The notes under the pieces: model-generated
What the model was told of the DNA's origin: nothing
The model's input: the letters and a program-made list of their open reading frames with translations, nothing else
The model's database searches: none
Shown: one piece after another, positions 1-57,178 of the stretch
Layout of the letters: each line of letters opens with the position of its first letter
How positions within the stretch are numbered: the stretch's first letter is position 1
Position numbers and translations under genes: made by a program
Origin: Peptococcaceae bacterium CEB3
GTDB taxonomy: Bacteria; Bacillota; Desulfitobacteriia; Desulfitobacteriales; Desulfitobacteriaceae
NCBI GenBank assembly: GCA_001029295.1
Contig: LDXJ01000039.1
Location: 1-57,178 of the forward strand
Reading direction: 5' to 3'
Length of the DNA: 57,178 bases

Positions 1-608
1 AGCTGCGGGGGTTTGGGCGCCGTTATGATGGCTGGCCCAGAGCACTCACAGGTCTTGGCCGCTTTCTTCCGACGGTGTTTGACGAGAACCACCCGGGCCT
101 CATAGTGGATTTCCATCGAGTCTTCTGCTAAATTCACATCTCGATAAGGTTTGCCACAGAATGGACAAACCTTCTGCTCGGGCGGAATCTCGTGGGTCAC
201 TTCAACCATGGGGAGGTCCCGTGGAATATGGCGACCATGTCCTGGATGGCCAACCTGGGCACCTCGCTTCTTCTTTCCTTTCTTGGGTGAAGCCAAGTGA
301 GGATCAGCGGCGTCATCCGAGGCACCCTCGTCCTTTTCGACCAAGTGAAGGTCGTCCGGTCGGGATTTTTCTGAGGAAGTCCCAAATAAGTCTGCCCGTA
401 GGTTGCGCAGTTGTGCTTCCACCTCTTCAATGTGGGCATCCCGGTTGGCAAGCTCCTGCTTGAGCAAGGCATTCTCTTCTGCAAGCCCTTTCACATGTTC
501 TTTTAGTACTTTGACCGGGCCACAGTCGGGAAATGTGCAGGCTGGCTTCTCGGACTTCCGTCTCTTCGTCGATTGAGTTTTGGGCTGTTTCTGCTGATCT
601 GTCTTCAT
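1..608 (-). CDS. IS66 family transposase, N-terminal part (truncated by window)
   Basis: This is the first ~202 codons of a DDE transposase of the IS66 family, read leftward from the ATG at 606-608 and running off the window edge. It is the same as codons 1-202 of the 553-residue transposase at 51151-52812. The visible part holds a charged, coiled-coil-like N-terminus and the zinc-binding CPFCGKPY motif near residue 148. The catalytic DDE domain is outside the window, so whether this copy is intact cannot be judged here. Confidence 0.85.
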   Translation of the reverse strand, partial: MKTDQQKQPKTQSTKRRKSEKPACTFPDCGPVKVLKEHVKGLAEENALLKQELANRDAHIEEVEAQLRNLRADLFGTSSEKSRPDDLHLVEKDEGASDDAADPHLASPKKGKKKRGAQVGHPGHGRHIPRDLPMVEVTHEIPPEQKVCPFCGKPYRDVNLAEDSMEIHYEARVVLVKHRRKKAAKTCECSGPAIITAPKPPQ

Positions 609-704
609 GCCCCTATTCTAACAGAGAGCGGGACACGTTGCCAGTCAAAAAATAACAATTGGCCTAACTAACGAAATTTAATGAACGGTTCAGTGAACAT
701 TTAC
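1..704 (-). mobile_element. IS66-type element, left copy, cut by the window edge
   Basis: Positions 1-704 are the reverse complement of 51055-51758, with no difference where I compared them, so this is a second copy of the complete element at the right of the window. Its terminal inverted repeat begins GTAAATGTTCACTG (read on the minus strand from 704). The bases beyond position 704 differ from those outside the left end of the right copy, so the two are separate insertions and not an assembly overlap. Only the 5' part of the transposase gene lies inside the window; the DruA-like second gene would be beyond the left edge. Confidence 0.88.
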
Positions 705-1958
705 GAAAGTTTTATAGATCCCCAGTATTTAGACGAAGTCTTAGGTAGCTTTTCTAAAGCTACTGGACTCAATATTGAAGTCGTAAGCAATAGGGGGGAA
801 ACTTTTGCGATCCCTGGCGGCAATAGGCGTTGTGAATTCTGCCAGCATATCAGGAAACACCCTAAAGGAGAGAAAAAATGCATTGAATCATATAGGCGGG
901 CCACTTTAGAAGCTGCAAAGTGGAACGAACCGTATTTCTTTCGCTGCCATGCCGGACTAGTCATATGGGCCGTTCCCATCGTGATGGAACAGGTCATTCT
1001 GGGGAGTATTATTTGCGGTCAGGTCCTGATGTGGGAACCTGATCCGTTTTTTCTTGAAGAATTAAGGACCAACTTTCGAAGTATGGGTATTGCGACTTTA
1101 GAAGGGCATGTAAGCAGTCTCTCCATTATTTCCCCGGATCAGGCGCAGGCTGCTGCTGATATGTTGTATGTGGTTGTGAATCATCTTGTCAAAAAGCAGA
1201 TCCACATCCAAGAACAGGAAAACGCCTATCGCTTGCAACGATTGCAGATCCGAAAAGACCTAGAGGAACGGAAAAAGAAAGATGAGGTTGTCGCGACCGA
1301 TTGGAACCAGTACCTAAAAAAGGAAAGGCGGTTCCTGAGGTTCATTCGCTTAGGCGATGAGAGCCGGGCAGAGAAGGATCTACAGAGTTTGCTTGCTGAT
1401 CTTTTCACGGTCTCGGCAGGAGACAAAACCACGATTAAGACCCGAATTACCGAACTAGCATCCCTGACATCGAGGGCGGCGGTGGAAGGTGGCGCGGATG
1501 CAAAACAGGTGATGGTCATGCTTGAAGACTTTGCGGATGAAGTAGGTGGTCTCGAGCGGGTCGAGGAATTCTTCTCCAAGATGAATGCTCTAGTTATTAA
1601 ATTCTTACAGGGGATTTTCAAAATGGCGGACAAGAAGCATCTAAGCCTGGTCAAAAGTGCGCGTGAATACGTGATGGAAAACTATCATAAGCCATTGACA
1701 ATCAAGGACGTGTCAGATCATTTGTTCATCAGTCCTTCCCACCTCTCCCGTCTGTTTCGCCAGGAATTGGACTGCACCTTTAACGATTTCTTGACTCGAG
1801 TCCGCATTGAAAAAGCGGTTGAACTAGTAAAAAAACGAGAATTTAGCGTTCAAGAGGCAGCCAATGCCGTGGGATTTAAAAGTCAAAGCTATTTTGCTAA
1901 AGTTTTCCGGCGCTACATTGGAGTAACCCCGTTGGTCTACAAAAACAGTCTGTTCTAA
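681..1958 (+). CDS. PocR-domain AraC family transcriptional regulator
   Basis: This is a predicted cytoplasmic DNA-binding regulator of 425 residues. Residues ~9-180 form a PocR-type sensory domain with clustered cysteines (CEFCQ, KKC, RCHAG) and the typical SFSKATGL start. A charged linker follows, and residues ~325-425 are an AraC/XylS double helix-turn-helix (ISPSHLSRLFR; GFKSQSYFAKVFRR). PocR domains regulate corrinoid-linked pathways such as propanediol use, which fits the corrinoid protein gene 11 bp downstream; the effector here is unknown. The first eight codons lie inside the inverted repeat of the adjacent IS66 element (which ends at 704), so the ATG at 681 or GTG at 693 is supplied by the IS. 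No Shine-Dalgarno sequence is visible. The native start seems to have been replaced, and expression may now depend on the IS. Confidence 0.85.
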   Translation: MNGSVNIYESFIDPQYLDEVLGSFSKATGLNIEVVSNRGETFAIPGGNRRCEFCQHIRKHPKGEKKCIESYRRATLEAAKWNEPYFFRCHAGLVIWAVPIVMEQVILGSIICGQVLMWEPDPFFLEELRTNFRSMGIATLEGHVSSLSIISPDQAQAAADMLYVVVNHLVKKQIHIQEQENAYRLQRLQIRKDLEERKKKDEVVATDWNQYLKKERRFLRFIRLGDESRAEKDLQSLLADLFTVSAGDKTTIKTRITELASLTSRAAVEGGADAKQVMVMLEDFADEVGGLERVEEFFSKMNALVIKFLQGIFKMADKKHLSLVKSAREYVMENYHKPLTIKDVSDHLFISPSHLSRLFRQELDCTFNDFLTRVRIEKAVELVKKREFSVQEAANAVGFKSQSYFAKVFRRYIGVTPLVYKNSLF

Positions 1959-1969
1959 GGGTGATTGCG

Positions 1970-2617
1970 ATGAGTTTTGAAAAAATAATTGATGCCATTA
2001 CGGAAGGGGAAGCGGAAGATACTCTGGAATTGACCAAGCAGGCGTTAGCGCAAGGATATCCGGCCAAAGCCGTCTTGGAAAAGGGGCTCCTGGTAGGTAT
2101 CAACGGTGTGGCAGAGAAATTCCGCGAGGCCCGAGTAAATGTACCTGAAGTGCTGATGGCTGCCCGGGCGATGCATGCAGGCCTGTCCGTTATTGAGCCG
2201 CTCTTAGTGGTTCCTGTTCGCAGAGGGTTTGGAAAAATAGTAGTGGGAACCGTGGCCGGAGATCTGCACGATGTCGGAATCAGCCTAGTTAAGACTATGG
2301 CGATGTCCACCGGAGCCAGTATCATTGACTTAGGAGTTGATGTGACGCCGAAAAAGTTTGCCAATGTTACCCGGCGAGAAAAACCAGATATTCTCATGAT
2401 TTCAGCTTTGTTAACCACCACTATGACGGTCATGCGCAGCGTTATCGAAGAGCTGGAAGCACAGGGCCTTCGCAAAGAGGTAAAAATAATCGTAGGTGGC
2501 GCCCCTGTTACAGAGGATTTTGCGAAAGAGATCGGCGCGGATTATTACTTTGAGGACTGCTTTCGCGTGCGAGATTTTTTGGAGGAGAACCTGAGCAAAA
2601 TTGTTACTGCCAGATAG
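1970..2617 (+). CDS. Corrinoid (cobalamin-binding) methyltransferase protein, orphan
   Basis: This 215-residue protein has the two-domain layout of MtbC/MttC/MtgC corrinoid proteins. An N-terminal helical cap (residues ~1-85) is followed by a Rossmann-like B12 domain with the GDLHDVG motif (D-x-H-x-x-G), whose histidine is the lower axial cobalt ligand. It carries a methyl group from an MttB-type enzyme to a pterin-dependent one. I chose the ATG at 1970 over the upstream GTG at 1961 because AAGGGTG lies ~7 bases before it and MSFEKI matches the family start. No MttB-family gene is adjacent, so its methyl donor enzyme must be elsewhere. It follows the PocR-AraC gene and may be co-transcribed with it. 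Confidence 0.88.
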   Translation: MSFEKIIDAITEGEAEDTLELTKQALAQGYPAKAVLEKGLLVGINGVAEKFREARVNVPEVLMAARAMHAGLSVIEPLLVVPVRRGFGKIVVGTVAGDLHDVGISLVKTMAMSTGASIIDLGVDVTPKKFANVTRREKPDILMISALLTTTMTVMRSVIEELEAQGLRKEVKIIVGGAPVTEDFAKEIGADYYFEDCFRVRDFLEENLSKIVTAR

Positions 2618-2665
2618 ACCAGATATTTGACTCGTTCAGAGTGAGAAGATGCCCTGCCATCAGTT

Positions 2666-2703
2666 GGGGGACAGCATATCTTTGTGATAAAATGCCAGCC
2701 CCC
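2666..2703. terminator. Hairpin between convergent genes (likely bidirectional terminator)
   Basis: A G5/C5 stem (2666-2670 with 2699-2703) encloses GCA/TGC and TATC/GATA pairings around a TTTGT loop. It lies between the stop codons of the corrinoid protein gene (+) and the RACo gene (-). The T-rich stretch after it on the plus strand is weak (TTCTGGTTTATT). Confidence 0.5.
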
Positions 2704-2733
2704 TTCTGGTTTATTCACTCCGAACCGGGTTTG

Positions 2734-4593
2734 TCATTGAGTCTGCTCAATATACATACTTTTCATGAAGTTGCTTGTGAACACTTTATTGCCGCCCAAC
2801 TCAATGTGTTGCACTTGGTTTGCTAGTTCTGTCGCCCTTGCAAATTCGGTTTGATTTAGAAGGGCACGTATCGCCCCGAGATGAGCTGCGTTGCCAATAG
2901 TTTTTATTTTGGCGGGATCAATACTCGGTACTAGACCAATTTCCACTACGCTGTTCACATTGACGTAGGTAGCAAACGTCCCAGCCAGTATGACTGAATC
3001 CAGCTCCTCCAACGTGATCCCTGCCAGGCTGGCGATCGTCTTGATTCCGGCGCATACGGCTCCTTTGGCCATCTGCAGTTCCCCGATGTCCTTTTGGTTT
3101 ATGGCTACGTCGACTCCGTCGTCTCCGCCGGAGGCCAAAACAAATTCCCGACCGTTGTTCCCCCTGGTGCGGATTCGCTGTTTCAAAAACGCAGCCAGCT
3201 TGTTGTCTTCTTCAGGAACGGTAATCGCGCCTTTCTTGTTTATCACGCCGCTTTTTCGCATTTGCGCGACTGCCTCGATTAGTCCGGAACCGCAAATGCC
3301 GCTCGCTGCTTGACGGCCGATAATTCGGGGCTCGACCCCTTTCTCTGTAATTTGGATCCCTTCGATCGCACCGGGCTTCGCTCGTGTACCCTGGGTTATT
3401 CCTGCTCCCTCGAACGCCGGGCCGGCGGCGGTCGAACAGGCCATCAGGGCATAGGGAGTTTTCAGAAACAGTTCGCAGTTCGTCCCTAGATCAATAAGCA
3501 AGTGGTTTCCCTCGGCCATTATCTCTGAAGCCCCAATGACTGCCCCGACTGTGTCTCCGCCGACAAAACTCCCGATATTGGGAAACATTAAGACCACTGC
3601 TTCGGGGTGTGCCCTCAGTTTCAGCTCAGCGGCTGTCAATTCGATGGAGCGGTTTCGGGCAGAGACATAAGGGGATACTGCCAAATTGTCAGTCCGCAAG
3701 CCGAGAAACAAATGGTGCATCGTTGTGTTGCCCACAAATGTCAGTTTGAGGATATCTGCCCGGTTCACCTTCGTAACCGCCATGAGACTGTCAAGCAGGT
3801 TGTTAACCGTTTCTGTGATCGAATTCCTTAGCTGCTGTCGCTCTACATCACCCTTGCTCGCGTAAGAAATTCGGGAAATTACGTCCGCTCCGAAAGCGGT
3901 TTGGGCATTTTCTGTGGAGAGAACGTTGAGGATAGCCCCCCGCTTGAGGTCAACTAGGGCAGCTCCGACGCTGGTTGTCCCGATATCGATGGCTACACCG
4001 TAGAGCCTATCGGCGGTATTCCCCGCTTCGACGGCGAGCACCCGATTCCCCCACAGGGTGGCCGTGATCGTAAACTCTTCGGCTCGCAGTGCCTCCCCAA
4101 GGTTGGTAAGGACCGCCAAACTGACGGTCAATTCTATACTCGCGAGCCCGGGGACAACCTCCCGTAGCCGGTCGGCAAGCCTGTCCCAATCCCCGCGTTC
4201 ATCCTCCAGACTGGGCCGAGGAACTTGCAGGAACACTTTAGACACCCCTGGTTCTGTGACCACTTCAGCCATTTGTTTGAGAGCGGCTTCCTTGCGGTCA
4301 TAAGCCTCTGTGTTTTCTAATTCCAGCCTCATTCCTTCCTTCGCCGGGACTTGACAGGCCAGGCGCACCCCACCGGCAAGTTCCCGCTCGGTTAAATGAT
4401 CGCGTTCGGCAGGACTGGGAGCCGGATGCCCCAAGACTTCCAGACCAGCCACCAGGCGAACTTTACATTTTCCGCAAGTGCCCTTGCCATTGCACACATT
4501 GTTGATATAAAGCTTGTTGCGTACCAGAACGTCCAGCAGTGACTCCCCGGTGTTCGCTTCAAGCACAATGTCCGGTTTAACAGTTATTCTCAT
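2734..4593 (-). CDS. RACo: ATP-dependent reductive activator of corrinoid proteins
   Basis: This 619-residue cytoplasmic protein re-reduces corrinoid proteins accidentally oxidised to Co(II), using electrons from its Fe-S cluster and ATP. Residues 1-~95 are a [2Fe-2S] ferredoxin-like domain with C34-x5-C40-x2-C43 and C80. A linker region follows, and from residue ~210 comes an ASKHA-type ATPase/DUF4445 domain with the phosphate-binding AIDIGTTSVGAALVDL and, later, IDLGTNCEL and LAGTFATYVN motifs. Length and layout match RACo/RamQ-type activators. AGGAGGT-like GGAGGT lies 7 bases before the ATG. It overlaps the preceding DUF1638 gene by 17 bp, so the two are translationally coupled. It is the only classical corrinoid activator in the window and may serve all the methyltransferase systems. 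Confidence 0.9.
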   Translation of the reverse strand: MRITVKPDIVLEANTGESLLDVLVRNKLYINNVCNGKGTCGKCKVRLVAGLEVLGHPAPSPAERDHLTERELAGGVRLACQVPAKEGMRLELENTEAYDRKEAALKQMAEVVTEPGVSKVFLQVPRPSLEDERGDWDRLADRLREVVPGLASIELTVSLAVLTNLGEALRAEEFTITATLWGNRVLAVEAGNTADRLYGVAIDIGTTSVGAALVDLKRGAILNVLSTENAQTAFGADVISRISYASKGDVERQQLRNSITETVNNLLDSLMAVTKVNRADILKLTFVGNTTMHHLFLGLRTDNLAVSPYVSARNRSIELTAAELKLRAHPEAVVLMFPNIGSFVGGDTVGAVIGASEIMAEGNHLLIDLGTNCELFLKTPYALMACSTAAGPAFEGAGITQGTRAKPGAIEGIQITEKGVEPRIIGRQAASGICGSGLIEAVAQMRKSGVINKKGAITVPEEDNKLAAFLKQRIRTRGNNGREFVLASGGDDGVDVAINQKDIGELQMAKGAVCAGIKTIASLAGITLEELDSVILAGTFATYVNVNSVVEIGLVPSIDPAKIKTIGNAAHLGAIRALLNQTEFARATELANQVQHIELGGNKVFTSNFMKSMYIEQTQ

Positions 4594-5257
4594 CCCCGCT
4601 ACCTCCGTTCAGCATGGCCAAGGTCACCGTTTGACCCGGTTCCACATAAACCGATTCGGACACCCTTTCTCCATTCAGGATGGATATCAACAGATTAAGT
4701 TCGCCTTGCATCTCACCCGTTTTCCAACCGAAAAAATCGGCAATCTCTTTTACCCGTTTGCGGTAGGATTCTATATCTTTCATGCCCGGAGTTAGAATGA
4801 GGACAGCCTTAGTATAACGGCCGTACAATGAATCAATAAGTTGCCCGGCTTTTTTTGGTCCATACTTCTGCATATATTCTAAGTATTCCTGATAGGGAGT
4901 CCGTCCGTAGTCCAACCACCCTTGGCTAAAATAATAGGTGGTCGGGCTCTCCTTGAACGCTTCCTGGTGCCGGGCATTAGAACCCAGCATTAGGCCTATG
5001 CAGTCATGAGTAGCCGGGAAGAGAAGAGGCACCTGCGGCGATATGAGACCGACCACGGCATTGGAGCAGCGGCCGTAAGTTAGGGTGATCAGGTCGTAGT
5101 CCTGACTCTCATCGATGAGTTCCTGCAACTTGCGGTGCAATTTGTCCGGCCTGGCATGGTAGGTGTAATCTAAGAAAACGTAGTCTGCGCTTTTTTCCGA
5201 TCCGTACCACTTAACTTCATTCATTGTCGATTGGCAGCCAATCAGCCTTATTTTCAA
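4577..5257 (-). CDS. DUF1638 family protein (corrinoid-operon accessory, unknown function)
   Basis: The product (about 226 residues) belongs to DUF1638, whose function is not known. Conserved features visible here and in the second copy (29550-30197) are Cys8 in a GCQ context, TYGRCS with Cys64, and THDCIGL with His84-Asp85-Cys86. That pattern suggests a metal or cofactor site (inference). I chose the TTG at 5257: AAGGAG abuts the ATG at 5266 but is nine bases from the TTG, and MKIRLIGCQ then aligns with MKGKVLACQ of the paralogue. There is no signal peptide or membrane segment. It lies between the BCCT transporter and RACo genes and overlaps RACo by 17 bp, which points to a role in methyltransferase assembly, activation or methyl transfer. 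Confidence 0.85.
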   Translation of the reverse strand: MKIRLIGCQSTMNEVKWYGSEKSADYVFLDYTYHARPDKLHRKLQELIDESQDYDLITLTYGRCSNAVVGLISPQVPLLFPATHDCIGLMLGSNARHQEAFKESPTTYYFSQGWLDYGRTPYQEYLEYMQKYGPKKAGQLIDSLYGRYTKAVLILTPGMKDIESYRKRVKEIADFFGWKTGEMQGELNLLISILNGERVSESVYVEPGQTVTLAMLNGGSGDENNC

Positions 5258-5481
5258 CCGTGTCATCTCCTTAGCATAGCAATGGCGGGTCTAGGCCACC
5301 GGACCAGGTTTGAACGACTGCCCGACCGCCGGGATTGGAAGCTCTGAATGGCTTCTGTTGCCCCGATAAACCCCGTGAAACGGTAGGACATTCGATTTGG
5401 GAGAGATCGTAGCTGTCAGTTAGACACTAGGTACAACAAGTCAGGTGTGCTGACCGGGTTGTGGCTCGCCATCCGCTGACA

Positions 5482-5512
5482 AAGCGCCCAGGCCCAAACA
5501 GCCCAGGCGCTT
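5482..5512 (-). terminator. Stable hairpin downstream of the BCCT gene
   Basis: AAGCGCC (5482-5488) pairs with GGCGCTT (5506-5512), with further GGCC/GGGC pairing inside. It lies just after the BCCT stop codon on the minus strand. There is no clear T-run, so it may be a processing or partial-termination hairpin that lowers expression of the downstream DUF1638-RACo pair. The rest of 5267-5523 shows no other feature. Confidence 0.45.
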
Positions 5513-5523
5513 GCCTTTTGATG

Positions 5524-7020
5524 TCAACTCATGGGATGATCCTGACGAAGAGCCTTCCATATGCTGTAGCACATCACCAGCATAATCAGCATAAATGGGA
5601 AGGCCGACGCAATGGATGCGGTTTGCAAAGCTGTTAAAGCCGCTTTGCCGCCGACCAAAATTAACATGATCGTGAGAATTCCCTGCAATATGCCCCAGAA
5701 ACTGCGTAGTTTTCTGCCCGGATTCATATTTCCATCCGAAGTGAGCATGGCTAGCACGTAGGTGGCGGAATCCGCCGCAGCCACAAAGGAAGCGATGATG
5801 AGAACGATGGCCAGTGGGCCGGTCAGAGAATAGAGAGGCATTTGCTTGAGGGCGGCAAACAGTGCGGTGGTGTAATCCGTTTTTACCGCGGTCTGGATTG
5901 CTCCCCCGCTCAACTGATTGAGGTGGAACCCTGCTCCGCCGTAAATGGCCAGCCAGATTAGGGAGAACCCCGCAGGTAGCAAGGACACCGCCAGGATGAA
6001 TTCACGGATGGTGCGGCCTTTGGAAACCCGGGCCACAAACTGACCGACGAAGGGCGCCCAGGCAATCCACCAGGCCCAGTAAAAGATGGTCCAGCTTTTC
6101 AGCCAGGGAATGTTCCCCATCCACAGGCTCTGGCTGACAAAGTTGGCTAAATAAGCGCCCAGGGCGTTCGTAAAGTTGTTGAGAATGAATAGGGTGCCCC
6201 CGAAAAGAAAGATGAAGACCATGAAGGCGATCGAGAGCCAAACCTTGATATTGGCGGCCATTTGCATGGCTTTATGCAGTCCGGAAATTGTGGTTAGTGT
6301 AAACAGAACCGTGATCACGGCTATGATGATTGTAATGCTTAAGGAAGTGGCTTTGATGCCCCAGATATACTGGAAACCAGTAGCAATTTGACTGGAACCG
6401 AGCCCCAAGCTAGTTGCTACGCCAAAAACCGTGGCAAAAACTGAGAGAATGTCAATCGCTTTACCGATAGGACCATAGATGCGCTCCCCCAGCAGCGGGT
6501 AAAATGCGGAACTGACTAGGAATGGAAGGCCTTTTCGGAATTGAAAGTAAGCCAGAGCTAAGCCGCCTATGGCGAAAATAACCCAAGCGGAGATTCCCCA
6601 ATGGAAAAACACAATCCGCATCGCTGTTTGCATCGCTTCCGGCGTACCCCCGCGGCCGACCGGCGGGGACATGTAATCCATCATTGGTTCAGCCACCGAC
6701 CAGAAGACCAGGCCGATGCCCATCCCACCACCGAAGAGCATAGCGAACCATTGAAAGTTGTTGAATTCCGGTTTGTCATCATCCTTTCCCAGCTTAATCT
6801 GTCCGTAACGGCTGAAAGCTATTCCGAAGGCAAAGGCTACAAAAAAGGCCACAGCCAGCAAATAAAGCCAGCCGAACTCCGTGGTAAGGAAAGAGAAAAC
6901 TGAGTTAACGACTTTATTCATCGCGGTTGGGGCGAACATTCCGAAAAGCACAAACAGCAATACGATCACCGAGGATACATAGAGTACGGCACGATTGGAC
7001 GACTTTTTTCTATCCGTCAT
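5524..7020 (-). CDS. BCCT family betaine/carnitine/choline transporter
   Basis: This 498-residue integral membrane protein has about 12 hydrophobic segments and is a secondary importer of trimethylammonium compounds driven by an ion gradient. Family hallmarks are GMGIGLVFWSVAEPMMDY in the first third and the BCCT signature around FYWAWWIAWAPFVGQFVAR, whose aromatic residues form the substrate box. The C-terminal tail is short (KALRQDHPMS), without the long charged osmosensing tail of BetP-like carriers, which suits nutrient uptake better than osmotic control (inference). GAGGGGG precedes the ATG at 7020. It follows mtgC in the same direction, so glycine betaine is the likely substrate. Confidence 0.92.
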   Translation of the reverse strand: MTDRKKSSNRAVLYVSSVIVLLFVLFGMFAPTAMNKVVNSVFSFLTTEFGWLYLLAVAFFVAFAFGIAFSRYGQIKLGKDDDKPEFNNFQWFAMLFGGGMGIGLVFWSVAEPMMDYMSPPVGRGGTPEAMQTAMRIVFFHWGISAWVIFAIGGLALAYFQFRKGLPFLVSSAFYPLLGERIYGPIGKAIDILSVFATVFGVATSLGLGSSQIATGFQYIWGIKATSLSITIIIAVITVLFTLTTISGLHKAMQMAANIKVWLSIAFMVFIFLFGGTLFILNNFTNALGAYLANFVSQSLWMGNIPWLKSWTIFYWAWWIAWAPFVGQFVARVSKGRTIREFILAVSLLPAGFSLIWLAIYGGAGFHLNQLSGGAIQTAVKTDYTTALFAALKQMPLYSLTGPLAIVLIIASFVAAADSATYVLAMLTSDGNMNPGRKLRSFWGILQGILTIMLILVGGKAALTALQTASIASAFPFMLIMLVMCYSIWKALRQDHPMS

Positions 7021-7126
7021 ACGCTTACCCCCTCATTTTAATGCGAAAAATCCAGAACTTTTGCGGAATTTAAGGTAGAAGATGGACGGCAGCTACTTTG
7101 GCTGCCATCCTCGCCCTACCGGCAGA

Positions 7127-7771
7127 CTATCTTGCCAGTATGCGGTTGGCCAGTTCCACCGCTTCGTCCGCTGTTTCCGCCCAGCCATCGGCCCCGATCT
7201 CGTTGGCCCAGGACTGGCTCGTCGGGCCCCCGCCTACAAATACTCGAAATTGGCCTCGCAGATTTTGCTCTTTCAGGTACTGAATGATCTGCTTTTGTCC
7301 TATCATGGTCGTGGTCAACAGGGCGCTGGCTCCGATGATATCGGCTCCCACTTCTCGAGCTTTCTTCACAAACTCCTCCACTTTGATATCCGTGCCCAAA
7401 TCAAACACTTTGTACCCGGCAGCCGTAAACATTGCTCCCATGATGTTTTTACCGATGTCATGAATGTCGCCTTCCACAGTACCGATGACGATCTTTCCCT
7501 TAACATTACCGTCACCCATTCCCAACTTGGCGATCTCAGGTTCCAAAATTGCCAAACCCGCCTTCATTGCCTCTGCAGACATCATGACGTCGGGCAAGAA
7601 GGCTTCTCCAGCTTTCCAGGCTTCGCCAATCACTTCGATGCCCTTAACGAGTCCTTCCTGAACCGCATCCACTGGGCTCGTGCCTTCAGCGACAGCTTTC
7701 TCGGAAAGTTCTGCGACCATGTCTTCATCCCCGTCGATAACCGCTTGCTTCAGTTCATCGTAAAGGTTCAT
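7127..7771 (-). CDS. mtgC: Corrinoid protein of the glycine betaine methyltransferase system
   Basis: This 214-residue corrinoid protein has a helical cap (residues ~1-90) and a B12-binding domain with GDIHDIG supplying the cobalt-ligating histidine, then SALLTTTM and VFVGGGPTS loops. It accepts the methyl group from MtgB and donates it to MtgA. I chose the ATG at 7771 because GGAGGG lies 8 bases upstream; an earlier ATG at 7786 overlaps that site. The order mtgA-mtgB-mtgC-BCCT matches the characterised glycine betaine locus of Desulfitobacterium hafniense as I recall it (DSY3154-DSY3157). Confidence 0.9.
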   Translation of the reverse strand: MNLYDELKQAVIDGDEDMVAELSEKAVAEGTSPVDAVQEGLVKGIEVIGEAWKAGEAFLPDVMMSAEAMKAGLAILEPEIAKLGMGDGNVKGKIVIGTVEGDIHDIGKNIMGAMFTAAGYKVFDLGTDIKVEEFVKKAREVGADIIGASALLTTTMIGQKQIIQYLKEQNLRGQFRVFVGGGPTSQSWANEIGADGWAETADEAVELANRILAR

Positions 7772-7861
7772 TTCTTTTCCCTCCATCGTTTATATTAACT
7801 ACCTAATATTTCTAGGAGCCTCAAGTTTTGATCCGGCTGAGTTGTTTTGCCGTCCTGTCTC

Positions 7862-9286
7862 TCACATCAGTTTGGCTGCGCGTTTGGCGATGAACTCCTG
7901 TAACTTCTTATCAACCTCGGCGTCAAGGGCTGGTGGGACGTAGTTGGCTAGGACTTTCTGCCATTTTTTGTGTGCTCTTTCGTTCGTGTCGATTTTTTCT
8001 TTAGCCCAGGAGTCGTAAGCTACGCGATCGCTTAACTCCGCAGTTCGAAATTCACGCCGGTGGTTCTTACGCGTATGCTTCTGGGTCAGGAAGTGACCGC
8101 CGGGTCCCACTTTAGCAATTACATCGAAAGCCATTCCGTCTTCGTCAAAGTGGAAACCGTTCATATAGTGCAGGAGCATCCCGGCCATTTCGTCGTCCAT
8201 CATGAACTTCTCATAAGACATGGCCATAAAATATTGAAGGATCCCTGCGGTGTGCAGGACAAAATTGATTCCGGTTACCGTCGATGCCATGAGTGTCATC
8301 ATTGACTCGTAGCCGGCCTGGGCATCGACAATCTTGGAGTCGTTGAGGCCACCGCCGGAACGGCTGGGCACTTTATAGAAACGAGCGATTTGAGCGCTGG
8401 CGGAAATGAAGAGAGCGCATTCGGGGCTCCCGATGGAGAGGCTGCCGCTGTGCATGTCGCTGAGCGCCGATGTCGAACCGTAAACGACTGGTGTCCCCGG
8501 GTTGATGCTTTGAGCCAAAGCGATCCCGGCAAGGACCTCGGCGTTTTGTAAGGCCAAGGTGCCTGCTAGGGCGGCCGGCCCAGTGGAGCCCGCCATGACT
8601 AGAGAAGCGATTACTAAGGCCTGCCCTGCCTCTGCATAGGCCATTAGCGCCCCCAGCATTCTCCCATCATACTTAAGAGGAGTAAGGGAGTTGATCAGAG
8701 AAATCAAAACTGGTTTTTCCTTAATCACCTCTCGACCGCCAAACAGGATGGAAGCGATTTCGATGGAGTCCTCCGCCCGTTCTCGGCCTTCGGCGCTGCC
8801 CATAAAGCATTTATCAGAGTTTTTAATCGAACTATAAAGCATTTTCAAGTGGCGGATTTCGTCATGGATATCTTGGGGCTCTGCCACCGTGCCTCCGGTC
8901 ATATGCAGGTTCTTGCTGGCCCCGGCCAGCTTGACAAAGTTGTCATAATCCTGCATCATTGTTTTGCGGCGAGAACCATCTACTTCGTGAATGAATGGTG
9001 CTCCGTAGCCAGGCATGTAAATGATGTGGTCGCCACCGCACACCAGGTTGTGTTCCGGATTGCGCGCATGCAGAGTAAATTCGGCTGGAGCTAGCCTGAC
9101 TTTGTCTTCGATGAACTCGCGGGTAAAATGAACGCGGTTTCCTTCAACGTTTTGGTCTTCTTTCTGAAACACAGCCAGTGCCGGCCCATACCCGAACTCC
9201 ATCCCGACCTCAGAAAGAATACGGATGGATTCCTCATGAATCGCTCGAACTTGTTCATCCGTAAGAACATTGTACTTTGGTAACAT
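7862..9286 (-). CDS. mtgB: Glycine betaine:corrinoid methyltransferase (non-pyrrolysine MttB family)
   Basis: This 474-residue TIM-barrel methyltransferase of the trimethylamine methyltransferase (MttB) superfamily moves one methyl from glycine betaine to the MtgC corrinoid, leaving dimethylglycine. The frame is open without an in-frame TAG, so it is the pyrrolysine-free type. Visible landmarks are PGYGAPFIHEVDGSRRK, NSDKCFMGSAEGRE, SLINSLTPLKYD, MAGSTGPAALAGTLALQNAE and the C-terminal KVGPGGHFLTQKHT. Family assignment is certain; the substrate rests on gene order (MtrH-type mtgA upstream, mtgC and BCCT downstream) and resemblance to Desulfitobacterium MtgB. AAGGGGTG precedes the ATG. Confidence 0.9.
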   Translation of the reverse strand: MLPKYNVLTDEQVRAIHEESIRILSEVGMEFGYGPALAVFQKEDQNVEGNRVHFTREFIEDKVRLAPAEFTLHARNPEHNLVCGGDHIIYMPGYGAPFIHEVDGSRRKTMMQDYDNFVKLAGASKNLHMTGGTVAEPQDIHDEIRHLKMLYSSIKNSDKCFMGSAEGRERAEDSIEIASILFGGREVIKEKPVLISLINSLTPLKYDGRMLGALMAYAEAGQALVIASLVMAGSTGPAALAGTLALQNAEVLAGIALAQSINPGTPVVYGSTSALSDMHSGSLSIGSPECALFISASAQIARFYKVPSRSGGGLNDSKIVDAQAGYESMMTLMASTVTGINFVLHTAGILQYFMAMSYEKFMMDDEMAGMLLHYMNGFHFDEDGMAFDVIAKVGPGGHFLTQKHTRKNHRREFRTAELSDRVAYDSWAKEKIDTNERAHKKWQKVLANYVPPALDAEVDKKLQEFIAKRAAKLM

Positions 9287-9316
9287 AACGCTACACCCCT
9301 TTAATTTAATTTGGTT

Positions 9317-10261
<945 letters not shown>

Positions 10262-10285
10262 TTAGATACCTTGGACATTCAGCCG

Positions 10286-10302
10286 GGCTTTAGCCCAACC
10301 AT
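10286..10302 (-). promoter_or_regulatory. Weak sigma-54-like promoter candidate for mtgA
   Basis: On the minus strand ATGG-N10-GC keeps the exact GG-to-GC spacing of -24/-12 promoters, and initiation would fall ~40 bases before mtgA. The bases around the two dinucleotides match the consensus poorly (TTGG at -22, AAGC at -12). This is a suggestion only. Confidence 0.22.
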
Positions 10303-10320
10303 GCGAAATTTTGACTTGCT

Positions 10321-10345
10321 CCTTGTTCACAAGATTCAAACAAGG
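10321..10345. promoter_or_regulatory. Palindrome in the mtgA/activator intergenic region
   Basis: CCTTGTT (10321-10327) and AACAAGG (10339-10345) form a perfect 7+7 dyad with an 11-base spacer, ~85 bp upstream of mtgA. It has no T-run and reads as a protein-binding site. It could serve the divergent sigma-54 activator, but nothing proves that. Confidence 0.35.
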
Positions 10346-10428
10346 GCTGAACCCATCATAGCACCAAAGTCTGTCGGAATAATTGATACAAGCATGCTCG
10401 TTTTGACATATTCAGTTCATATCAAGAC

Positions 10429-10459
10429 CTCGGTAAAATCTTTAATGTGGAACTCGGTA
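10429..10459. repeat. Direct repeat CTCGGTA in the mtgA/activator intergenic region
   Basis: CTCGGTAAAATC (10429) and CTCGGTAGAAAATC (10453) lie 24 bp apart, ~200 bp from mtgA and ~300 bp from the activator gene. This is a distance usual for enhancer sites of sigma-54 activators. The remainder of 10460-10757 shows no gene and no clear promoter. Confidence 0.3.
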
Positions 10460-10757
10460 GAAAATCGGGAATTATTTCTATCGAGTATTGCCGACTCTAA
10501 CTCGTTAGGTAATGTCATGTCCAGATCGCTGAGCCTAAAATGATTGTACTAAAAAATGGAATCTGGGACGCTTCGATTCGATGGTAGCCACAGGGTTACA
10601 ATGAAGGACATGCCCCCTCTAAATGTGGAGATTTATCTGATAAGATTGAAAGTAGTAAATTGAGTGGGGACTGATTCCGATGTTTTTGGATGACTGCGCC
10701 CGACAAAAACGCCGGCCGGCGACGGGCGGTCTGGGGCTATGTTGATGGGGGGGCTGC

Positions 10758-12602
10758 GTGTTGAACCGGAAACATTATTCTTCCTCGGTGGCGTCAATAT
10801 CATATTTTAAGGCCAACCAGTATTTTGTTCAGCAAACGGCAGACGCTATCGCCGCGGTTGTGGAATTTGAGGTTGCGATTATTGACAGTAACCTGGAGGT
10901 TATCGCCGGTACTGGTTGCTACAAGGATCAAGTAGGAACGGTTTATGGGGAAGGCTCGATCACCAAGCGGCTGATGCAAAAGGGCGGATATTGTATTTTG
11001 GAAGACGAGCCGATGGCAAGTGCGATATGCCGGGCTTGTTCGTTCAGAAATTCCTGTAACCTTAGGGGGGGTCTCATTTTCTCCATCGCCCTAGAAGACA
11101 AGATCATCGGAACAGTTTCCCTTTTTGCCTTTGACGAACAGCAAAAAGAAAGCCTATTGTCCAATCGTGATAAACTGTTGGGCTTTCTGAACAAAATTGC
11201 CCTTCTGATGGGCAGCAAAATCCACGAATCAGAAATGAATGGACTTCTGACCTTTACGACTAATCAGTTTAGAACCGTTATGAATTCCATTGTGGAAGGC
11301 ATCATTGCCATAGACAGAGAAGGAATTATTAACCAGGTCAATAGGGCGGCGGAAAAGCAACTTTTTGCACAAGCTTCCCAAATCGTAGGTGTGCATTTTA
11401 ATGAAGTTTTTCCGGGGTTGGCCATTCCTAAAGTCCTCGAATTAGGGCAGCCTTATGTTGAGCAGGAGATCCTATATAAAAGTAAGGAGCAGCATTTGCA
11501 GTTTATCGGTACGATCACGCCGATAAAGTCGGAAGGGGAAACTGCGGGAATTGTTATCTCCCTTCGCAGTGTGCGCGAAATGCGCAAGTTAGCCGGACGT
11601 TTGATCCGTGAGGAACGCAAGTATACTTTAGACGGAATTCTTGGGACGAGCGAATCAATTACGGAATTGAAACATAAGATGCAGTTGGTCGCGGCAACGG
11701 ATTCGACGGTGCTTATCACCGGGGAGAGTGGGACCGGCAAGGAATTATTTGCGCAGGCCATCCATGGGGAAAGTCATCGCAAGAACGGGCCGTTCATTGC
11801 AATCAATTGCGGAGCTATTCCCGATATGCTGTTGGAGAGCGAACTGTTTGGCTACGAGGAAGGAGCGTTTACCGGGGCGGTTCGTGGCGGTAAACCCGGC
11901 AAATTTGAATTGGCAGATGGTGGAACAATTTTTCTCGATGAAATTGGCGATATGCCTTTATCCCTACAGGTCAAGCTGTTACGGGTCTTGCAAGAACTGA
12001 AGATCGAAAGGATTGGGGGAATAAAACCGACTTGGGTTGATGTCAGGATTATTGCTGCCACCAACAGAAATCTAGAGGAGATGATTTCCAGAGGAGAGTT
12101 TAGAAGTGACCTCTTCTACAGGTTGAGCGTCATTCCTTTTAACATTCCGCCCTTACGGGTAAGAAAAGAAGACTTGAAGCTACTTTTGTATCATTTCCTG
12201 GATAAATACAACCTACTCCTAAATAAGCATGTCACCGGGTTCGGCCCAGGCGTTCTGGAAAAGATGCTGGCATATCCCTGGCCCGGCAACGTCAGGGAAC
12301 TTGAGAATTCTATCGAATATGCTATCAATGTGGCCGCCGGAAACTACCTTGAAGAATCGTGCGTTCCGGCACGCATCAAAGATTTTTTTACCAACCATCG
12401 CGGTTCTCTTGATGATGACGGTATCGTTACCCTTGACCAGATTGAGAAACACGCGATTGCGATGGCTCTAAGGAAATTTGGAACCACAGGACGGGCCAAG
12501 GAGAAAGCTGCCCAATCCTTGGGTATGAGTCGATCTACCTTTTACAGGAAAATCAAAGAGTTGGGTTTAACGGGGGAAGAACAGGGTGCAATGACGAAAT
12601 GA
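10758..12602 (+). CDS. Sigma-54-dependent activator with PAS, AAA+ and Fis domains
   Basis: This 614-residue enhancer-binding protein remodels sigma-54 RNA polymerase by ATP hydrolysis. Residues ~1-160 form a sensory region containing a CRAC-x5-C cluster. A PAS domain follows (~165-290, from FRTVMNSIVEGIIAID). The AAA+ domain starts at ~295, with Walker A GESGTGKE near 321, the sigma-54-contacting GAFTGA loop near 369 and Walker B GTIFLDE. A Fis-type helix-turn-helix closes the protein (AQSLGMSRSTFYRKIKELG). The start is the GTG at 10758 or the TTG next to it. It diverges from mtgABC. Two consensus sigma-54 promoters lie downstream in the island (14555, 22578) and are the obvious targets (inference). 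The ligand is unknown, possibly a betaine. Confidence 0.92.
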   Translation: MLNRKHYSSSVASISYFKANQYFVQQTADAIAAVVEFEVAIIDSNLEVIAGTGCYKDQVGTVYGEGSITKRLMQKGGYCILEDEPMASAICRACSFRNSCNLRGGLIFSIALEDKIIGTVSLFAFDEQQKESLLSNRDKLLGFLNKIALLMGSKIHESEMNGLLTFTTNQFRTVMNSIVEGIIAIDREGIINQVNRAAEKQLFAQASQIVGVHFNEVFPGLAIPKVLELGQPYVEQEILYKSKEQHLQFIGTITPIKSEGETAGIVISLRSVREMRKLAGRLIREERKYTLDGILGTSESITELKHKMQLVAATDSTVLITGESGTGKELFAQAIHGESHRKNGPFIAINCGAIPDMLLESELFGYEEGAFTGAVRGGKPGKFELADGGTIFLDEIGDMPLSLQVKLLRVLQELKIERIGGIKPTWVDVRIIAATNRNLEEMISRGEFRSDLFYRLSVIPFNIPPLRVRKEDLKLLLYHFLDKYNLLLNKHVTGFGPGVLEKMLAYPWPGNVRELENSIEYAINVAAGNYLEESCVPARIKDFFTNHRGSLDDDGIVTLDQIEKHAIAMALRKFGTTGRAKEKAAQSLGMSRSTFYRKIKELGLTGEEQGAMTK

Positions 12603-12697
12603 ATTAGAATATTGTAGAATATTTAGCCTAACATTAACTGCTTTCAAGCTGCTAAAGCCTCAGGAGGGCGAGGATGTAAATTACGGGAGGAATTAGT

Positions 12698-13471
12698 TTG
12701 AATAAAGAAATCGTAGACTCAATTACGCAGTATGTTAAGAATTATCAAGAGTTGAAGCAAATTGAAACTGATTGGCGGGACCCTGTTATTGGATTTGCCG
12801 CTGCCAAGGATGAGTTGTTTCCTAAATTAAAGGAAATAATTGGCCCCAATCACGCTCTTCCTTCGGACCTGATTCCAAATGCCAAATCGGTTATAACGTT
12901 CTTCATACCTTTTTCAAAGGAGATTGTTGAGAGCAACATTCCTGAAGAGGAAAGTTCAAGGAAGTGGGATATAGCAACCATTGAAACGAATAACTTAATC
13001 GCTGACTTAAATAAATTCCTATTCGAGACAATAACTGCAAAAGGCTATAAGGCCTCATTAATCCCGGCAACGTATAATTATGATCAGGAAAAATTGATTA
13101 GTGACTGGTCTCATAAAAGTGTTGCCTATATTTCAGGAATCGGTAAATTTGGTCTCCATCATATTCTTATTACAAAAAGCGGATGCTGCGGCAGATTGGG
13201 GAGTATGGTAACTGATATGGAGTTGACACCCACAACGAGGACAGATGAAGAGTATTGTCTTTATAAGCATAACGGTACATGCAAAAAGTGTGTAAAAAGA
13301 TGTGTTAATCATGCCTTCCAAGATAGCACATCGGTTTTTAACCGCAAAAAGTGCAATGAACAGATTTATGACAAGATTATTCGGGAATATCCGATTGGGA
13401 TAGGGGATACCTGCGGAAAATGCATGTGTGGTGTACCTTGTTCATTGGTAAATCCAAGGGCAAGGGATTAA
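12698..13471 (+). CDS. QueG-like (epoxyqueuosine reductase-related) Fe-S protein
   Basis: This 257-residue protein resembles the short COG1600-type relatives of epoxyqueuosine reductase, a family whose characterised members bind cobalamin and two [4Fe-4S] clusters. Cysteines come in two groups near the C-terminus: CLYKHNGTCKKCVKRC and TCGKCMCGVPC, with CNEQ between and GCCGRLGSM ahead. True QueG is longer and carries extra C-terminal repeats, so a queuosine role is doubtful. The position between a sigma-54 activator and a broken MttB gene in a corrinoid island suggests handling or reduction of corrinoid (inference). GGGAGG lies upstream of the TTG start at 12698. Its AT-rich codon use differs from the neighbouring methyltransferases, so it may be a later arrival. 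Confidence 0.7.
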   Translation: MNKEIVDSITQYVKNYQELKQIETDWRDPVIGFAAAKDELFPKLKEIIGPNHALPSDLIPNAKSVITFFIPFSKEIVESNIPEEESSRKWDIATIETNNLIADLNKFLFETITAKGYKASLIPATYNYDQEKLISDWSHKSVAYISGIGKFGLHHILITKSGCCGRLGSMVTDMELTPTTRTDEEYCLYKHNGTCKKCVKRCVNHAFQDSTSVFNRKKCNEQIYDKIIREYPIGIGDTCGKCMCGVPCSLVNPRARD

Positions 13472-13555
13472 AAAGAAAGAATATGCCTTTAATGTCGGTC
13501 ACTTTATCCCGGATTAAATCCGTCCCTTAGTCAAATAAAAATGGACCCGTTAGGG

Positions 13556-13576
13556 CCCGGCGTGGCGCAAGCCGGG
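13556..13576 (+). terminator. GC-rich hairpin after the QueG-like gene
   Basis: CCCGGC (13556-13561) pairs with GCCGGG (13571-13576), followed by GTTTGGTTG. It lies ~85 bp after the stop codon and is a plausible weak terminator. Confidence 0.35.
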
Positions 13577-13611
13577 GTTTGGTTGACATAGGAGACGTGG
13601 CTCATGCCGAG

Positions 13612-13644
13612 TTGAATACGACTTAGTATGAATTGAATACGACT
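13612..13644. repeat. Twelve-base direct repeat, 21-bp period
   Basis: TTGAATACGACT occurs at 13612-13623 and again at 13633-13644, exactly two helical turns apart. This is the geometry of a tandem protein-binding site. It precedes the decayed MttB gene by ~100 bp and may be a relic of its control region. Nothing else is visible in 13472-13741. Confidence 0.4.
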
Positions 13645-13741
13645 CATTTTAGCGGTCGCAAACATGATTAAATCAGATGCACATAAGCCGTTTATGGCGG
13701 AAATTATGGATTTCACCTAATGAACTGCATTAGCACAGTAA

Positions 13742-14300
13742 TTGCATTTAGTTACAGCCCCAATGGCGGGGGCCACGGCGCCTTGTACTTTGGCTGGGAC
13801 GTTGGCCAGCGGCATATCCGAAAGCTTGGGCGGACTTGTCATTCACCAGTTAAAGCAGGCGGGGGCACCCTTTATTATGGGCGGCGTATTTACCATAATG
13901 GATATGAACACCACTATTTTCTCATATGCTGCTCCGGAGTTTAATCTTCTTCAGGCCGGACAGACGGACGTAGCCCACTACTTAGGCTTGCTGAACTTCT
14001 GTACGGCAGGCTGCAGTGACTCAAATGTTTTGGATCAGCAGGCTGCGGCCGAAGCGATGTTTTCGATCTTGGTGACTGGACAGAGCGGGGCGAACCTAAT
14101 TCATGATGTCGGTTACCTGGAATACGGTTCAACCGGTTCGTTGGAGATGCTGGTCATGAGTAATGAACTCATTGGGATGGCTAAGCGCTTTGTTCGAGGT
14201 ATTCGGGTCAATAAAGAGACTTTAGCCACACAAGTAGTGGACCAAGTTGGACCGGGCGGCATTTCTTAGGTGAGCAACATACTTTGGATTACATGCGCCC
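13742..14300 (+). pseudogene. Remnant of an MttB family methyltransferase
   Basis: The reading frame 13742-14269 encodes the middle-to-C-terminal part of an MttB-family protein. MAGATAP, PFIMGGVFTIMDM, TAGCSD, YLEYGSTGSLE and VGPGG align with the intact protein at 26026-27483. The N-terminal ~260 residues are missing. Near 14263 one base has been lost, so GGHFLGEQHTLDY continues in the next frame and the original one stops. The last ~80 residues are not recognisable. It is a dead gene, closest to the second MttB of the downstream operon, and suggests a duplicated unit decayed here. Bases 14300-14550 hold no gene. Confidence 0.85.
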
Positions 14301-14554
14301 GATGTGCGTCCAATCGTCGTTCAGGGAGATGCAAGACGTCTGTCGACGCAAGAGAGATGTTAAGAAGCATGAAAAGGATCCCAGAATAGGAATGTCGCGT
14401 CCCAATATGGGACTGGCGGGAGGGTTGGATCTTGCCGAAAGGCGGCAATCATTTCGCTTGGCGATCCTAATTTAGCATTGAACTTTTGTCTAGAGTGTGT
14501 TTAGAATATTTGGAATGTTGGACCAGGGACCCCCTCCGGGCATTGGCAGCCGAG

Positions 14555-14571
14555 TGGCATAATATTTGCAT
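14555..14571 (+). promoter_or_regulatory. Sigma-54 (-24/-12) promoter upstream of the OpuA-like operon
   Basis: TGGCATAATATTTGCAT matches the consensus TGGCAC-N5-TTGCW, with GG at 14556-14557 and GC at 14568-14569 separated by exactly ten bases. Transcription would start near 14581, giving a leader of ~290 bases before the ATP-binding protein gene at 14870. I see no convincing gene in that leader; an open frame upstream of 14870 has no ribosome site and no family resemblance. The activator at 10758 is the obvious partner. Confidence 0.75.
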
Positions 14572-14869
14572 GCCTTAAAGGTTGATTTAACTAAGTCACG
14601 AGGCATCAGTCTTGGCACCACGTATGTCGAAAAATTGCAATTCCTTATATTGCAATAGGAGGTGTAGGCGTCACAAGGGCAAGTGCCACATTAATGAGTC
14701 GTACTGGCAGCGCTTCAAGAAGGGTCGGACGGCTCATGTGGCTCAGGCGAAGGAAATTGCGAAGTTTCTGAAGAGGGCGATAACCTTACGTGAGCCCAAG
14801 CTAAATCGGGAGGGAAGAGATGTTGTACCTGGTTCTGTGAGGTTAATCTGTTTAGGAAGGGAGCCAGCG

Positions 14870-15730
14870 ATGCCAGTAAAAATTGAGGTTAAGAATTTAA
14901 CCAAGATTTTCGGGCTGCAACCGGACAGAGCGCTGAAACGGTTGGAACAAGGAATGAGCAAAGAACGGTTAGCGGAGACCGGCCATATCGTTGCAGTTCA
15001 TAACGTTACATTTTCCGTCTCAGATGGTGAGATATTTGTGATTATGGGATTGTCCGGAAGCGGCAAGTCAACGTTGTTGAGGTGTTTGAACCGTTTGATT
15101 GAACCAACCGCTGGTACGGTGGCAATTGATCAACAAGACGTCACAAAAATAATGCTTAGGGAGTTAAGGCAAGTCCGGCAGAAGAAAACTGCCATGGTCT
15201 TTCAACAGTTTGCCCTTATGCCGCACAGGACGGTCCTGCATAATACGGTATTTGGATTGGAGGTTCAAGGCGTTAAGAAAGAGGAAAGAGAAAGGAGGGC
15301 CCGAGAAAGTCTGGCCATGGTGGGGCTGGCAGGATGGGAAAACTCCTATCCTCATGAGCTGAGTGGAGGTATGAAGCAGCGTGTTGGCTTAGCAAGGGCC
15401 TTAACGAACGATCCGGATATTCTGTTTATGGACGAAGCCTTTAGTGCCCTAGATCCCCTGATCAGAGAAGGAATGCAAGATGAGTTACTAAGTTTACAGA
15501 AGCAAATGAGCAAGACCATAGTTTTTATCACGCATGACCTATTCGAGGCTCTTAAAATAGGTGATCGTATCGCTTTTGTCCGGAATGGCTCCTTGGTTCA
15601 GGTTGGTCCCCCACAAGAAATAGTTGCGGCCCCTGCCGATGATTATGTTGCGAACTTTGTCAAAGGGATAGAACGTCTGGGGAAGCTGTACAGTCAACGA
15701 AGTGAGGTCGTGGTGGAGGAAAGGGTGTAA
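14870..15730 (+). CDS. Glycine betaine/proline-type ABC importer, ATP-binding protein (no CBS domains)
   Basis: This 286-residue ATPase of the ProV/OpuAA type energises uptake of a quaternary amine. Walker A is GLSGSGKS, the signature LSGGMKQR and Walker B DILFMDEAFSALD. The 25-residue N-terminal insertion before the first strand's end (DRALKRLEQG) is typical of ProV. It ends soon after the ABC domain (KGIERLGKLY), so the tandem CBS domains of OpuAA that sense ionic strength or c-di-AMP are absent. This fits use as a nutrient importer (inference). I chose the ATG at 14870: AGGAAGGGAG precedes it and MPVKIEVKNLTKIFG is the family start. It opens an operon with permease and binding protein under the sigma-54 promoter at 14555. 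Confidence 0.9.
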   Translation: MPVKIEVKNLTKIFGLQPDRALKRLEQGMSKERLAETGHIVAVHNVTFSVSDGEIFVIMGLSGSGKSTLLRCLNRLIEPTAGTVAIDQQDVTKIMLRELRQVRQKKTAMVFQQFALMPHRTVLHNTVFGLEVQGVKKEERERRARESLAMVGLAGWENSYPHELSGGMKQRVGLARALTNDPDILFMDEAFSALDPLIREGMQDELLSLQKQMSKTIVFITHDLFEALKIGDRIAFVRNGSLVQVGPPQEIVAAPADDYVANFVKGIERLGKLYSQRSEVVVEERV

Positions 15731-15758
15731 CATGATCGATCTGGGCAAGAGGTGACAC

Positions 15759-16640
15759 ATGGAGATCTATCGTTTACCGCTGGGCCAATGGGTCAATGTT
15801 GGTGTGGATTGGTTGCTAAAAAATTATGGCCACACCTTTGATCTATTTTCGAGTAGTATTAAATCTATCATTGATCAGTTCAAAATGGGTTTGACGGTTT
15901 TGCCATGGTGGCTTATTTTGATAGTTTTTATTGTACTGGCGTGGAAGGCCAACGGCTGGCGTCTGGCTCTTGGAACAGGCCTCGGATTAAGCTTAATCTT
16001 TGATTTGAGCCTGTGGCCGGCTTTTCTGGACACGCTTGTCCTGGTCATCTTTTCGGCTCTGGTTTCAATCTTTATCGGAGTACCTCTGGGGATTTTGGCT
16101 GCTCGAAGCAACAACTTTCATCGCATTTTCACACCACTTTTAGATTTTATGCAAACCATGCCATCCTTCGTATATCTCATACCTGCTTTGATGTTTTTTG
16201 GATTGGGCACTGTCCCGGCAATTTTTGCAACTGTCATTTTTGCCATGCCGCCGGTGACAAGGTTGACTGACTTGGGCATCCGACAGGTTCCGGCTGAGTT
16301 GATTGAAGTAGGTGAGGCTTTTGGCTCTACGCCAAGACAAATGCTATGGAAGATACAGTTACCCGTAGCCTTGCCGACGATTATGGCAGGCATCAACCAA
16401 ACTTTAATGTTGTCGCTGTCCATGGTGGTGATCTCGGCTATGATTGGGGCAGAGGGTTTTGGAGCCGGTGTTTTGCAAGGTATATCCCAAATGGATATAG
16501 GAAAAGGGTTTGAAAACGGCCTGGCTGTTGTCATTCTGGCCATGGTGCTGGACCGAATGAGCCAAGGAATTATTAAGCGTGGTACAGCAGGTGCGAGAAA
16601 AAGGCGACCCCGATCTTTGCCGAAGGGTAATGTAGATTGA
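15759..16640 (+). CDS. Glycine betaine/proline-type ABC importer, permease
   Basis: This 293-residue inner-membrane permease of the ProW/OpuAB type has about six to seven hydrophobic segments. The EAA loop that contacts the ATPase is around EVGEAFGSTPRQMLWKIQLPVALPTIMAGIN. The N-terminus (MEIYRLPLGQWVNVGVDWLL) is characteristic of OpuAB. It lies 28 bp after the ATPase gene and 25 bp before the binding protein gene, and GAGGTGAC precedes the ATG. Confidence 0.92.
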   Translation: MEIYRLPLGQWVNVGVDWLLKNYGHTFDLFSSSIKSIIDQFKMGLTVLPWWLILIVFIVLAWKANGWRLALGTGLGLSLIFDLSLWPAFLDTLVLVIFSALVSIFIGVPLGILAARSNNFHRIFTPLLDFMQTMPSFVYLIPALMFFGLGTVPAIFATVIFAMPPVTRLTDLGIRQVPAELIEVGEAFGSTPRQMLWKIQLPVALPTIMAGINQTLMLSLSMVVISAMIGAEGFGAGVLQGISQMDIGKGFENGLAVVILAMVLDRMSQGIIKRGTAGARKRRPRSLPKGNVD

Positions 16641-16665
16641 CGAGAAATTGAGGGAGGGACAATAA

Positions 16666-17586
16666 ATGATCCCAAAGTCCGTGTTTAAGAAACCGACTCT
16701 CGTTGTTTTGTGCGCTGTGGTCGTTCTTCTATTGATTGCGTCGTTGAACGGTTGCGGCCAGCAGGCTGGTTCCACAGGAGCAAATCAACCACAGGCAAGC
16801 GCTACCCAGGCAAAAGGTACAATTAGAATCGGGTATGTAAATTGGGCCGAAGACATTGCAGTTAGTAACCTGTGGAAGGAAATTTTGGAAAAGCAAGGGT
16901 ATACCGTGAACTTGCAGAGCGTGGATGTTGCGCCCCTGTTTGTCGGACTCAGTAAAGGCGACTTGGACGTTTTTCTTGACGCGTGGTTGCCGGTTACTCA
17001 CAAAGCTTATTGGGATAAATACAAACAGGATTTGCAGGATTATGGTATCTGGTATCAGTCTCCGGCCAGGATTGGCTTGGTGGTGCCGAATTACGTCACC
17101 ATTAACTCCATCGACCAAATGAACTCGGAAAGGCCGAAATTTGACGGTCAAATCATTGGAATCGACCCGGGGGCTGGCATCATGAAGGCTGCTGCCAAAG
17201 CCATACAAGATTACGGATTGAGATTTAAGTTAGTGCAGGGCAGCGAGGCGGCCATGATGGCGGCATTACAAAAGGCCTATCGCGATAAGAAATGGATAGT
17301 GATAACTGGGTGGAGCCCCCACTGGATGTTTGCCAAATATCAGCTAAAGTACTTGAGCGATCCTAAAAAGGATTTCGGCCAGGCGGAGGGTCTGCATACC
17401 TTGGCCAACAAGGATTTCAGCGCGAAGATGCCAGAAGTGGCGGCAGAGTTGAGGCGTTTTAAGTTGACCGACGAGCAAATCGGTGGGTTGGAGGCTTTAA
17501 TAAATCAGGGGATGGCACCCCAGGAAGCGGCCAAGAAGTGGGTTAGCGAGAACCAGAACGTTGTTGATGGCTGGACGAAAGGATAA
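16666..17586 (+). CDS. Glycine betaine/proline-type substrate-binding lipoprotein (OpuAC/ProX)
   Basis: This 306-residue extracytoplasmic binding protein is anchored as a lipoprotein. A hydrophobic signal (residues ~10-30) ends in the lipobox LNGC. The OpuAC-type domain follows, with YVNWAEDIAVSNLW at its start, DVFLDAWLP and WVITGWSPHWMF; its scattered tryptophans are the likely cation-pi box for a trimethylammonium head. Ligand identity (glycine betaine, proline betaine or other) cannot be read from sequence. GGGAGGG precedes the ATG. Confidence 0.9.
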   Translation: MIPKSVFKKPTLVVLCAVVVLLLIASLNGCGQQAGSTGANQPQASATQAKGTIRIGYVNWAEDIAVSNLWKEILEKQGYTVNLQSVDVAPLFVGLSKGDLDVFLDAWLPVTHKAYWDKYKQDLQDYGIWYQSPARIGLVVPNYVTINSIDQMNSERPKFDGQIIGIDPGAGIMKAAAKAIQDYGLRFKLVQGSEAAMMAALQKAYRDKKWIVITGWSPHWMFAKYQLKYLSDPKKDFGQAEGLHTLANKDFSAKMPEVAAELRRFKLTDEQIGGLEALINQGMAPQEAAKKWVSENQNVVDGWTKG

Positions 17587-17736
17587 AGGGTTGGGAACAT
17601 GGGCTGGCCACCTAGGGGATTGGATGTACCCACGCCATATATTTGGCATACATCGGGTAAATCGGCGGATCACGGGAAAGGGGGTTAAGGGTGCTTCAGT
17701 AGGTTGGGGGAGAAAACGCAAGGAGGTAAAAAGTTG

Positions 17737-18906
17737 ATGTCAAAATTACTCCGGAAAAGACATATCGCGACCCTGATCGCGGTGATAACCGCATTTGGCC
17801 TTTTCCTAGGAGGGTGCGGATCTGGCGGGGGCTCCTCCACATCAGGTTCCTCAGGCAGTGGGACACTTGACATCGGTTGGGTCGCCCCACTGACGGGGAG
17901 CAGTGCCAATGATGGACAACAGATGCTCAACGGGGCTAAGCTGGCAGCGAAGGAGATTAATGATACAGGCGGGATTGATGGAAAGAAGATTAAGATCGTG
18001 GCTCAGGATGACAAGGCAGATCCTAAAGAGGCGGCCAATATTGCCAATATGTTTGCCGGAAACAAAAACTTGGTGGCTGTGCTGGGAAACTATAACAGTT
18101 CTTGTGGCTTAGCTGGGGCACCGGTCTATGATCAGGCCAAGTTGCCGATGATTCATGTCGGTACGTCACCGGTCTTTTCCGAACAGAATCATCCATATGT
18201 TTTTCGCATTTCAGTAACGGATGCTTTCCAAGGGAGTTTTGTCACGCAATGGATGTATGATGAAGGACATAAAAACGTAGCTATTATTTACGAAAATGAC
18301 GATTATGGCAGGGGTCTGAAAGACACGGTCAGTAGTGAAATGCGAAAATTGGGCGGTAAAGTGGCGGGTACATGGAGCTATATGTTAGGGCAAACAAGGG
18401 ATTACACAGCGATTTTGACAGACGTAAAGAATTCCGGGGCAGATGCCATTTTCATCGGTGGGCTGTACACGGAGGGAGCCCTGATAGGTAAACAAATGCA
18501 GGGGCTGGGCATTAAATTACCTGTGTACGGCACTGACGGCTTGTACGAAGAAAGCCTGATCAAGCTGGGTGGCAGTGCGGTTAATGGGTGGAAGGTTTCG
18601 GGTCTGTTTTTGCCCACGGAGAACGATCCCAAGCTGCAGAAATTCATAAAAAACTACCAGGCCGCTTACAAAAGCACGCCTGGAACGTATGCCGCCTTGG
18701 ACTTTGATGCGATGAACCTTTTAGCCAAGGTAATTAAGACGGTGGGAACGAGTCATGAGAAGATTCAAGCCTATTTGGTCAAAATGCCTGGGCCGTTTGA
18801 AGGAGTAACCGGTAATATCACCTTCAATGACCATCATGATGCCGTGCGTAAGACTTTGAAAAAATTGGTCGTCAAGAATGGCGAGTGGCAGTTATTTCAA
18901 AAGTAA
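17737..18906 (+). CDS. Branched-chain-amino-acid-type ABC substrate-binding lipoprotein (LivK-like)
   Basis: This 389-residue periplasmic-binding-protein family 6 lipoprotein has a signal ending in LGGCGSG. The mature domain begins DIGWVAPLTGSSANDGQQML, the usual LivK/LivJ opening, and includes YDEGHKNVAIIYENDDYG. The ATG at 17737 was chosen because AAGGAGGT lies upstream. Such proteins bind amino acids, amides or related zwitterions. Given the location, an amino-acid betaine or methylated amino acid is possible (inference). Nothing notable lies in 17587-17736 apart from a small TGCCA/TGGCA-like dyad near 17635. Confidence 0.9.
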   Translation: MSKLLRKRHIATLIAVITAFGLFLGGCGSGGGSSTSGSSGSGTLDIGWVAPLTGSSANDGQQMLNGAKLAAKEINDTGGIDGKKIKIVAQDDKADPKEAANIANMFAGNKNLVAVLGNYNSSCGLAGAPVYDQAKLPMIHVGTSPVFSEQNHPYVFRISVTDAFQGSFVTQWMYDEGHKNVAIIYENDDYGRGLKDTVSSEMRKLGGKVAGTWSYMLGQTRDYTAILTDVKNSGADAIFIGGLYTEGALIGKQMQGLGIKLPVYGTDGLYEESLIKLGGSAVNGWKVSGLFLPTENDPKLQKFIKNYQAAYKSTPGTYAALDFDAMNLLAKVIKTVGTSHEKIQAYLVKMPGPFEGVTGNITFNDHHDAVRKTLKKLVVKNGEWQLFQK

Positions 18907-18962
18907 AACCGCCTAGCTCCCTAGTGCCCGGCATTTGCGGGAAAGGGGTAGTTTCTATAGGT

Positions 18963-19006
18963 TTTCTTGGGCCGGACGTGCGCGTTTTCATTTCCGGCCT
19001 AAGAAA
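18963..19006 (+). terminator. Hairpin between livK-like and livH-like genes
   Basis: TTCTTGGGCCGGA (18964-18976) pairs with TCCGGCCTAAGAA (18993-19005) with one mismatch, followed by ATTTTC. In Liv operons such a hairpin commonly lets the binding protein be made in excess over the membrane parts, either by partial termination or by protecting the mRNA 3' end. Confidence 0.6.
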
Positions 19007-19035
19007 TTTTCATTGAAAGAGGGGGTAGCTCAGAT

Positions 19036-19911
19036 ATGGTTTGGCAACAGCTAATTAACGGTATCATGCTGGGAAGTGTCTATGCGCTCATCGCTTTGGG
19101 CTATACCATGGTTTACGGGGTGATGAAGTTCATCAATTTCGCTCATGGGGATGTCTATATGTGGGGAGCCTTTTTCGCCATGTTTCTGGCACGGTTCCTC
19201 GGCGGCCAATTTTTGCCGGTCCTGATATTAACCATGATCCTAACGGGAATCTTAGGGGTACTTGTGGAACGTGTTGCCTATAAACCGCTGCGCCGTGCTC
19301 CCCGCTTAGTTGTAACGACGAGTGCTCTTGGTATGTCGATTGTTCTGTCCAATTTGGCACGCCTGCTGATCGGCTCGGCGACCTATCCCATGCCTAAAGT
19401 TTTAGCAGTGCATGACTTTAAACTTGGGTCGTCTGCGGTTATCAACAATATTCAGATTCTAGTCTTGGTGACTGCAGTTATTTTGATGGTTCTGCTGAAT
19501 TGGTTCGTCAATCGCAGCCGATACGGAAGAGCCATACGGGCGGCCTCGGAGGATCAGGAAACTGCAGGGTTGATGGGGGTAAACATGGATAACGTAGTTT
19601 CGGTGACCTTTTTTGTTGGGTCGGCCCTAGGGGGTGCGGCTGGATTACTGGTAGGAATGTATTATGATGCCGTCTATTCTACCATGGGTTATGCTGCAGG
19701 GCTTAAAGCATTTACGGCTGCCATACTTGGCGGTATCGGAAGTATTCCTGGTGCCATGTTTGGCGGGTTGTTGTTGGGAATTGTCGAGAATTTCGCCGGT
19801 GCTTTTCTATCTAACTACCGGGACGGCATTGCTTTCCTGGTTATGATCTTAGTGCTTCTTTTTAGACCGGGTGGGCTCTTTAACGCAAAAATTTATCAGA
19901 AAAGAGTATGA
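19036..19911 (+). CDS. Liv-type ABC permease, LivH-like
   Basis: This 291-residue membrane permease of the LivH family has about eight hydrophobic segments. MVWQQLINGIMLGSVYALIALG is the standard opening (cited in part: INGIMLGSVYALIALGYTMV), and RAASEDQETAGLMGVN is the cytoplasmic ATPase-contact loop. It is the second gene of the Liv set and pairs with the LivM-like protein 12 bp downstream. GGGGGTAG precedes the ATG. Confidence 0.9.
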   Translation: MVWQQLINGIMLGSVYALIALGYTMVYGVMKFINFAHGDVYMWGAFFAMFLARFLGGQFLPVLILTMILTGILGVLVERVAYKPLRRAPRLVVTTSALGMSIVLSNLARLLIGSATYPMPKVLAVHDFKLGSSAVINNIQILVLVTAVILMVLLNWFVNRSRYGRAIRAASEDQETAGLMGVNMDNVVSVTFFVGSALGGAAGLLVGMYYDAVYSTMGYAAGLKAFTAAILGGIGSIPGAMFGGLLLGIVENFAGAFLSNYRDGIAFLVMILVLLFRPGGLFNAKIYQKRV

Positions 19912-19923
19912 GGGGGGACGGAT

Positions 19924-20883
19924 GTGAGCAAAAACAGGCTAATACAATACGTACTGCTTGTCATTATCCTCGTAACCGTTCCCCAGTTTATTAAGAACGA
20001 CTATGCTCTGCATTTACTGATTATGGTGGCAACTTATGGCATCCTCGTCCTGGGTTTAGAGATTATTCTTGGGCAAACAGGTTTATTTTCCCTTGGCCAC
20101 GCAGCCTTCTTTGGAATGGGTGCTTATACTTCAGCCCTTCTGGTCATGCGGCTGGGAGTGCCAATCTGGTTAGGGATAATTCTGGCCGTTTTAGCCAGCG
20201 GTATATTGGGATTTCTTTTGGGCTTTCCTACCCTGCGCCTGCGGGGGGATTACTTAGCAATTGCTACTCTTGGATTTGGTGAGATATTTGGCTTGATTTT
20301 GGTGAATTGGGACTCTTTGACTCACGGTCCTATGGGCATACCAGGTATAGTGCGGCCCCAGATTTTCGGGGTAGTATTTGATAAACACATGTATCTGTAT
20401 TTGGTCATAGCATTATTCATCTTGTCGTTAGCGGTTGCGTTCCGAATCAGCAATTCCTTTTTGGGAAGGGCTTTTCGGGCGGTCAGGGATGATGAAGACG
20501 CTGCGGAATTCCTTGGCATTCATATTTCCAAGTACAAAATTATCGCTTTTGTCATCGGCGGGATGTTTGCCGGCTTGGCCGGAGGCTTTTATGCCCACTA
20601 TGTCACGTTCATCAGTCCAGACAGTTTTAGTTATGAAGATTCCGAGACTCTTCTGGCTATGGTATTTCTGGGCGGGGCTGGAACCGTTGTTGGTCCGGTC
20701 GTTGGGGCGGTTGTTCTGGTTCTTTTGCCCGAGATTTTGAGCTTCATGGTACAGTGGCGCATGCTGGTCGTAGGAGTGATTATGGTGCTCGTAATGATTT
20801 TCCGCCCGCAAGGATTAATGGGTGGTGGGATGAGGTTTTTGAAACGAAAAAAGGAATTGGCCACTATGGCGGAAAAGGACTAA
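19924..20883 (+). CDS. Liv-type ABC permease, LivM-like
   Basis: This 319-residue membrane permease of the LivM family contains LGQTGLFSLGHAAFFGMGAY, the conserved first loop, and RAVRDDEDAAEFLGI, the ATPase-contact loop. The start is a GTG at 19924 after GGGGGACG; an ATG at 19922 is out of frame. It forms the heteromeric channel with the LivH-like protein. Confidence 0.9.
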   Translation: MSKNRLIQYVLLVIILVTVPQFIKNDYALHLLIMVATYGILVLGLEIILGQTGLFSLGHAAFFGMGAYTSALLVMRLGVPIWLGIILAVLASGILGFLLGFPTLRLRGDYLAIATLGFGEIFGLILVNWDSLTHGPMGIPGIVRPQIFGVVFDKHMYLYLVIALFILSLAVAFRISNSFLGRAFRAVRDDEDAAEFLGIHISKYKIIAFVIGGMFAGLAGGFYAHYVTFISPDSFSYEDSETLLAMVFLGGAGTVVGPVVGAVVLVLLPEILSFMVQWRMLVVGVIMVLVMIFRPQGLMGGGMRFLKRKKELATMAEKD

Positions 20884-20899
20884 AAGGTGGTGGCATGCG

Positions 20900-21682
20900 G
20901 TGATTCTGGAATTCGAACAAGCATCTGTGCATTTCGGCGGTGTTCGTGCCGTTGACCAAGTGAGCTCGCAAATCGAAGAGGGGAAGATAACCAGTATCAT
21001 CGGACCGAACGGAGCCGGAAAAACTACTCTATTCAATTTAATTACGGGTGCGTATAAGCTGACGCAGGGTGACATCAGATTTAGGGGAAAGTCCCTGGCC
21101 GGCTTGTCCGCCCATGTGATCCACAGCCTTGGTATTGCTAGGACCTTTCAAAACATCCGCTTATTTTCCAGTATGACGGTGTTGGAAAATGTCATGATCG
21201 GCACGCATTCTAAGCTAAAACCGAAGGTTCTTGATATTTTCGTTCCGGGTGCTTTCAAGCGCATTGAGGGCAATATGACAGGCTTGGCCGAAGAGGTTCT
21301 TGCTTCATTAGATCTGTCGCCTAAGGCGGGTTACCACGCTTCCACCTTGTCTTATGGGGAACAACGGCGGGTGGAGATTGCCAGGGCGTTGGTCAGTGAT
21401 CCCGAGATTGTCCTCCTCGATGAACCGTCAGCCGGGATGAATGTACGAGAAGCAAAAGAATTGATCGAGTTCATTTCCCGGATCAATAAGGAGCTGGGCA
21501 AGACGGTCATTGTGATTGAACACAATATGCGGGTGGTGCGGAATATTTCCGACAAGATTATCGTTCTTGACCATGGATGCAAGATAGCGGATGGAGTACC
21601 AGAAGAAGTGTTGCACAACCCAAAGGTAGTTGAGGCTTACTTGGGCCACAGTAAGCTGACCACGTATGCCCACGTTATGTGA
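20900..21682 (+). CDS. Liv-type ABC ATP-binding protein, LivG-like
   Basis: This 260-residue ATPase has Walker A GPNGAGKT, signature LSYGEQRR and Walker B IVLLDEPSAGMN, and the LivG-typical ARTFQNIRLF segment. The start is a GTG at 20900, preceded by AAAGGTGG. It is followed 12 bp later by the LivF-like gene. Confidence 0.9.
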   Translation: MILEFEQASVHFGGVRAVDQVSSQIEEGKITSIIGPNGAGKTTLFNLITGAYKLTQGDIRFRGKSLAGLSAHVIHSLGIARTFQNIRLFSSMTVLENVMIGTHSKLKPKVLDIFVPGAFKRIEGNMTGLAEEVLASLDLSPKAGYHASTLSYGEQRRVEIARALVSDPEIVLLDEPSAGMNVREAKELIEFISRINKELGKTVIVIEHNMRVVRNISDKIIVLDHGCKIADGVPEEVLHNPKVVEAYLGHSKLTTYAHVM

Positions 21683-21694
21683 AGGGGTGGGGAA

Positions 21695-22423
21695 ATGCTC
21701 AATGTCGAAAAAATAGTTGTCAGCTATGGAAATATCAAGGCTGTGCATGGGGTTTCCCTGACGGTTAACGACGGTGAGTTCGTTGTTCTAATCGGTAACA
21801 ACGGGGCCGGCAAAACCTCAACCCTGAAGGCTATCTGCGGGGTTAACCCCCCGAGCGGCGGGAAGGTAAACCTGAACGGGGAAGACATTACGGGGAAGCC
21901 CTCCCACAAGATAGCTGCCAAGAGAGTGGCTCTGGTTCCCGAAGGAAGACGTGTTTTTGCCGGTATGACAGTTAGGGAGAATCTTGACATGGGTGCGTTT
22001 TTACGCCGGGACAAAGGGGGCATAGAGAAAGACAGGGAGACAGTTTACGAACTGTTCCCGGTTCTGAGAGAGCGCTTCCGCCAGCCGGCGGGAACGCTTT
22101 CGGGGGGAGAGCAGCAAATGCTGGCTATAGGACGTGCCCTAATGGCTCAACCCAAATACTTGTTGCTGGATGAGCCCTCCTTGGGTCTGGCACCGATTAT
22201 GGTGGAAAACATTTTTGAAAAGATCATCCAGATTAATCGCCAGGGCATTTCCCTGCTAATGGTCGAACAAAACGCTTTTTTGGCGTTGTCGGTGGCCAAC
22301 CGCGGATATGTCATGGATTCGGGCGAGATTGTTTTGACAGGGACGGCCCAAGAACTCTTGGAAAACGACATGGTAAAAAGAGTTTATTTGGGAATGGATG
22401 AGACAGAAGAAATCCCAATATAG
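21695..22423 (+). CDS. Liv-type ABC ATP-binding protein, LivF-like
   Basis: This 242-residue ATPase has Walker A GNNGAGKT, signature LSGGEQQM and Walker B LLLDEPSLGLAP, with the LivF marker VPEGRRVFAGMTVRENL. It is the last gene of the Liv set. The next 379 bp hold no gene but carry a sigma-54 promoter. Confidence 0.9.
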   Translation: MLNVEKIVVSYGNIKAVHGVSLTVNDGEFVVLIGNNGAGKTSTLKAICGVNPPSGGKVNLNGEDITGKPSHKIAAKRVALVPEGRRVFAGMTVRENLDMGAFLRRDKGGIEKDRETVYELFPVLRERFRQPAGTLSGGEQQMLAIGRALMAQPKYLLLDEPSLGLAPIMVENIFEKIIQINRQGISLLMVEQNAFLALSVANRGYVMDSGEIVLTGTAQELLENDMVKRVYLGMDETEEIPI

Positions 22424-22577
22424 GATAAGTAATCCCAGGTTAGGACGGAGTTGGAATTGCGGAAGTCTTAAACCGCAACCCTCATGTCGCTGCGGAGTAT
22501 CCTAAAATGGGATGTCGTTCGGGAGGGGCAAGGCGCGCCATGCCCGCAAAAGGTGAATTTCAACGGACCGTCAGCAG

Positions 22578-22594
22578 TGGCATAAATTTTGCAT
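22578..22594 (+). promoter_or_regulatory. Sigma-54 (-24/-12) promoter of the second methyltransferase operon
   Basis: TGGCATAAATTTTGCAT has GG (22579-22580) and GC (22591-22592) ten bases apart and is almost the same as the promoter at 14555. Initiation near 22604 gives a ~200-base leader before the corrinoid protein gene at 22803. No gene is visible in 22424-22802. Confidence 0.75.
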
Positions 22595-22802
22595 TTTGGA
22601 TTGACCTATAGTGATACGTTGCCGTGATCAATCTTTTTGTAAGATTGGTCCAGCACGTTCGGCACAAAGATATCACCCTTTATGAAAGACTTCCATCGCG
22701 CTTTCCAGGCCGACGCGATCATGACGCAGCTAAGGGTGCACAAGTCAGAGTAAGGCACACAGGTTAATGAACAAATCTGGTTTTTTACGAGGAGGGTGGA
22801 AG

Positions 22803-23438
22803 ATGTCAAATTATTTTGGAGATCTTGCCCAAAGCGTGATTGCCGGCCGGCAGGAACAGGTGAAGGAACTGACTCGCCAAGCTCTTGATGCGGGAACAGG
22901 TCCGGTCGAGATTATCAACCAAGGGTTGATTGCCGGGATGAATGTTGTCGGGGCCCGCTTTAAGGTCGGACAGATGTTTGTTCCGGAGGTTCTGATGTCG
23001 GCTCGGGCGATGAACGGAGGCATGGAACTTGTCAAACCTTTGCTGGTGGGTCAGGAATTGCCTTCGGCCGGTAAAGTGGTGCTGGGCACGGTCAAAGGAG
23101 ATCTGCACGATATCGGCAAGAACCTGGTGGGCATGATGTTGGAGAGTGCGGGATTTACAGTTGTAAATCTGGGAGTTGATGCGGGTCCGGAGAAATTTCT
23201 GCAGGCCATTAAGGAGCACAAGCCCGGCGTCATCGGTATGTCGGCTCTGTTGACGACGACCATGCTGTCCATGAAGGATACGATTGAGGTGCTGAAAGAG
23301 GAGGGCTTAAGAAACAAAGTCAAAGTCATCGTGGGCGGGGCTCCCATATCCCAGGACTTTGCCGAGGAAATCGGGGCGGACGGGTTTGCGCCTGACGCAG
23401 CCTCGGCTACCGATCTCTGCAAGAAACTGCTGGCCTGA
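22803..23438 (+). CDS. Corrinoid protein, first copy of a near-identical pair
   Basis: This 211-residue MttC/MtgC-type corrinoid protein has the cap domain and the GDLHDIG cobalt-ligand motif, then SALLTTTM and VIVGGAPIS. I chose the ATG at 22803 (MSNYFGDLA) because GGAGGG is 7 bases upstream. It is the first gene after the sigma-54 promoter at 22578 and precedes an MttB-family gene. It differs from the copy at 25362-25997 at only a handful of residues. Confidence 0.92.
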   Translation: MSNYFGDLAQSVIAGRQEQVKELTRQALDAGTGPVEIINQGLIAGMNVVGARFKVGQMFVPEVLMSARAMNGGMELVKPLLVGQELPSAGKVVLGTVKGDLHDIGKNLVGMMLESAGFTVVNLGVDAGPEKFLQAIKEHKPGVIGMSALLTTTMLSMKDTIEVLKEEGLRNKVKVIVGGAPISQDFAEEIGADGFAPDAASATDLCKKLLA

Positions 23439-23588
23439 CAAAACAGGTGGTCCGGAAAAACGAAGAAACAGGAGAAACAAAGGAACAGAAAAAACGATGG
23501 AACAGGAGAGGAGAAGAAGCAGAAAAAGACGAATGACCTGAAAGACGAACGGTCCGAGAAAGTGAATACGGAAAGGAGAGAACGAATT

Positions 23589-25070
23589 TTGACGAGAAGT
23601 CAGTACGTACGAGCGAATTACCAAGTCAATGCCACTCCACAATTTCACGTGTTGAGCGAACACCAATGTGAGGACATTTATTACGGCGCTCTTGAGGCTT
23701 TGGAGCGGACCGGAGCGGAGGTACACAGCCAGACGGCCTTGCGGATTTTCCGGGAGGGCGGCTGCCGGGTTGACGGCAACCGGGTGCGTTTCCCGGCTCG
23801 TTTGGTGGAACGGGCTGTACGCAGCACCCCCTCGCGCGTGGTCATTTCGGACCGTGAGGGGCACAGGTCCATGTTTTTAGAAGGTAACAATGTCTATTAT
23901 GGACCGGGGCCAACGAACACCTACACCTTGGACCCTTTTACAGGGGAAAGGCGGCGGCCGAAAAAGTCTGATACGGTTCGGGCGGGAATTGTCTGTGATG
24001 CCTTACCCAACATAGCCTACGCTATGGATAACGGTACGCCCATGGATGTCACTCCCACTTTGGCAGACGTGCACGCCTTCCAGGCTTTGGTGGAGAACAC
24101 GGTGAAACCCATTATCCATTGGGGTTTCGGGATCGAGCAATATCAGGACATTGTTGATATGGCGGCGGCGGTGACGGGCAGTCTGGAGGAACTCCAACGA
24201 AATCCTTTTATTATTCTCTATTCGGAATCCAGCCCGCCTCTGCGTCATTCAGAGGAGGCAATTGACAAGGCTATATTTGCCGCAAAAACGGACATTCCGG
24301 TAATTTACACCCCATGCACGTTTTCTGGTGGAGTGGCTCCGGCCACAATGGCCGGCAGTCTGGTGATTTCAGTAGCCGATTTTTTGGTTGGACTTGTGGC
24401 CGGTCAGCTAGTGCGCGAGGGCGCTTCTTTCATCATGGGCGGGTTGATTTCCACAATGGATATGTCGAGTTCCATTTTATCCTACGGTGCCACGGAATTG
24501 AGTTTGCTCTCAGCGGGCCTTACCGACGTGGCGCGCTATATGAAGATACCTATGTTTAGTACGGGCGGCTGCACAGACTCCAAGGTAATTGACGTTCAGA
24601 TGGGCATTGAAGCGGCGTTTTCCATCTTGATTGCCGGATTGAGTGGTGCCAACGTTGTGCATGACTGCAATTACATGGAGTATGGGGCAACAGGATCGCT
24701 TGAGCTCATGGTGATGGACGACGAAATTATCGGCATGGTCAAGAAGATTCTCAAAGGTATCGAAGTAGATGACGAACACCTGGCAGTGGATGTCATTGAT
24801 GCGGTAGGACCGGGCGGTCATTTTTTAGGCGAGATGCACACCATGGCGCATTTTCGCGACTTTTGGGCTCCAACCCTGATCAATCGTCTCAGATACGACG
24901 GCTGGAAAGCCGAGGGGTCAAAAACGATGGGGCAACGGGTTAGGGAAAAGACGCAAAATATCATAAACACGCACGAACCAGAAAGACTACCCAAAGACGT
25001 GTTGCACCGGATCCAAGAGGTCGTGGACCGGGCGGAAGCACGGGAAGCGGCCAAGAAGATTTCCAAATAA
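23589..25070 (+). CDS. MttB family quaternary amine methyltransferase A (non-pyrrolysine)
   Basis: This 493-residue corrinoid-dependent methyltransferase has an MttB-superfamily TIM barrel. Landmarks are EGNNVYYGPGPTNTYTLDP, LPNIAYAMDNG, ATMAGS, FIMGGLISTMDM, STGGCTDSK, YMEYGATGSLE and VGPGGHFLGEMHT. No in-frame TAG exists, so it is pyrrolysine-free. It belongs to a different subgroup from mtgB (7862) and shares roughly half its residues with the protein at 26026, so its substrate probably differs from both. The TTG at 23589 was chosen because AAGGAG lies ten bases before it and the protein then aligns with its paralogue; a GTG at 23562 would add nine residues with no ribosome site. Confidence 0.88.
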   Translation: MTRSQYVRANYQVNATPQFHVLSEHQCEDIYYGALEALERTGAEVHSQTALRIFREGGCRVDGNRVRFPARLVERAVRSTPSRVVISDREGHRSMFLEGNNVYYGPGPTNTYTLDPFTGERRRPKKSDTVRAGIVCDALPNIAYAMDNGTPMDVTPTLADVHAFQALVENTVKPIIHWGFGIEQYQDIVDMAAAVTGSLEELQRNPFIILYSESSPPLRHSEEAIDKAIFAAKTDIPVIYTPCTFSGGVAPATMAGSLVISVADFLVGLVAGQLVREGASFIMGGLISTMDMSSSILSYGATELSLLSAGLTDVARYMKIPMFSTGGCTDSKVIDVQMGIEAAFSILIAGLSGANVVHDCNYMEYGATGSLELMVMDDEIIGMVKKILKGIEVDDEHLAVDVIDAVGPGGHFLGEMHTMAHFRDFWAPTLINRLRYDGWKAEGSKTMGQRVREKTQNIINTHEPERLPKDVLHRIQEVVDRAEAREAAKKISK

Positions 25071-25361
25071 CCCATAACGTTGACGCGGTGGAAGGGGTTA
25101 TTTTCAAAGTTGACGGCTAGGCCGCCGGCATAGTGGCCAAATGGCGAGACCGTTTAGTGCGCTTGTTGGGCTTATGCCGAAGATCGAGACTCTGGGATGA
25201 AGTCCATCCCTATTGAACCATGGCGTGCGGCGTCCACTTCTACTCGTAGAGGTTTGCAGATATCAGAGTCTCATGGTCGGATGAAAACACTTAAACTGAG
25301 TATTTTTCGGGATTCAAGATTTGAGATTGCAGATTCGAGATTGCGGATAGGAGGCCAACAG

Positions 25362-25997
25362 ATGTCAAATTATTTTGAAGATCTTGCTAAAAGCGTGATT
25401 GCCGGTCAGCAGGAACGGGTGAAGGAACTGACTCGCCAAGCTCTCGACGCGGGAACAGATCCGGTCGAGATTATCAACCAAGGGTTGATTGCCGGGATGA
25501 ATGTAGTGGGGGCCCGCTTTAAGGTCGGACAGATGTTTGTTCCGGAAGTCCTAATGTCGGCCCGGGCGATGAACGGGGGCATGGACCTCGTCAAACCTTT
25601 GTTGGTAGGCCAGGAATTGCCCTCGGCGGGTAAAGTGGTGCTGGGCACGGTCAAAGGAGACCTGCACGATATCGGCAAGAACCTTGTGGGCATGATGTTG
25701 GAGAGTGCGGGGTTCACGGTTGTCAACCTGGGAGTGGATGCTGGCCCGGATAAATTTCTTCAGGCCATTAAGGAGCACAAGCCCGGAGTCATCGGTATGT
25801 CGGCATTGTTAACGACGACCATGCTGTCTATGAAGGACACGATCGAAGTGTTGAAGGAGGAGGGTTTAAGAAACAAAGTCAAAGTCATCGTGGGCGGGGC
25901 CCCCATATCCCAGGATTTTGCAGAAGAAATCGGGGCGGACGGGTTTGCGCCTGACGCAGCCTCGGCCACCGATCTCTGCAAGAAATTGCTGGCCTGA
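25362..25997 (+). CDS. Corrinoid protein, second copy of a near-identical pair
   Basis: This 211-residue corrinoid protein is almost identical to the one at 22803-23438 (differences such as FED for FGD, TDP for TGP, MDL for MEL). It has the same GDLHDIG motif and start context (AGGAGG, ATG at 25362). High DNA similarity runs to the stop codon and slightly beyond. The preceding 25071-25361 holds no gene; it ends in a degenerate GATTTGAGATTGC/GATTCGAGATTGC repeat at ~25315-25350. Confidence 0.92.
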   Translation: MSNYFEDLAKSVIAGQQERVKELTRQALDAGTDPVEIINQGLIAGMNVVGARFKVGQMFVPEVLMSARAMNGGMDLVKPLLVGQELPSAGKVVLGTVKGDLHDIGKNLVGMMLESAGFTVVNLGVDAGPDKFLQAIKEHKPGVIGMSALLTTTMLSMKDTIEVLKEEGLRNKVKVIVGGAPISQDFAEEIGADGFAPDAASATDLCKKLLA

Positions 25998-26025
25998 AAA
26001 AACAAATACGGAAAGGAGGAGGACA

Positions 26026-27483
26026 ATGCCTGTCAAAAGCAATTATGTGGCCAATGCTACGCCCCTGTTCAGTATCCTGTCCCCCGGTCAGTGTGAAGAA
26101 ATCCTTTTTGCAGCCGAGGAGGTTCTCGAACGCACCGGTGTGACGGTGCATGACGAGGAAGCCCGTGATATCCTGAAAAAGGCCGGGTGTTGGCTGGACG
26201 GCATCCGGGTTCGCATTCCTTCGGCCGTGGTCGACCGGGCCCTTAATTCTGTGCCGAAAAGGGTTACCCTTTGCAATAGCCGCACCGGTTCTCGGGATGT
26301 GCTGTTGGAAGGAAACAACGCTTATTTTGGTACGGGGTCTGATACCCCTTTTACCATCGACCCATACACGGGCCAACGGAAGCGTTCAACCAAGCAGTCC
26401 GTCAGTTGGGCTTGCAAAGTGATTGATGCCTTGCCCAACCTGGACTTTGTCATGTCACTGGGGATCGTACAGGATGTTCCTCTGCTTATATCGGACCGCC
26501 ACCAATTTGAAGCCCAGGTACTCAACACAGGCAAACCTATTGTGACGACTGCCCATGACATCTATGGTTTTGCGGACATTATCGAGATGTGCGAGATCAT
26601 CGCCGGAGGAGAAGAAGAGTTGCGCCGCAATCCTTTTATGACACTCTACGCGGAGCCGATCTCTCCTCTGCAGCATGCCTGGGAGGCGGCATCAAAATTG
26701 GTGCTGGCTGCCCGGAAGGGGCTTCCGGTTGTCTACACCCCATGCGTTATGGCCGGTGGGACAGTTCCGGCGACGATGGCCGGGGTGCTCACCAATGGCC
26801 TGGCTGAGTCCCTCAGTGGCTTGGTGATTAACCAAGCGACCCGGGAAGGTTCCCCCTTTATTATGGGCGGTGTTTTTACCATTATGGACATGTCGAGTAC
26901 AATTTTCAGTTATGGCTCGCCGGAGTTTAATCTACTGATGTCCGCATTGGCGGATATGGCTCATTACCTGAAGCTCCCGATGTTTGGCACCGCCGGGTGC
27001 AGCGATGCCTGTGTCGTCGATGAACAGGCGGGTATTGAGGCAGCCCTGTCAATCGCTATGACAGCCTTGTCCGGACCAAATCTCAATCACGATGTGGGCT
27101 ACATTGAATACGGATCGACATCCTCCCTGGAGTATCTCACGATCAACAATGACGTGATCGGCATGGCCCGTCGTCTCGTGCGTGGAATTAAAGTCAATGA
27201 TGAGACATTGGCACTGGACCTCATTGACAAGGTGGGCCCGGGAGGGCATTTCTTAGCCGAGGATCACACGATGAAATACTTCAAGACGGAGACATACTAC
27301 CCGGAACTGATCAACCGGCAACGGTATGATGCCTGGAAAGAAGACGGGGCCAAGACCCTGTTCCAGCGTGCCAATGAAAAAGTCAAAGACATCATCGAAA
27401 ATTACCAGCCTGAGCCATTGCCTGCGGACGTTCAACAAAAAATCCGCGCGGTTGTCGAGAGGGCCGAACAGAAAGTCCGATAA
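26026..27483 (+). CDS. MttB family quaternary amine methyltransferase B (non-pyrrolysine)
   Basis: This 485-residue MttB-superfamily methyltransferase pairs with the corrinoid protein 28 bp upstream. EGNNAYFGTGSDTPFTIDP, LPNLDFVMSLG, PATMAG, FIMGGVFTIMDM, TAGCSDACVVDEQ and KVGPGGHFLAEDHT mark the barrel and C-terminus. There is no in-frame TAG. The ATG at 26026 follows AAGGAGGAGG. The pseudogene at 13742 is its closest relative in the window. Substrate unknown; a betaine other than glycine betaine is likely (inference). Confidence 0.9.
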   Translation: MPVKSNYVANATPLFSILSPGQCEEILFAAEEVLERTGVTVHDEEARDILKKAGCWLDGIRVRIPSAVVDRALNSVPKRVTLCNSRTGSRDVLLEGNNAYFGTGSDTPFTIDPYTGQRKRSTKQSVSWACKVIDALPNLDFVMSLGIVQDVPLLISDRHQFEAQVLNTGKPIVTTAHDIYGFADIIEMCEIIAGGEEELRRNPFMTLYAEPISPLQHAWEAASKLVLAARKGLPVVYTPCVMAGGTVPATMAGVLTNGLAESLSGLVINQATREGSPFIMGGVFTIMDMSSTIFSYGSPEFNLLMSALADMAHYLKLPMFGTAGCSDACVVDEQAGIEAALSIAMTALSGPNLNHDVGYIEYGSTSSLEYLTINNDVIGMARRLVRGIKVNDETLALDLIDKVGPGGHFLAEDHTMKYFKTETYYPELINRQRYDAWKEDGAKTLFQRANEKVKDIIENYQPEPLPADVQQKIRAVVERAEQKVR

Positions 27484-27520
27484 GCGCGACAGAGATGGGC
27501 GAGGAATGGAGTGAGGGGCG

Positions 27521-29485
27521 ATGCCCTTGGTGTTGGGAATTGACACAGGCGGCACGTTTACGGATGGGGTGCTGCTTGACGTCAGCACCAAAGAGGTTAA
27601 GAGAAAGGCCAAGGCATTCACGACACGTGAAGACTTGTCCATCGGCATCCGCAACTGTATTGACAATATTCGCGATTTGGATCCTCGCCAGGTTCATCTT
27701 GTGTCCCTTTCCACTACCCTGGCTACGAATGCCATTGTCGAAGGACGGGGTTGCCGGGTCGGGCTCATTCTCATCGGTCATGAGCCGACCGGTGAATTCC
27801 CGGCCCAAAGGACTTTTGTGGTTGCGGGTGGGCATGACATTAAAGGGATGCCGGTTGCGGAGCTTGACCTTGAAGCGGTTCATCAGGCTGTGGCGGAGAT
27901 GCGAGGGCAGGTCGACACTGTGGCTATTTCCGGTTATCTGAGCATTCGGAACCCTGAACATGAACGGAACGTTCGCCAAACGGTCCGGGAGCTATGGGAC
28001 GTGCCGGTCATTTGTGCGCACCAGCTCACAACCGCTTTGGGCTTTCATGAGCGGACGGTAACCGCCTGTTTGAATGCCAGGCTGTTACCGATTATTGCTG
28101 AGCTCCTGGCAGCCGTCAAAGAAGTCCTGGAAGAGAAAGGCATCCGGGTTCCTCTCATGGTCGTGAAAGGAGACGGGTCCCTAATGAGCGAGGAGATGAC
28201 ACGGGAAAAGCCCATTGAGACCTTATTGTCGGGGCCTGCGGCCAGTATTGTGGGGGCAACCTTTTTAACCGGGAGCGAATCCGCCTTAGCCTTGGATATG
28301 GGCGGTACGACGACAGATATCGCAATTCTGGAAAGGGGCCGCCCTCGCATGAACAGGGAAGGGGCTACGGTGGGCGGGTGGAAAACCAGGGCTGAGGCTG
28401 CGGAGATCAGCACGTTCGGCTTGGGGGGAGACAGTTATATGCAAGTGTCCCATGACCGGAAGCTGATTATTGGCCCCAAAAGGGTTTGGCCCCTGGCGGT
28501 CGCCGGGCAAAGGTTTCCCCATTTAGTTGAGGAGCTGACCCGTTCTGACCCGGATAGGAGTATCATCGACGCTCAACCGTCGGATTGTTGGATGTTGCTT
28601 AAGAAACCGGCTGGGAAAGATAGATGGAGTCACTCGGAGTGGCAAGTGGCAGAGGCTTTGGAGGACGGCGCCCACAATATTTTCACTTTGGCAGAGCGAC
28701 TGGGAAGAGATCCTAATTTGCTGCCCCTCAAAGGACTGGAACAGGCCCAAGTGTTGGGGAAGATTTCTTTCACTCCAACGGACCTGCTGCACGTTCGGGG
28801 GATTTTCACCGACTACAATGTGACGGCGGCTATGGAAGGCGCACGGATTCTGGCCCGCCGTCTGCGCCTGGATGTTAACCGATTTGCCGAAATGGCTTTG
28901 CAGGAAGTCGAAGCCGGCCTGTGTCTGAACATCTTGCAAAGTTTCGCTGATCGGGCGGGTCTGCAAGCCAAATTGGGAAGTGAACCGGGTGCCGCTTTCG
29001 TCTTGAGTTCTTTACTGGCCCGGGCGGACAGTCAAGGGTTCAACACGGAAATTCACTTGGGCTATCCGATTGTGGCCTTGGGCGCACCGGTCTCCGCCTA
29101 CCTCCCGCCTATCGGCAGGATTCTGCACACTCAGGTGTTGATTCCGCCCCATGCCGAGGTCGCCAATGCCGTTGGGGCTGCCTCGGGTCAGGTGGTGGAG
29201 ACAGTCCGCGCCCTTGTCAAGCCTAACAGCGGTGGGGGTTTTGTGGTGCATGCGCCCTGGGGACGGGAGGCTTTCTTAAACTTGTCCGAGGCCGAAAGTT
29301 ATGCCTTGGAAACGGCTCGGGCGGTCGCTTTGGAAAGTGCCGGGCGGGCAGGGGCCGTGAGCCCCGTGGTTATGGTTGAGAAACAGGAGGTGGTGAGTCA
29401 TACGGCCGGAGCGAGTGACGACGTCGTGTTTCTCGAAACGCGCATTGTGGCTGCGGCCGTCGGGCATCCTCATTGGGAGGAGTGA
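27521..29485 (+). CDS. Hydantoinase/oxoprolinase family ASKHA protein in a methyltransferase operon
   Basis: This 654-residue protein resembles the HyuA/OplA family. The N-terminal LGIDTGGTFTDGVLLD and a second phosphate site LALDMGGTTTDIAIL are ASKHA-type ATP-binding motifs, and STTLATNAIVEG and GDGSLM are family markers. Related enzymes hydrolyse hydantoins or 5-oxoproline with ATP. No HyuB partner gene follows, which argues against a hydantoinase complex. Instead it lies 38 bp after an MttB gene and before DUF1638 and an AcsE-like gene. It could open a cyclic substrate before demethylation, or act as an ATP-driven corrinoid-system factor like RACo's ASKHA domain (both inference). It has no Fe-S cysteines like RACo's. 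Confidence 0.78.
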   Translation: MPLVLGIDTGGTFTDGVLLDVSTKEVKRKAKAFTTREDLSIGIRNCIDNIRDLDPRQVHLVSLSTTLATNAIVEGRGCRVGLILIGHEPTGEFPAQRTFVVAGGHDIKGMPVAELDLEAVHQAVAEMRGQVDTVAISGYLSIRNPEHERNVRQTVRELWDVPVICAHQLTTALGFHERTVTACLNARLLPIIAELLAAVKEVLEEKGIRVPLMVVKGDGSLMSEEMTREKPIETLLSGPAASIVGATFLTGSESALALDMGGTTTDIAILERGRPRMNREGATVGGWKTRAEAAEISTFGLGGDSYMQVSHDRKLIIGPKRVWPLAVAGQRFPHLVEELTRSDPDRSIIDAQPSDCWMLLKKPAGKDRWSHSEWQVAEALEDGAHNIFTLAERLGRDPNLLPLKGLEQAQVLGKISFTPTDLLHVRGIFTDYNVTAAMEGARILARRLRLDVNRFAEMALQEVEAGLCLNILQSFADRAGLQAKLGSEPGAAFVLSSLLARADSQGFNTEIHLGYPIVALGAPVSAYLPPIGRILHTQVLIPPHAEVANAVGAASGQVVETVRALVKPNSGGGFVVHAPWGREAFLNLSEAESYALETARAVALESAGRAGAVSPVVMVEKQEVVSHTAGASDDVVFLETRIVAAAVGHPHWEE

Positions 29486-29564
29486 ATGTGAAAAGGAAGG
29501 TCTTCCTTTCGCGATACGACGTACTCGTAACCTGTTGGGAGGAATGAATGTGAAAGGAAAAGTC
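29473..29564 (+). repeat. Duplicated ribosome-site/start region before DUF1638
   Basis: TTGGGAGG-A/G-TGAATGTGAAA occurs at 29473-29503 and again at 29535-29564, 62 bp apart. The first copy overlaps the end of the preceding gene and opens a 19-codon frame that stops at the second copy; the second is the real start of the DUF1638 gene. It looks like a local duplication that left a short leader frame. Confidence 0.45.
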
Positions 29565-30197
29565 CTGGCTTGTCAGACGATGGCTGATGAAATTCAGAAG
29601 GTCCTCCCGCCCGGTCTCGACCTGGAACTCCTGCCTTATGCCTTGCATCGTGTGCCCCAGCGGCTGCAGTCCGAACTTCAGAAACGCATTGATGCCGACA
29701 CCGATCATGACACTTTGCTCTTTGGTTATGGCCTGTGCTCCTACGGCGTGGTCAATCTCCATTCCGAACGCCATACTCTAGTTATTCCACGGGTGCATGA
29801 CTGCATTAGTCTCCTCATGGGAGCGCGTGAAATTTACGATCGCGAGTTCGCAAAACATCCGGCCACGATTTATTTGAGTAAAGGCTGGATCGATCAAGGG
29901 GCCGAACCTTTGGCCGAGTTTAAGAGTTATGCCGAAGCATATGGAACCAAGGACGCGGAATGGATGATCGAGATGCAATACAGGCATTATCAACGGGTCG
30001 TTTTTATCGATACCGAGGTTGGCTGCCGGGAGAAGCTCGCCCTCTACACAAATAGCGTGGCCCAGTTTCTCGACGTCGCCTACGCTGAGCAACCTGGTTC
30101 CGTGAGGCTTTTGACCAAACTCTTCAGTGGGGACTGGGACCAGGAATTCGTGATTATTCCGCCCGGCAGAATGGTCATGCAACGAAGTTTTCTGTGA
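29550..30197 (+). CDS. DUF1638 family protein, second copy
   Basis: This 215-residue DUF1638 protein has unknown function. Cys8 (ACQ), Cys63 (YGLCSYGVV) and His83-Asp84-Cys85 (VHDCISLLMGA) match the positions of the same residues in the copy at 4577-5257, suggesting a conserved metal or cofactor site. GGGAGG lies 7 bases before the GTG at 29550, which I prefer over the ATG at 29544. It follows the ASKHA gene and precedes a pterin-dependent methyltransferase gene, so for the second time a DUF1638 gene sits inside a corrinoid methyl-transfer cluster. Confidence 0.85.
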   Translation: MKGKVLACQTMADEIQKVLPPGLDLELLPYALHRVPQRLQSELQKRIDADTDHDTLLFGYGLCSYGVVNLHSERHTLVIPRVHDCISLLMGAREIYDREFAKHPATIYLSKGWIDQGAEPLAEFKSYAEAYGTKDAEWMIEMQYRHYQRVVFIDTEVGCREKLALYTNSVAQFLDVAYAEQPGSVRLLTKLFSGDWDQEFVIIPPGRMVMQRSFL

Positions 30198-30268
30198 TAT
30201 CCTCCCGCTTCTGAGGAGAGTTGGACAGGATTTACGTACTTCCATTACAGCAGATATTCGGAACGATT

Positions 30269-30390
30269 TGACTTCCTCCCCGCGTTGAAACGCGAGGATT
30301 CCCAAGTTCCAGCACTCATGTAGAAGCTGAGTGCTGGACTGGCAGGCCGTACAAGTGGCCTCTATGCGGTCGCCGCTAGGCCGCCGCCTT
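30269..30390. mobile_element. Possible IS200/IS605-type terminal remnant
   Basis: GACTTCCTCCCCGCGTT followed by AACGCGAGGATTCCC resembles the hairpin end that often borders IS200/IS605 (TnpB-type) elements. A perfect stem CCAGCACTCA (30309-30318) / TGAGTGCTGG (30328-30337) follows directly. No transposase or TnpB frame is nearby. The family call is from memory of similar ends and is uncertain. A TATAAT at 30437-30442 lies just before the next gene. Confidence 0.35.
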
Positions 30391-30468
30391 TATCCCACGA
30401 TCGAAACCCGTTTCAGCCTTTGCAAAATTTAATTTGTATAATTCGTTGAATGAGGGGGCCAGTCGTAC

Positions 30469-31263
30469 ATGTTGATAATCGGCGAACTGATTAATACCAG
30501 CCGGAAAGCTATTAAGCCGGCTGTGGAGCAGCGAGACTCAGCCTTTATCCAGAACCTGGCACAAAAGCAGGTGGATGCGGGTGCGCATTACGTCGATGTG
30601 AACTGCGGTACTTTGGTGCATGACGAGGTCCAGACGATGGAATGGCTCGTGGATACGGTTCAGGAAGCGGTGTCCCGGCCCCTTTGTCTCGACACGCCCA
30701 GGGCAGAAGCGATGGAAGCGGGGTTGGCCAGGGCCAACGGCCAACCGATGGTAAACTCTATCACCGCTGAGAAGGAGCGCTACGTCAGAATTTTGCCCCT
30801 GGTTCTCAAATATAAGGCGAAAGTAGTGGCTTTGTGCATGGATGACAAAGGGGTGCCGGCTTCAGCGGAAGAGCGTATCGCCATTGTTCGCCGCCTGGTT
30901 ACAGATCTGACAGCGGATGGCGTCCCGGAGGATGATATCTATCTCGATCCCTTGATTACGCCCATCAGCACCGGGGACCATTATGGCCAAGCCGTTCTGG
31001 AGACCGTCCGTTTTATCCGCCGGGAATATCCACAGGTTCACGCCGTCTGTGGCTTGAGCAACATCTCCTACGGGTTGCCCCACCGCAAGATTTTGAACCA
31101 GGCGTTCATGATTCAGACCATGACGGCAGGTATGGATGCCTACATTCTTGATCCATTGGACAAATCGATGATGGGTTTCGTCTATGCCTCCCAAGCGCTC
31201 TTGGGCCAGGATGACTACTGTGTGCAGTATCTAAGTGCCCACAGGAGCGGACTTTTCGAGTAA
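30469..31263 (+). CDS. Methyltetrahydrofolate:corrinoid methyltransferase, AcsE/DHPS-like
   Basis: This 264-residue pterin-binding TIM barrel of the AcsE/MetH-domain type starts LIIGELINTSRK. DVNCGT, PLCLDTP, VNSITAE, LDPLITP and CGLSNISYGLP are pterin-binding loops. It exchanges methyl groups between methylcorrinoid proteins and tetrahydrofolate, probably draining methyl from the two MttB/corrinoid pairs upstream. It is unrelated to the MtrH-type MtgA at 9317. GAGGGGGC precedes the ATG. Confidence 0.9.
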   Translation: MLIIGELINTSRKAIKPAVEQRDSAFIQNLAQKQVDAGAHYVDVNCGTLVHDEVQTMEWLVDTVQEAVSRPLCLDTPRAEAMEAGLARANGQPMVNSITAEKERYVRILPLVLKYKAKVVALCMDDKGVPASAEERIAIVRRLVTDLTADGVPEDDIYLDPLITPISTGDHYGQAVLETVRFIRREYPQVHAVCGLSNISYGLPHRKILNQAFMIQTMTAGMDAYILDPLDKSMMGFVYASQALLGQDDYCVQYLSAHRSGLFE

Positions 31264-31497
31264 GATTCGTCCGGACGAAAGTTCGAAGATTCGGCGGGAG
31301 CGCAGCTTGTCCGGCTAGTTGGCCCTGGCAAAGGTTCTGCTTTTCGAATCCTGGCTCGGGCGTTGGTAGGTCAAAGTCTGCCTAGGGCTCGGTTCCGTTT
31401 TTCGCGCGACATGTCTGAGCCCGATTTTGAGCCTTGTTCGTTCGAAAAGGCAAAACGGCATTTCAGCATGGAAATCAGACCGTTGGGCGTAGATGTC

Positions 31498-31546
31498 TGT
31501 TCAGCCCGGGCAGCCGTGCTATAATCAGACTTGTAGATTGCATACA
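31498..31546 (+). promoter_or_regulatory. gbsR promoter with TGTA-N7-TACA dyad
   Basis: A perfect -10 TATAAT (31520-31525) follows TGTTCA with a 16-base spacer. Seven bases downstream of the -10 is the dyad TGTA (31532-31535)/TACA (31543-31546). The same arrangement occurs at 40758. GbsR of Bacillus represses by blocking polymerase just downstream of its promoters, so this is a candidate autoregulatory operator (inference). Confidence 0.55.
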
Positions 31547-31580
31547 GAAAAAACTGAATAGACAATACGGACGAAATAAG

Positions 31581-32165
31581 GTGAAGGATCTGGAAGATAC
31601 ACATGTCGCTAAGAATGGTCCGGAGACAGAAGATATTGAAGGAATGCGTGAACTTGTGATCGAGGCAATGTCGCAGTCCATGTCTCTCTACGGGTTTAAC
31701 GCTACAGTGGGGCGCCTCTGCGGGATACTGTTTTTTGCTAAGGAGCCTATGAGTTTGGACGATATGAGTCAGGCTATGGGCATGAGTAAAACAAGCGTTT
31801 GCACGACTATTAAAACCCTGGTAGGTGCCAAAGCGGCTAAACAGGTGTGGCTGCGCGGAAGCCGCAAAGACATGTATGTGGCGGAGAAGAACTTCTTTCA
31901 GTATTTCAGCGATTTCTTTTGCAAGAACTTGCGGACGGAGGTGTCCCTCAATTTTGCCGTTCTCGATAAGGTATTGCCGTTTTATGAAAAAACCTTGGCG
32001 GAGGGAAATCCCTCGTCGATGAGAGCGGAAGTGGAGGAGGATCTTAACAAATTATTGGAAGTCAAAAGATACTACACCTGGTTGGATTCTTTTGTCAAAC
32101 TATATTTGGAGGATCTAAAAATACTTCAGCTTCCTGATCTTGCCGAGTCCTCGGACGAACCATAA
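31581..32165 (+). CDS. gbsR: GbsR/MarR-like repressor of choline/betaine genes
   Basis: This 194-residue winged-helix regulator of the GbsR subgroup has the DNA-binding region around MSLDDMSQAMGMSKTSVCTTIKTL, then GSRKDMYVAEKNFFQYF and a helical C-terminus. Bacillus GbsR senses choline and represses choline oxidation and uptake. Here the downstream genes include a type III alcohol dehydrogenase, and further on an aldehyde dehydrogenase and an OpuC-like importer, the same functional set. The GTG at 31581 was chosen because upstream codons run through the promoter; the ribosome site (AATAAG) is weak, which suits a low-level repressor. Confidence 0.82.
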   Translation: MKDLEDTHVAKNGPETEDIEGMRELVIEAMSQSMSLYGFNATVGRLCGILFFAKEPMSLDDMSQAMGMSKTSVCTTIKTLVGAKAAKQVWLRGSRKDMYVAEKNFFQYFSDFFCKNLRTEVSLNFAVLDKVLPFYEKTLAEGNPSSMRAEVEEDLNKLLEVKRYYTWLDSFVKLYLEDLKILQLPDLAESSDEP

Positions 32166-32239
32166 CCACGCGCACGGATGAAGTTGTAGAAGTGGGAGTC
32201 TTAAGTTTGGATGAATGATGTAAAGGGGTGCTGAAAGGA

Positions 32240-33418
32240 ATGCGTTTGGAAAGAGCTTTTAAAGTCAAAACTTTCGAAATGCCGACCGCTATCAAACACG
32301 GTTTGGGTGCACTCGGACAACTGGCGGACGAACTGGCGCTGCTTGGAGTCAAGAAACCGCTGCTTGTCACAGACCAAGGAGTGGTTAAGGCAGGGTTACT
32401 TGGGAAGATGCTCAATGTTTTGGACAGCAATCATTGCCAGTACGCCGTTTTTGACCAGGTGAAATCGGATCCGCCTGTTGAGCTGGTGGGACAAGGAAGA
32501 GAAATCTATCGCAGCAACGGCTGTGACGGATTGATTGCCATGGGCGGAGGCAGCCCCATGGATACGGCCAAGGCTATCGGGGTGGAAGTGGCCCACGGAG
32601 GTAACATCTTGGACTACGAAGCGGCGGACGGGAAACTGCCGTTGATCAAGCGTATTCCGCCCTTGATCGCCATACCGACGACGGCGGGAACGGGCAGCGA
32701 AGTGAGCCTGTGGGCCGTCATTACGGATCCGAAGCGACAGTTTAAGTTTAACGTGGGTGGCCCGCTGATTGCGGCACATGTCGCTTTGATTGATCCCACG
32801 CTCCACGTATCACTACCGGCAAACGTGACGGCTGCGACAGGTATGGATGCCTTGTGTCATGCCATTGAATGCTACACTTCGCACTATGCCCAGTCCCCTA
32901 CCGATGCAGTGGCGTTGCTGGCCATTGATTACGCGGCCCGGTATTTGCGGCGGGCCTACGCCTACGGCAACGACTTGGAGGCGCGTTATGGTATGGCGAT
33001 GTCGGCTATGCTGGCAGGCATTTCTTACGGCAGTGAGAGCGCGGGCGCCGTTCACGCCATGGCCCAAACGCTGGGCGGCATCGTTTCCATTCCCCACGGG
33101 GTCGCTGTGGGCACTTTGTTGGCCCCGGTTATGGAATACAATTGGATGGGCTGGCCGGACAAATATAAGAGAATTGCCCAGATGATGGGGGTTGATACGA
33201 ACGGAATGGATGAGAGGGGGGCAGCTTTGTCCGCCGTGAAGGCTGTGGCCGATCTTGCCAAAGATGTCGGGATTCCTTCTTTGAGGGACTACGGGATCAC
33301 GGAGCAAGACATTCCCCGCTTGGCCAGGGAAGCCGCGCATGACCCTCAAACCGTAGAGAACACGCGGGATATTGATGAAGGGGGATACGAAGCCATTTAC
33401 CGTAAAGCGCTAATTTAG
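32240..33418 (+). CDS. Iron-containing (type III) alcohol dehydrogenase, GbsB-like
   Basis: This 392-residue NAD(P)-dependent dehydrogenase of the Fe-ADH family contains GGGSPMDTAKA (nucleotide binding) and IPTTAGTGSE. The metal-binding set is in DALCHAIECYTS and AVHAMAQTLGG, with a further histidine at IPHG. In Bacillus, GbsB of this family oxidises choline to betaine aldehyde, and the adjacent gbsR supports that role. Other alcohols remain possible. The ATG at 32240 is preferred; an upstream GTG at 32228 overlaps the AAAGGGG ribosome site. Confidence 0.85.
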   Translation: MRLERAFKVKTFEMPTAIKHGLGALGQLADELALLGVKKPLLVTDQGVVKAGLLGKMLNVLDSNHCQYAVFDQVKSDPPVELVGQGREIYRSNGCDGLIAMGGGSPMDTAKAIGVEVAHGGNILDYEAADGKLPLIKRIPPLIAIPTTAGTGSEVSLWAVITDPKRQFKFNVGGPLIAAHVALIDPTLHVSLPANVTAATGMDALCHAIECYTSHYAQSPTDAVALLAIDYAARYLRRAYAYGNDLEARYGMAMSAMLAGISYGSESAGAVHAMAQTLGGIVSIPHGVAVGTLLAPVMEYNWMGWPDKYKRIAQMMGVDTNGMDERGAALSAVKAVADLAKDVGIPSLRDYGITEQDIPRLAREAAHDPQTVENTRDIDEGGYEAIYRKALI

Positions 33419-33461
33419 CTTGACAGGTCGCAGGGCCGGAATACATGAAGGAGGGGTCCGA

Positions 33462-34220
33462 ATGAATCAGGAAGAGGGGATTAGGACCGACATCATGGAG
33501 GAGGCCGGGCGCATTTGGCGGGCTTCTGAAAACTCCGGTATATTGTTGCGATTTATTGGCGGACTGGCAGTGCGGCTGCATGCTCAGTCGTCGTTGCTGC
33601 CTGCGCTGGCGAGAAATTATAAAGACCTGGATTTTGTCACGCAAGCAGGGAACGTTCCCCGCCTGACCAATTTGCTCAAAGAACTGGGCTATGTGCCGGA
33701 CAAAGCCTTCAATGCCTTAAATATGGGAAGGAGGCAGCTGTTTTACGAAACAAAAAGCAATAGGCAGCTGGATCTGTTTGTGGACACCTTTGAGATGTGC
33801 CACACGATACCTCTGCATGATCGATTGAGTGTGGAAACAATGACGATCCCACTGGCGGAACTATTTTTGTCGAAGATTCAGATTATTCAGCTGAACGAAA
33901 AGGACGTACGGGATCTGTTTGCTTTGCTCCTGGATCATGAGATTGCCGCAGGGGATGAGGAGGTGATTAACAGAGATATTATCGCAGAGAGAACGGCCAA
34001 GGACTGGGGCTTCTTTCACACGATCGAGTTGAATTTGGCCAAACTGCGCATTTTGATTAAGGATTACGAGCTGGAGGAAAAGGACAGGGAGCGGATACTG
34101 CAGGCTGTCAAGACAATTCTCGAGGTCATGAACAGCAGTAAAAAGGGTCTTAATTGGCAGATGCGAAGTAAGATTGGCGAAAAACTGGTATGGTATAAGC
34201 TCCCGGAAGAGGTGGGTTAA
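33462..34220 (+). CDS. Nucleotidyltransferase-fold protein of unknown function
   Basis: This 252-residue soluble protein has FIGGLAVRLH near residue 30, then KDLDFVT near 55 and QLDLFVD near 103. That matches the G-G...D-x-D...D pattern of the minimal nucleotidyltransferase fold (as in AbiEii-like and other small NTases), so all three acidic positions seem present. The C-terminal half is helical. AAGGAGGGG precedes the ATG at 33462. It lies between the Fe-ADH and APC permease genes in a tight plus-strand run. I do not know a role for such a protein in betaine metabolism; it could modify a protein or cofactor, or be a toxin-like passenger. Confidence 0.6.
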   Translation: MNQEEGIRTDIMEEAGRIWRASENSGILLRFIGGLAVRLHAQSSLLPALARNYKDLDFVTQAGNVPRLTNLLKELGYVPDKAFNALNMGRRQLFYETKSNRQLDLFVDTFEMCHTIPLHDRLSVETMTIPLAELFLSKIQIIQLNEKDVRDLFALLLDHEIAAGDEEVINRDIIAERTAKDWGFFHTIELNLAKLRILIKDYELEEKDRERILQAVKTILEVMNSSKKGLNWQMRSKIGEKLVWYKLPEEVG

Positions 34221-34245
34221 TCAGATATTAGGGAGGGTTTGACCA

Positions 34246-35877
34246 ATGGCGAACGACGCGAACGTTAATTTGTTTGCCCGGCAGGCCACCGGCCTGGTCA
34301 GGCATTGGTCGGTTTTCGACGCCTTTATTTACTCGTTTTTCTCCATCAATCTAATTACCCTCGGTTTTTACATTTTCTCTTCTGCTCCCAATGTTCCGAA
34401 TGGACAGCTGATCCCTGCTCTGATTGTGAGTGCGCTGTTTATTCTGTTTGAGGTCGGCATCTATGCCATGATGATTTCGGTGATGCCCCGAGCCGGAGGA
34501 GATTACGTCTGGCAGAGCCGTATTTTGGGCGGAGGTTTAGGCTTTGTCTTAGCCATGACTGGTTGGGTATTGATCCTGTGGATGTGGATACCGGTGTATG
34601 GCTCTTTGCTTTCCTACGATGTCTTGACTCCGGTCTTGGCGATACTCAGTTCGATTGGGAACAGCGCGGGTTTGGCCGCCGCCGCGGTGTGGTTTACGAG
34701 CCAGACTGGGCTGTTCCTGTCCTCATTGCTTGTCATTCTGTTTGCCTTTATTGTGATTGGCATCGGCATGAAATGGTATGCCAGAATCCAAAAGATATCG
34801 TTTTTTATAGGGGCTTTGGGGCTCTTGACCGTATTTGTCATGCTGGCTGCCAGCACCCCGGCGCATTTTGCCGCGGAATTCAACCGATTCAGTCAGACTG
34901 TGTTTGGGGTCAAAGACAGCAATACTTATCAGAGCATCATAGCGCTGGCAGCCAAGGGAGGATATAAAGCTCTGCCTTTTGGCCATATGCCGATCATGGC
35001 CAGCCTCCCGCTAATTCCTTTGCTGCTTTTCTTCAATCTCTGGCCAAATTGGGGTTCAACTTTATACGGTGAGGTTCGTGGAGCGAGCGAATTCCGCAAG
35101 AATTTCTGGGGGATGGCGGCCGCCGTCATCATTACAACCGTTTTGGCGATTGTTCTTGTCGTCCTGTTGGCGAAAGGAATTGGTTGGGATTTTTACAACA
35201 CGGCGAATTTTGCCTTTTGGAGTGGCAAATCTCCCTTGCCGGTTTTTCCGTTCCTCAGCTTGTATGTTTCGTTTCTAACCCAAAATCCCTTGCTTCAGCT
35301 CTGGTTGGTTCTGTCCATGAGCGCCTGGTTTTTCGGTTGGGCCGGTACCGTTTTCCTCTCTTCGACCCGGGTCCTCTTTGCGGCTGCTTTCGACCGTGTG
35401 CTGCCCGACTGGATCGCGGAAGTGTCACCAAAGCATGGCACTCCCTTCCGGGCACTTCTGGTCATGGTGGTTCCTTCAGTCGTGCTGAGTGCTTTGTACG
35501 CCTATTCACCGACCTTTGCCAAGATGACTCTTGATACAACGGTGGTGATTGCCATCACCTATCTGGGGACGACAATTGCCGCCATGATGTTGCCGTTCAA
35601 GGATCCAGAGCTCTTTCGTGCCTCGCCTATTGCGAAATATAAGGTCGGCAATGTTCCTGTCATTACGATCATATCAATAGTTTTTGGTCTCTTCCTGTTG
35701 TGGAACATTTACATGTGGCTGGCCAAGGCGGTGTATGGAGTCAATGATCCTCTGTCCGCGGTCTTCATGTTGATTCTCTACGTAATTGCCCTCGTCTACT
35801 TTTTCATATCGAAGAATCACCGCAAAAAACAGGGTATTGATTTATCTTTAGTCCAAAAGACGATTCCTATCGAATAA
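34246..35877 (+). CDS. APC superfamily amino acid/amine permease
   Basis: This 543-residue integral membrane protein has ~12 hydrophobic segments of the APC family (FSINLITLGFYIF in segment 1, MPRAGGDYVWQSRILGG in the typical loop after segment 2). Substrate unknown; in this setting it could import an amine, an amino-acid betaine or export a demethylated product. It lies 25 bp after the nucleotidyltransferase-like gene with GGGAGGG before its ATG, and is followed by a stable hairpin. Confidence 0.87.
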   Translation: MANDANVNLFARQATGLVRHWSVFDAFIYSFFSINLITLGFYIFSSAPNVPNGQLIPALIVSALFILFEVGIYAMMISVMPRAGGDYVWQSRILGGGLGFVLAMTGWVLILWMWIPVYGSLLSYDVLTPVLAILSSIGNSAGLAAAAVWFTSQTGLFLSSLLVILFAFIVIGIGMKWYARIQKISFFIGALGLLTVFVMLAASTPAHFAAEFNRFSQTVFGVKDSNTYQSIIALAAKGGYKALPFGHMPIMASLPLIPLLLFFNLWPNWGSTLYGEVRGASEFRKNFWGMAAAVIITTVLAIVLVVLLAKGIGWDFYNTANFAFWSGKSPLPVFPFLSLYVSFLTQNPLLQLWLVLSMSAWFFGWAGTVFLSSTRVLFAAAFDRVLPDWIAEVSPKHGTPFRALLVMVVPSVVLSALYAYSPTFAKMTLDTTVVIAITYLGTTIAAMMLPFKDPELFRASPIAKYKVGNVPVITIISIVFGLFLLWNIYMWLAKAVYGVNDPLSAVFMLILYVIALVYFFISKNHRKKQGIDLSLVQKTIPIE

Positions 35878-35893
35878 TATTTTAGCGTCTTTT

Positions 35894-35939
35894 CCGGGTG
35901 GTTGATCCCTATGGCTGATGAGTAGGGTATGCCACCCGG
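35894..35939 (+). terminator. Long hairpin after the APC permease gene
   Basis: CCGGGTGG (35894-35901) pairs perfectly with CCACCCGG (35932-35939), and ATCCCTA pairs with TAGGGTA inside it. No T-run follows, so partial termination or mRNA 3' protection is likelier than full termination. Nothing else is seen in 35878-36068. Confidence 0.5.
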
Positions 35940-36068
35940 ACCCAGACCGAATCGCTATTGTATCGATCCGGATAGGCAGGAAAGAGGATCGGCAGAGCCC
36001 TTAACTCGGCAAAAATGGAAGGTTTCTGTAGCAAGCAATACTGGCGCGGGGTCTTTTGGAGGCTAATG

Positions 36069-37007
36069 ATGACAAAATTGTTCTTTGCCACAGACGTTCA
36101 CGGTTCAGACAAATGCTGGAAAAAGTTCGTATCAGCCGGGAAATTTTACAAGGCGGAAATTTTAATCCTGGGAGGGGACATGACCGGGAAGGCGATTGTC
36201 CCTGTGATGGAAACTAAAGGTGGGTTTAAGACAACCTTTCTGGAACAGGATTACATGATGCACAGCAGGGAGGAAACGGCCCAAATGGAGGAGTTGATCC
36301 GCAACCGGGGCTATTACCCGATTCGGATGGACTCGGACAGAATGGCGGACCTGGAAGCCCATCCTGAGAAAGTCAACGACTTATTTATTGATGTCGCCGT
36401 GTCCACAGTGGAAAAATGGATGGACTATGCCGAGGACAAACTGAAAAATTCCGGGATCAAATGCTACGTCTGTCCGGGCAATGACGACATGTTTGAAATA
36501 GACGAGGTGATCCGCAAGAGTGAGCTTGTGGAATTGACGGAAGGAAAAGTGATCAGACTCGATGAGCAGCATGAGATGATCAGCACAGGCTGGTCCAATC
36601 CTACTCCTTGGAACACTCATAGGGAATGCCCTGAAGATGAACTAAGGCGGAAAATTGACCCAATGGCTGAGCAGGTGGAAAACCTGAGTCAATGTATTTT
36701 TAATTTCCATTGTCCTCCTTATAATTCCGGGCTGGATGAAGCTCCGGAATTAGATAAAGATCTACGTCCGCGCTATGCGGGACGTTCTCTGGTTCCAGTG
36801 GGCAGCAAGGCTGTGAAAGAGGCGATCGAGACTTACAGGCCGTTGTTGGGATTATTTGGACATATCCACGAGGGAAAAGGAGTTAAGAAATTAAAAAAGT
36901 CAATCTGTATTAACCCTGGCAGTTCCTATGAACAAGGGGTTCTTATGGGGACACTAATTGAACTGGACAACAAAGGGGTTCGCAGCTATGTTTTAACTTC
37001 CGGCTGA
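36069..37007 (+). CDS. Calcineurin-like metallophosphoesterase
   Basis: This 312-residue cytoplasmic phosphoesterase contains the dinuclear metal site motifs DVHGS (D-x-H), GGDMTG (GD), PGNDD (GND), NFHCPP (H) and FGHIHEG (G-H-x-H). Substrate unknown. It lies 30 bp before an MttB-family gene and ~1.8 kb after a nucleotidyltransferase-like gene, so a nucleotide-type modification and its removal is one conceivable pairing (speculative). GGAGG lies six bases before the second ATG of an ATGATG, hence the start at 36069. Confidence 0.85.
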   Translation: MTKLFFATDVHGSDKCWKKFVSAGKFYKAEILILGGDMTGKAIVPVMETKGGFKTTFLEQDYMMHSREETAQMEELIRNRGYYPIRMDSDRMADLEAHPEKVNDLFIDVAVSTVEKWMDYAEDKLKNSGIKCYVCPGNDDMFEIDEVIRKSELVELTEGKVIRLDEQHEMISTGWSNPTPWNTHRECPEDELRRKIDPMAEQVENLSQCIFNFHCPPYNSGLDEAPELDKDLRPRYAGRSLVPVGSKAVKEAIETYRPLLGLFGHIHEGKGVKKLKKSICINPGSSYEQGVLMGTLIELDNKGVRSYVLTSG

Positions 37008-37036
37008 TTCCGGCCGAATGGAGAGGGGGTTTGGGT

Positions 37037-38449
37037 TTGGCAAGGCCCTATCTGAGTGTGTTAAACGCTGAGGAAATTGAGCGGATCAAAGAAGCCAGTA
37101 TGGATATCTTGCAACACACCGGCCTCAAGATGGATTACGCCCCGGCCCGGGATCTTCTGCGAGCGCGAGGAGCCAAGGTTGAGGGAGAGATTGTCTTTTT
37201 CCCACCAAGGCTGGTGCAGGAAGCTGTCATGTCCGCGCCGCGCGGCTTCAGGCTGTATGCCCGTAATCCGGCCAGGAACGTGAGCATTGGTGATGGGAAT
37301 CCGGTATTTGTTCCGGGTTATGGCGCACCTTTTATCACTTCTATAAGCGGGGCTAAGCGCAAGGCTGTGTATGAGGATTTTGTCCAATTGGCCCGTTTGG
37401 CGGGAGCCAGTCCCAACATGGACATTACCGGCGGGGTTCTGGTCGAGCCTCATGATATTCCCGAGAAGCACAGGCATCAACAAATGCTCTATGCCTGCCT
37501 GTCAAATTCAGACAAACCGTTTATGGGCAGCGCGACCGGGGCGGAGCACGCGAGGGATTCTTTGGCTATGGCGGCGACCCTGTTTGAGGATGACGATGAG
37601 AGGCCCTCCCGACCGGTGATGATCACCTTGATCAATTCTCTCACGCCTTTGATGTATGACGCCAGGATGGCAGGGGCTTTGATGGAATATGCCACGGCCG
37701 GTCAGCCCTTGATCATTGCATCTCTGGGCATGGCAGGATCGACCATGCCGGCGACTCTGGCATCTGTTTTGTCCCTGCAAAACGCGGAGGTTTTGGCCGG
37801 GATCACCTTGGCTCAGGTTGTGCGCGAGGGGACGCCGGTTGTCTATGGGTCAGTTTCGTCAATCACGGAGATGCGTTACGGTTCGTTGAGCATTGGGGCG
37901 CCGGAAGGTGCCTGGATTATTGCGGCGGCGGCGCAGATCGCTCACTCTTACGGTTTGCCTTGCCGGGCTGGGGGGTCTTTGACCGACAGCAAATTACCCG
38001 ACGCCCAAGCGGCGTCGGAGAGCATGATGAATATGCTGACCACCGGTTTGGCCGGAGTGGATGTGATTCTTCACGCGGCAGGCATCCTGGAATCCTATGT
38101 ATCTATGTCCTTGGAGAAGTTTGTTCTTGATGACGAGGCTTGCAGCGCCGTCAAACGATTCTTAAGGGGGGCCGATATAAATAAGGATACTTTGGCAGGA
38201 GGGTTAATCCACGATATCGGGCCGGGTGGAGAGTTTCTCTCGACAGAACATACGTATAGGCATTTTCGTTCGGAGTTTTGGCAATCACCTTTGGCAGAGC
38301 GGGGCAGTTATGATCAATGGCGGCTGGAAGGAACTCGCACGGCATTGACTAGGGCCCAATTACGTTTGCAAGAAATATTAGGAAATTACCAGGTGCCGCC
38401 CCTGCCTGAGAAGGTGGAAAAGCGCCTGCGCGAGAGAGCCGCTAGGTAA
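37037..38449 (+). CDS. MttB family methyltransferase, MtgB-like, without adjacent corrinoid gene
   Basis: This 470-residue non-pyrrolysine MttB-superfamily protein is closest to mtgB (7862) in the window: PGYGAPFITSISGAKRK, NSDKPFMGSATGAEHARDS, TLINSLTPLMYD, AGSTMPATLASVLSLQNAE and IGPGGEFLSTEHT align block by block. A second betaine-type substrate is likely. No corrinoid protein gene is adjacent, so it must borrow one (for example 1970-2617 or mtgC). It sits directly ahead of a tungsten aldehyde oxidoreductase gene. The TTG at 37037 has GAGGGGG seven bases upstream. Confidence 0.86.
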   Translation: MARPYLSVLNAEEIERIKEASMDILQHTGLKMDYAPARDLLRARGAKVEGEIVFFPPRLVQEAVMSAPRGFRLYARNPARNVSIGDGNPVFVPGYGAPFITSISGAKRKAVYEDFVQLARLAGASPNMDITGGVLVEPHDIPEKHRHQQMLYACLSNSDKPFMGSATGAEHARDSLAMAATLFEDDDERPSRPVMITLINSLTPLMYDARMAGALMEYATAGQPLIIASLGMAGSTMPATLASVLSLQNAEVLAGITLAQVVREGTPVVYGSVSSITEMRYGSLSIGAPEGAWIIAAAAQIAHSYGLPCRAGGSLTDSKLPDAQAASESMMNMLTTGLAGVDVILHAAGILESYVSMSLEKFVLDDEACSAVKRFLRGADINKDTLAGGLIHDIGPGGEFLSTEHTYRHFRSEFWQSPLAERGSYDQWRLEGTRTALTRAQLRLQEILGNYQVPPLPEKVEKRLRERAAR

Positions 38450-38469
38450 ACTGACGGGGAGGTAACCGC

Positions 38470-40266
38470 ATGAAGGGCTACAGCGGGAAAATTCTAAGGG
38501 TGGATTTGGGCACACGCGAAATGCGGATCGAGGAACCGCCCCGCCTATGGTACGAAAAATACTTAGGCGGGAAAGGATTGGGCTATCGCTATCTTTTACA
38601 GGATGTTGACGCGAAGGTCGATCCTCTGGGACCGGACAATGAGATCATATTCATGAGCGGTCCGTTTGCCGGCACGATTGTTCCCACGTCTTCACGCCTG
38701 GCGGTCTTGACGAAATCCCCGGCGACCGGAACGATTCTGGTAAGCCTGGTCGGTGGGGGGGTTGCCGCGGAGCTGAAGTATGCCGGATATGACGGAATCA
38801 TCATTTGTGGTCGGGCCGCGAGCCCTGTCTATTTGTACGTCTCCAATCATAAGGTTGCCGTTGAGAAGGCCGATGCGCTGTGGGGAAAGGGGATCCACGA
38901 AACGGAGGGCTTGTTGCGAGAGAAATATAAACCGGAAGTCAAGTCTTTGACGATTGGTCCGGGAGGAGAAAACAAAGTTCTTTATGCCTGTATTACAGTC
39001 GATGCTTATCATCAGGCCGGTCGCGGAGGATCAGGGGCGGTGATGGGCAGCAAAAACCTGAAAGCCATTGTTGTGCAGGGTTCGTCAGGGGTGCAGATCG
39101 ATAATGATATGAAAAGCTTTTTGAATTATATCCTGGAAATTCGCCAGCATGACGTTTTGACGGAAGCACACCTTTGGACTGATTTGACCGGAACCCCGGG
39201 TACGGTGGACGCCTCACAAGAAATCGGTGTTCTACCGACCCGAAATTATCAGGATGGCCAATACGAAAAAGTGGCCGGAATTAACAGTGACGCAGTCAAA
39301 ACGAAGTTGAAGAGAACAAGAGCCTGTGCCACCTGTCCTTTAGGATGCGGGCGGTTTACACAAGCCAAGGATGGAAGTTCGGTCGAAGGGCCGGAATATG
39401 AGACCATTGGTTTAGCCGGGTCGAACTGTGATGTCGACGATATGGACACATTGATCCGCTTTAACAAGTTGTGCGATGATTTGGGACTGGACACCATCTC
39501 CACCGGAGGAGTATTGGCTTTTGCCATGGAGGCGACAGGAAAAGGGATTTATGATTTTGGGATCCATTTCGGCGAAGAGGAGAAAATGCTGGACTATGTA
39601 AAGAAAATCGCCGGGCGCCGGGGTGTGGGAAACATTTTGGCCGCCGGGGTCAAGCGGGTGGCAGCCGACGTGGGAGGGCAAGACATTGCCATGGAAGTGA
39701 AAGGGCTGGAATTCCCGGCATTTGATCCCCGGGGGAGTTACGGCATGGCCTTGGCTTATGCCACTTCGGATCGGGGAGCATGTCATCAGCGGGCTTTTGC
39801 CATTGAAGAGGATGCTTTTGGCTCGATGGATCCTTTTACTTTTGTCAATAAAGCGGAGGTCGTAAAGCGGCAGCAGGATTACAACAGTGCTAAAGATTCA
39901 TTGATTATCTGCGACTTTTGGCGCCCGTCTCCCGAAACCCTGGCGGAAATCTACACCAGAGTCACCGGTTGGCCCATGACGGCTGAAGAGTTGAAAAGCT
40001 GTGGCGAGCGAATATGGAACATGGGGCAATTGTTTAACCAAGGTGCGGGCTTTGATAGAAAAGACGACTATCTGCCTCCAAGGGTCTTACATGATCCACT
40101 TTTACAAGGTCCGGCCGCCCATAAGACATTTAAGGTTGATGAATTTACCGCAAGTTTGTCAGAATTATACGGGTTGCGCGGCTGGGATGAAAGTGGGAAA
40201 GTACAAAAAGAAAAGCTTAGACAACTGGGGATGGATGACGGGATAGCAGGGGGAGCTGAACCATGA
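38470..40266 (+). CDS. Tungsten-dependent aldehyde:ferredoxin oxidoreductase
   Basis: This 598-residue enzyme of the AOR family oxidises aldehydes to acids (or the reverse) with ferredoxin, using a tungsten bis-pterin and one [4Fe-4S] cluster. The N-terminal GYSGKILRVDLGTREM opening, YLGGKGLG, and RGGSGAVMGSKNLKAI are family signatures. The cluster cysteines are C-x2-C-x3-C in CATCPLGC plus a late one in LIICDFW. The next gene is its ferredoxin partner, overlapping by 4 bp. Possible substrates include betaine aldehyde or another aldehyde from side-chain breakdown (inference). GGGGAGGT precedes the ATG. Confidence 0.92.
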   Translation: MKGYSGKILRVDLGTREMRIEEPPRLWYEKYLGGKGLGYRYLLQDVDAKVDPLGPDNEIIFMSGPFAGTIVPTSSRLAVLTKSPATGTILVSLVGGGVAAELKYAGYDGIIICGRAASPVYLYVSNHKVAVEKADALWGKGIHETEGLLREKYKPEVKSLTIGPGGENKVLYACITVDAYHQAGRGGSGAVMGSKNLKAIVVQGSSGVQIDNDMKSFLNYILEIRQHDVLTEAHLWTDLTGTPGTVDASQEIGVLPTRNYQDGQYEKVAGINSDAVKTKLKRTRACATCPLGCGRFTQAKDGSSVEGPEYETIGLAGSNCDVDDMDTLIRFNKLCDDLGLDTISTGGVLAFAMEATGKGIYDFGIHFGEEEKMLDYVKKIAGRRGVGNILAAGVKRVAADVGGQDIAMEVKGLEFPAFDPRGSYGMALAYATSDRGACHQRAFAIEEDAFGSMDPFTFVNKAEVVKRQQDYNSAKDSLIICDFWRPSPETLAEIYTRVTGWPMTAEELKSCGERIWNMGQLFNQGAGFDRKDDYLPPRVLHDPLLQGPAAHKTFKVDEFTASLSELYGLRGWDESGKVQKEKLRQLGMDDGIAGGAEP

Positions 40267-40661
40267 AACTTGTGTTGGATTCCTCACGCTGTACCGGTTG
40301 CGAGAGCTGTGAGCTAGCCTGTGCCGCTTTTCATACCAACGCATTCGATCCGGGAAGATCCAGAATTCGAATTGCCAATGATCCTTATCGGGGAGAGAGT
40401 CAAATTAATGTTTGCCGGAATTGTCCGGATCACCCCTGTGTGGACGCATGCCGGTTTGACGCCTGTGTCTATAATGACAGGACTGGCTTTGTAGAGGTTC
40501 GCGATGAAGCCTGCTCACGTTGCAATGCCTGTGTTGTTGCTTGTCCTTATGATGCTGTTTTCCTGGATCCTATGACTGAACTGCCACTGATTTGTGACGG
40601 CTGTTCAGGGATACCGCGATGTGTGCCATTTTGCTACAAGGAGGCAATCCGGCTGGAGTAG
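40263..40661 (+). CDS. AOR electron-transfer subunit, multi-[4Fe-4S] ferredoxin
   Basis: This 132-residue ferredoxin-like subunit has cysteine groups CTGCESCELAC, CRNCPDHPCVDAC, CSRCNACVVAC and CDGCSGIPRCVPFC. That is enough for about four [4Fe-4S] clusters, as in the DMSO-reductase/AOR electron-transfer subunits. ATGA overlap with the AOR gene implies translational coupling. It passes electrons from the tungsten enzyme to the cell's ferredoxin or another acceptor. Confidence 0.9.
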   Translation: MKLVLDSSRCTGCESCELACAAFHTNAFDPGRSRIRIANDPYRGESQINVCRNCPDHPCVDACRFDACVYNDRTGFVEVRDEACSRCNACVVACPYDAVFLDPMTELPLICDGCSGIPRCVPFCYKEAIRLE

Positions 40662-40757
40662 ACGAATGATAAAATCCGCTTAAAGGGAGAAACTGGCTTT
40701 TCGCCATTGAAACACGGCTATTCATGGCTGACGTCTTTTCCGGAAGGAGGGTGGTGA

Positions 40758-40784
40758 TATAATGATATTTGTACGAAGTGTACA
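40758..40784 (+). promoter_or_regulatory. Second GbsR-type promoter/operator, upstream of aldehyde dehydrogenase
   Basis: TGATATAAT gives a -10 (40758-40763), followed seven bases later by TGTA (40770-40773)/TACA (40781-40784), in fact TGTAC-N5-GTACA. Spacing from -10 to dyad is identical to the gbsR promoter, and the flanking bases (ACAGAARAAACTGAAT) are also shared. It is the only promoter-like site I see before the aldehyde dehydrogenase gene, ~375 bp downstream. Confidence 0.55.
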
Positions 40785-40795
40785 GAAGAAACTGA

Positions 40796-41137
40796 ATGAA
40801 CATTATTAATCAGAATTTTGTTACGGATATCCAAAGAGTTCACAACATGATAGTTAAGGCCGGAGTTTTAGAGACAGCCGCAAGCCCATCTGTATGGTTT
40901 ACCAGACAGGAGTGTTTTGCGGCTGCTCTTTTAGAAGAAGAGGTTTTACGGAAAGCGGGAGGCTTGCGCACGTGGCGGATGTTGGTTTGGCGGAGACAGG
41001 GGATCTTGCGTTCCCGCGCAAAGTCGCGATGCTCATGTGGCTGATGGTTCGGGATTTTGGCCTATACCAGATAGTGGGTGTATCTAGCTTTTGAAGGCAG
41101 ATGTTGGAAAAGTAAAGAAACGAGGGAGGCAGAAAAA
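40796..41137 (+). other. Leader region before aldehyde dehydrogenase, no clear gene
   Basis: Two overlapping short frames (82 and 66 codons) run through here without a good ribosome site or a family I recognise. Together they could be one frameshifted small gene, or simply a long untranslated leader. The last bases carry GAGGGAGG, the ribosome site of the next gene. Confidence 0.3.
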
Positions 41138-42607
41138 ATGTTTGAAGTCAAAAAGATGTGGATCAACGGGGAATGGATACTGGCGGAATCGGGAAAAATT
41201 CGTGATCTTATTAATCCCGCAAATGAAGAGGTTTACGCCCGAGTCACGGAAGGGGATGTTGCCGATACCCGGAAGGCGGTTGCCGCAGCTAGAGAGGCGT
41301 TTGACCATGCCCCTTGGGCGGAGACCCATGTGACGGAACGGGCGGCAAAGCTGGTGAAAATTGCCGACTTGATCGAAAAAGATGGAGAGAACCTAGCGGT
41401 GCTGGAGACGACGGGCACCGGAAAGGGGTTGCGTGAAAGCCGCTCTGACGTGGCGGATGTCATTTCGGCCTTCCGTTACTTTGCCGGACTAGCGGATAAG
41501 CCTGGCGGGCAAACCTTTGATGTTCCTGCCTCGGCCATGAGTATGGTCTTGCGGGAACCACTTGGAGTCTGTGGGCAAATTGTTCCTTGGAACTATCCCA
41601 TGCTGCAAATCTCCTGGAAGCTTGCCCCGGCTCTGGCGGCGGGGAATACATGTGTCGTTAAACCCAGTGAACTCACTCCCTTGAGCACCATTAGGATGAT
41701 GGAATTGATTGAGGAGGTGGGATTTCCACCGGGTGTCATAAACCTGGTTCTGGGTCCGGGGCCGACGGTCGGCAACGAGCTGGCCGCCAGTGAACAGGTT
41801 GATTTTATCTCCTTTACAGGAGGACCGATCGCCGGCCGCAGCATCATGCAGGCGGCTGCCTCCAATTTCAAAAGGGTTGCTCTGGAATTAGGCGGCAAAT
41901 CACCCAATATTATCTTCGCCGATGTCGATCTGGATCTGGCCGTTGACTATGCACTGTTTGGTATTTTTGTGCATGCCGGGCAGGTTTGCTCAGCCGGTTC
42001 CCGTCTGCTGGTAGAGGAATCCATTCACGATGAATTGGTGGATCGCCTCATTCAGAGGGCCCGGAAAATTAGGTTAGGCAACGGCATGGATCCCGAGAGT
42101 GAAATGGGACCGTTGATTTCGGCGCTTCACAGAGAAAGAGTAGAGAATTATATCCGTATCGGTATCGAGGAAGGAGCAAAATTGGTCTGTGGCGGAAAAC
42201 GGCCGCAGAACTTCGCCAAAGGATATTTCTTGGAGCCGACCGTTTTTACCGATACTCGTCCCGAGATGAGAATTGTCCGGGAAGAGATCTTCGGTCCTGT
42301 ACTGGTGACCCAAAAATTCAGCTCGGAAGAAGAGGCGGTAGAGCTGGCTAATGCTACAAAGTACGGGCTGGCGGGGGCTGTTTGGACTAATGATGTAACC
42401 CGGGCTCATAGAATCGCCCGCAAACTGCGTGACGGTATCGTGTGGATCAACAATTACCATCCATATTACGTAGAAGGACCATGGGGCGGCTATAAACAAA
42501 GTGGCTTCGGGCGGGAACTGGGAACCTTTGGCTTTGACGAATACAGCCAAATCAAACAGCTGGTCATCAACTTAGATGTCGCTCCCGTGCGTTGGTTCAA
42601 AAACTGA
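41138..42607 (+). CDS. NAD(P)-dependent aldehyde dehydrogenase, betaine-aldehyde-dehydrogenase-like
   Basis: This 489-residue enzyme of the ALDH superfamily has the catalytic glutamate in LELGGKSPN and the catalytic cysteine in GQVCSAGSRL, with NYPMLQISWKLAPALAAGN and EEIFGPV as further signatures. The length and these blocks resemble GbsA/BetB, which oxidise betaine aldehyde to glycine betaine; the GbsR-like site upstream and the quaternary amine importer downstream support this. The ATG at 41138 follows GGGAGGC. Confidence 0.85.
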   Translation: MFEVKKMWINGEWILAESGKIRDLINPANEEVYARVTEGDVADTRKAVAAAREAFDHAPWAETHVTERAAKLVKIADLIEKDGENLAVLETTGTGKGLRESRSDVADVISAFRYFAGLADKPGGQTFDVPASAMSMVLREPLGVCGQIVPWNYPMLQISWKLAPALAAGNTCVVKPSELTPLSTIRMMELIEEVGFPPGVINLVLGPGPTVGNELAASEQVDFISFTGGPIAGRSIMQAAASNFKRVALELGGKSPNIIFADVDLDLAVDYALFGIFVHAGQVCSAGSRLLVEESIHDELVDRLIQRARKIRLGNGMDPESEMGPLISALHRERVENYIRIGIEEGAKLVCGGKRPQNFAKGYFLEPTVFTDTRPEMRIVREEIFGPVLVTQKFSSEEEAVELANATKYGLAGAVWTNDVTRAHRIARKLRDGIVWINNYHPYYVEGPWGGYKQSGFGRELGTFGFDEYSQIKQLVINLDVAPVRWFKN

Positions 42608-42713
42608 ATTCTTCCCACAAGCCGTTGCCAGTTGAGGAGGTGATGTCTTTGACTGAGAGGACAGTGATCGGGTGTTCCATTGTTTACTGTTTGCACCTGG
42701 AGAAAGAGACAGT

Positions 42714-42790
42714 GTGACCAAGGTTTGGGCTGTTTTGCTGTAAGGGGGTTGAAGAAAAATTTTATCTTTAAAAAATGTGACCAAGGTTTT
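42714..42790 (+). repeat. Fourteen-base direct repeat at the start of the OpuC-like operon
   Basis: TGTGACCAAGGTTT occurs at 42713-42726 and again at 42776-42789, where it encodes the VTKVF start of the ATPase. The intervening DNA carries AAGGGGG. The repeat implies a local rearrangement around the gene's start. Confidence 0.45.
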
Positions 42791-43958
42791 TCCCGAGGGC
42801 ACCGTGGCAGTGAATGACTTTTCCCTAGATATTCAGCGAGGAGAATTTGTTGTGTTGATTGGCCCGTCGGGGTGCGGCAAATCGACAACGCTACGCATGA
42901 TCAACCGCCTTGTGGAGCCTTCGTCCGGTACGATTGAGATTGACGGACAAAACTATGAAAAGTATCACCCGGTTGAACTCCGGCGCCGTCTAGGATATGT
43001 GATTCAGCAGGTGGGGCTTATCCCCCATTTGACGATTGCCGAAAATATCGCTTTCGTCCTCAGACTGAAAGGGGTGAAGGAAAACGGGCGTCGGGCACGG
43101 GCGAGGGAATTGCTGGAGTTAGTTGAAATGAATCCAGACTTGTTCATGGACCGTTATCCCTCGGAACTGAGCGGAGGTCAGCAACAGCGGATTGGGGTTC
43201 TGCGTGCTCTGGCGCATGATCCAGATATCATTCTGATGGACGAACCGTTCGGTTCCCTGGACCCTATCACGCGTGAACAGTTGCAGGACGAATTAAAAAG
43301 TCTACAGCTTAATGTGCAGAAGACGATCATTTTTGTGACGCACGATATGGATGAGGCCATCCGCATGGCTGACCGAATCGTGATCATGAGGGAAGGCCGG
43401 ATCGTTCAGGTGGCGAGCCCCAATGTGATTTTACGGGCTCCCTCCGACGATTTTGTTGCTAACTTCTTTGGCCGGCAGCGACTGTCGTGGCAAACGATTA
43501 AAATGCCGGTAAGAGAGATCATGGATAGGTCCATTACGTCAGTTTCACAGAAAAGTAGCTTGGCACATTCTCTTGAAGAAATGCTCCGGCGGGGAATTGA
43601 CCAGATAGTTATCTCAGACGAAAATGATAAGTTCCAAGGATTTGTTTCCTTGGACGATTTGAGGGGAACGTTGAAACAAGACTTGGAGATGTCTGTCGAT
43701 AGCTTTTCCAAAGTGCATAAGGAAACGATTCCACCGGAATTCAGCGTACTGAACGGTATACAGATCATGATTGCCCACAAAATTAATAAAATTCCGGTCA
43801 CGGAAGCTGACGGCACTGTGGTAGGTAGTGTCAGCTTGGATAGTGCAATAGAGCTTTTGACGGGTGTAACCGGTGCTGAATCGGCAGCCCTGGCAAGCGA
43901 CGACGGGAAAAACGGCGGCCCCGCCCGAAGAAAGGCGGTGAAAAGACGCGAATGCTGA
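42759..43958 (+). CDS. Osmoprotectant ABC importer ATP-binding protein with tandem CBS domains (OpuCA-like)
   Basis: This ATPase (399 residues from the ATT, 393 from the GTG at 42777) has Walker A GPSGCGKS, signature LSGGQQQR and Walker B IILMDEPFGSLDP, then two CBS domains (~255-375, MPVREIMD... and ...GSVSLDSAIELL). CBS domains in OpuCA sense ionic strength or c-di-AMP. The GTG at 42777 would cut off the first strand. In-frame codons back to the TGA at 42750 offer only an ATT at 42759 (ILSLKNVTKVF, the normal family start), 10 bases after AAGGGGG. A rare ATT start, or a recent start-codon mutation, is therefore likely. The permease gene overlaps the stop by 7 bp. Confidence 0.88.
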   Translation: MLSLKNVTKVFPEGTVAVNDFSLDIQRGEFVVLIGPSGCGKSTTLRMINRLVEPSSGTIEIDGQNYEKYHPVELRRRLGYVIQQVGLIPHLTIAENIAFVLRLKGVKENGRRARARELLELVEMNPDLFMDRYPSELSGGQQQRIGVLRALAHDPDIILMDEPFGSLDPITREQLQDELKSLQLNVQKTIIFVTHDMDEAIRMADRIVIMREGRIVQVASPNVILRAPSDDFVANFFGRQRLSWQTIKMPVREIMDRSITSVSQKSSLAHSLEEMLRRGIDQIVISDENDKFQGFVSLDDLRGTLKQDLEMSVDSFSKVHKETIPPEFSVLNGIQIMIAHKINKIPVTEADGTVVGSVSLDSAIELLTGVTGAESAALASDDGKNGGPARRKAVKRREC

Positions 43959-44608
43959 TCACGGAAACAATTCGGTTTTTTGTGCTTCACCACAATGAAG
44001 TACTTAAAGCCACCGTACAACACCTATACTTGGTAGCTATTCCGATGGCTTTCTGTATTCTCATCGCCATACCACTGACTATTTTGGCGACTAGGGTACA
44101 GAAACTGTACCCTTGGATTATTGGGTTCAGTAATGCCATGCAGACTATTCCTAGCCTTGCCCTTCTTGCTTTGTTAATCGCGATCGGCAGCGGCATTGGG
44201 CTCGTCCCCACTGTGGTGGCACTCTTCCTCTACAGTTTGATGCCCATTGTCCGAAACACTTTTGTCGGCATCAATGGCGTGTCGCCTGAAATCAAAGATG
44301 CGGCTATGGGCATGGGTGTCACGAATTGGCAGCTGCTCTGGATGATTGAATTACCCTTGGCGCTAAAAGTAATTATAGCCGGCATTCGTTCTGCCTTGGT
44401 AGGGACTATTGGCTTTGCGACCCTGGGGGCGTTAATAGGAGCCGGCGGCCTGGGATCACTGATTTTACGCGGGCTAAGTATGGCCAGTAACGACATTGTG
44501 TTGGCAGGTACTCTACCGGCGATGCTGATGGCTTTTTTGGCAGAGTTTCTGATGAGCCGACTGGAACTCTTGCTGACGCCGCGCGGTTTACGAGTGCGCA
44601 AAGGGTGA
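43952..44608 (+). CDS. Osmoprotectant ABC importer permease (OpuCB-like)
   Basis: This 218-residue permease with ~5-6 membrane segments has an EAA-type loop around KDAAMGMGVTNWQLLWMIELPLALKVI, the binding site for the ATPase. It is the only permease gene in this operon, whereas OpuB/OpuC normally have two different ones, so it probably works as a homodimer. The ATG overlaps the end of the ATPase gene. Confidence 0.9.
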   Translation: MLITETIRFFVLHHNEVLKATVQHLYLVAIPMAFCILIAIPLTILATRVQKLYPWIIGFSNAMQTIPSLALLALLIAIGSGIGLVPTVVALFLYSLMPIVRNTFVGINGVSPEIKDAAMGMGVTNWQLLWMIELPLALKVIIAGIRSALVGTIGFATLGALIGAGGLGSLILRGLSMASNDIVLAGTLPAMLMAFLAEFLMSRLELLLTPRGLRVRKG

Positions 44609-44688
44609 AACGGCTGACACAAATGCTGTATTCCGGCATCCGGTTGGAATTACGTCTCAATATCAAAGTTGAAGGAGGTTAGCGAATC

Positions 44689-45639
44689 ATGTCGAACGGT
44701 CGTTTGCTTAAGCTAACGGGAGTTGGATTGATTGTAGCGTTGACGTTGTTGGGGTGTGGCACACCGGCCGCCAATCAGGCCGCTGCCACAGGCTCAACGG
44801 GGTCCGAACAGTACCCGATCAAGGAAATTAACATTGCGTCCCAAGCGCAGAGTGAGGCCATCATCGTCGACAACATGTTGAAAGAAATTATCGAAAGCCA
44901 GACGCCCATTAAAGTCAAGCTGCAAGAAACCAGTGGCGGATCAGCACTGACCCATTCACTCATGGAAAAGAATAATATTCAAATGTACTTTGGGTATGAT
45001 GGCACGGAGCTGGACAAGATTTTTCACCTGAAGTATACCGCGGGGGAATTTGTGGGGCACCCTGATGCTGTTAGCAAGTATGTTAAGGATAACGAATTGA
45101 AAAAGTTCGGCATCTGGGTGTCGCCGTCGCTAGGGTTCCAGGATACGTACGCGATAGCGGTCAAAGGGGATGTGGCCAAGCAGGACCATCTAAAAACCTT
45201 TTCGGACTGTGCTCCCTATGCCAAGAATTGGATTTTCGCCACTGATCCTGACGTTATCAGCGATGTCATGCCTGGATTTGAAAAGGCCTATCCGAATCTC
45301 AAGTTCAAGAAGGTCATCTCAATGGATTATAATTTGATGTACCAGGCTCTCGCCAATAATTCCGTTCAGGCTATTATGGCATTCTCCACGGATGGACGGC
45401 TGACGAAGCTGAAGGAGGTGCCCTTGACCGACAATAAGAATTACTTTCCCCCGTACAACGGCATTGTTCTGATCACGAATGACGTTGTCCAAAAAGATCA
45501 CCTTGATAAAGTGCTGGCTAAATTATGGGGTTCGATCTCAACATCCGAGATGACTCATATGAACGAACTGGTGGATGTGGAGAAGGATGACCCAGCGAAA
45601 GTGGCCCACGACTTCCTTACCCAGAAGGGAATCATCTAA
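44689..45639 (+). CDS. Osmoprotectant/quaternary amine-binding lipoprotein (OpuCC-like)
   Basis: This 316-residue binding protein of the OpuAC/OpuCC-type (QAT) family has a signal peptide ending in the lipobox LLGC. INIASQAQSEAIIVDNMLKE is the family opening, and YQALANNSVQAIMAFSTDG and PPYNGIVL are in the ligand-closing region. It likely binds choline or glycine betaine for import. AAGGAGGT precedes the ATG. Confidence 0.9.
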   Translation: MSNGRLLKLTGVGLIVALTLLGCGTPAANQAAATGSTGSEQYPIKEINIASQAQSEAIIVDNMLKEIIESQTPIKVKLQETSGGSALTHSLMEKNNIQMYFGYDGTELDKIFHLKYTAGEFVGHPDAVSKYVKDNELKKFGIWVSPSLGFQDTYAIAVKGDVAKQDHLKTFSDCAPYAKNWIFATDPDVISDVMPGFEKAYPNLKFKKVISMDYNLMYQALANNSVQAIMAFSTDGRLTKLKEVPLTDNKNYFPPYNGIVLITNDVVQKDHLDKVLAKLWGSISTSEMTHMNELVDVEKDDPAKVAHDFLTQKGII

Positions 45640-45751
45640 AAGAGAGGTAGTTGACAGCCAAGATTTTAGCGTCCAGATCCTAGGTTTTGTAATATATGGG
45701 AAGGCGAAATGTAATCTAGCGAGAGATGGGTAGGGGGTTAACAATGAATGA

Positions 45752-45805
45752 CTTGGCCTTTCCGCACTCTACCGGCGAGGGGTGGAAAGGCCAAGTGCTT
45801 GTTTT
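45752..45805 (+). terminator. Rho-independent terminator
   Basis: CTTGGCCTTTCC (45752-45763) pairs perfectly with GGAAAGGCCAAG (45784-45795), followed by TGCTTGTTTT. It ends the OpuC-like operon. The rest of 45640-45935 shows nothing else definite. Confidence 0.8.
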
Positions 45806-45935
45806 CAGACTATCGGTGCCAGACGGGATGTTGTCGGACACCCCTGCTGGTACGGTGTCGGGTAATAAGTCATTGCAGTCATCAAGCGGCTGGGTGTAGA
45901 ACCCGTCGCACTAAAAATAAAAGGGGAATGCCGTG

Positions 45936-47294
45936 ATGCAGTTTATCAGAGAACCATCGAAAAAAGTGCCGGTGTTTGCTGAGGTTGACGTTCTGGTGGT
46001 TGGAGGCGGGCCCGCGGGATTAGCCGCTGCTATTTCATCCGCGAGGGAAGGCGTCAGCACGATGTTGATGGACCGTTATGGCTGTTTCGGCGGCGTTATA
46101 AGTCAAGTTGGCGTCGAAGGATTTGCTTGGTACAGGCACAAGGGAACGACTGAAGCCGGTGGCTTGACCTATGAATTCGAAAATGTGGCACGGGCTCTCG
46201 GTGCAAGCACCCCCAGAACGGAATCCGATAGCGAAGCTCTTGACGCGGAAATGTTTAAGTATGTTGCCGACAGCATAATTCGGAGTGCCGGTATAAGGCC
46301 GCTCCTTCACTGCTATGCCGTAGGGGGGATCATCGAAAATAATGCCATAAAGGGAATAATAACGGAGAGTAAATCCGGACGCATGGCGATATTGGCTCGG
46401 CGTGTTATCGACTGTACAGGAGACGGTGATGTTGCGGCTAATGCGGGGGTCCCATTCACCAAGAGGGACAAACTCTCTTGGGTAACACCGGTGTTTCACT
46501 GCAGAGGGGTAGATGGCAAGAAGTTCCTGGATTTTGTAAAACAGGACCTAAAACCTACTTTCGCTGACTGGAGCGGTGAGTGGTCCGTAGAAACTGGTGG
46601 CGAGGAGAAAGACATGTTTAGCCCCTATCTGGCTAAGCCGTTTAATGACGCGATTAAGGACGGAATTTTGGAGAAAGTTGAGGGTATAGAATACGGAGGT
46701 TCTTATGGCACGGTTTCTCCGGAGGGTGATGTTACACAGCTTAACGTCGTGTTCATCAGTGGGGTTGACAGTACAGATGTCAAAAGTCTGACGGACGCCG
46801 AGATCAAAGGCAGAGAAGCCGTTATCAACGCTATTCATGTGTTGAAAAAATATGTACCGGGTTTTGAGAACGCGCGCCTGAGGAACTTTGGCATGACCAT
46901 TGGAACAAGGGAGTCGCGCCAGATAGAAGGGTATTATCGGATGACCGGTAAAGACGTTTTGAATCAAGCCAAATTTGAAGATTCCATTGGAATTTTTCCT
47001 GAGTTTATTGACGGAAATGGAGTCCTGCGTCTACCAACGACCGGACGTTACTTCCAGATTCCTTACCGGGCGATCCTTCCACAAAAGTTAGATAACCTGC
47101 TTGTGGCAGGGAGGTGTATTTCCGGCGATATTTTGGCCCAGGGTGCATTCAGAAGCATGAGTTGCTGTGTACTAACCGGCCAAGGAGCAGGTGTCGCCGC
47201 CGCAGTATCCATAAAGGAAGATCTGTCCACCAAAGAAGTTGACATCAAGAAGGTTCAAAGCGCCTTGGCAAAGCAATACGTAAGGATTTTCTGA
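45936..47294 (+). CDS. FAD-dependent oxidoreductase, paralogue 1
   Basis: This 452-residue flavoprotein of the FAD_oxidored type has the dinucleotide motif VLVVGGGPAGLAAAIS at residue ~20, then YGCFGGVISQVG, the FAD-contact RVIDCTGDGDVAANAG, and the C-terminal GRCISGD...GQGAGVAAA. No Fe-S cysteine cluster or membrane anchor is seen. Substrate unknown. The start is the ATG at 45936 or the GTG directly before it, both after AAGGGG. It shares most of its sequence with the protein at 49398, and the two flank an MFS gene. Confidence 0.82.
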   Translation: MQFIREPSKKVPVFAEVDVLVVGGGPAGLAAAISSAREGVSTMLMDRYGCFGGVISQVGVEGFAWYRHKGTTEAGGLTYEFENVARALGASTPRTESDSEALDAEMFKYVADSIIRSAGIRPLLHCYAVGGIIENNAIKGIITESKSGRMAILARRVIDCTGDGDVAANAGVPFTKRDKLSWVTPVFHCRGVDGKKFLDFVKQDLKPTFADWSGEWSVETGGEEKDMFSPYLAKPFNDAIKDGILEKVEGIEYGGSYGTVSPEGDVTQLNVVFISGVDSTDVKSLTDAEIKGREAVINAIHVLKKYVPGFENARLRNFGMTIGTRESRQIEGYYRMTGKDVLNQAKFEDSIGIFPEFIDGNGVLRLPTTGRYFQIPYRAILPQKLDNLLVAGRCISGDILAQGAFRSMSCCVLTGQGAGVAAAVSIKEDLSTKEVDIKKVQSALAKQYVRIF

Positions 47295-47593
47295 GTTGCG
47301 CTTGCACCATTGTACTGAACAGAGGGACGAGTTTCCGGACAAATATCAGATGGCCCTTTTCGAATGGGCGTCAGTACGGAATCGCGACCGGACACTGGAC
47401 GGGGAAGATTCCGGTGGGCGCGGGACCACTGAGCATTGTGCCCTGTCTAAGGTGTCCCGGGGCACATGCGCAATACGAGTGCTTGAATAGGAAATCGGAC
47501 GGTCGGACAGCCATTGCGCAAGCCCACAACCGCCAGATGTCTTTAGGACACCTGTCTCGCGCCGTTTTCGAAGATCTTTCTTGAAGTGGGGTA

Positions 47594-47622
47594 TTGAATT
47601 GTCAAAGAAATTGGAGTATATT
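47594..47622 (+). promoter_or_regulatory. Sigma-A-type promoter of the MFS transporter leader
   Basis: TTGAAT (47594-47599) and TATATT (47617-47622) are separated by 17 bases. Transcription from ~47630 would read into the terminator at 47692-47745. Nothing convincing is seen in 47295-47590. Confidence 0.45.
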
Positions 47623-47691
47623 AATTATGTTGTTAGATTTTCTCTGCGGGGAAACTCCTGAAAATTTGAATCGAGGCTAAGAGTAAAAGAG

Positions 47692-47745
47692 AAGCCGCTG
47701 ATATGTCTACCTTTTGTGAAGGTTGGCATGTTTGCGGCTTTTTCC
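47692..47745 (+). terminator. Terminator hairpin in the leader of the MFS gene (possible attenuator)
   Basis: AAGCCGC (47692-47698) pairs with GCGGCTT (47734-47740), followed by TTTCCTT. Upstream, GCGG near 47646 and GGCT near 47676 could each pair with the terminator's left arm, offering alternative folds. The coding start is ~240 bp further on. Confidence 0.5.
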
Positions 47746-47983
47746 TTGCGCTTGGCCAGCGGAAGTTAAAAGGGGGGGCTGTGTCTAGAGCGAGTTCCTT
47801 ATTGGTGCACCATCACTTTAGTTTCAACTTCATCCCAGGTCTTTCGGTCTTCTCTCAAGATCTTGAACCTCAATAATTTCTTTGAGTTGTTCTCCCCAAA
47901 GGTCTGTACAAAGATTGTAGAATTGAAACCTTTGCCTATCAGTACTAGATTTACAGGTAATTGATACATCAGGAGGTTAAACA

Positions 47984-49243
47984 ATGGCTAAAAAGGATAA
48001 GAGCCCAAACAAGTGGCTGACACTAACAGTGTTGTCGATGGCCGGATCCATAATCTACAAATTGCCGTATTTGCGGGAAACATATTACATCCCATTGCAA
48101 CAGGCGACAGGTACAACAAACGAGCAATTGGGGCTTTTAATGACCGCTTATGCACTGGCAAATTTCATTTTGTATTTTCCGGGTGGCTGGGCCGCGGATT
48201 CATTTTCACCAAGAAAGTTAATCGCGTTTTCGCTAATTGCAACGGGAATTACGGGATTTTATTTCGCCACGTTTCCCCCGTTTCCAATCCTGTTGCTTTT
48301 ACACGCATTTTGGGCGGTTACGACCGTATTTACCTTTTGGTCGGCTTCAATTCGAATTATTCGATTATTAGGTGACAGCAAGGAACAAGGAAGATTATTT
48401 GGACTCTGGACATTTGGTAAAGGTCTCACATCGGTAATAGTAGGTTTTATTTCCGTTCCGATCTTCACACATTTAGGCGACGGTGTTCTGGGATTAAGAG
48501 GGGCCATCATTTTCTACTCAATCTTAACCATTCTCATTGGCATATTGTCATATCTCGTACTTGACGACAAAAGGCCAACCGAGGAATCCAGCCGAATTGT
48601 AATTAGGCAGATGGCTACAGTACTGAAAATGCCTTCCGTATGGATAGCCGGAGTCATTGTTTTCTGTAGCTGGAGCGTATATATCGGTTTTGGTATGGTT
48701 ACCCCATTCTTGACCGACGTGTTTAAGATGTCGGTTGCGTTTGCTGCAATAGTTAGTATTGTTAGGGCCTATGTTCTCTTTTCTGCCGGCGGACTTTTAG
48801 GAGGCTTCTTGGCGGATAAACTCGGCTCGCGGATTAAGTTCATGTTATACGCTTTTTTAGGTATGATAGCTTTTACCGGCGTTTACTACTTCATTCCGGG
48901 AAATCCAAATTTTATTGAAGTTGTGGTTATCAACTTGGTGATTTTGGGTCTATTCGTTTATGCTGGCGAAAGTGTATTCTTCTCCATCATCGATGAGGTG
49001 AGGGTTCCGGAACACGTATCAGGTACAGCAGCTGGGTTGATTTCGGTAGTGGGCTATTTCCCGGAGATTTTTCTCTATACACTGGTTGGAAAGATGGTAG
49101 ACAATAACCCGGGTGTAGTCGGTTACAGACACATCTGGCTCTTTATGATTGCCTGCGCAATTATAGGAGCAGTTTCTACCGCGGCCCTATATAAGATCAA
49201 TAAAAACAAGGGAAAAACACTACAAACACCAGGCGCGGCGTAG
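47984..49243 (+). CDS. Major facilitator superfamily transporter
   Basis: This 419-residue membrane protein with ~12 hydrophobic segments has the MFS loop 2-3 motif GGWAADSFSPRK and a matching one in the second half (GGFLADKLGSR). Substrate unknown. It lies between two near-identical FAD-oxidoreductase genes, so it may import their substrate or export the product. AGGAGG precedes the ATG. Codons are more AT-rich than in the methyltransferase genes. Confidence 0.87.
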   Translation: MAKKDKSPNKWLTLTVLSMAGSIIYKLPYLRETYYIPLQQATGTTNEQLGLLMTAYALANFILYFPGGWAADSFSPRKLIAFSLIATGITGFYFATFPPFPILLLLHAFWAVTTVFTFWSASIRIIRLLGDSKEQGRLFGLWTFGKGLTSVIVGFISVPIFTHLGDGVLGLRGAIIFYSILTILIGILSYLVLDDKRPTEESSRIVIRQMATVLKMPSVWIAGVIVFCSWSVYIGFGMVTPFLTDVFKMSVAFAAIVSIVRAYVLFSAGGLLGGFLADKLGSRIKFMLYAFLGMIAFTGVYYFIPGNPNFIEVVVINLVILGLFVYAGESVFFSIIDEVRVPEHVSGTAAGLISVVGYFPEIFLYTLVGKMVDNNPGVVGYRHIWLFMIACAIIGAVSTAALYKINKNKGKTLQTPGAA

Positions 49244-49397
49244 GTTTTTCCCGGGCAACAAGTTTCTCGAACTCCGGGCTGTGGGGGGCGGCGTCCTCCA
49301 CAGTTCTTGCATAGCTTCTTGGGTATTATGACAACAAAGGTACCATTACCTTTTTGCACTTTAGAGAATAATGAATGTGGAAGAGAGGAATCCCACC

Positions 49398-50756
49398 GTG
49401 AAGTTCGTACATGAAGTTGCCAGGAAAGTACCGGTGTTTGCCGATGTAGATGTTCTCGTAGTGGGAGGAGGGCCCTCAGGATTAGCTGCGTCCATAGCGT
49501 GCGCCAGGGAGGGCGTCAGTACATTATTGGTGGAACGGTATGGCTGTTTTGGGGGTGTTATAAGCCAAGTCGGCATTGAGGGGTTCGCATGGTATCGGCA
49601 TGATCAAACGGTTGAAGCCGGGGGTCTATCCTTTGAGTTTCAAGACCTAGCAAAGGCTGTTGGGGGAAGTGCGAAGGAGCCCCAATCGAATAGCGAAGCC
49701 CTTGACGCCGAGATGTTTAAATATGTTGCCGACAAAATGATTCGGGAGGCTGGTGTCAGGCCATTGCTTCACTGCTTTGCAGTAGAGGCGATAGTTGAGA
49801 ATAATGTATTAAAGGGTATAATCACTGAGAGTAAATCTGGTCGTTTGGCCATACTGGCTAAACGAGTGATCGACTGTACGGGAGACGGGGATATAGCAGC
49901 TCTGGCGGGCGCTCCGTTTACGAAGAGGGAAAAACTCTCGTGTGTCACTCCCGTATTCCACTGTCGAGGTATAGATGGCAAACGGTTTCAGAAATATATT
50001 GACCAGGATCTTAAACCTACGTATGGCGATTGGAAGGGCGACTGGGCTATGACGACGAACGGCAAAGAAGACGACATGTTTAGCCCATACCTGGTCAAGC
50101 CGTTCATTGACGCCATAAGGGATGGCATGTTGAAGAAAGCGGCTAATATCGACTACGGTGGTTCTTATAGTACGGTTTCTCCCGAAGGGGACGTGACTCA
50201 ATTTAATGCTGTATTTATTAGCGGAATTGATGGTACAAATGTTGAGGACCTGACAAATGCCGAAATTCAAGGGAGAGAGGCAGTTGTCAATACCATCGCC
50301 GTGTTAAGGGAATATGTGCCCGGTTTTGAGAACGCGCGGTTGCGAAACTTCGGCATGACCATCGGCGTGCGGGAATCCCGCCAAATCGAAGGATATTATA
50401 GGATGACTGGTGAGGATGTTATGAATCAGGGGAGGTTTGAGGATTCCATCGGTATCTTTCCCGAGTTTATTGATGGTAACGGTGTGCTGTGGATTCCAAC
50501 AACCGGCCGGTATTTTCAAATACCTTATAGGGCCATCCTTCCTCAAACAATAGATAATTTGCTCGTAGCAGGCCGATGTATATCTGGAGACATTATGGCG
50601 CACAGTGCTTTTAGAAACATGGGGTGTTGCGTTGTGACAGGTCAAGGAGCGGGTGTTGCAGCTGCAATATCGGTTCGAGATGACGTACCTACGTCCGAAG
50701 TTAATATTGCAAAGGTCCAAGAAGCTTTGGAAAGGCAAAATGTAAGAGTTTTCTAG
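49398..50756 (+). CDS. FAD-dependent oxidoreductase, paralogue 2
   Basis: This 452-residue flavoprotein is closely similar along its whole length to 45936-47294: VLVVGGGPSGLAASIA, YGCFGGVISQVGIEGFAWYRH, RVIDCTGDGDIAALAG, GRCISGDIMAHSAFRNMGCC. The GTG at 49398 is chosen because AGAGAGG lies nine bases before it and the N-terminus (MKFVHE) then lines up with its paralogue (MQFIRE); an ATG at 49371 would add nine residues. Function unknown. Confidence 0.82.
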   Translation: MKFVHEVARKVPVFADVDVLVVGGGPSGLAASIACAREGVSTLLVERYGCFGGVISQVGIEGFAWYRHDQTVEAGGLSFEFQDLAKAVGGSAKEPQSNSEALDAEMFKYVADKMIREAGVRPLLHCFAVEAIVENNVLKGIITESKSGRLAILAKRVIDCTGDGDIAALAGAPFTKREKLSCVTPVFHCRGIDGKRFQKYIDQDLKPTYGDWKGDWAMTTNGKEDDMFSPYLVKPFIDAIRDGMLKKAANIDYGGSYSTVSPEGDVTQFNAVFISGIDGTNVEDLTNAEIQGREAVVNTIAVLREYVPGFENARLRNFGMTIGVRESRQIEGYYRMTGEDVMNQGRFEDSIGIFPEFIDGNGVLWIPTTGRYFQIPYRAILPQTIDNLLVAGRCISGDIMAHSAFRNMGCCVVTGQGAGVAAAISVRDDVPTSEVNIAKVQEALERQNVRVF

Positions 50757-50816
50757 GAAACGGGGGAAGGAAATCCTTCGGGACGCTTCCCTCGTTCAAA
50801 CGGCTGCTTACTTAAA

Positions 50817-50848
50817 TTGAGACCACGAAGGTGGTCCTTTTTCTTTTT
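50817..50848 (+). terminator. Rho-independent terminator
   Basis: GACCAC (50821-50826), loop GAAG, GTGGTC (50831-50836), then CTTTTTCTTTTT. It ends the FAD-oxidoreductase gene. No gene lies in 50849-51054. Confidence 0.88.
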
Positions 50849-51150
50849 GCGCCCACAGAGGAAGCCACAGGAACCGAAACAAAATGCTGAGGCAACTTTG
50901 GCAACAGTGGTGAAACATTAACGACAATTTTATCAGGTCTTTACAAAGACGGCAGTGTGCTCTGACAGAAATGAGTTAAACTGTATAAATGTAGCAGAAG
51001 TTACGCAGCTCGCATCACTTACACGGGCATTTTGAAGGAAATTTCAATTTATTCGTAAATGTTCACTGAACCGTTCATTAAATTTCGTTAGTTAGGCCAA
51101 TTGTTATTTTTTGACTGGCAACGTGTCCCGCTCTCTGTTAGAATAGGGGC

Positions 51151-52812
51151 ATGAAGACAGATCAGCAGAAACAGCCCAAAACTCAATCGACGAAGAGACG
51201 GAAGTCCGAGAAGCCAGCCTGCACATTTCCCGACTGTGGCCCGGTCAAAGTACTAAAAGAACATGTGAAAGGGCTTGCAGAAGAGAATGCCTTGCTCAAG
51301 CAGGAGCTTGCCAACCGGGATGCCCACATTGAAGAGGTGGAAGCACAACTGCGCAACCTACGGGCAGACTTATTTGGGACTTCCTCAGAAAAATCCCGAC
51401 CGGACGACCTTCACTTGGTCGAAAAGGACGAGGGTGCCTCGGATGACGCCGCTGATCCTCACTTGGCTTCACCCAAGAAAGGAAAGAAGAAGCGAGGTGC
51501 CCAGGTTGGCCATCCAGGACATGGTCGCCATATTCCACGGGACCTCCCCATGGTTGAAGTGACCCACGAGATTCCGCCCGAGCAGAAGGTTTGTCCATTC
51601 TGTGGCAAACCTTATCGAGATGTGAATTTAGCAGAAGACTCGATGGAAATCCACTATGAGGCCCGGGTGGTTCTCGTCAAACACCGTCGGAAGAAAGCGG
51701 CCAAGACCTGTGAGTGCTCTGGGCCAGCCATCATAACGGCGCCCAAACCCCCGCAGCTTATTCCCAAAGGCAAGTTTAGTCTCGCCTTTTTGGTATTTAT
51801 GATCGTGCAGAAGTACTTCTTCCAGATTCCGCTGAACCGTCAAATTCGGCAGTGGGAACTTGAGGGTTTAGATATCAGTGCCGGGACGTTGACTGGCTGC
51901 TTTCGGGCAATTCAAGCCTTTCTTGAACCGCTCTATGCGTTATTGATTGAAGCGAGCCGCGGGGAAGAGCACTGGCACATTGATGAGACTCGCTGGATGG
52001 TTTTTGCCGAGAAAGAGGGAAAGACAGGGTATCGTTGGTGGCTTTGGACCTTTGTATCCGAACAGACCACCGTGTTCGTACTGGATCCCCATCGCTCGAA
52101 AGAGGTGCCGCAGAAGTTCTTTGGCCAGACGGCTCAAGGAATCGCCAACGTGGATCGCTACCCCGCTTACTGCGTTTTAGACGGTCGGATTCTGCGTCAG
52201 CTGTGTTGGCTTCATGTTCGTCGTGATTTTCTCCGGGCTAAAGAGGGTACCTTATCCCTCACCGCCTGGGCAGATGACTGGATTGACGACATCCATGTCC
52301 TGATCCAAATCAATGATGAGCGGGTGGCGTGGCAGTATCATCCGGTTAAATTTGCCGAGAAACAAGCCGAATTAGAACGGAAACTACAGGAAATGGCCAG
52401 CAAACGAGATGCTCAGCTCACCCTGACCACCAATAAACCCGTGCAAACCAAGATTTTAAAGAGCTTAAGCCGTAATTGGGAGCATCTAACGGTCTTTGTG
52501 GAGCACGTCGAGATTCCCATGCATAATAACGTCGCCGAGTCCGCCCTCCGCGGAGCAGCCGTTGGGCGCAACAACTACTATGGAAACCATTCCGAATGGG
52601 GGGGTCATTTTGCGGCGATGAGTCTATCCATTCTTCAGACCGCCGTTAAAAACGACCTGAACCCTCAGGCGTATTTGCTTTATTACTTGGAGACCTGTGC
52701 TCGCTTGGGTCAAGGAGTCCAAAAGTCCGAGGTGCTCGCTTCACTCCTGCCCTGGAACATAACCGGGGCGACTCGAGAAGCTCTCCGCTTAAAGAAGGAG
52801 AAAAGCCCATGA
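51151..52812 (+). CDS. IS66 family transposase
   Basis: This 553-residue DDE transposase has a charged coiled-coil N-terminus (LKQELANRDAHIEEVEAQL), a zinc-binding region with CPFC near 148 and CEC near 187, and the catalytic IS66 domain from ~210 with HIDETRW near 278. NVAESALRGAAVGRNNYY is the conserved C-terminal block holding the last acidic residue. It is full length and open throughout, so it looks functional. The ATG sits 4 bases after GAATAGGGGC. Confidence 0.93.
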   Translation: MKTDQQKQPKTQSTKRRKSEKPACTFPDCGPVKVLKEHVKGLAEENALLKQELANRDAHIEEVEAQLRNLRADLFGTSSEKSRPDDLHLVEKDEGASDDAADPHLASPKKGKKKRGAQVGHPGHGRHIPRDLPMVEVTHEIPPEQKVCPFCGKPYRDVNLAEDSMEIHYEARVVLVKHRRKKAAKTCECSGPAIITAPKPPQLIPKGKFSLAFLVFMIVQKYFFQIPLNRQIRQWELEGLDISAGTLTGCFRAIQAFLEPLYALLIEASRGEEHWHIDETRWMVFAEKEGKTGYRWWLWTFVSEQTTVFVLDPHRSKEVPQKFFGQTAQGIANVDRYPAYCVLDGRILRQLCWLHVRRDFLRAKEGTLSLTAWADDWIDDIHVLIQINDERVAWQYHPVKFAEKQAELERKLQEMASKRDAQLTLTTNKPVQTKILKSLSRNWEHLTVFVEHVEIPMHNNVAESALRGAAVGRNNYYGNHSEWGGHFAAMSLSILQTAVKNDLNPQAYLLYYLETCARLGQGVQKSEVLASLLPWNITGATREALRLKKEKSP

Positions 52813-53684
52813 CCTCCGAAGTCAGAGCGGGCGGACGCACCTTCACGGCGGAGGAGCTGGATCTTATCCGTGGGATTATCCGCCAAGAGCATATGAATCG
52901 GCAGCGAATCTCTCAGGAGGTCTGCCGAGCCCTGGGTTGGCTGAAGCCGGATGGAGGACTCAAAGATATGAGTTGCCGTGTGGCCTTATTGCGCTTGCAT
53001 CGGGACGGTATCATTGAACTTCCTCCCCCCAGCAGTAAAAACAACAACAGACTCCGCCCGATGGTATTCACGGCGGCCGGCGACCCAGGCGATCCGATTA
53101 CGGGTTCCCTGCGAAATTTGGGTCCCATCCAATTCATCCGAGTGACCCGGTCCAAACAATCGCGCCTCTGGAATGAACTCATTGCCCGCTACCACTACCT
53201 CGGCTATACGCGCCTGCCCGGAGCCCAAATCCGCTACCTCATCTATGCCGGGTCAGGAACTCTCCTGGGGGCCATCGGTTTTTCAGCGGCTGCTTGGGCC
53301 TTGCGGCCCCGCGACGAACTCATCGGCTGGGACAAGGAACAACGCGTGAAGCGCTTAAACTTAGTGGTTAATAATTCGCGCTTCCTCATCCTACCCTGGG
53401 TACGAGTCAAGAACCTTGCCTCCAAAATCCTATCCCTTACCGCCAAACGTCTCCCTCAAGAATGGCAAGCGATCTATGGCTACACCCCCGTGTTGCTCGA
53501 AACATTCGTCGATCAAGAGCGCTATCGCGGAACGTGTTACAAAGCGGCGAATTGGTCCTATGTCGGTGAAACCAAAGGACGGGGTAAATGGGACCGGCTG
53601 AACGAGTACAAACTTCCCGTCAAGGATATTTACCTCTATCCACTTCGTAAAAACTTTTGTGAAATCCTCACTGGATCGGATTGA
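52809..53684 (+). CDS. DUF4338 (DruA-like) protein carried by the IS
   Basis: This 291-residue protein has the DUF4338 domain, the domain of DruA from the Druantia anti-phage system. Markers are RYHYLGYTRLPGAQIRYLIY, GAIGFSAAAWALRPRD, NNSRFLILPWVRVKNLASKIL and YVGETKGRGKWDR. The N-terminal ~70 residues form a small helical region (CRALGW). No other Druantia gene (such as the large helicase DruE) is present, so this is not a Druantia system. The ATGA overlap with the transposase gene shows both are expressed together, so it is more likely a transposition accessory (inference). Confidence 0.82.
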   Translation: MTSEVRAGGRTFTAEELDLIRGIIRQEHMNRQRISQEVCRALGWLKPDGGLKDMSCRVALLRLHRDGIIELPPPSSKNNNRLRPMVFTAAGDPGDPITGSLRNLGPIQFIRVTRSKQSRLWNELIARYHYLGYTRLPGAQIRYLIYAGSGTLLGAIGFSAAAWALRPRDELIGWDKEQRVKRLNLVVNNSRFLILPWVRVKNLASKILSLTAKRLPQEWQAIYGYTPVLLETFVDQERYRGTCYKAANWSYVGETKGRGKWDRLNEYKLPVKDIYLYPLRKNFCEILTGSD

Positions 53685-53975
53685 GTCCGATCTTTTTTTA
53701 ACTTTACTTTTTGACCGAAGGGTTTACTGAACATTTACGAGTGTGTGAATAGTTCCAAACACTCGTGCAACACTCCATCGAAATTGCTCCATATTCGCTT
53801 TTTCTTTTGGTGTAAATTTTCTCCTCTTTTCCATGTCATGTCTCTATATATAGCTTAATCTTTTGCTCCTGTGTCTCACCCTATGGGTTCATTATATCGC
53901 CGTTGCCGCCGTCCTGGCAACTCTGCACGAAAACGAGTTGTTGCGGTGTGGCGCTTGCCCCGAAAACCATCCACT

Positions 53976-54004
53976 GGCGTAAGTGTCCGGTGGACACTTA
54001 CGCC
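53976..54004. repeat. Perfect 13-bp palindrome downstream of the rRNA operon
   Basis: GGCGTAAGTGTCC (53976-53988) and GGACACTTACGCC (53992-54004) pair perfectly across a 3-base loop. It has the look of a REP-like intergenic palindrome, or of a second transcription stop for the rRNA operon (minus strand), though without a T-run. The rest of 53741-54115 holds no gene. Confidence 0.5.
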
Positions 54005-54079
54005 GAAGGCGCTTAACCCGCGACGATACATGCGCGTCGAAGGATTGGTTTTCGTATCGGCCCTGGAGGTCGAATCGGA

Positions 54080-54112
54080 AGTCGGAGGCCAGAAGTCAGA
54101 AGTCGGAAGAGG
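54080..54112. repeat. GAAGTCAGAAGTCGG-type short repeat
   Basis: GAAGTCGGAGGCC-AGAAGTCAGAAGTCGG-AAG is a run of AGAAGTC(A/G)G units. The same unit forms the arms of the intervening sequence inside the 23S gene at 56184-56275. Confidence 0.55.
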
Positions 54113-54116
54113 AACA

Positions 54117-54150
54117 CGAAAAGGACTGCAAGTTTCCTTGTAGTCCCTTC
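54117..54150 (-). terminator. rRNA operon terminator
   Basis: On the minus strand AAGGGACTACAAG, loop GAAA, CTTGCAGTCCTT, then TTCGTG. It lies directly after 5S rRNA and is the probable end of the rrn transcript. Confidence 0.65.
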
Positions 54151-54155
54151 CTTTA

Positions 54156-54271
54156 CCTGGCAACGTCCTGCTTTCCCAGGGGACTGCTCCCCAAGTATCA
54201 TCGGCCCTGGAGGTCTTAACTGCCGTGTTCGGGATGAGAACGGGTGGAACCCCTCCGGTAATGTCACCAGA
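54156..54271 (-). rRNA. 5S ribosomal RNA
   Basis: The minus strand reads CTGGTGACATTACCGGAGGG at the 5' side, CCGAACACGGCAGTTAAG and GATGATACTTGGGG in the middle and AGCAGGACGTTGCCAGG at the 3' end. These are all hallmark 5S segments, and the length is ~116 bases. It lies ~220 bp downstream of the 23S gene with no tRNA between. Confidence 0.93.
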
Positions 54272-54489
54272 TCTGAGTGAACGCTCTCCTTGCGGATTCC
54301 GTTCTCTCAAAACTGCACAGATTCTTTTCTTTACTGTCTTTTGGATTGACCCTCAGATTTAGAATCAAGAATTTGAGCCCTCTATTCCAAACCTGTTTCA
54401 CCTTCTGTGGCCTTTTTCCAGTTTGCCTTGCGTCTATAGCCTTGGCTCATTTCTGGCCTCCGGCTTCTGAACTCAGGCCTCTGGTTTTG
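54272..54489 (-). other. 23S-5S spacer
   Basis: This is a 218-bp T- and C-rich (plus strand) spacer. I see no tRNA cloverleaf and no gene. It would be removed during rRNA maturation. Confidence 0.7.

Positions 54490-57178
<2,689 letters not shown>

Follow-up and report, generated by a model that had tools for sequence, protein, structure and literature searches.

The window, i.e. the whole 57,178-nucleotide stretch of DNA analysed here, comes from a sulfate-reducing bacterium and carries on its forward strand an operon of the order C1-M1-C2-M2-HydA-DUF1638-MTII, in which two corrinoid carriers of nearly the same sequence (C1 and C2) alternate with two much less similar methylases of the MttB superfamily (M1 and M2). 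We propose that M1 and M2 are ancient enzymes with a common, twice-encoded carrier pool that is maintained by repeated gene conversion, a model to which we assign, taken as a whole, a probability of roughly 0.7. The computed parts of this model are the uneven divergence of carriers and methylases, the clustering of carriers by genome, the slot-specific leaders, the variable number of carriers and the ancient split between M1 and M2. To these we add, by inference, the use of either carrier by both methylases, the substrate class, the route of the methyl groups and selection for interchangeability. The methyl donors of M1 and M2 would probably be quaternary or tertiary amines, betaines for example, and the acceptor a single, functionally common corrinoid protein pool encoded by C1 before M1 and by C2 before M2, from which the one MTII would move the methyl groups to tetrahydrofolate. 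Repeated gene conversion between direct repeats would keep the C1 and C2 open reading frames (ORFs) alike in each genome, leaders and methylases would stay slot-specific through being too diverged for recombination, and selection for interchangeability may help to fix the conversions.

C1 (22803..23438, + strand) and C2 (25362..25997, +; likely true start 25362, listed ORF start 25197) are direct repeats about 2.6 kb apart, each encoding a 211-residue corrinoid protein with the Pfam B12-binding_2 plus B12-binding architecture (PF02607 and PF02310; helical cap followed by the B12-binding domain) and the DxHxxG...SxL...GG motifs, which fall at residues 100 (DLHDIG), 147 (SxL) and 178 (GG). In the TIGR02370 profile, C2 scored 217.3 bits and C1 212.6 bits, the latter slightly below the cut-off of 215.3. 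Assignment of either protein as an MtgC equivalog (NF047995/NF047996) was rejected, as their scores of 219-238 bits lie below the curated cut-offs of 310 and 370. The original prediction that the carriers differ at only a few of 211 residues fits both in coordinates and in extent, the exact number being seven (G6E, Q10K, R16Q, Q19R, G33D, E75D and E130D). At the DNA level, 52 of 636 nucleotides differ (91.8% identity), 43 of them in third positions, and the differences beyond the seven replacements are silent. The DNA match starts at the AGGAGG ribosome site, ends with the stop codon and does not continue outside these limits. With a dS of 0.38, the two genes are not near-identical in DNA, and their last homogenisation was thus not recent. 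The slot-1 leader with its ribosome site (..ACGAGGAGG.., 22790..22802, +) is slot-specific across genomes. Short imperfect repeats (GATTCAAGATT / GATTTGAGATT / GATTCGAGATT, 25311-25348) lie immediately 5' of the C2 ribosome site, and a 34-nt purine-rich tandem repeat (74% alike) occupies positions 23441-23508 between C1 and M1 and is absent between C2 and M2.

PF06253 covers the full length of both M1 (23589..25070, +; E 2.9e-97) and M2 (26026..27483, +; 485 aa; E 2e-104), far above cut-off, placing them in the MttB superfamily. M2 likely starts at ATG 26026 and M1 at TTG 23589, which has a ribosome site, the first ORF start being GTG 23562. A 14-nt leader, AATACGGAAAGGAG, is common to the 5' sides of both genes and lies within direct repeats that hold the ribosome sites of M1 (23551..23578, +) and M2 (25991..26018, +). 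M1 and M2 share 49% of their residues, in agreement with the prediction of about half, and 54% of their DNA, with synonymous sites saturated. Set against the 91.8% of the carriers, this bears out the claim of uneven divergence, which an even level across carrier and methylase genes would have contradicted. Two more specific identities were discarded for the methylases. As pyrrolysine-dependent trimethylamine methyltransferases (TIGR02369), M1 and M2 reached 423.7 and 432.7 bits against a cut-off of 525, with no internal stops in their frames; as MtgB, they scored 238 and 231 bits against structure 2qne, compared with 876 bits for the protein encoded by the window at 7862-9286.

The same operon is found in Acididesulfobacillus acetoxydans (NZ_LR746496), the nearest relative compared and a member of the same genus, and variant forms occur in Desulfosporosinus and Ca. 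Formimonas. Among 80 relatives, many have two carriers about 2.2 kb apart that are equally similar to those of the window. Within-genome carrier dS was 0.38 in the window, 0.72 in A. acetoxydans and 0.30 in D. fructosivorans, and another five Desulfosporosinus-type genomes gave 0.18-0.68. Of the nine Acididesulfobacillus/Desulfosporosinus genomes that have two carriers in the C1-M1-C2-M2 operon type, seven fell between 0.18 and 0.72. Unhomogenised pairs, with dS of 1.9 and 3.1, were present in D. lacus and SRJS8, and comparisons between the window and Desulfosporosinus carriers were mostly saturated at silent sites. That A. acetoxydans is assembled as a single contig of 4,520,225 bases argues against the pairs being assembly collapses. 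In the carrier tree, the copies group by genome, except that C1 of D. lacus and SRJS8 joins G030 and their C2 joins OKU5. Orthology by slot was rejected by the AU test over all carriers (3.7e-57), over both genera (6e-6) and within the window's genus only (0.014). The constraint that all pairs cluster by genome was rejected too (AU 4.7e-35), because D. lacus and SRJS8 have unhomogenised pairs. With these exceptions, paralogues are closer to each other than to their syntenic orthologues in several lineages, silent sites included.

The original prediction had left the likeness of the carriers to selection or gene conversion; the second of these explains the pattern, and selection alone does not. 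Were C1 and C2 simply old duplicates kept alike as proteins by purifying selection so as to fit common partners, the very low carrier dN (0.015-0.022) would be accounted for, but silent sites are homogenised as well, third positions differing by 0.10-0.34 within genomes (six genomes), whereas carriers of one slot differ from genome to genome by 0.51 on average. Nor has codon bias frozen these genes: between the window and A. acetoxydans, dS of orthologous carriers is an ordinary 0.65-0.73, similar to that of M1 (0.67) and M2 (0.56), and carrier silent sites are thus free to change. We accordingly consider this explanation of the C1/C2 likeness ruled out by the silent sites and give it next to no credence.

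Genome-wise clustering would equally result if a single ancestral carrier, in an M1-C-M2 or C-M1-M2 operon, had been copied anew to the other slot in each lineage with no conversion at all, and single-carrier operons of both orders do exist. What makes such independent re-duplication unlikely is that the leaders of slot 1 and slot 2 are each conserved between species and the ORFs are not. The leaders resemble the same slot elsewhere rather than the other slot of their own genome, with upstream local scores between Desulfosporosinus genomes of 31.5 for slot 1 and 92.5 for slot 2 (a value to which the 3'-terminal coding sequence of M1 contributes), as opposed to 9.8 within a genome. Leaders that follow the slot around ORFs that follow the genome, in identical operon slots, fit ORFs that were converted where they stood and do not fit a new duplication. 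The old copies in D. lacus and SRJS8 further indicate that two carriers predate these lineages. Mosaic carrier pairs, also at odds with re-duplication, were detected in HMP52 (p 0.018), UBA8487 (p 0.044) and G030 (0 of 4000 permutations). The G030 pair, located near contig ends (L002, L003), is nearly identical over its first 360 nt and diverged over its last 240, a pattern that may stem from conversion of part of the gene or from the assembly. Permutation gave no mosaic signal within the window's own pair (p 0.58 and 0.69), as expected if a single old tract had spanned the complete ORF. Taken together, the sequences fit repeated homogenisation of the carrier ORFs in place by gene conversion. 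In line with conversion, the sites that differ in both the window and A. acetoxydans pairs and can be matched to both slots are evenly split (five follow slot, five oppose it). Within the window's genus alone, support for conversion is moderate: slot orthology was rejected by the AU test (0.014) but not by the SH test, and the window's carrier dS of 0.38 is not set apart from that of ordinary orthologues, which runs from 0.34 to 1.64 between the two species with GbuA and LivK left out. The unhomogenised pairs of D. lacus and SRJS8 indicate that conversion is episodic and divergence tolerated.

The view that the whole unit was duplicated and its methylase then diverged does not hold. M1 and M2 belong to two orthologue groups that parted anciently: the methylase tree splits by M1 and M2, not by genome, and the two genes form an adjacent pair across Clostridia, Spirochaetes and Symbiobacterium, around which the number and position of carriers vary. 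A search for M2 relatives in 84,980 species genomes yielded 35 loci, three of them cut by contig ends. In all 32 loci with enough sequence, M1 adjoins M2. Carriers, counted by hand and in a few cases limited by contig starts, occupied both slots in eight loci, only the slot between M1 and M2 in 12 and only that before M1 in nine; one further locus read M2-M1-C and two had no adjacent carrier.

Single-carrier operons with both methylases, in the M1-C-M2 and C-M1-M2 orders, are consistent with interchangeable carriers, as is the operon of Desulfosporosinus sp. PR, in which M1-C2-M2 is intact and C1, having lost about 555 internal nt compared with G025, is reduced to a stub of some 24 codons (L027:1660-1760). 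A search for residues separating C1 from C2 in all genomes compared returned none, which fits interchangeability. In Eubacterium limosum, a single corrinoid protein, MtqC, serves MtpB, MtcB and MtyB (PMC8604678). One carrier thus probably serves both M1 and M2, and the suggestion that a single pool could supply several methylases gains indirect support. A reading in which C1 is dedicated to M1 and C2 to M2, conversion being a neutral, functionally meaningless by-product of nearby direct repeats, would suit the gene order C-M1-C-M2 and the persistence of unconverted pairs in D. lacus and SRJS8, and would require no selection. We find it doubtful given the many operons with one carrier beside both methylases, the retention of M1 without C1 in strain PR, slots that no residue consistently separates, and the MtqC precedent. 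Alternatively, M1 and M2 might form a mixed enzyme whose complexes would be poisoned by drift between C1 and C2, each carrier having to fit both methylases and conversion being selected. The MttB-MttC structure, in which a single carrier contacts two adjacent methylase subunits (PMC9842639), provides a basis for this idea, which if true would explain the constant adjacency of M1 and M2 despite the variable carrier number, but which we hold to be quite improbable. Under our preferred model of a shared, converted carrier pool, homogenised, unhomogenised, single-carrier and C1-deleted operons constitute natural replicates for testing selected interchangeability.

Downstream of M2, the operon continues with HydA, a hydantoinase/oxoprolinase-like gene (27521..29485, +; PF05378/PF01968) with conserved synteny in relatives, the DUF1638 gene (29550..30197, +; PF07796, E 7.8e-40) and MTII, a pterin-binding methyltetrahydrofolate:corrinoid methyltransferase (30469..31263, +; PF00809; NF005719, 365.9 bits versus a cut-off of 259). 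The Ca. Formimonas warabiya DCMF cluster Ga0180325_114734-114742 has a like order, CoP-MTI-CoP-MTI-HydA-MTII (PMC9768040). A Formimonas locus (L039) that we take, from its gene order, to be this cluster encodes proteins 53% and 62% identical to M1 and M2, respectively. The two layouts are not identical: the Formimonas cluster continues with a third MTI and a pair of BCCT transporters (PMC9768040), whereas in the window HydA and MTII are separated by a DUF1638 gene and an MttB gene (37031) lies at a greater distance. The proteins of the Formimonas cluster are among the most abundant on glycine betaine, and the authors of that study suggest that the multiple MTI/CoP subunits may be glycine betaine- and dimethylglycine-specific, with one MTII (PMC9768040). 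From the induction of this cluster and the carrier sharing of MtqC, we infer betaine-like substrates and a common carrier pool for the M1/M2 operon by analogy. Glycine betaine itself may not be a substrate of M1 and M2, as the window encodes a true MtgB homologue (7862-9286; 876 bits to 2qne) to which they are only 28-29% identical. That the methylases diverged toward a new substrate, as originally suggested, is plausible.

The cluster type, with its glycine-betaine-induced Formimonas counterpart, is already known, as is the concerted evolution of corrinoid proteins in methanogens, where it affects mtmB/mtmC, mtbB/mtbC and mtrA (PMC6053082, PMC4632066). There, too, long-lasting gene conversion homogenises methyl-transfer corrinoid proteins (PMC6053082, PMC4632066), but in these archaea the methylases of mtm and mtb are homogenised as well, whereas in the window this applies to the carrier alone, its partners remaining 49% identical. 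A bacterial case with only the carrier homogenised is new; in the literature searched, which covered papers outside subscription, we found no instance of gene conversion or concerted evolution of bacterial corrinoid proteins. E. limosum MtqC likewise represents one carrier for several MttB-family methylases and one MTII, yet has a single gene at a separate locus and its sharing was proven by enzyme assay (PMC8604678). MtgABC of Desulfitobacterium hafniense (MtgB structures 2qne and 9yce) also combines an MttB superfamily methylase with a corrinoid protein and an MTII; M1 and M2 belong to another clade. The operon would thus illustrate how gene conversion can preserve the uniformity of a common subunit in spite of divergence among the enzymes that use it, and it points to a methylase pair with putative betaine-type substrates in widespread betaine-handling anaerobes.

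Gbu- and Liv-type transporter genes lie 5' of the operon in a synteny kept in A. acetoxydans; those of the glycine-betaine ABC type (Gbu/OpuA/ProVWX; 14612..17586, +) were read from translations. A decayed methylase remnant (13742..14269, +) is 94.5% identical in DNA over 545 nt to M4 of a third unit, C3-M4-M3, which is intact in A. acetoxydans and provides the source match for this MttB fragment; C3 and the other parts of the unit were looked for in the window and left no trace. The 5.3-Mb assembly contains nine MttB matches and 35 corrinoid-domain matches. Apart from the operon, a second, canonical betaine set (2734-10252, - strand) comprises a RamA-like activase (2734-4593), a DUF1638 protein, a BCCT transporter, a corrinoid protein (7127-7786), the MtgB homologue and an MtrH-type MTII. 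DUF1638 proteins thus occur in both methyltransferase sets of the window (29550-30197 and 4577-5266). Finally, two FAD-dependent oxidoreductase-like paralogues (45933-47294 and 49371-50756), 73% identical, flank an MFS-type transporter.
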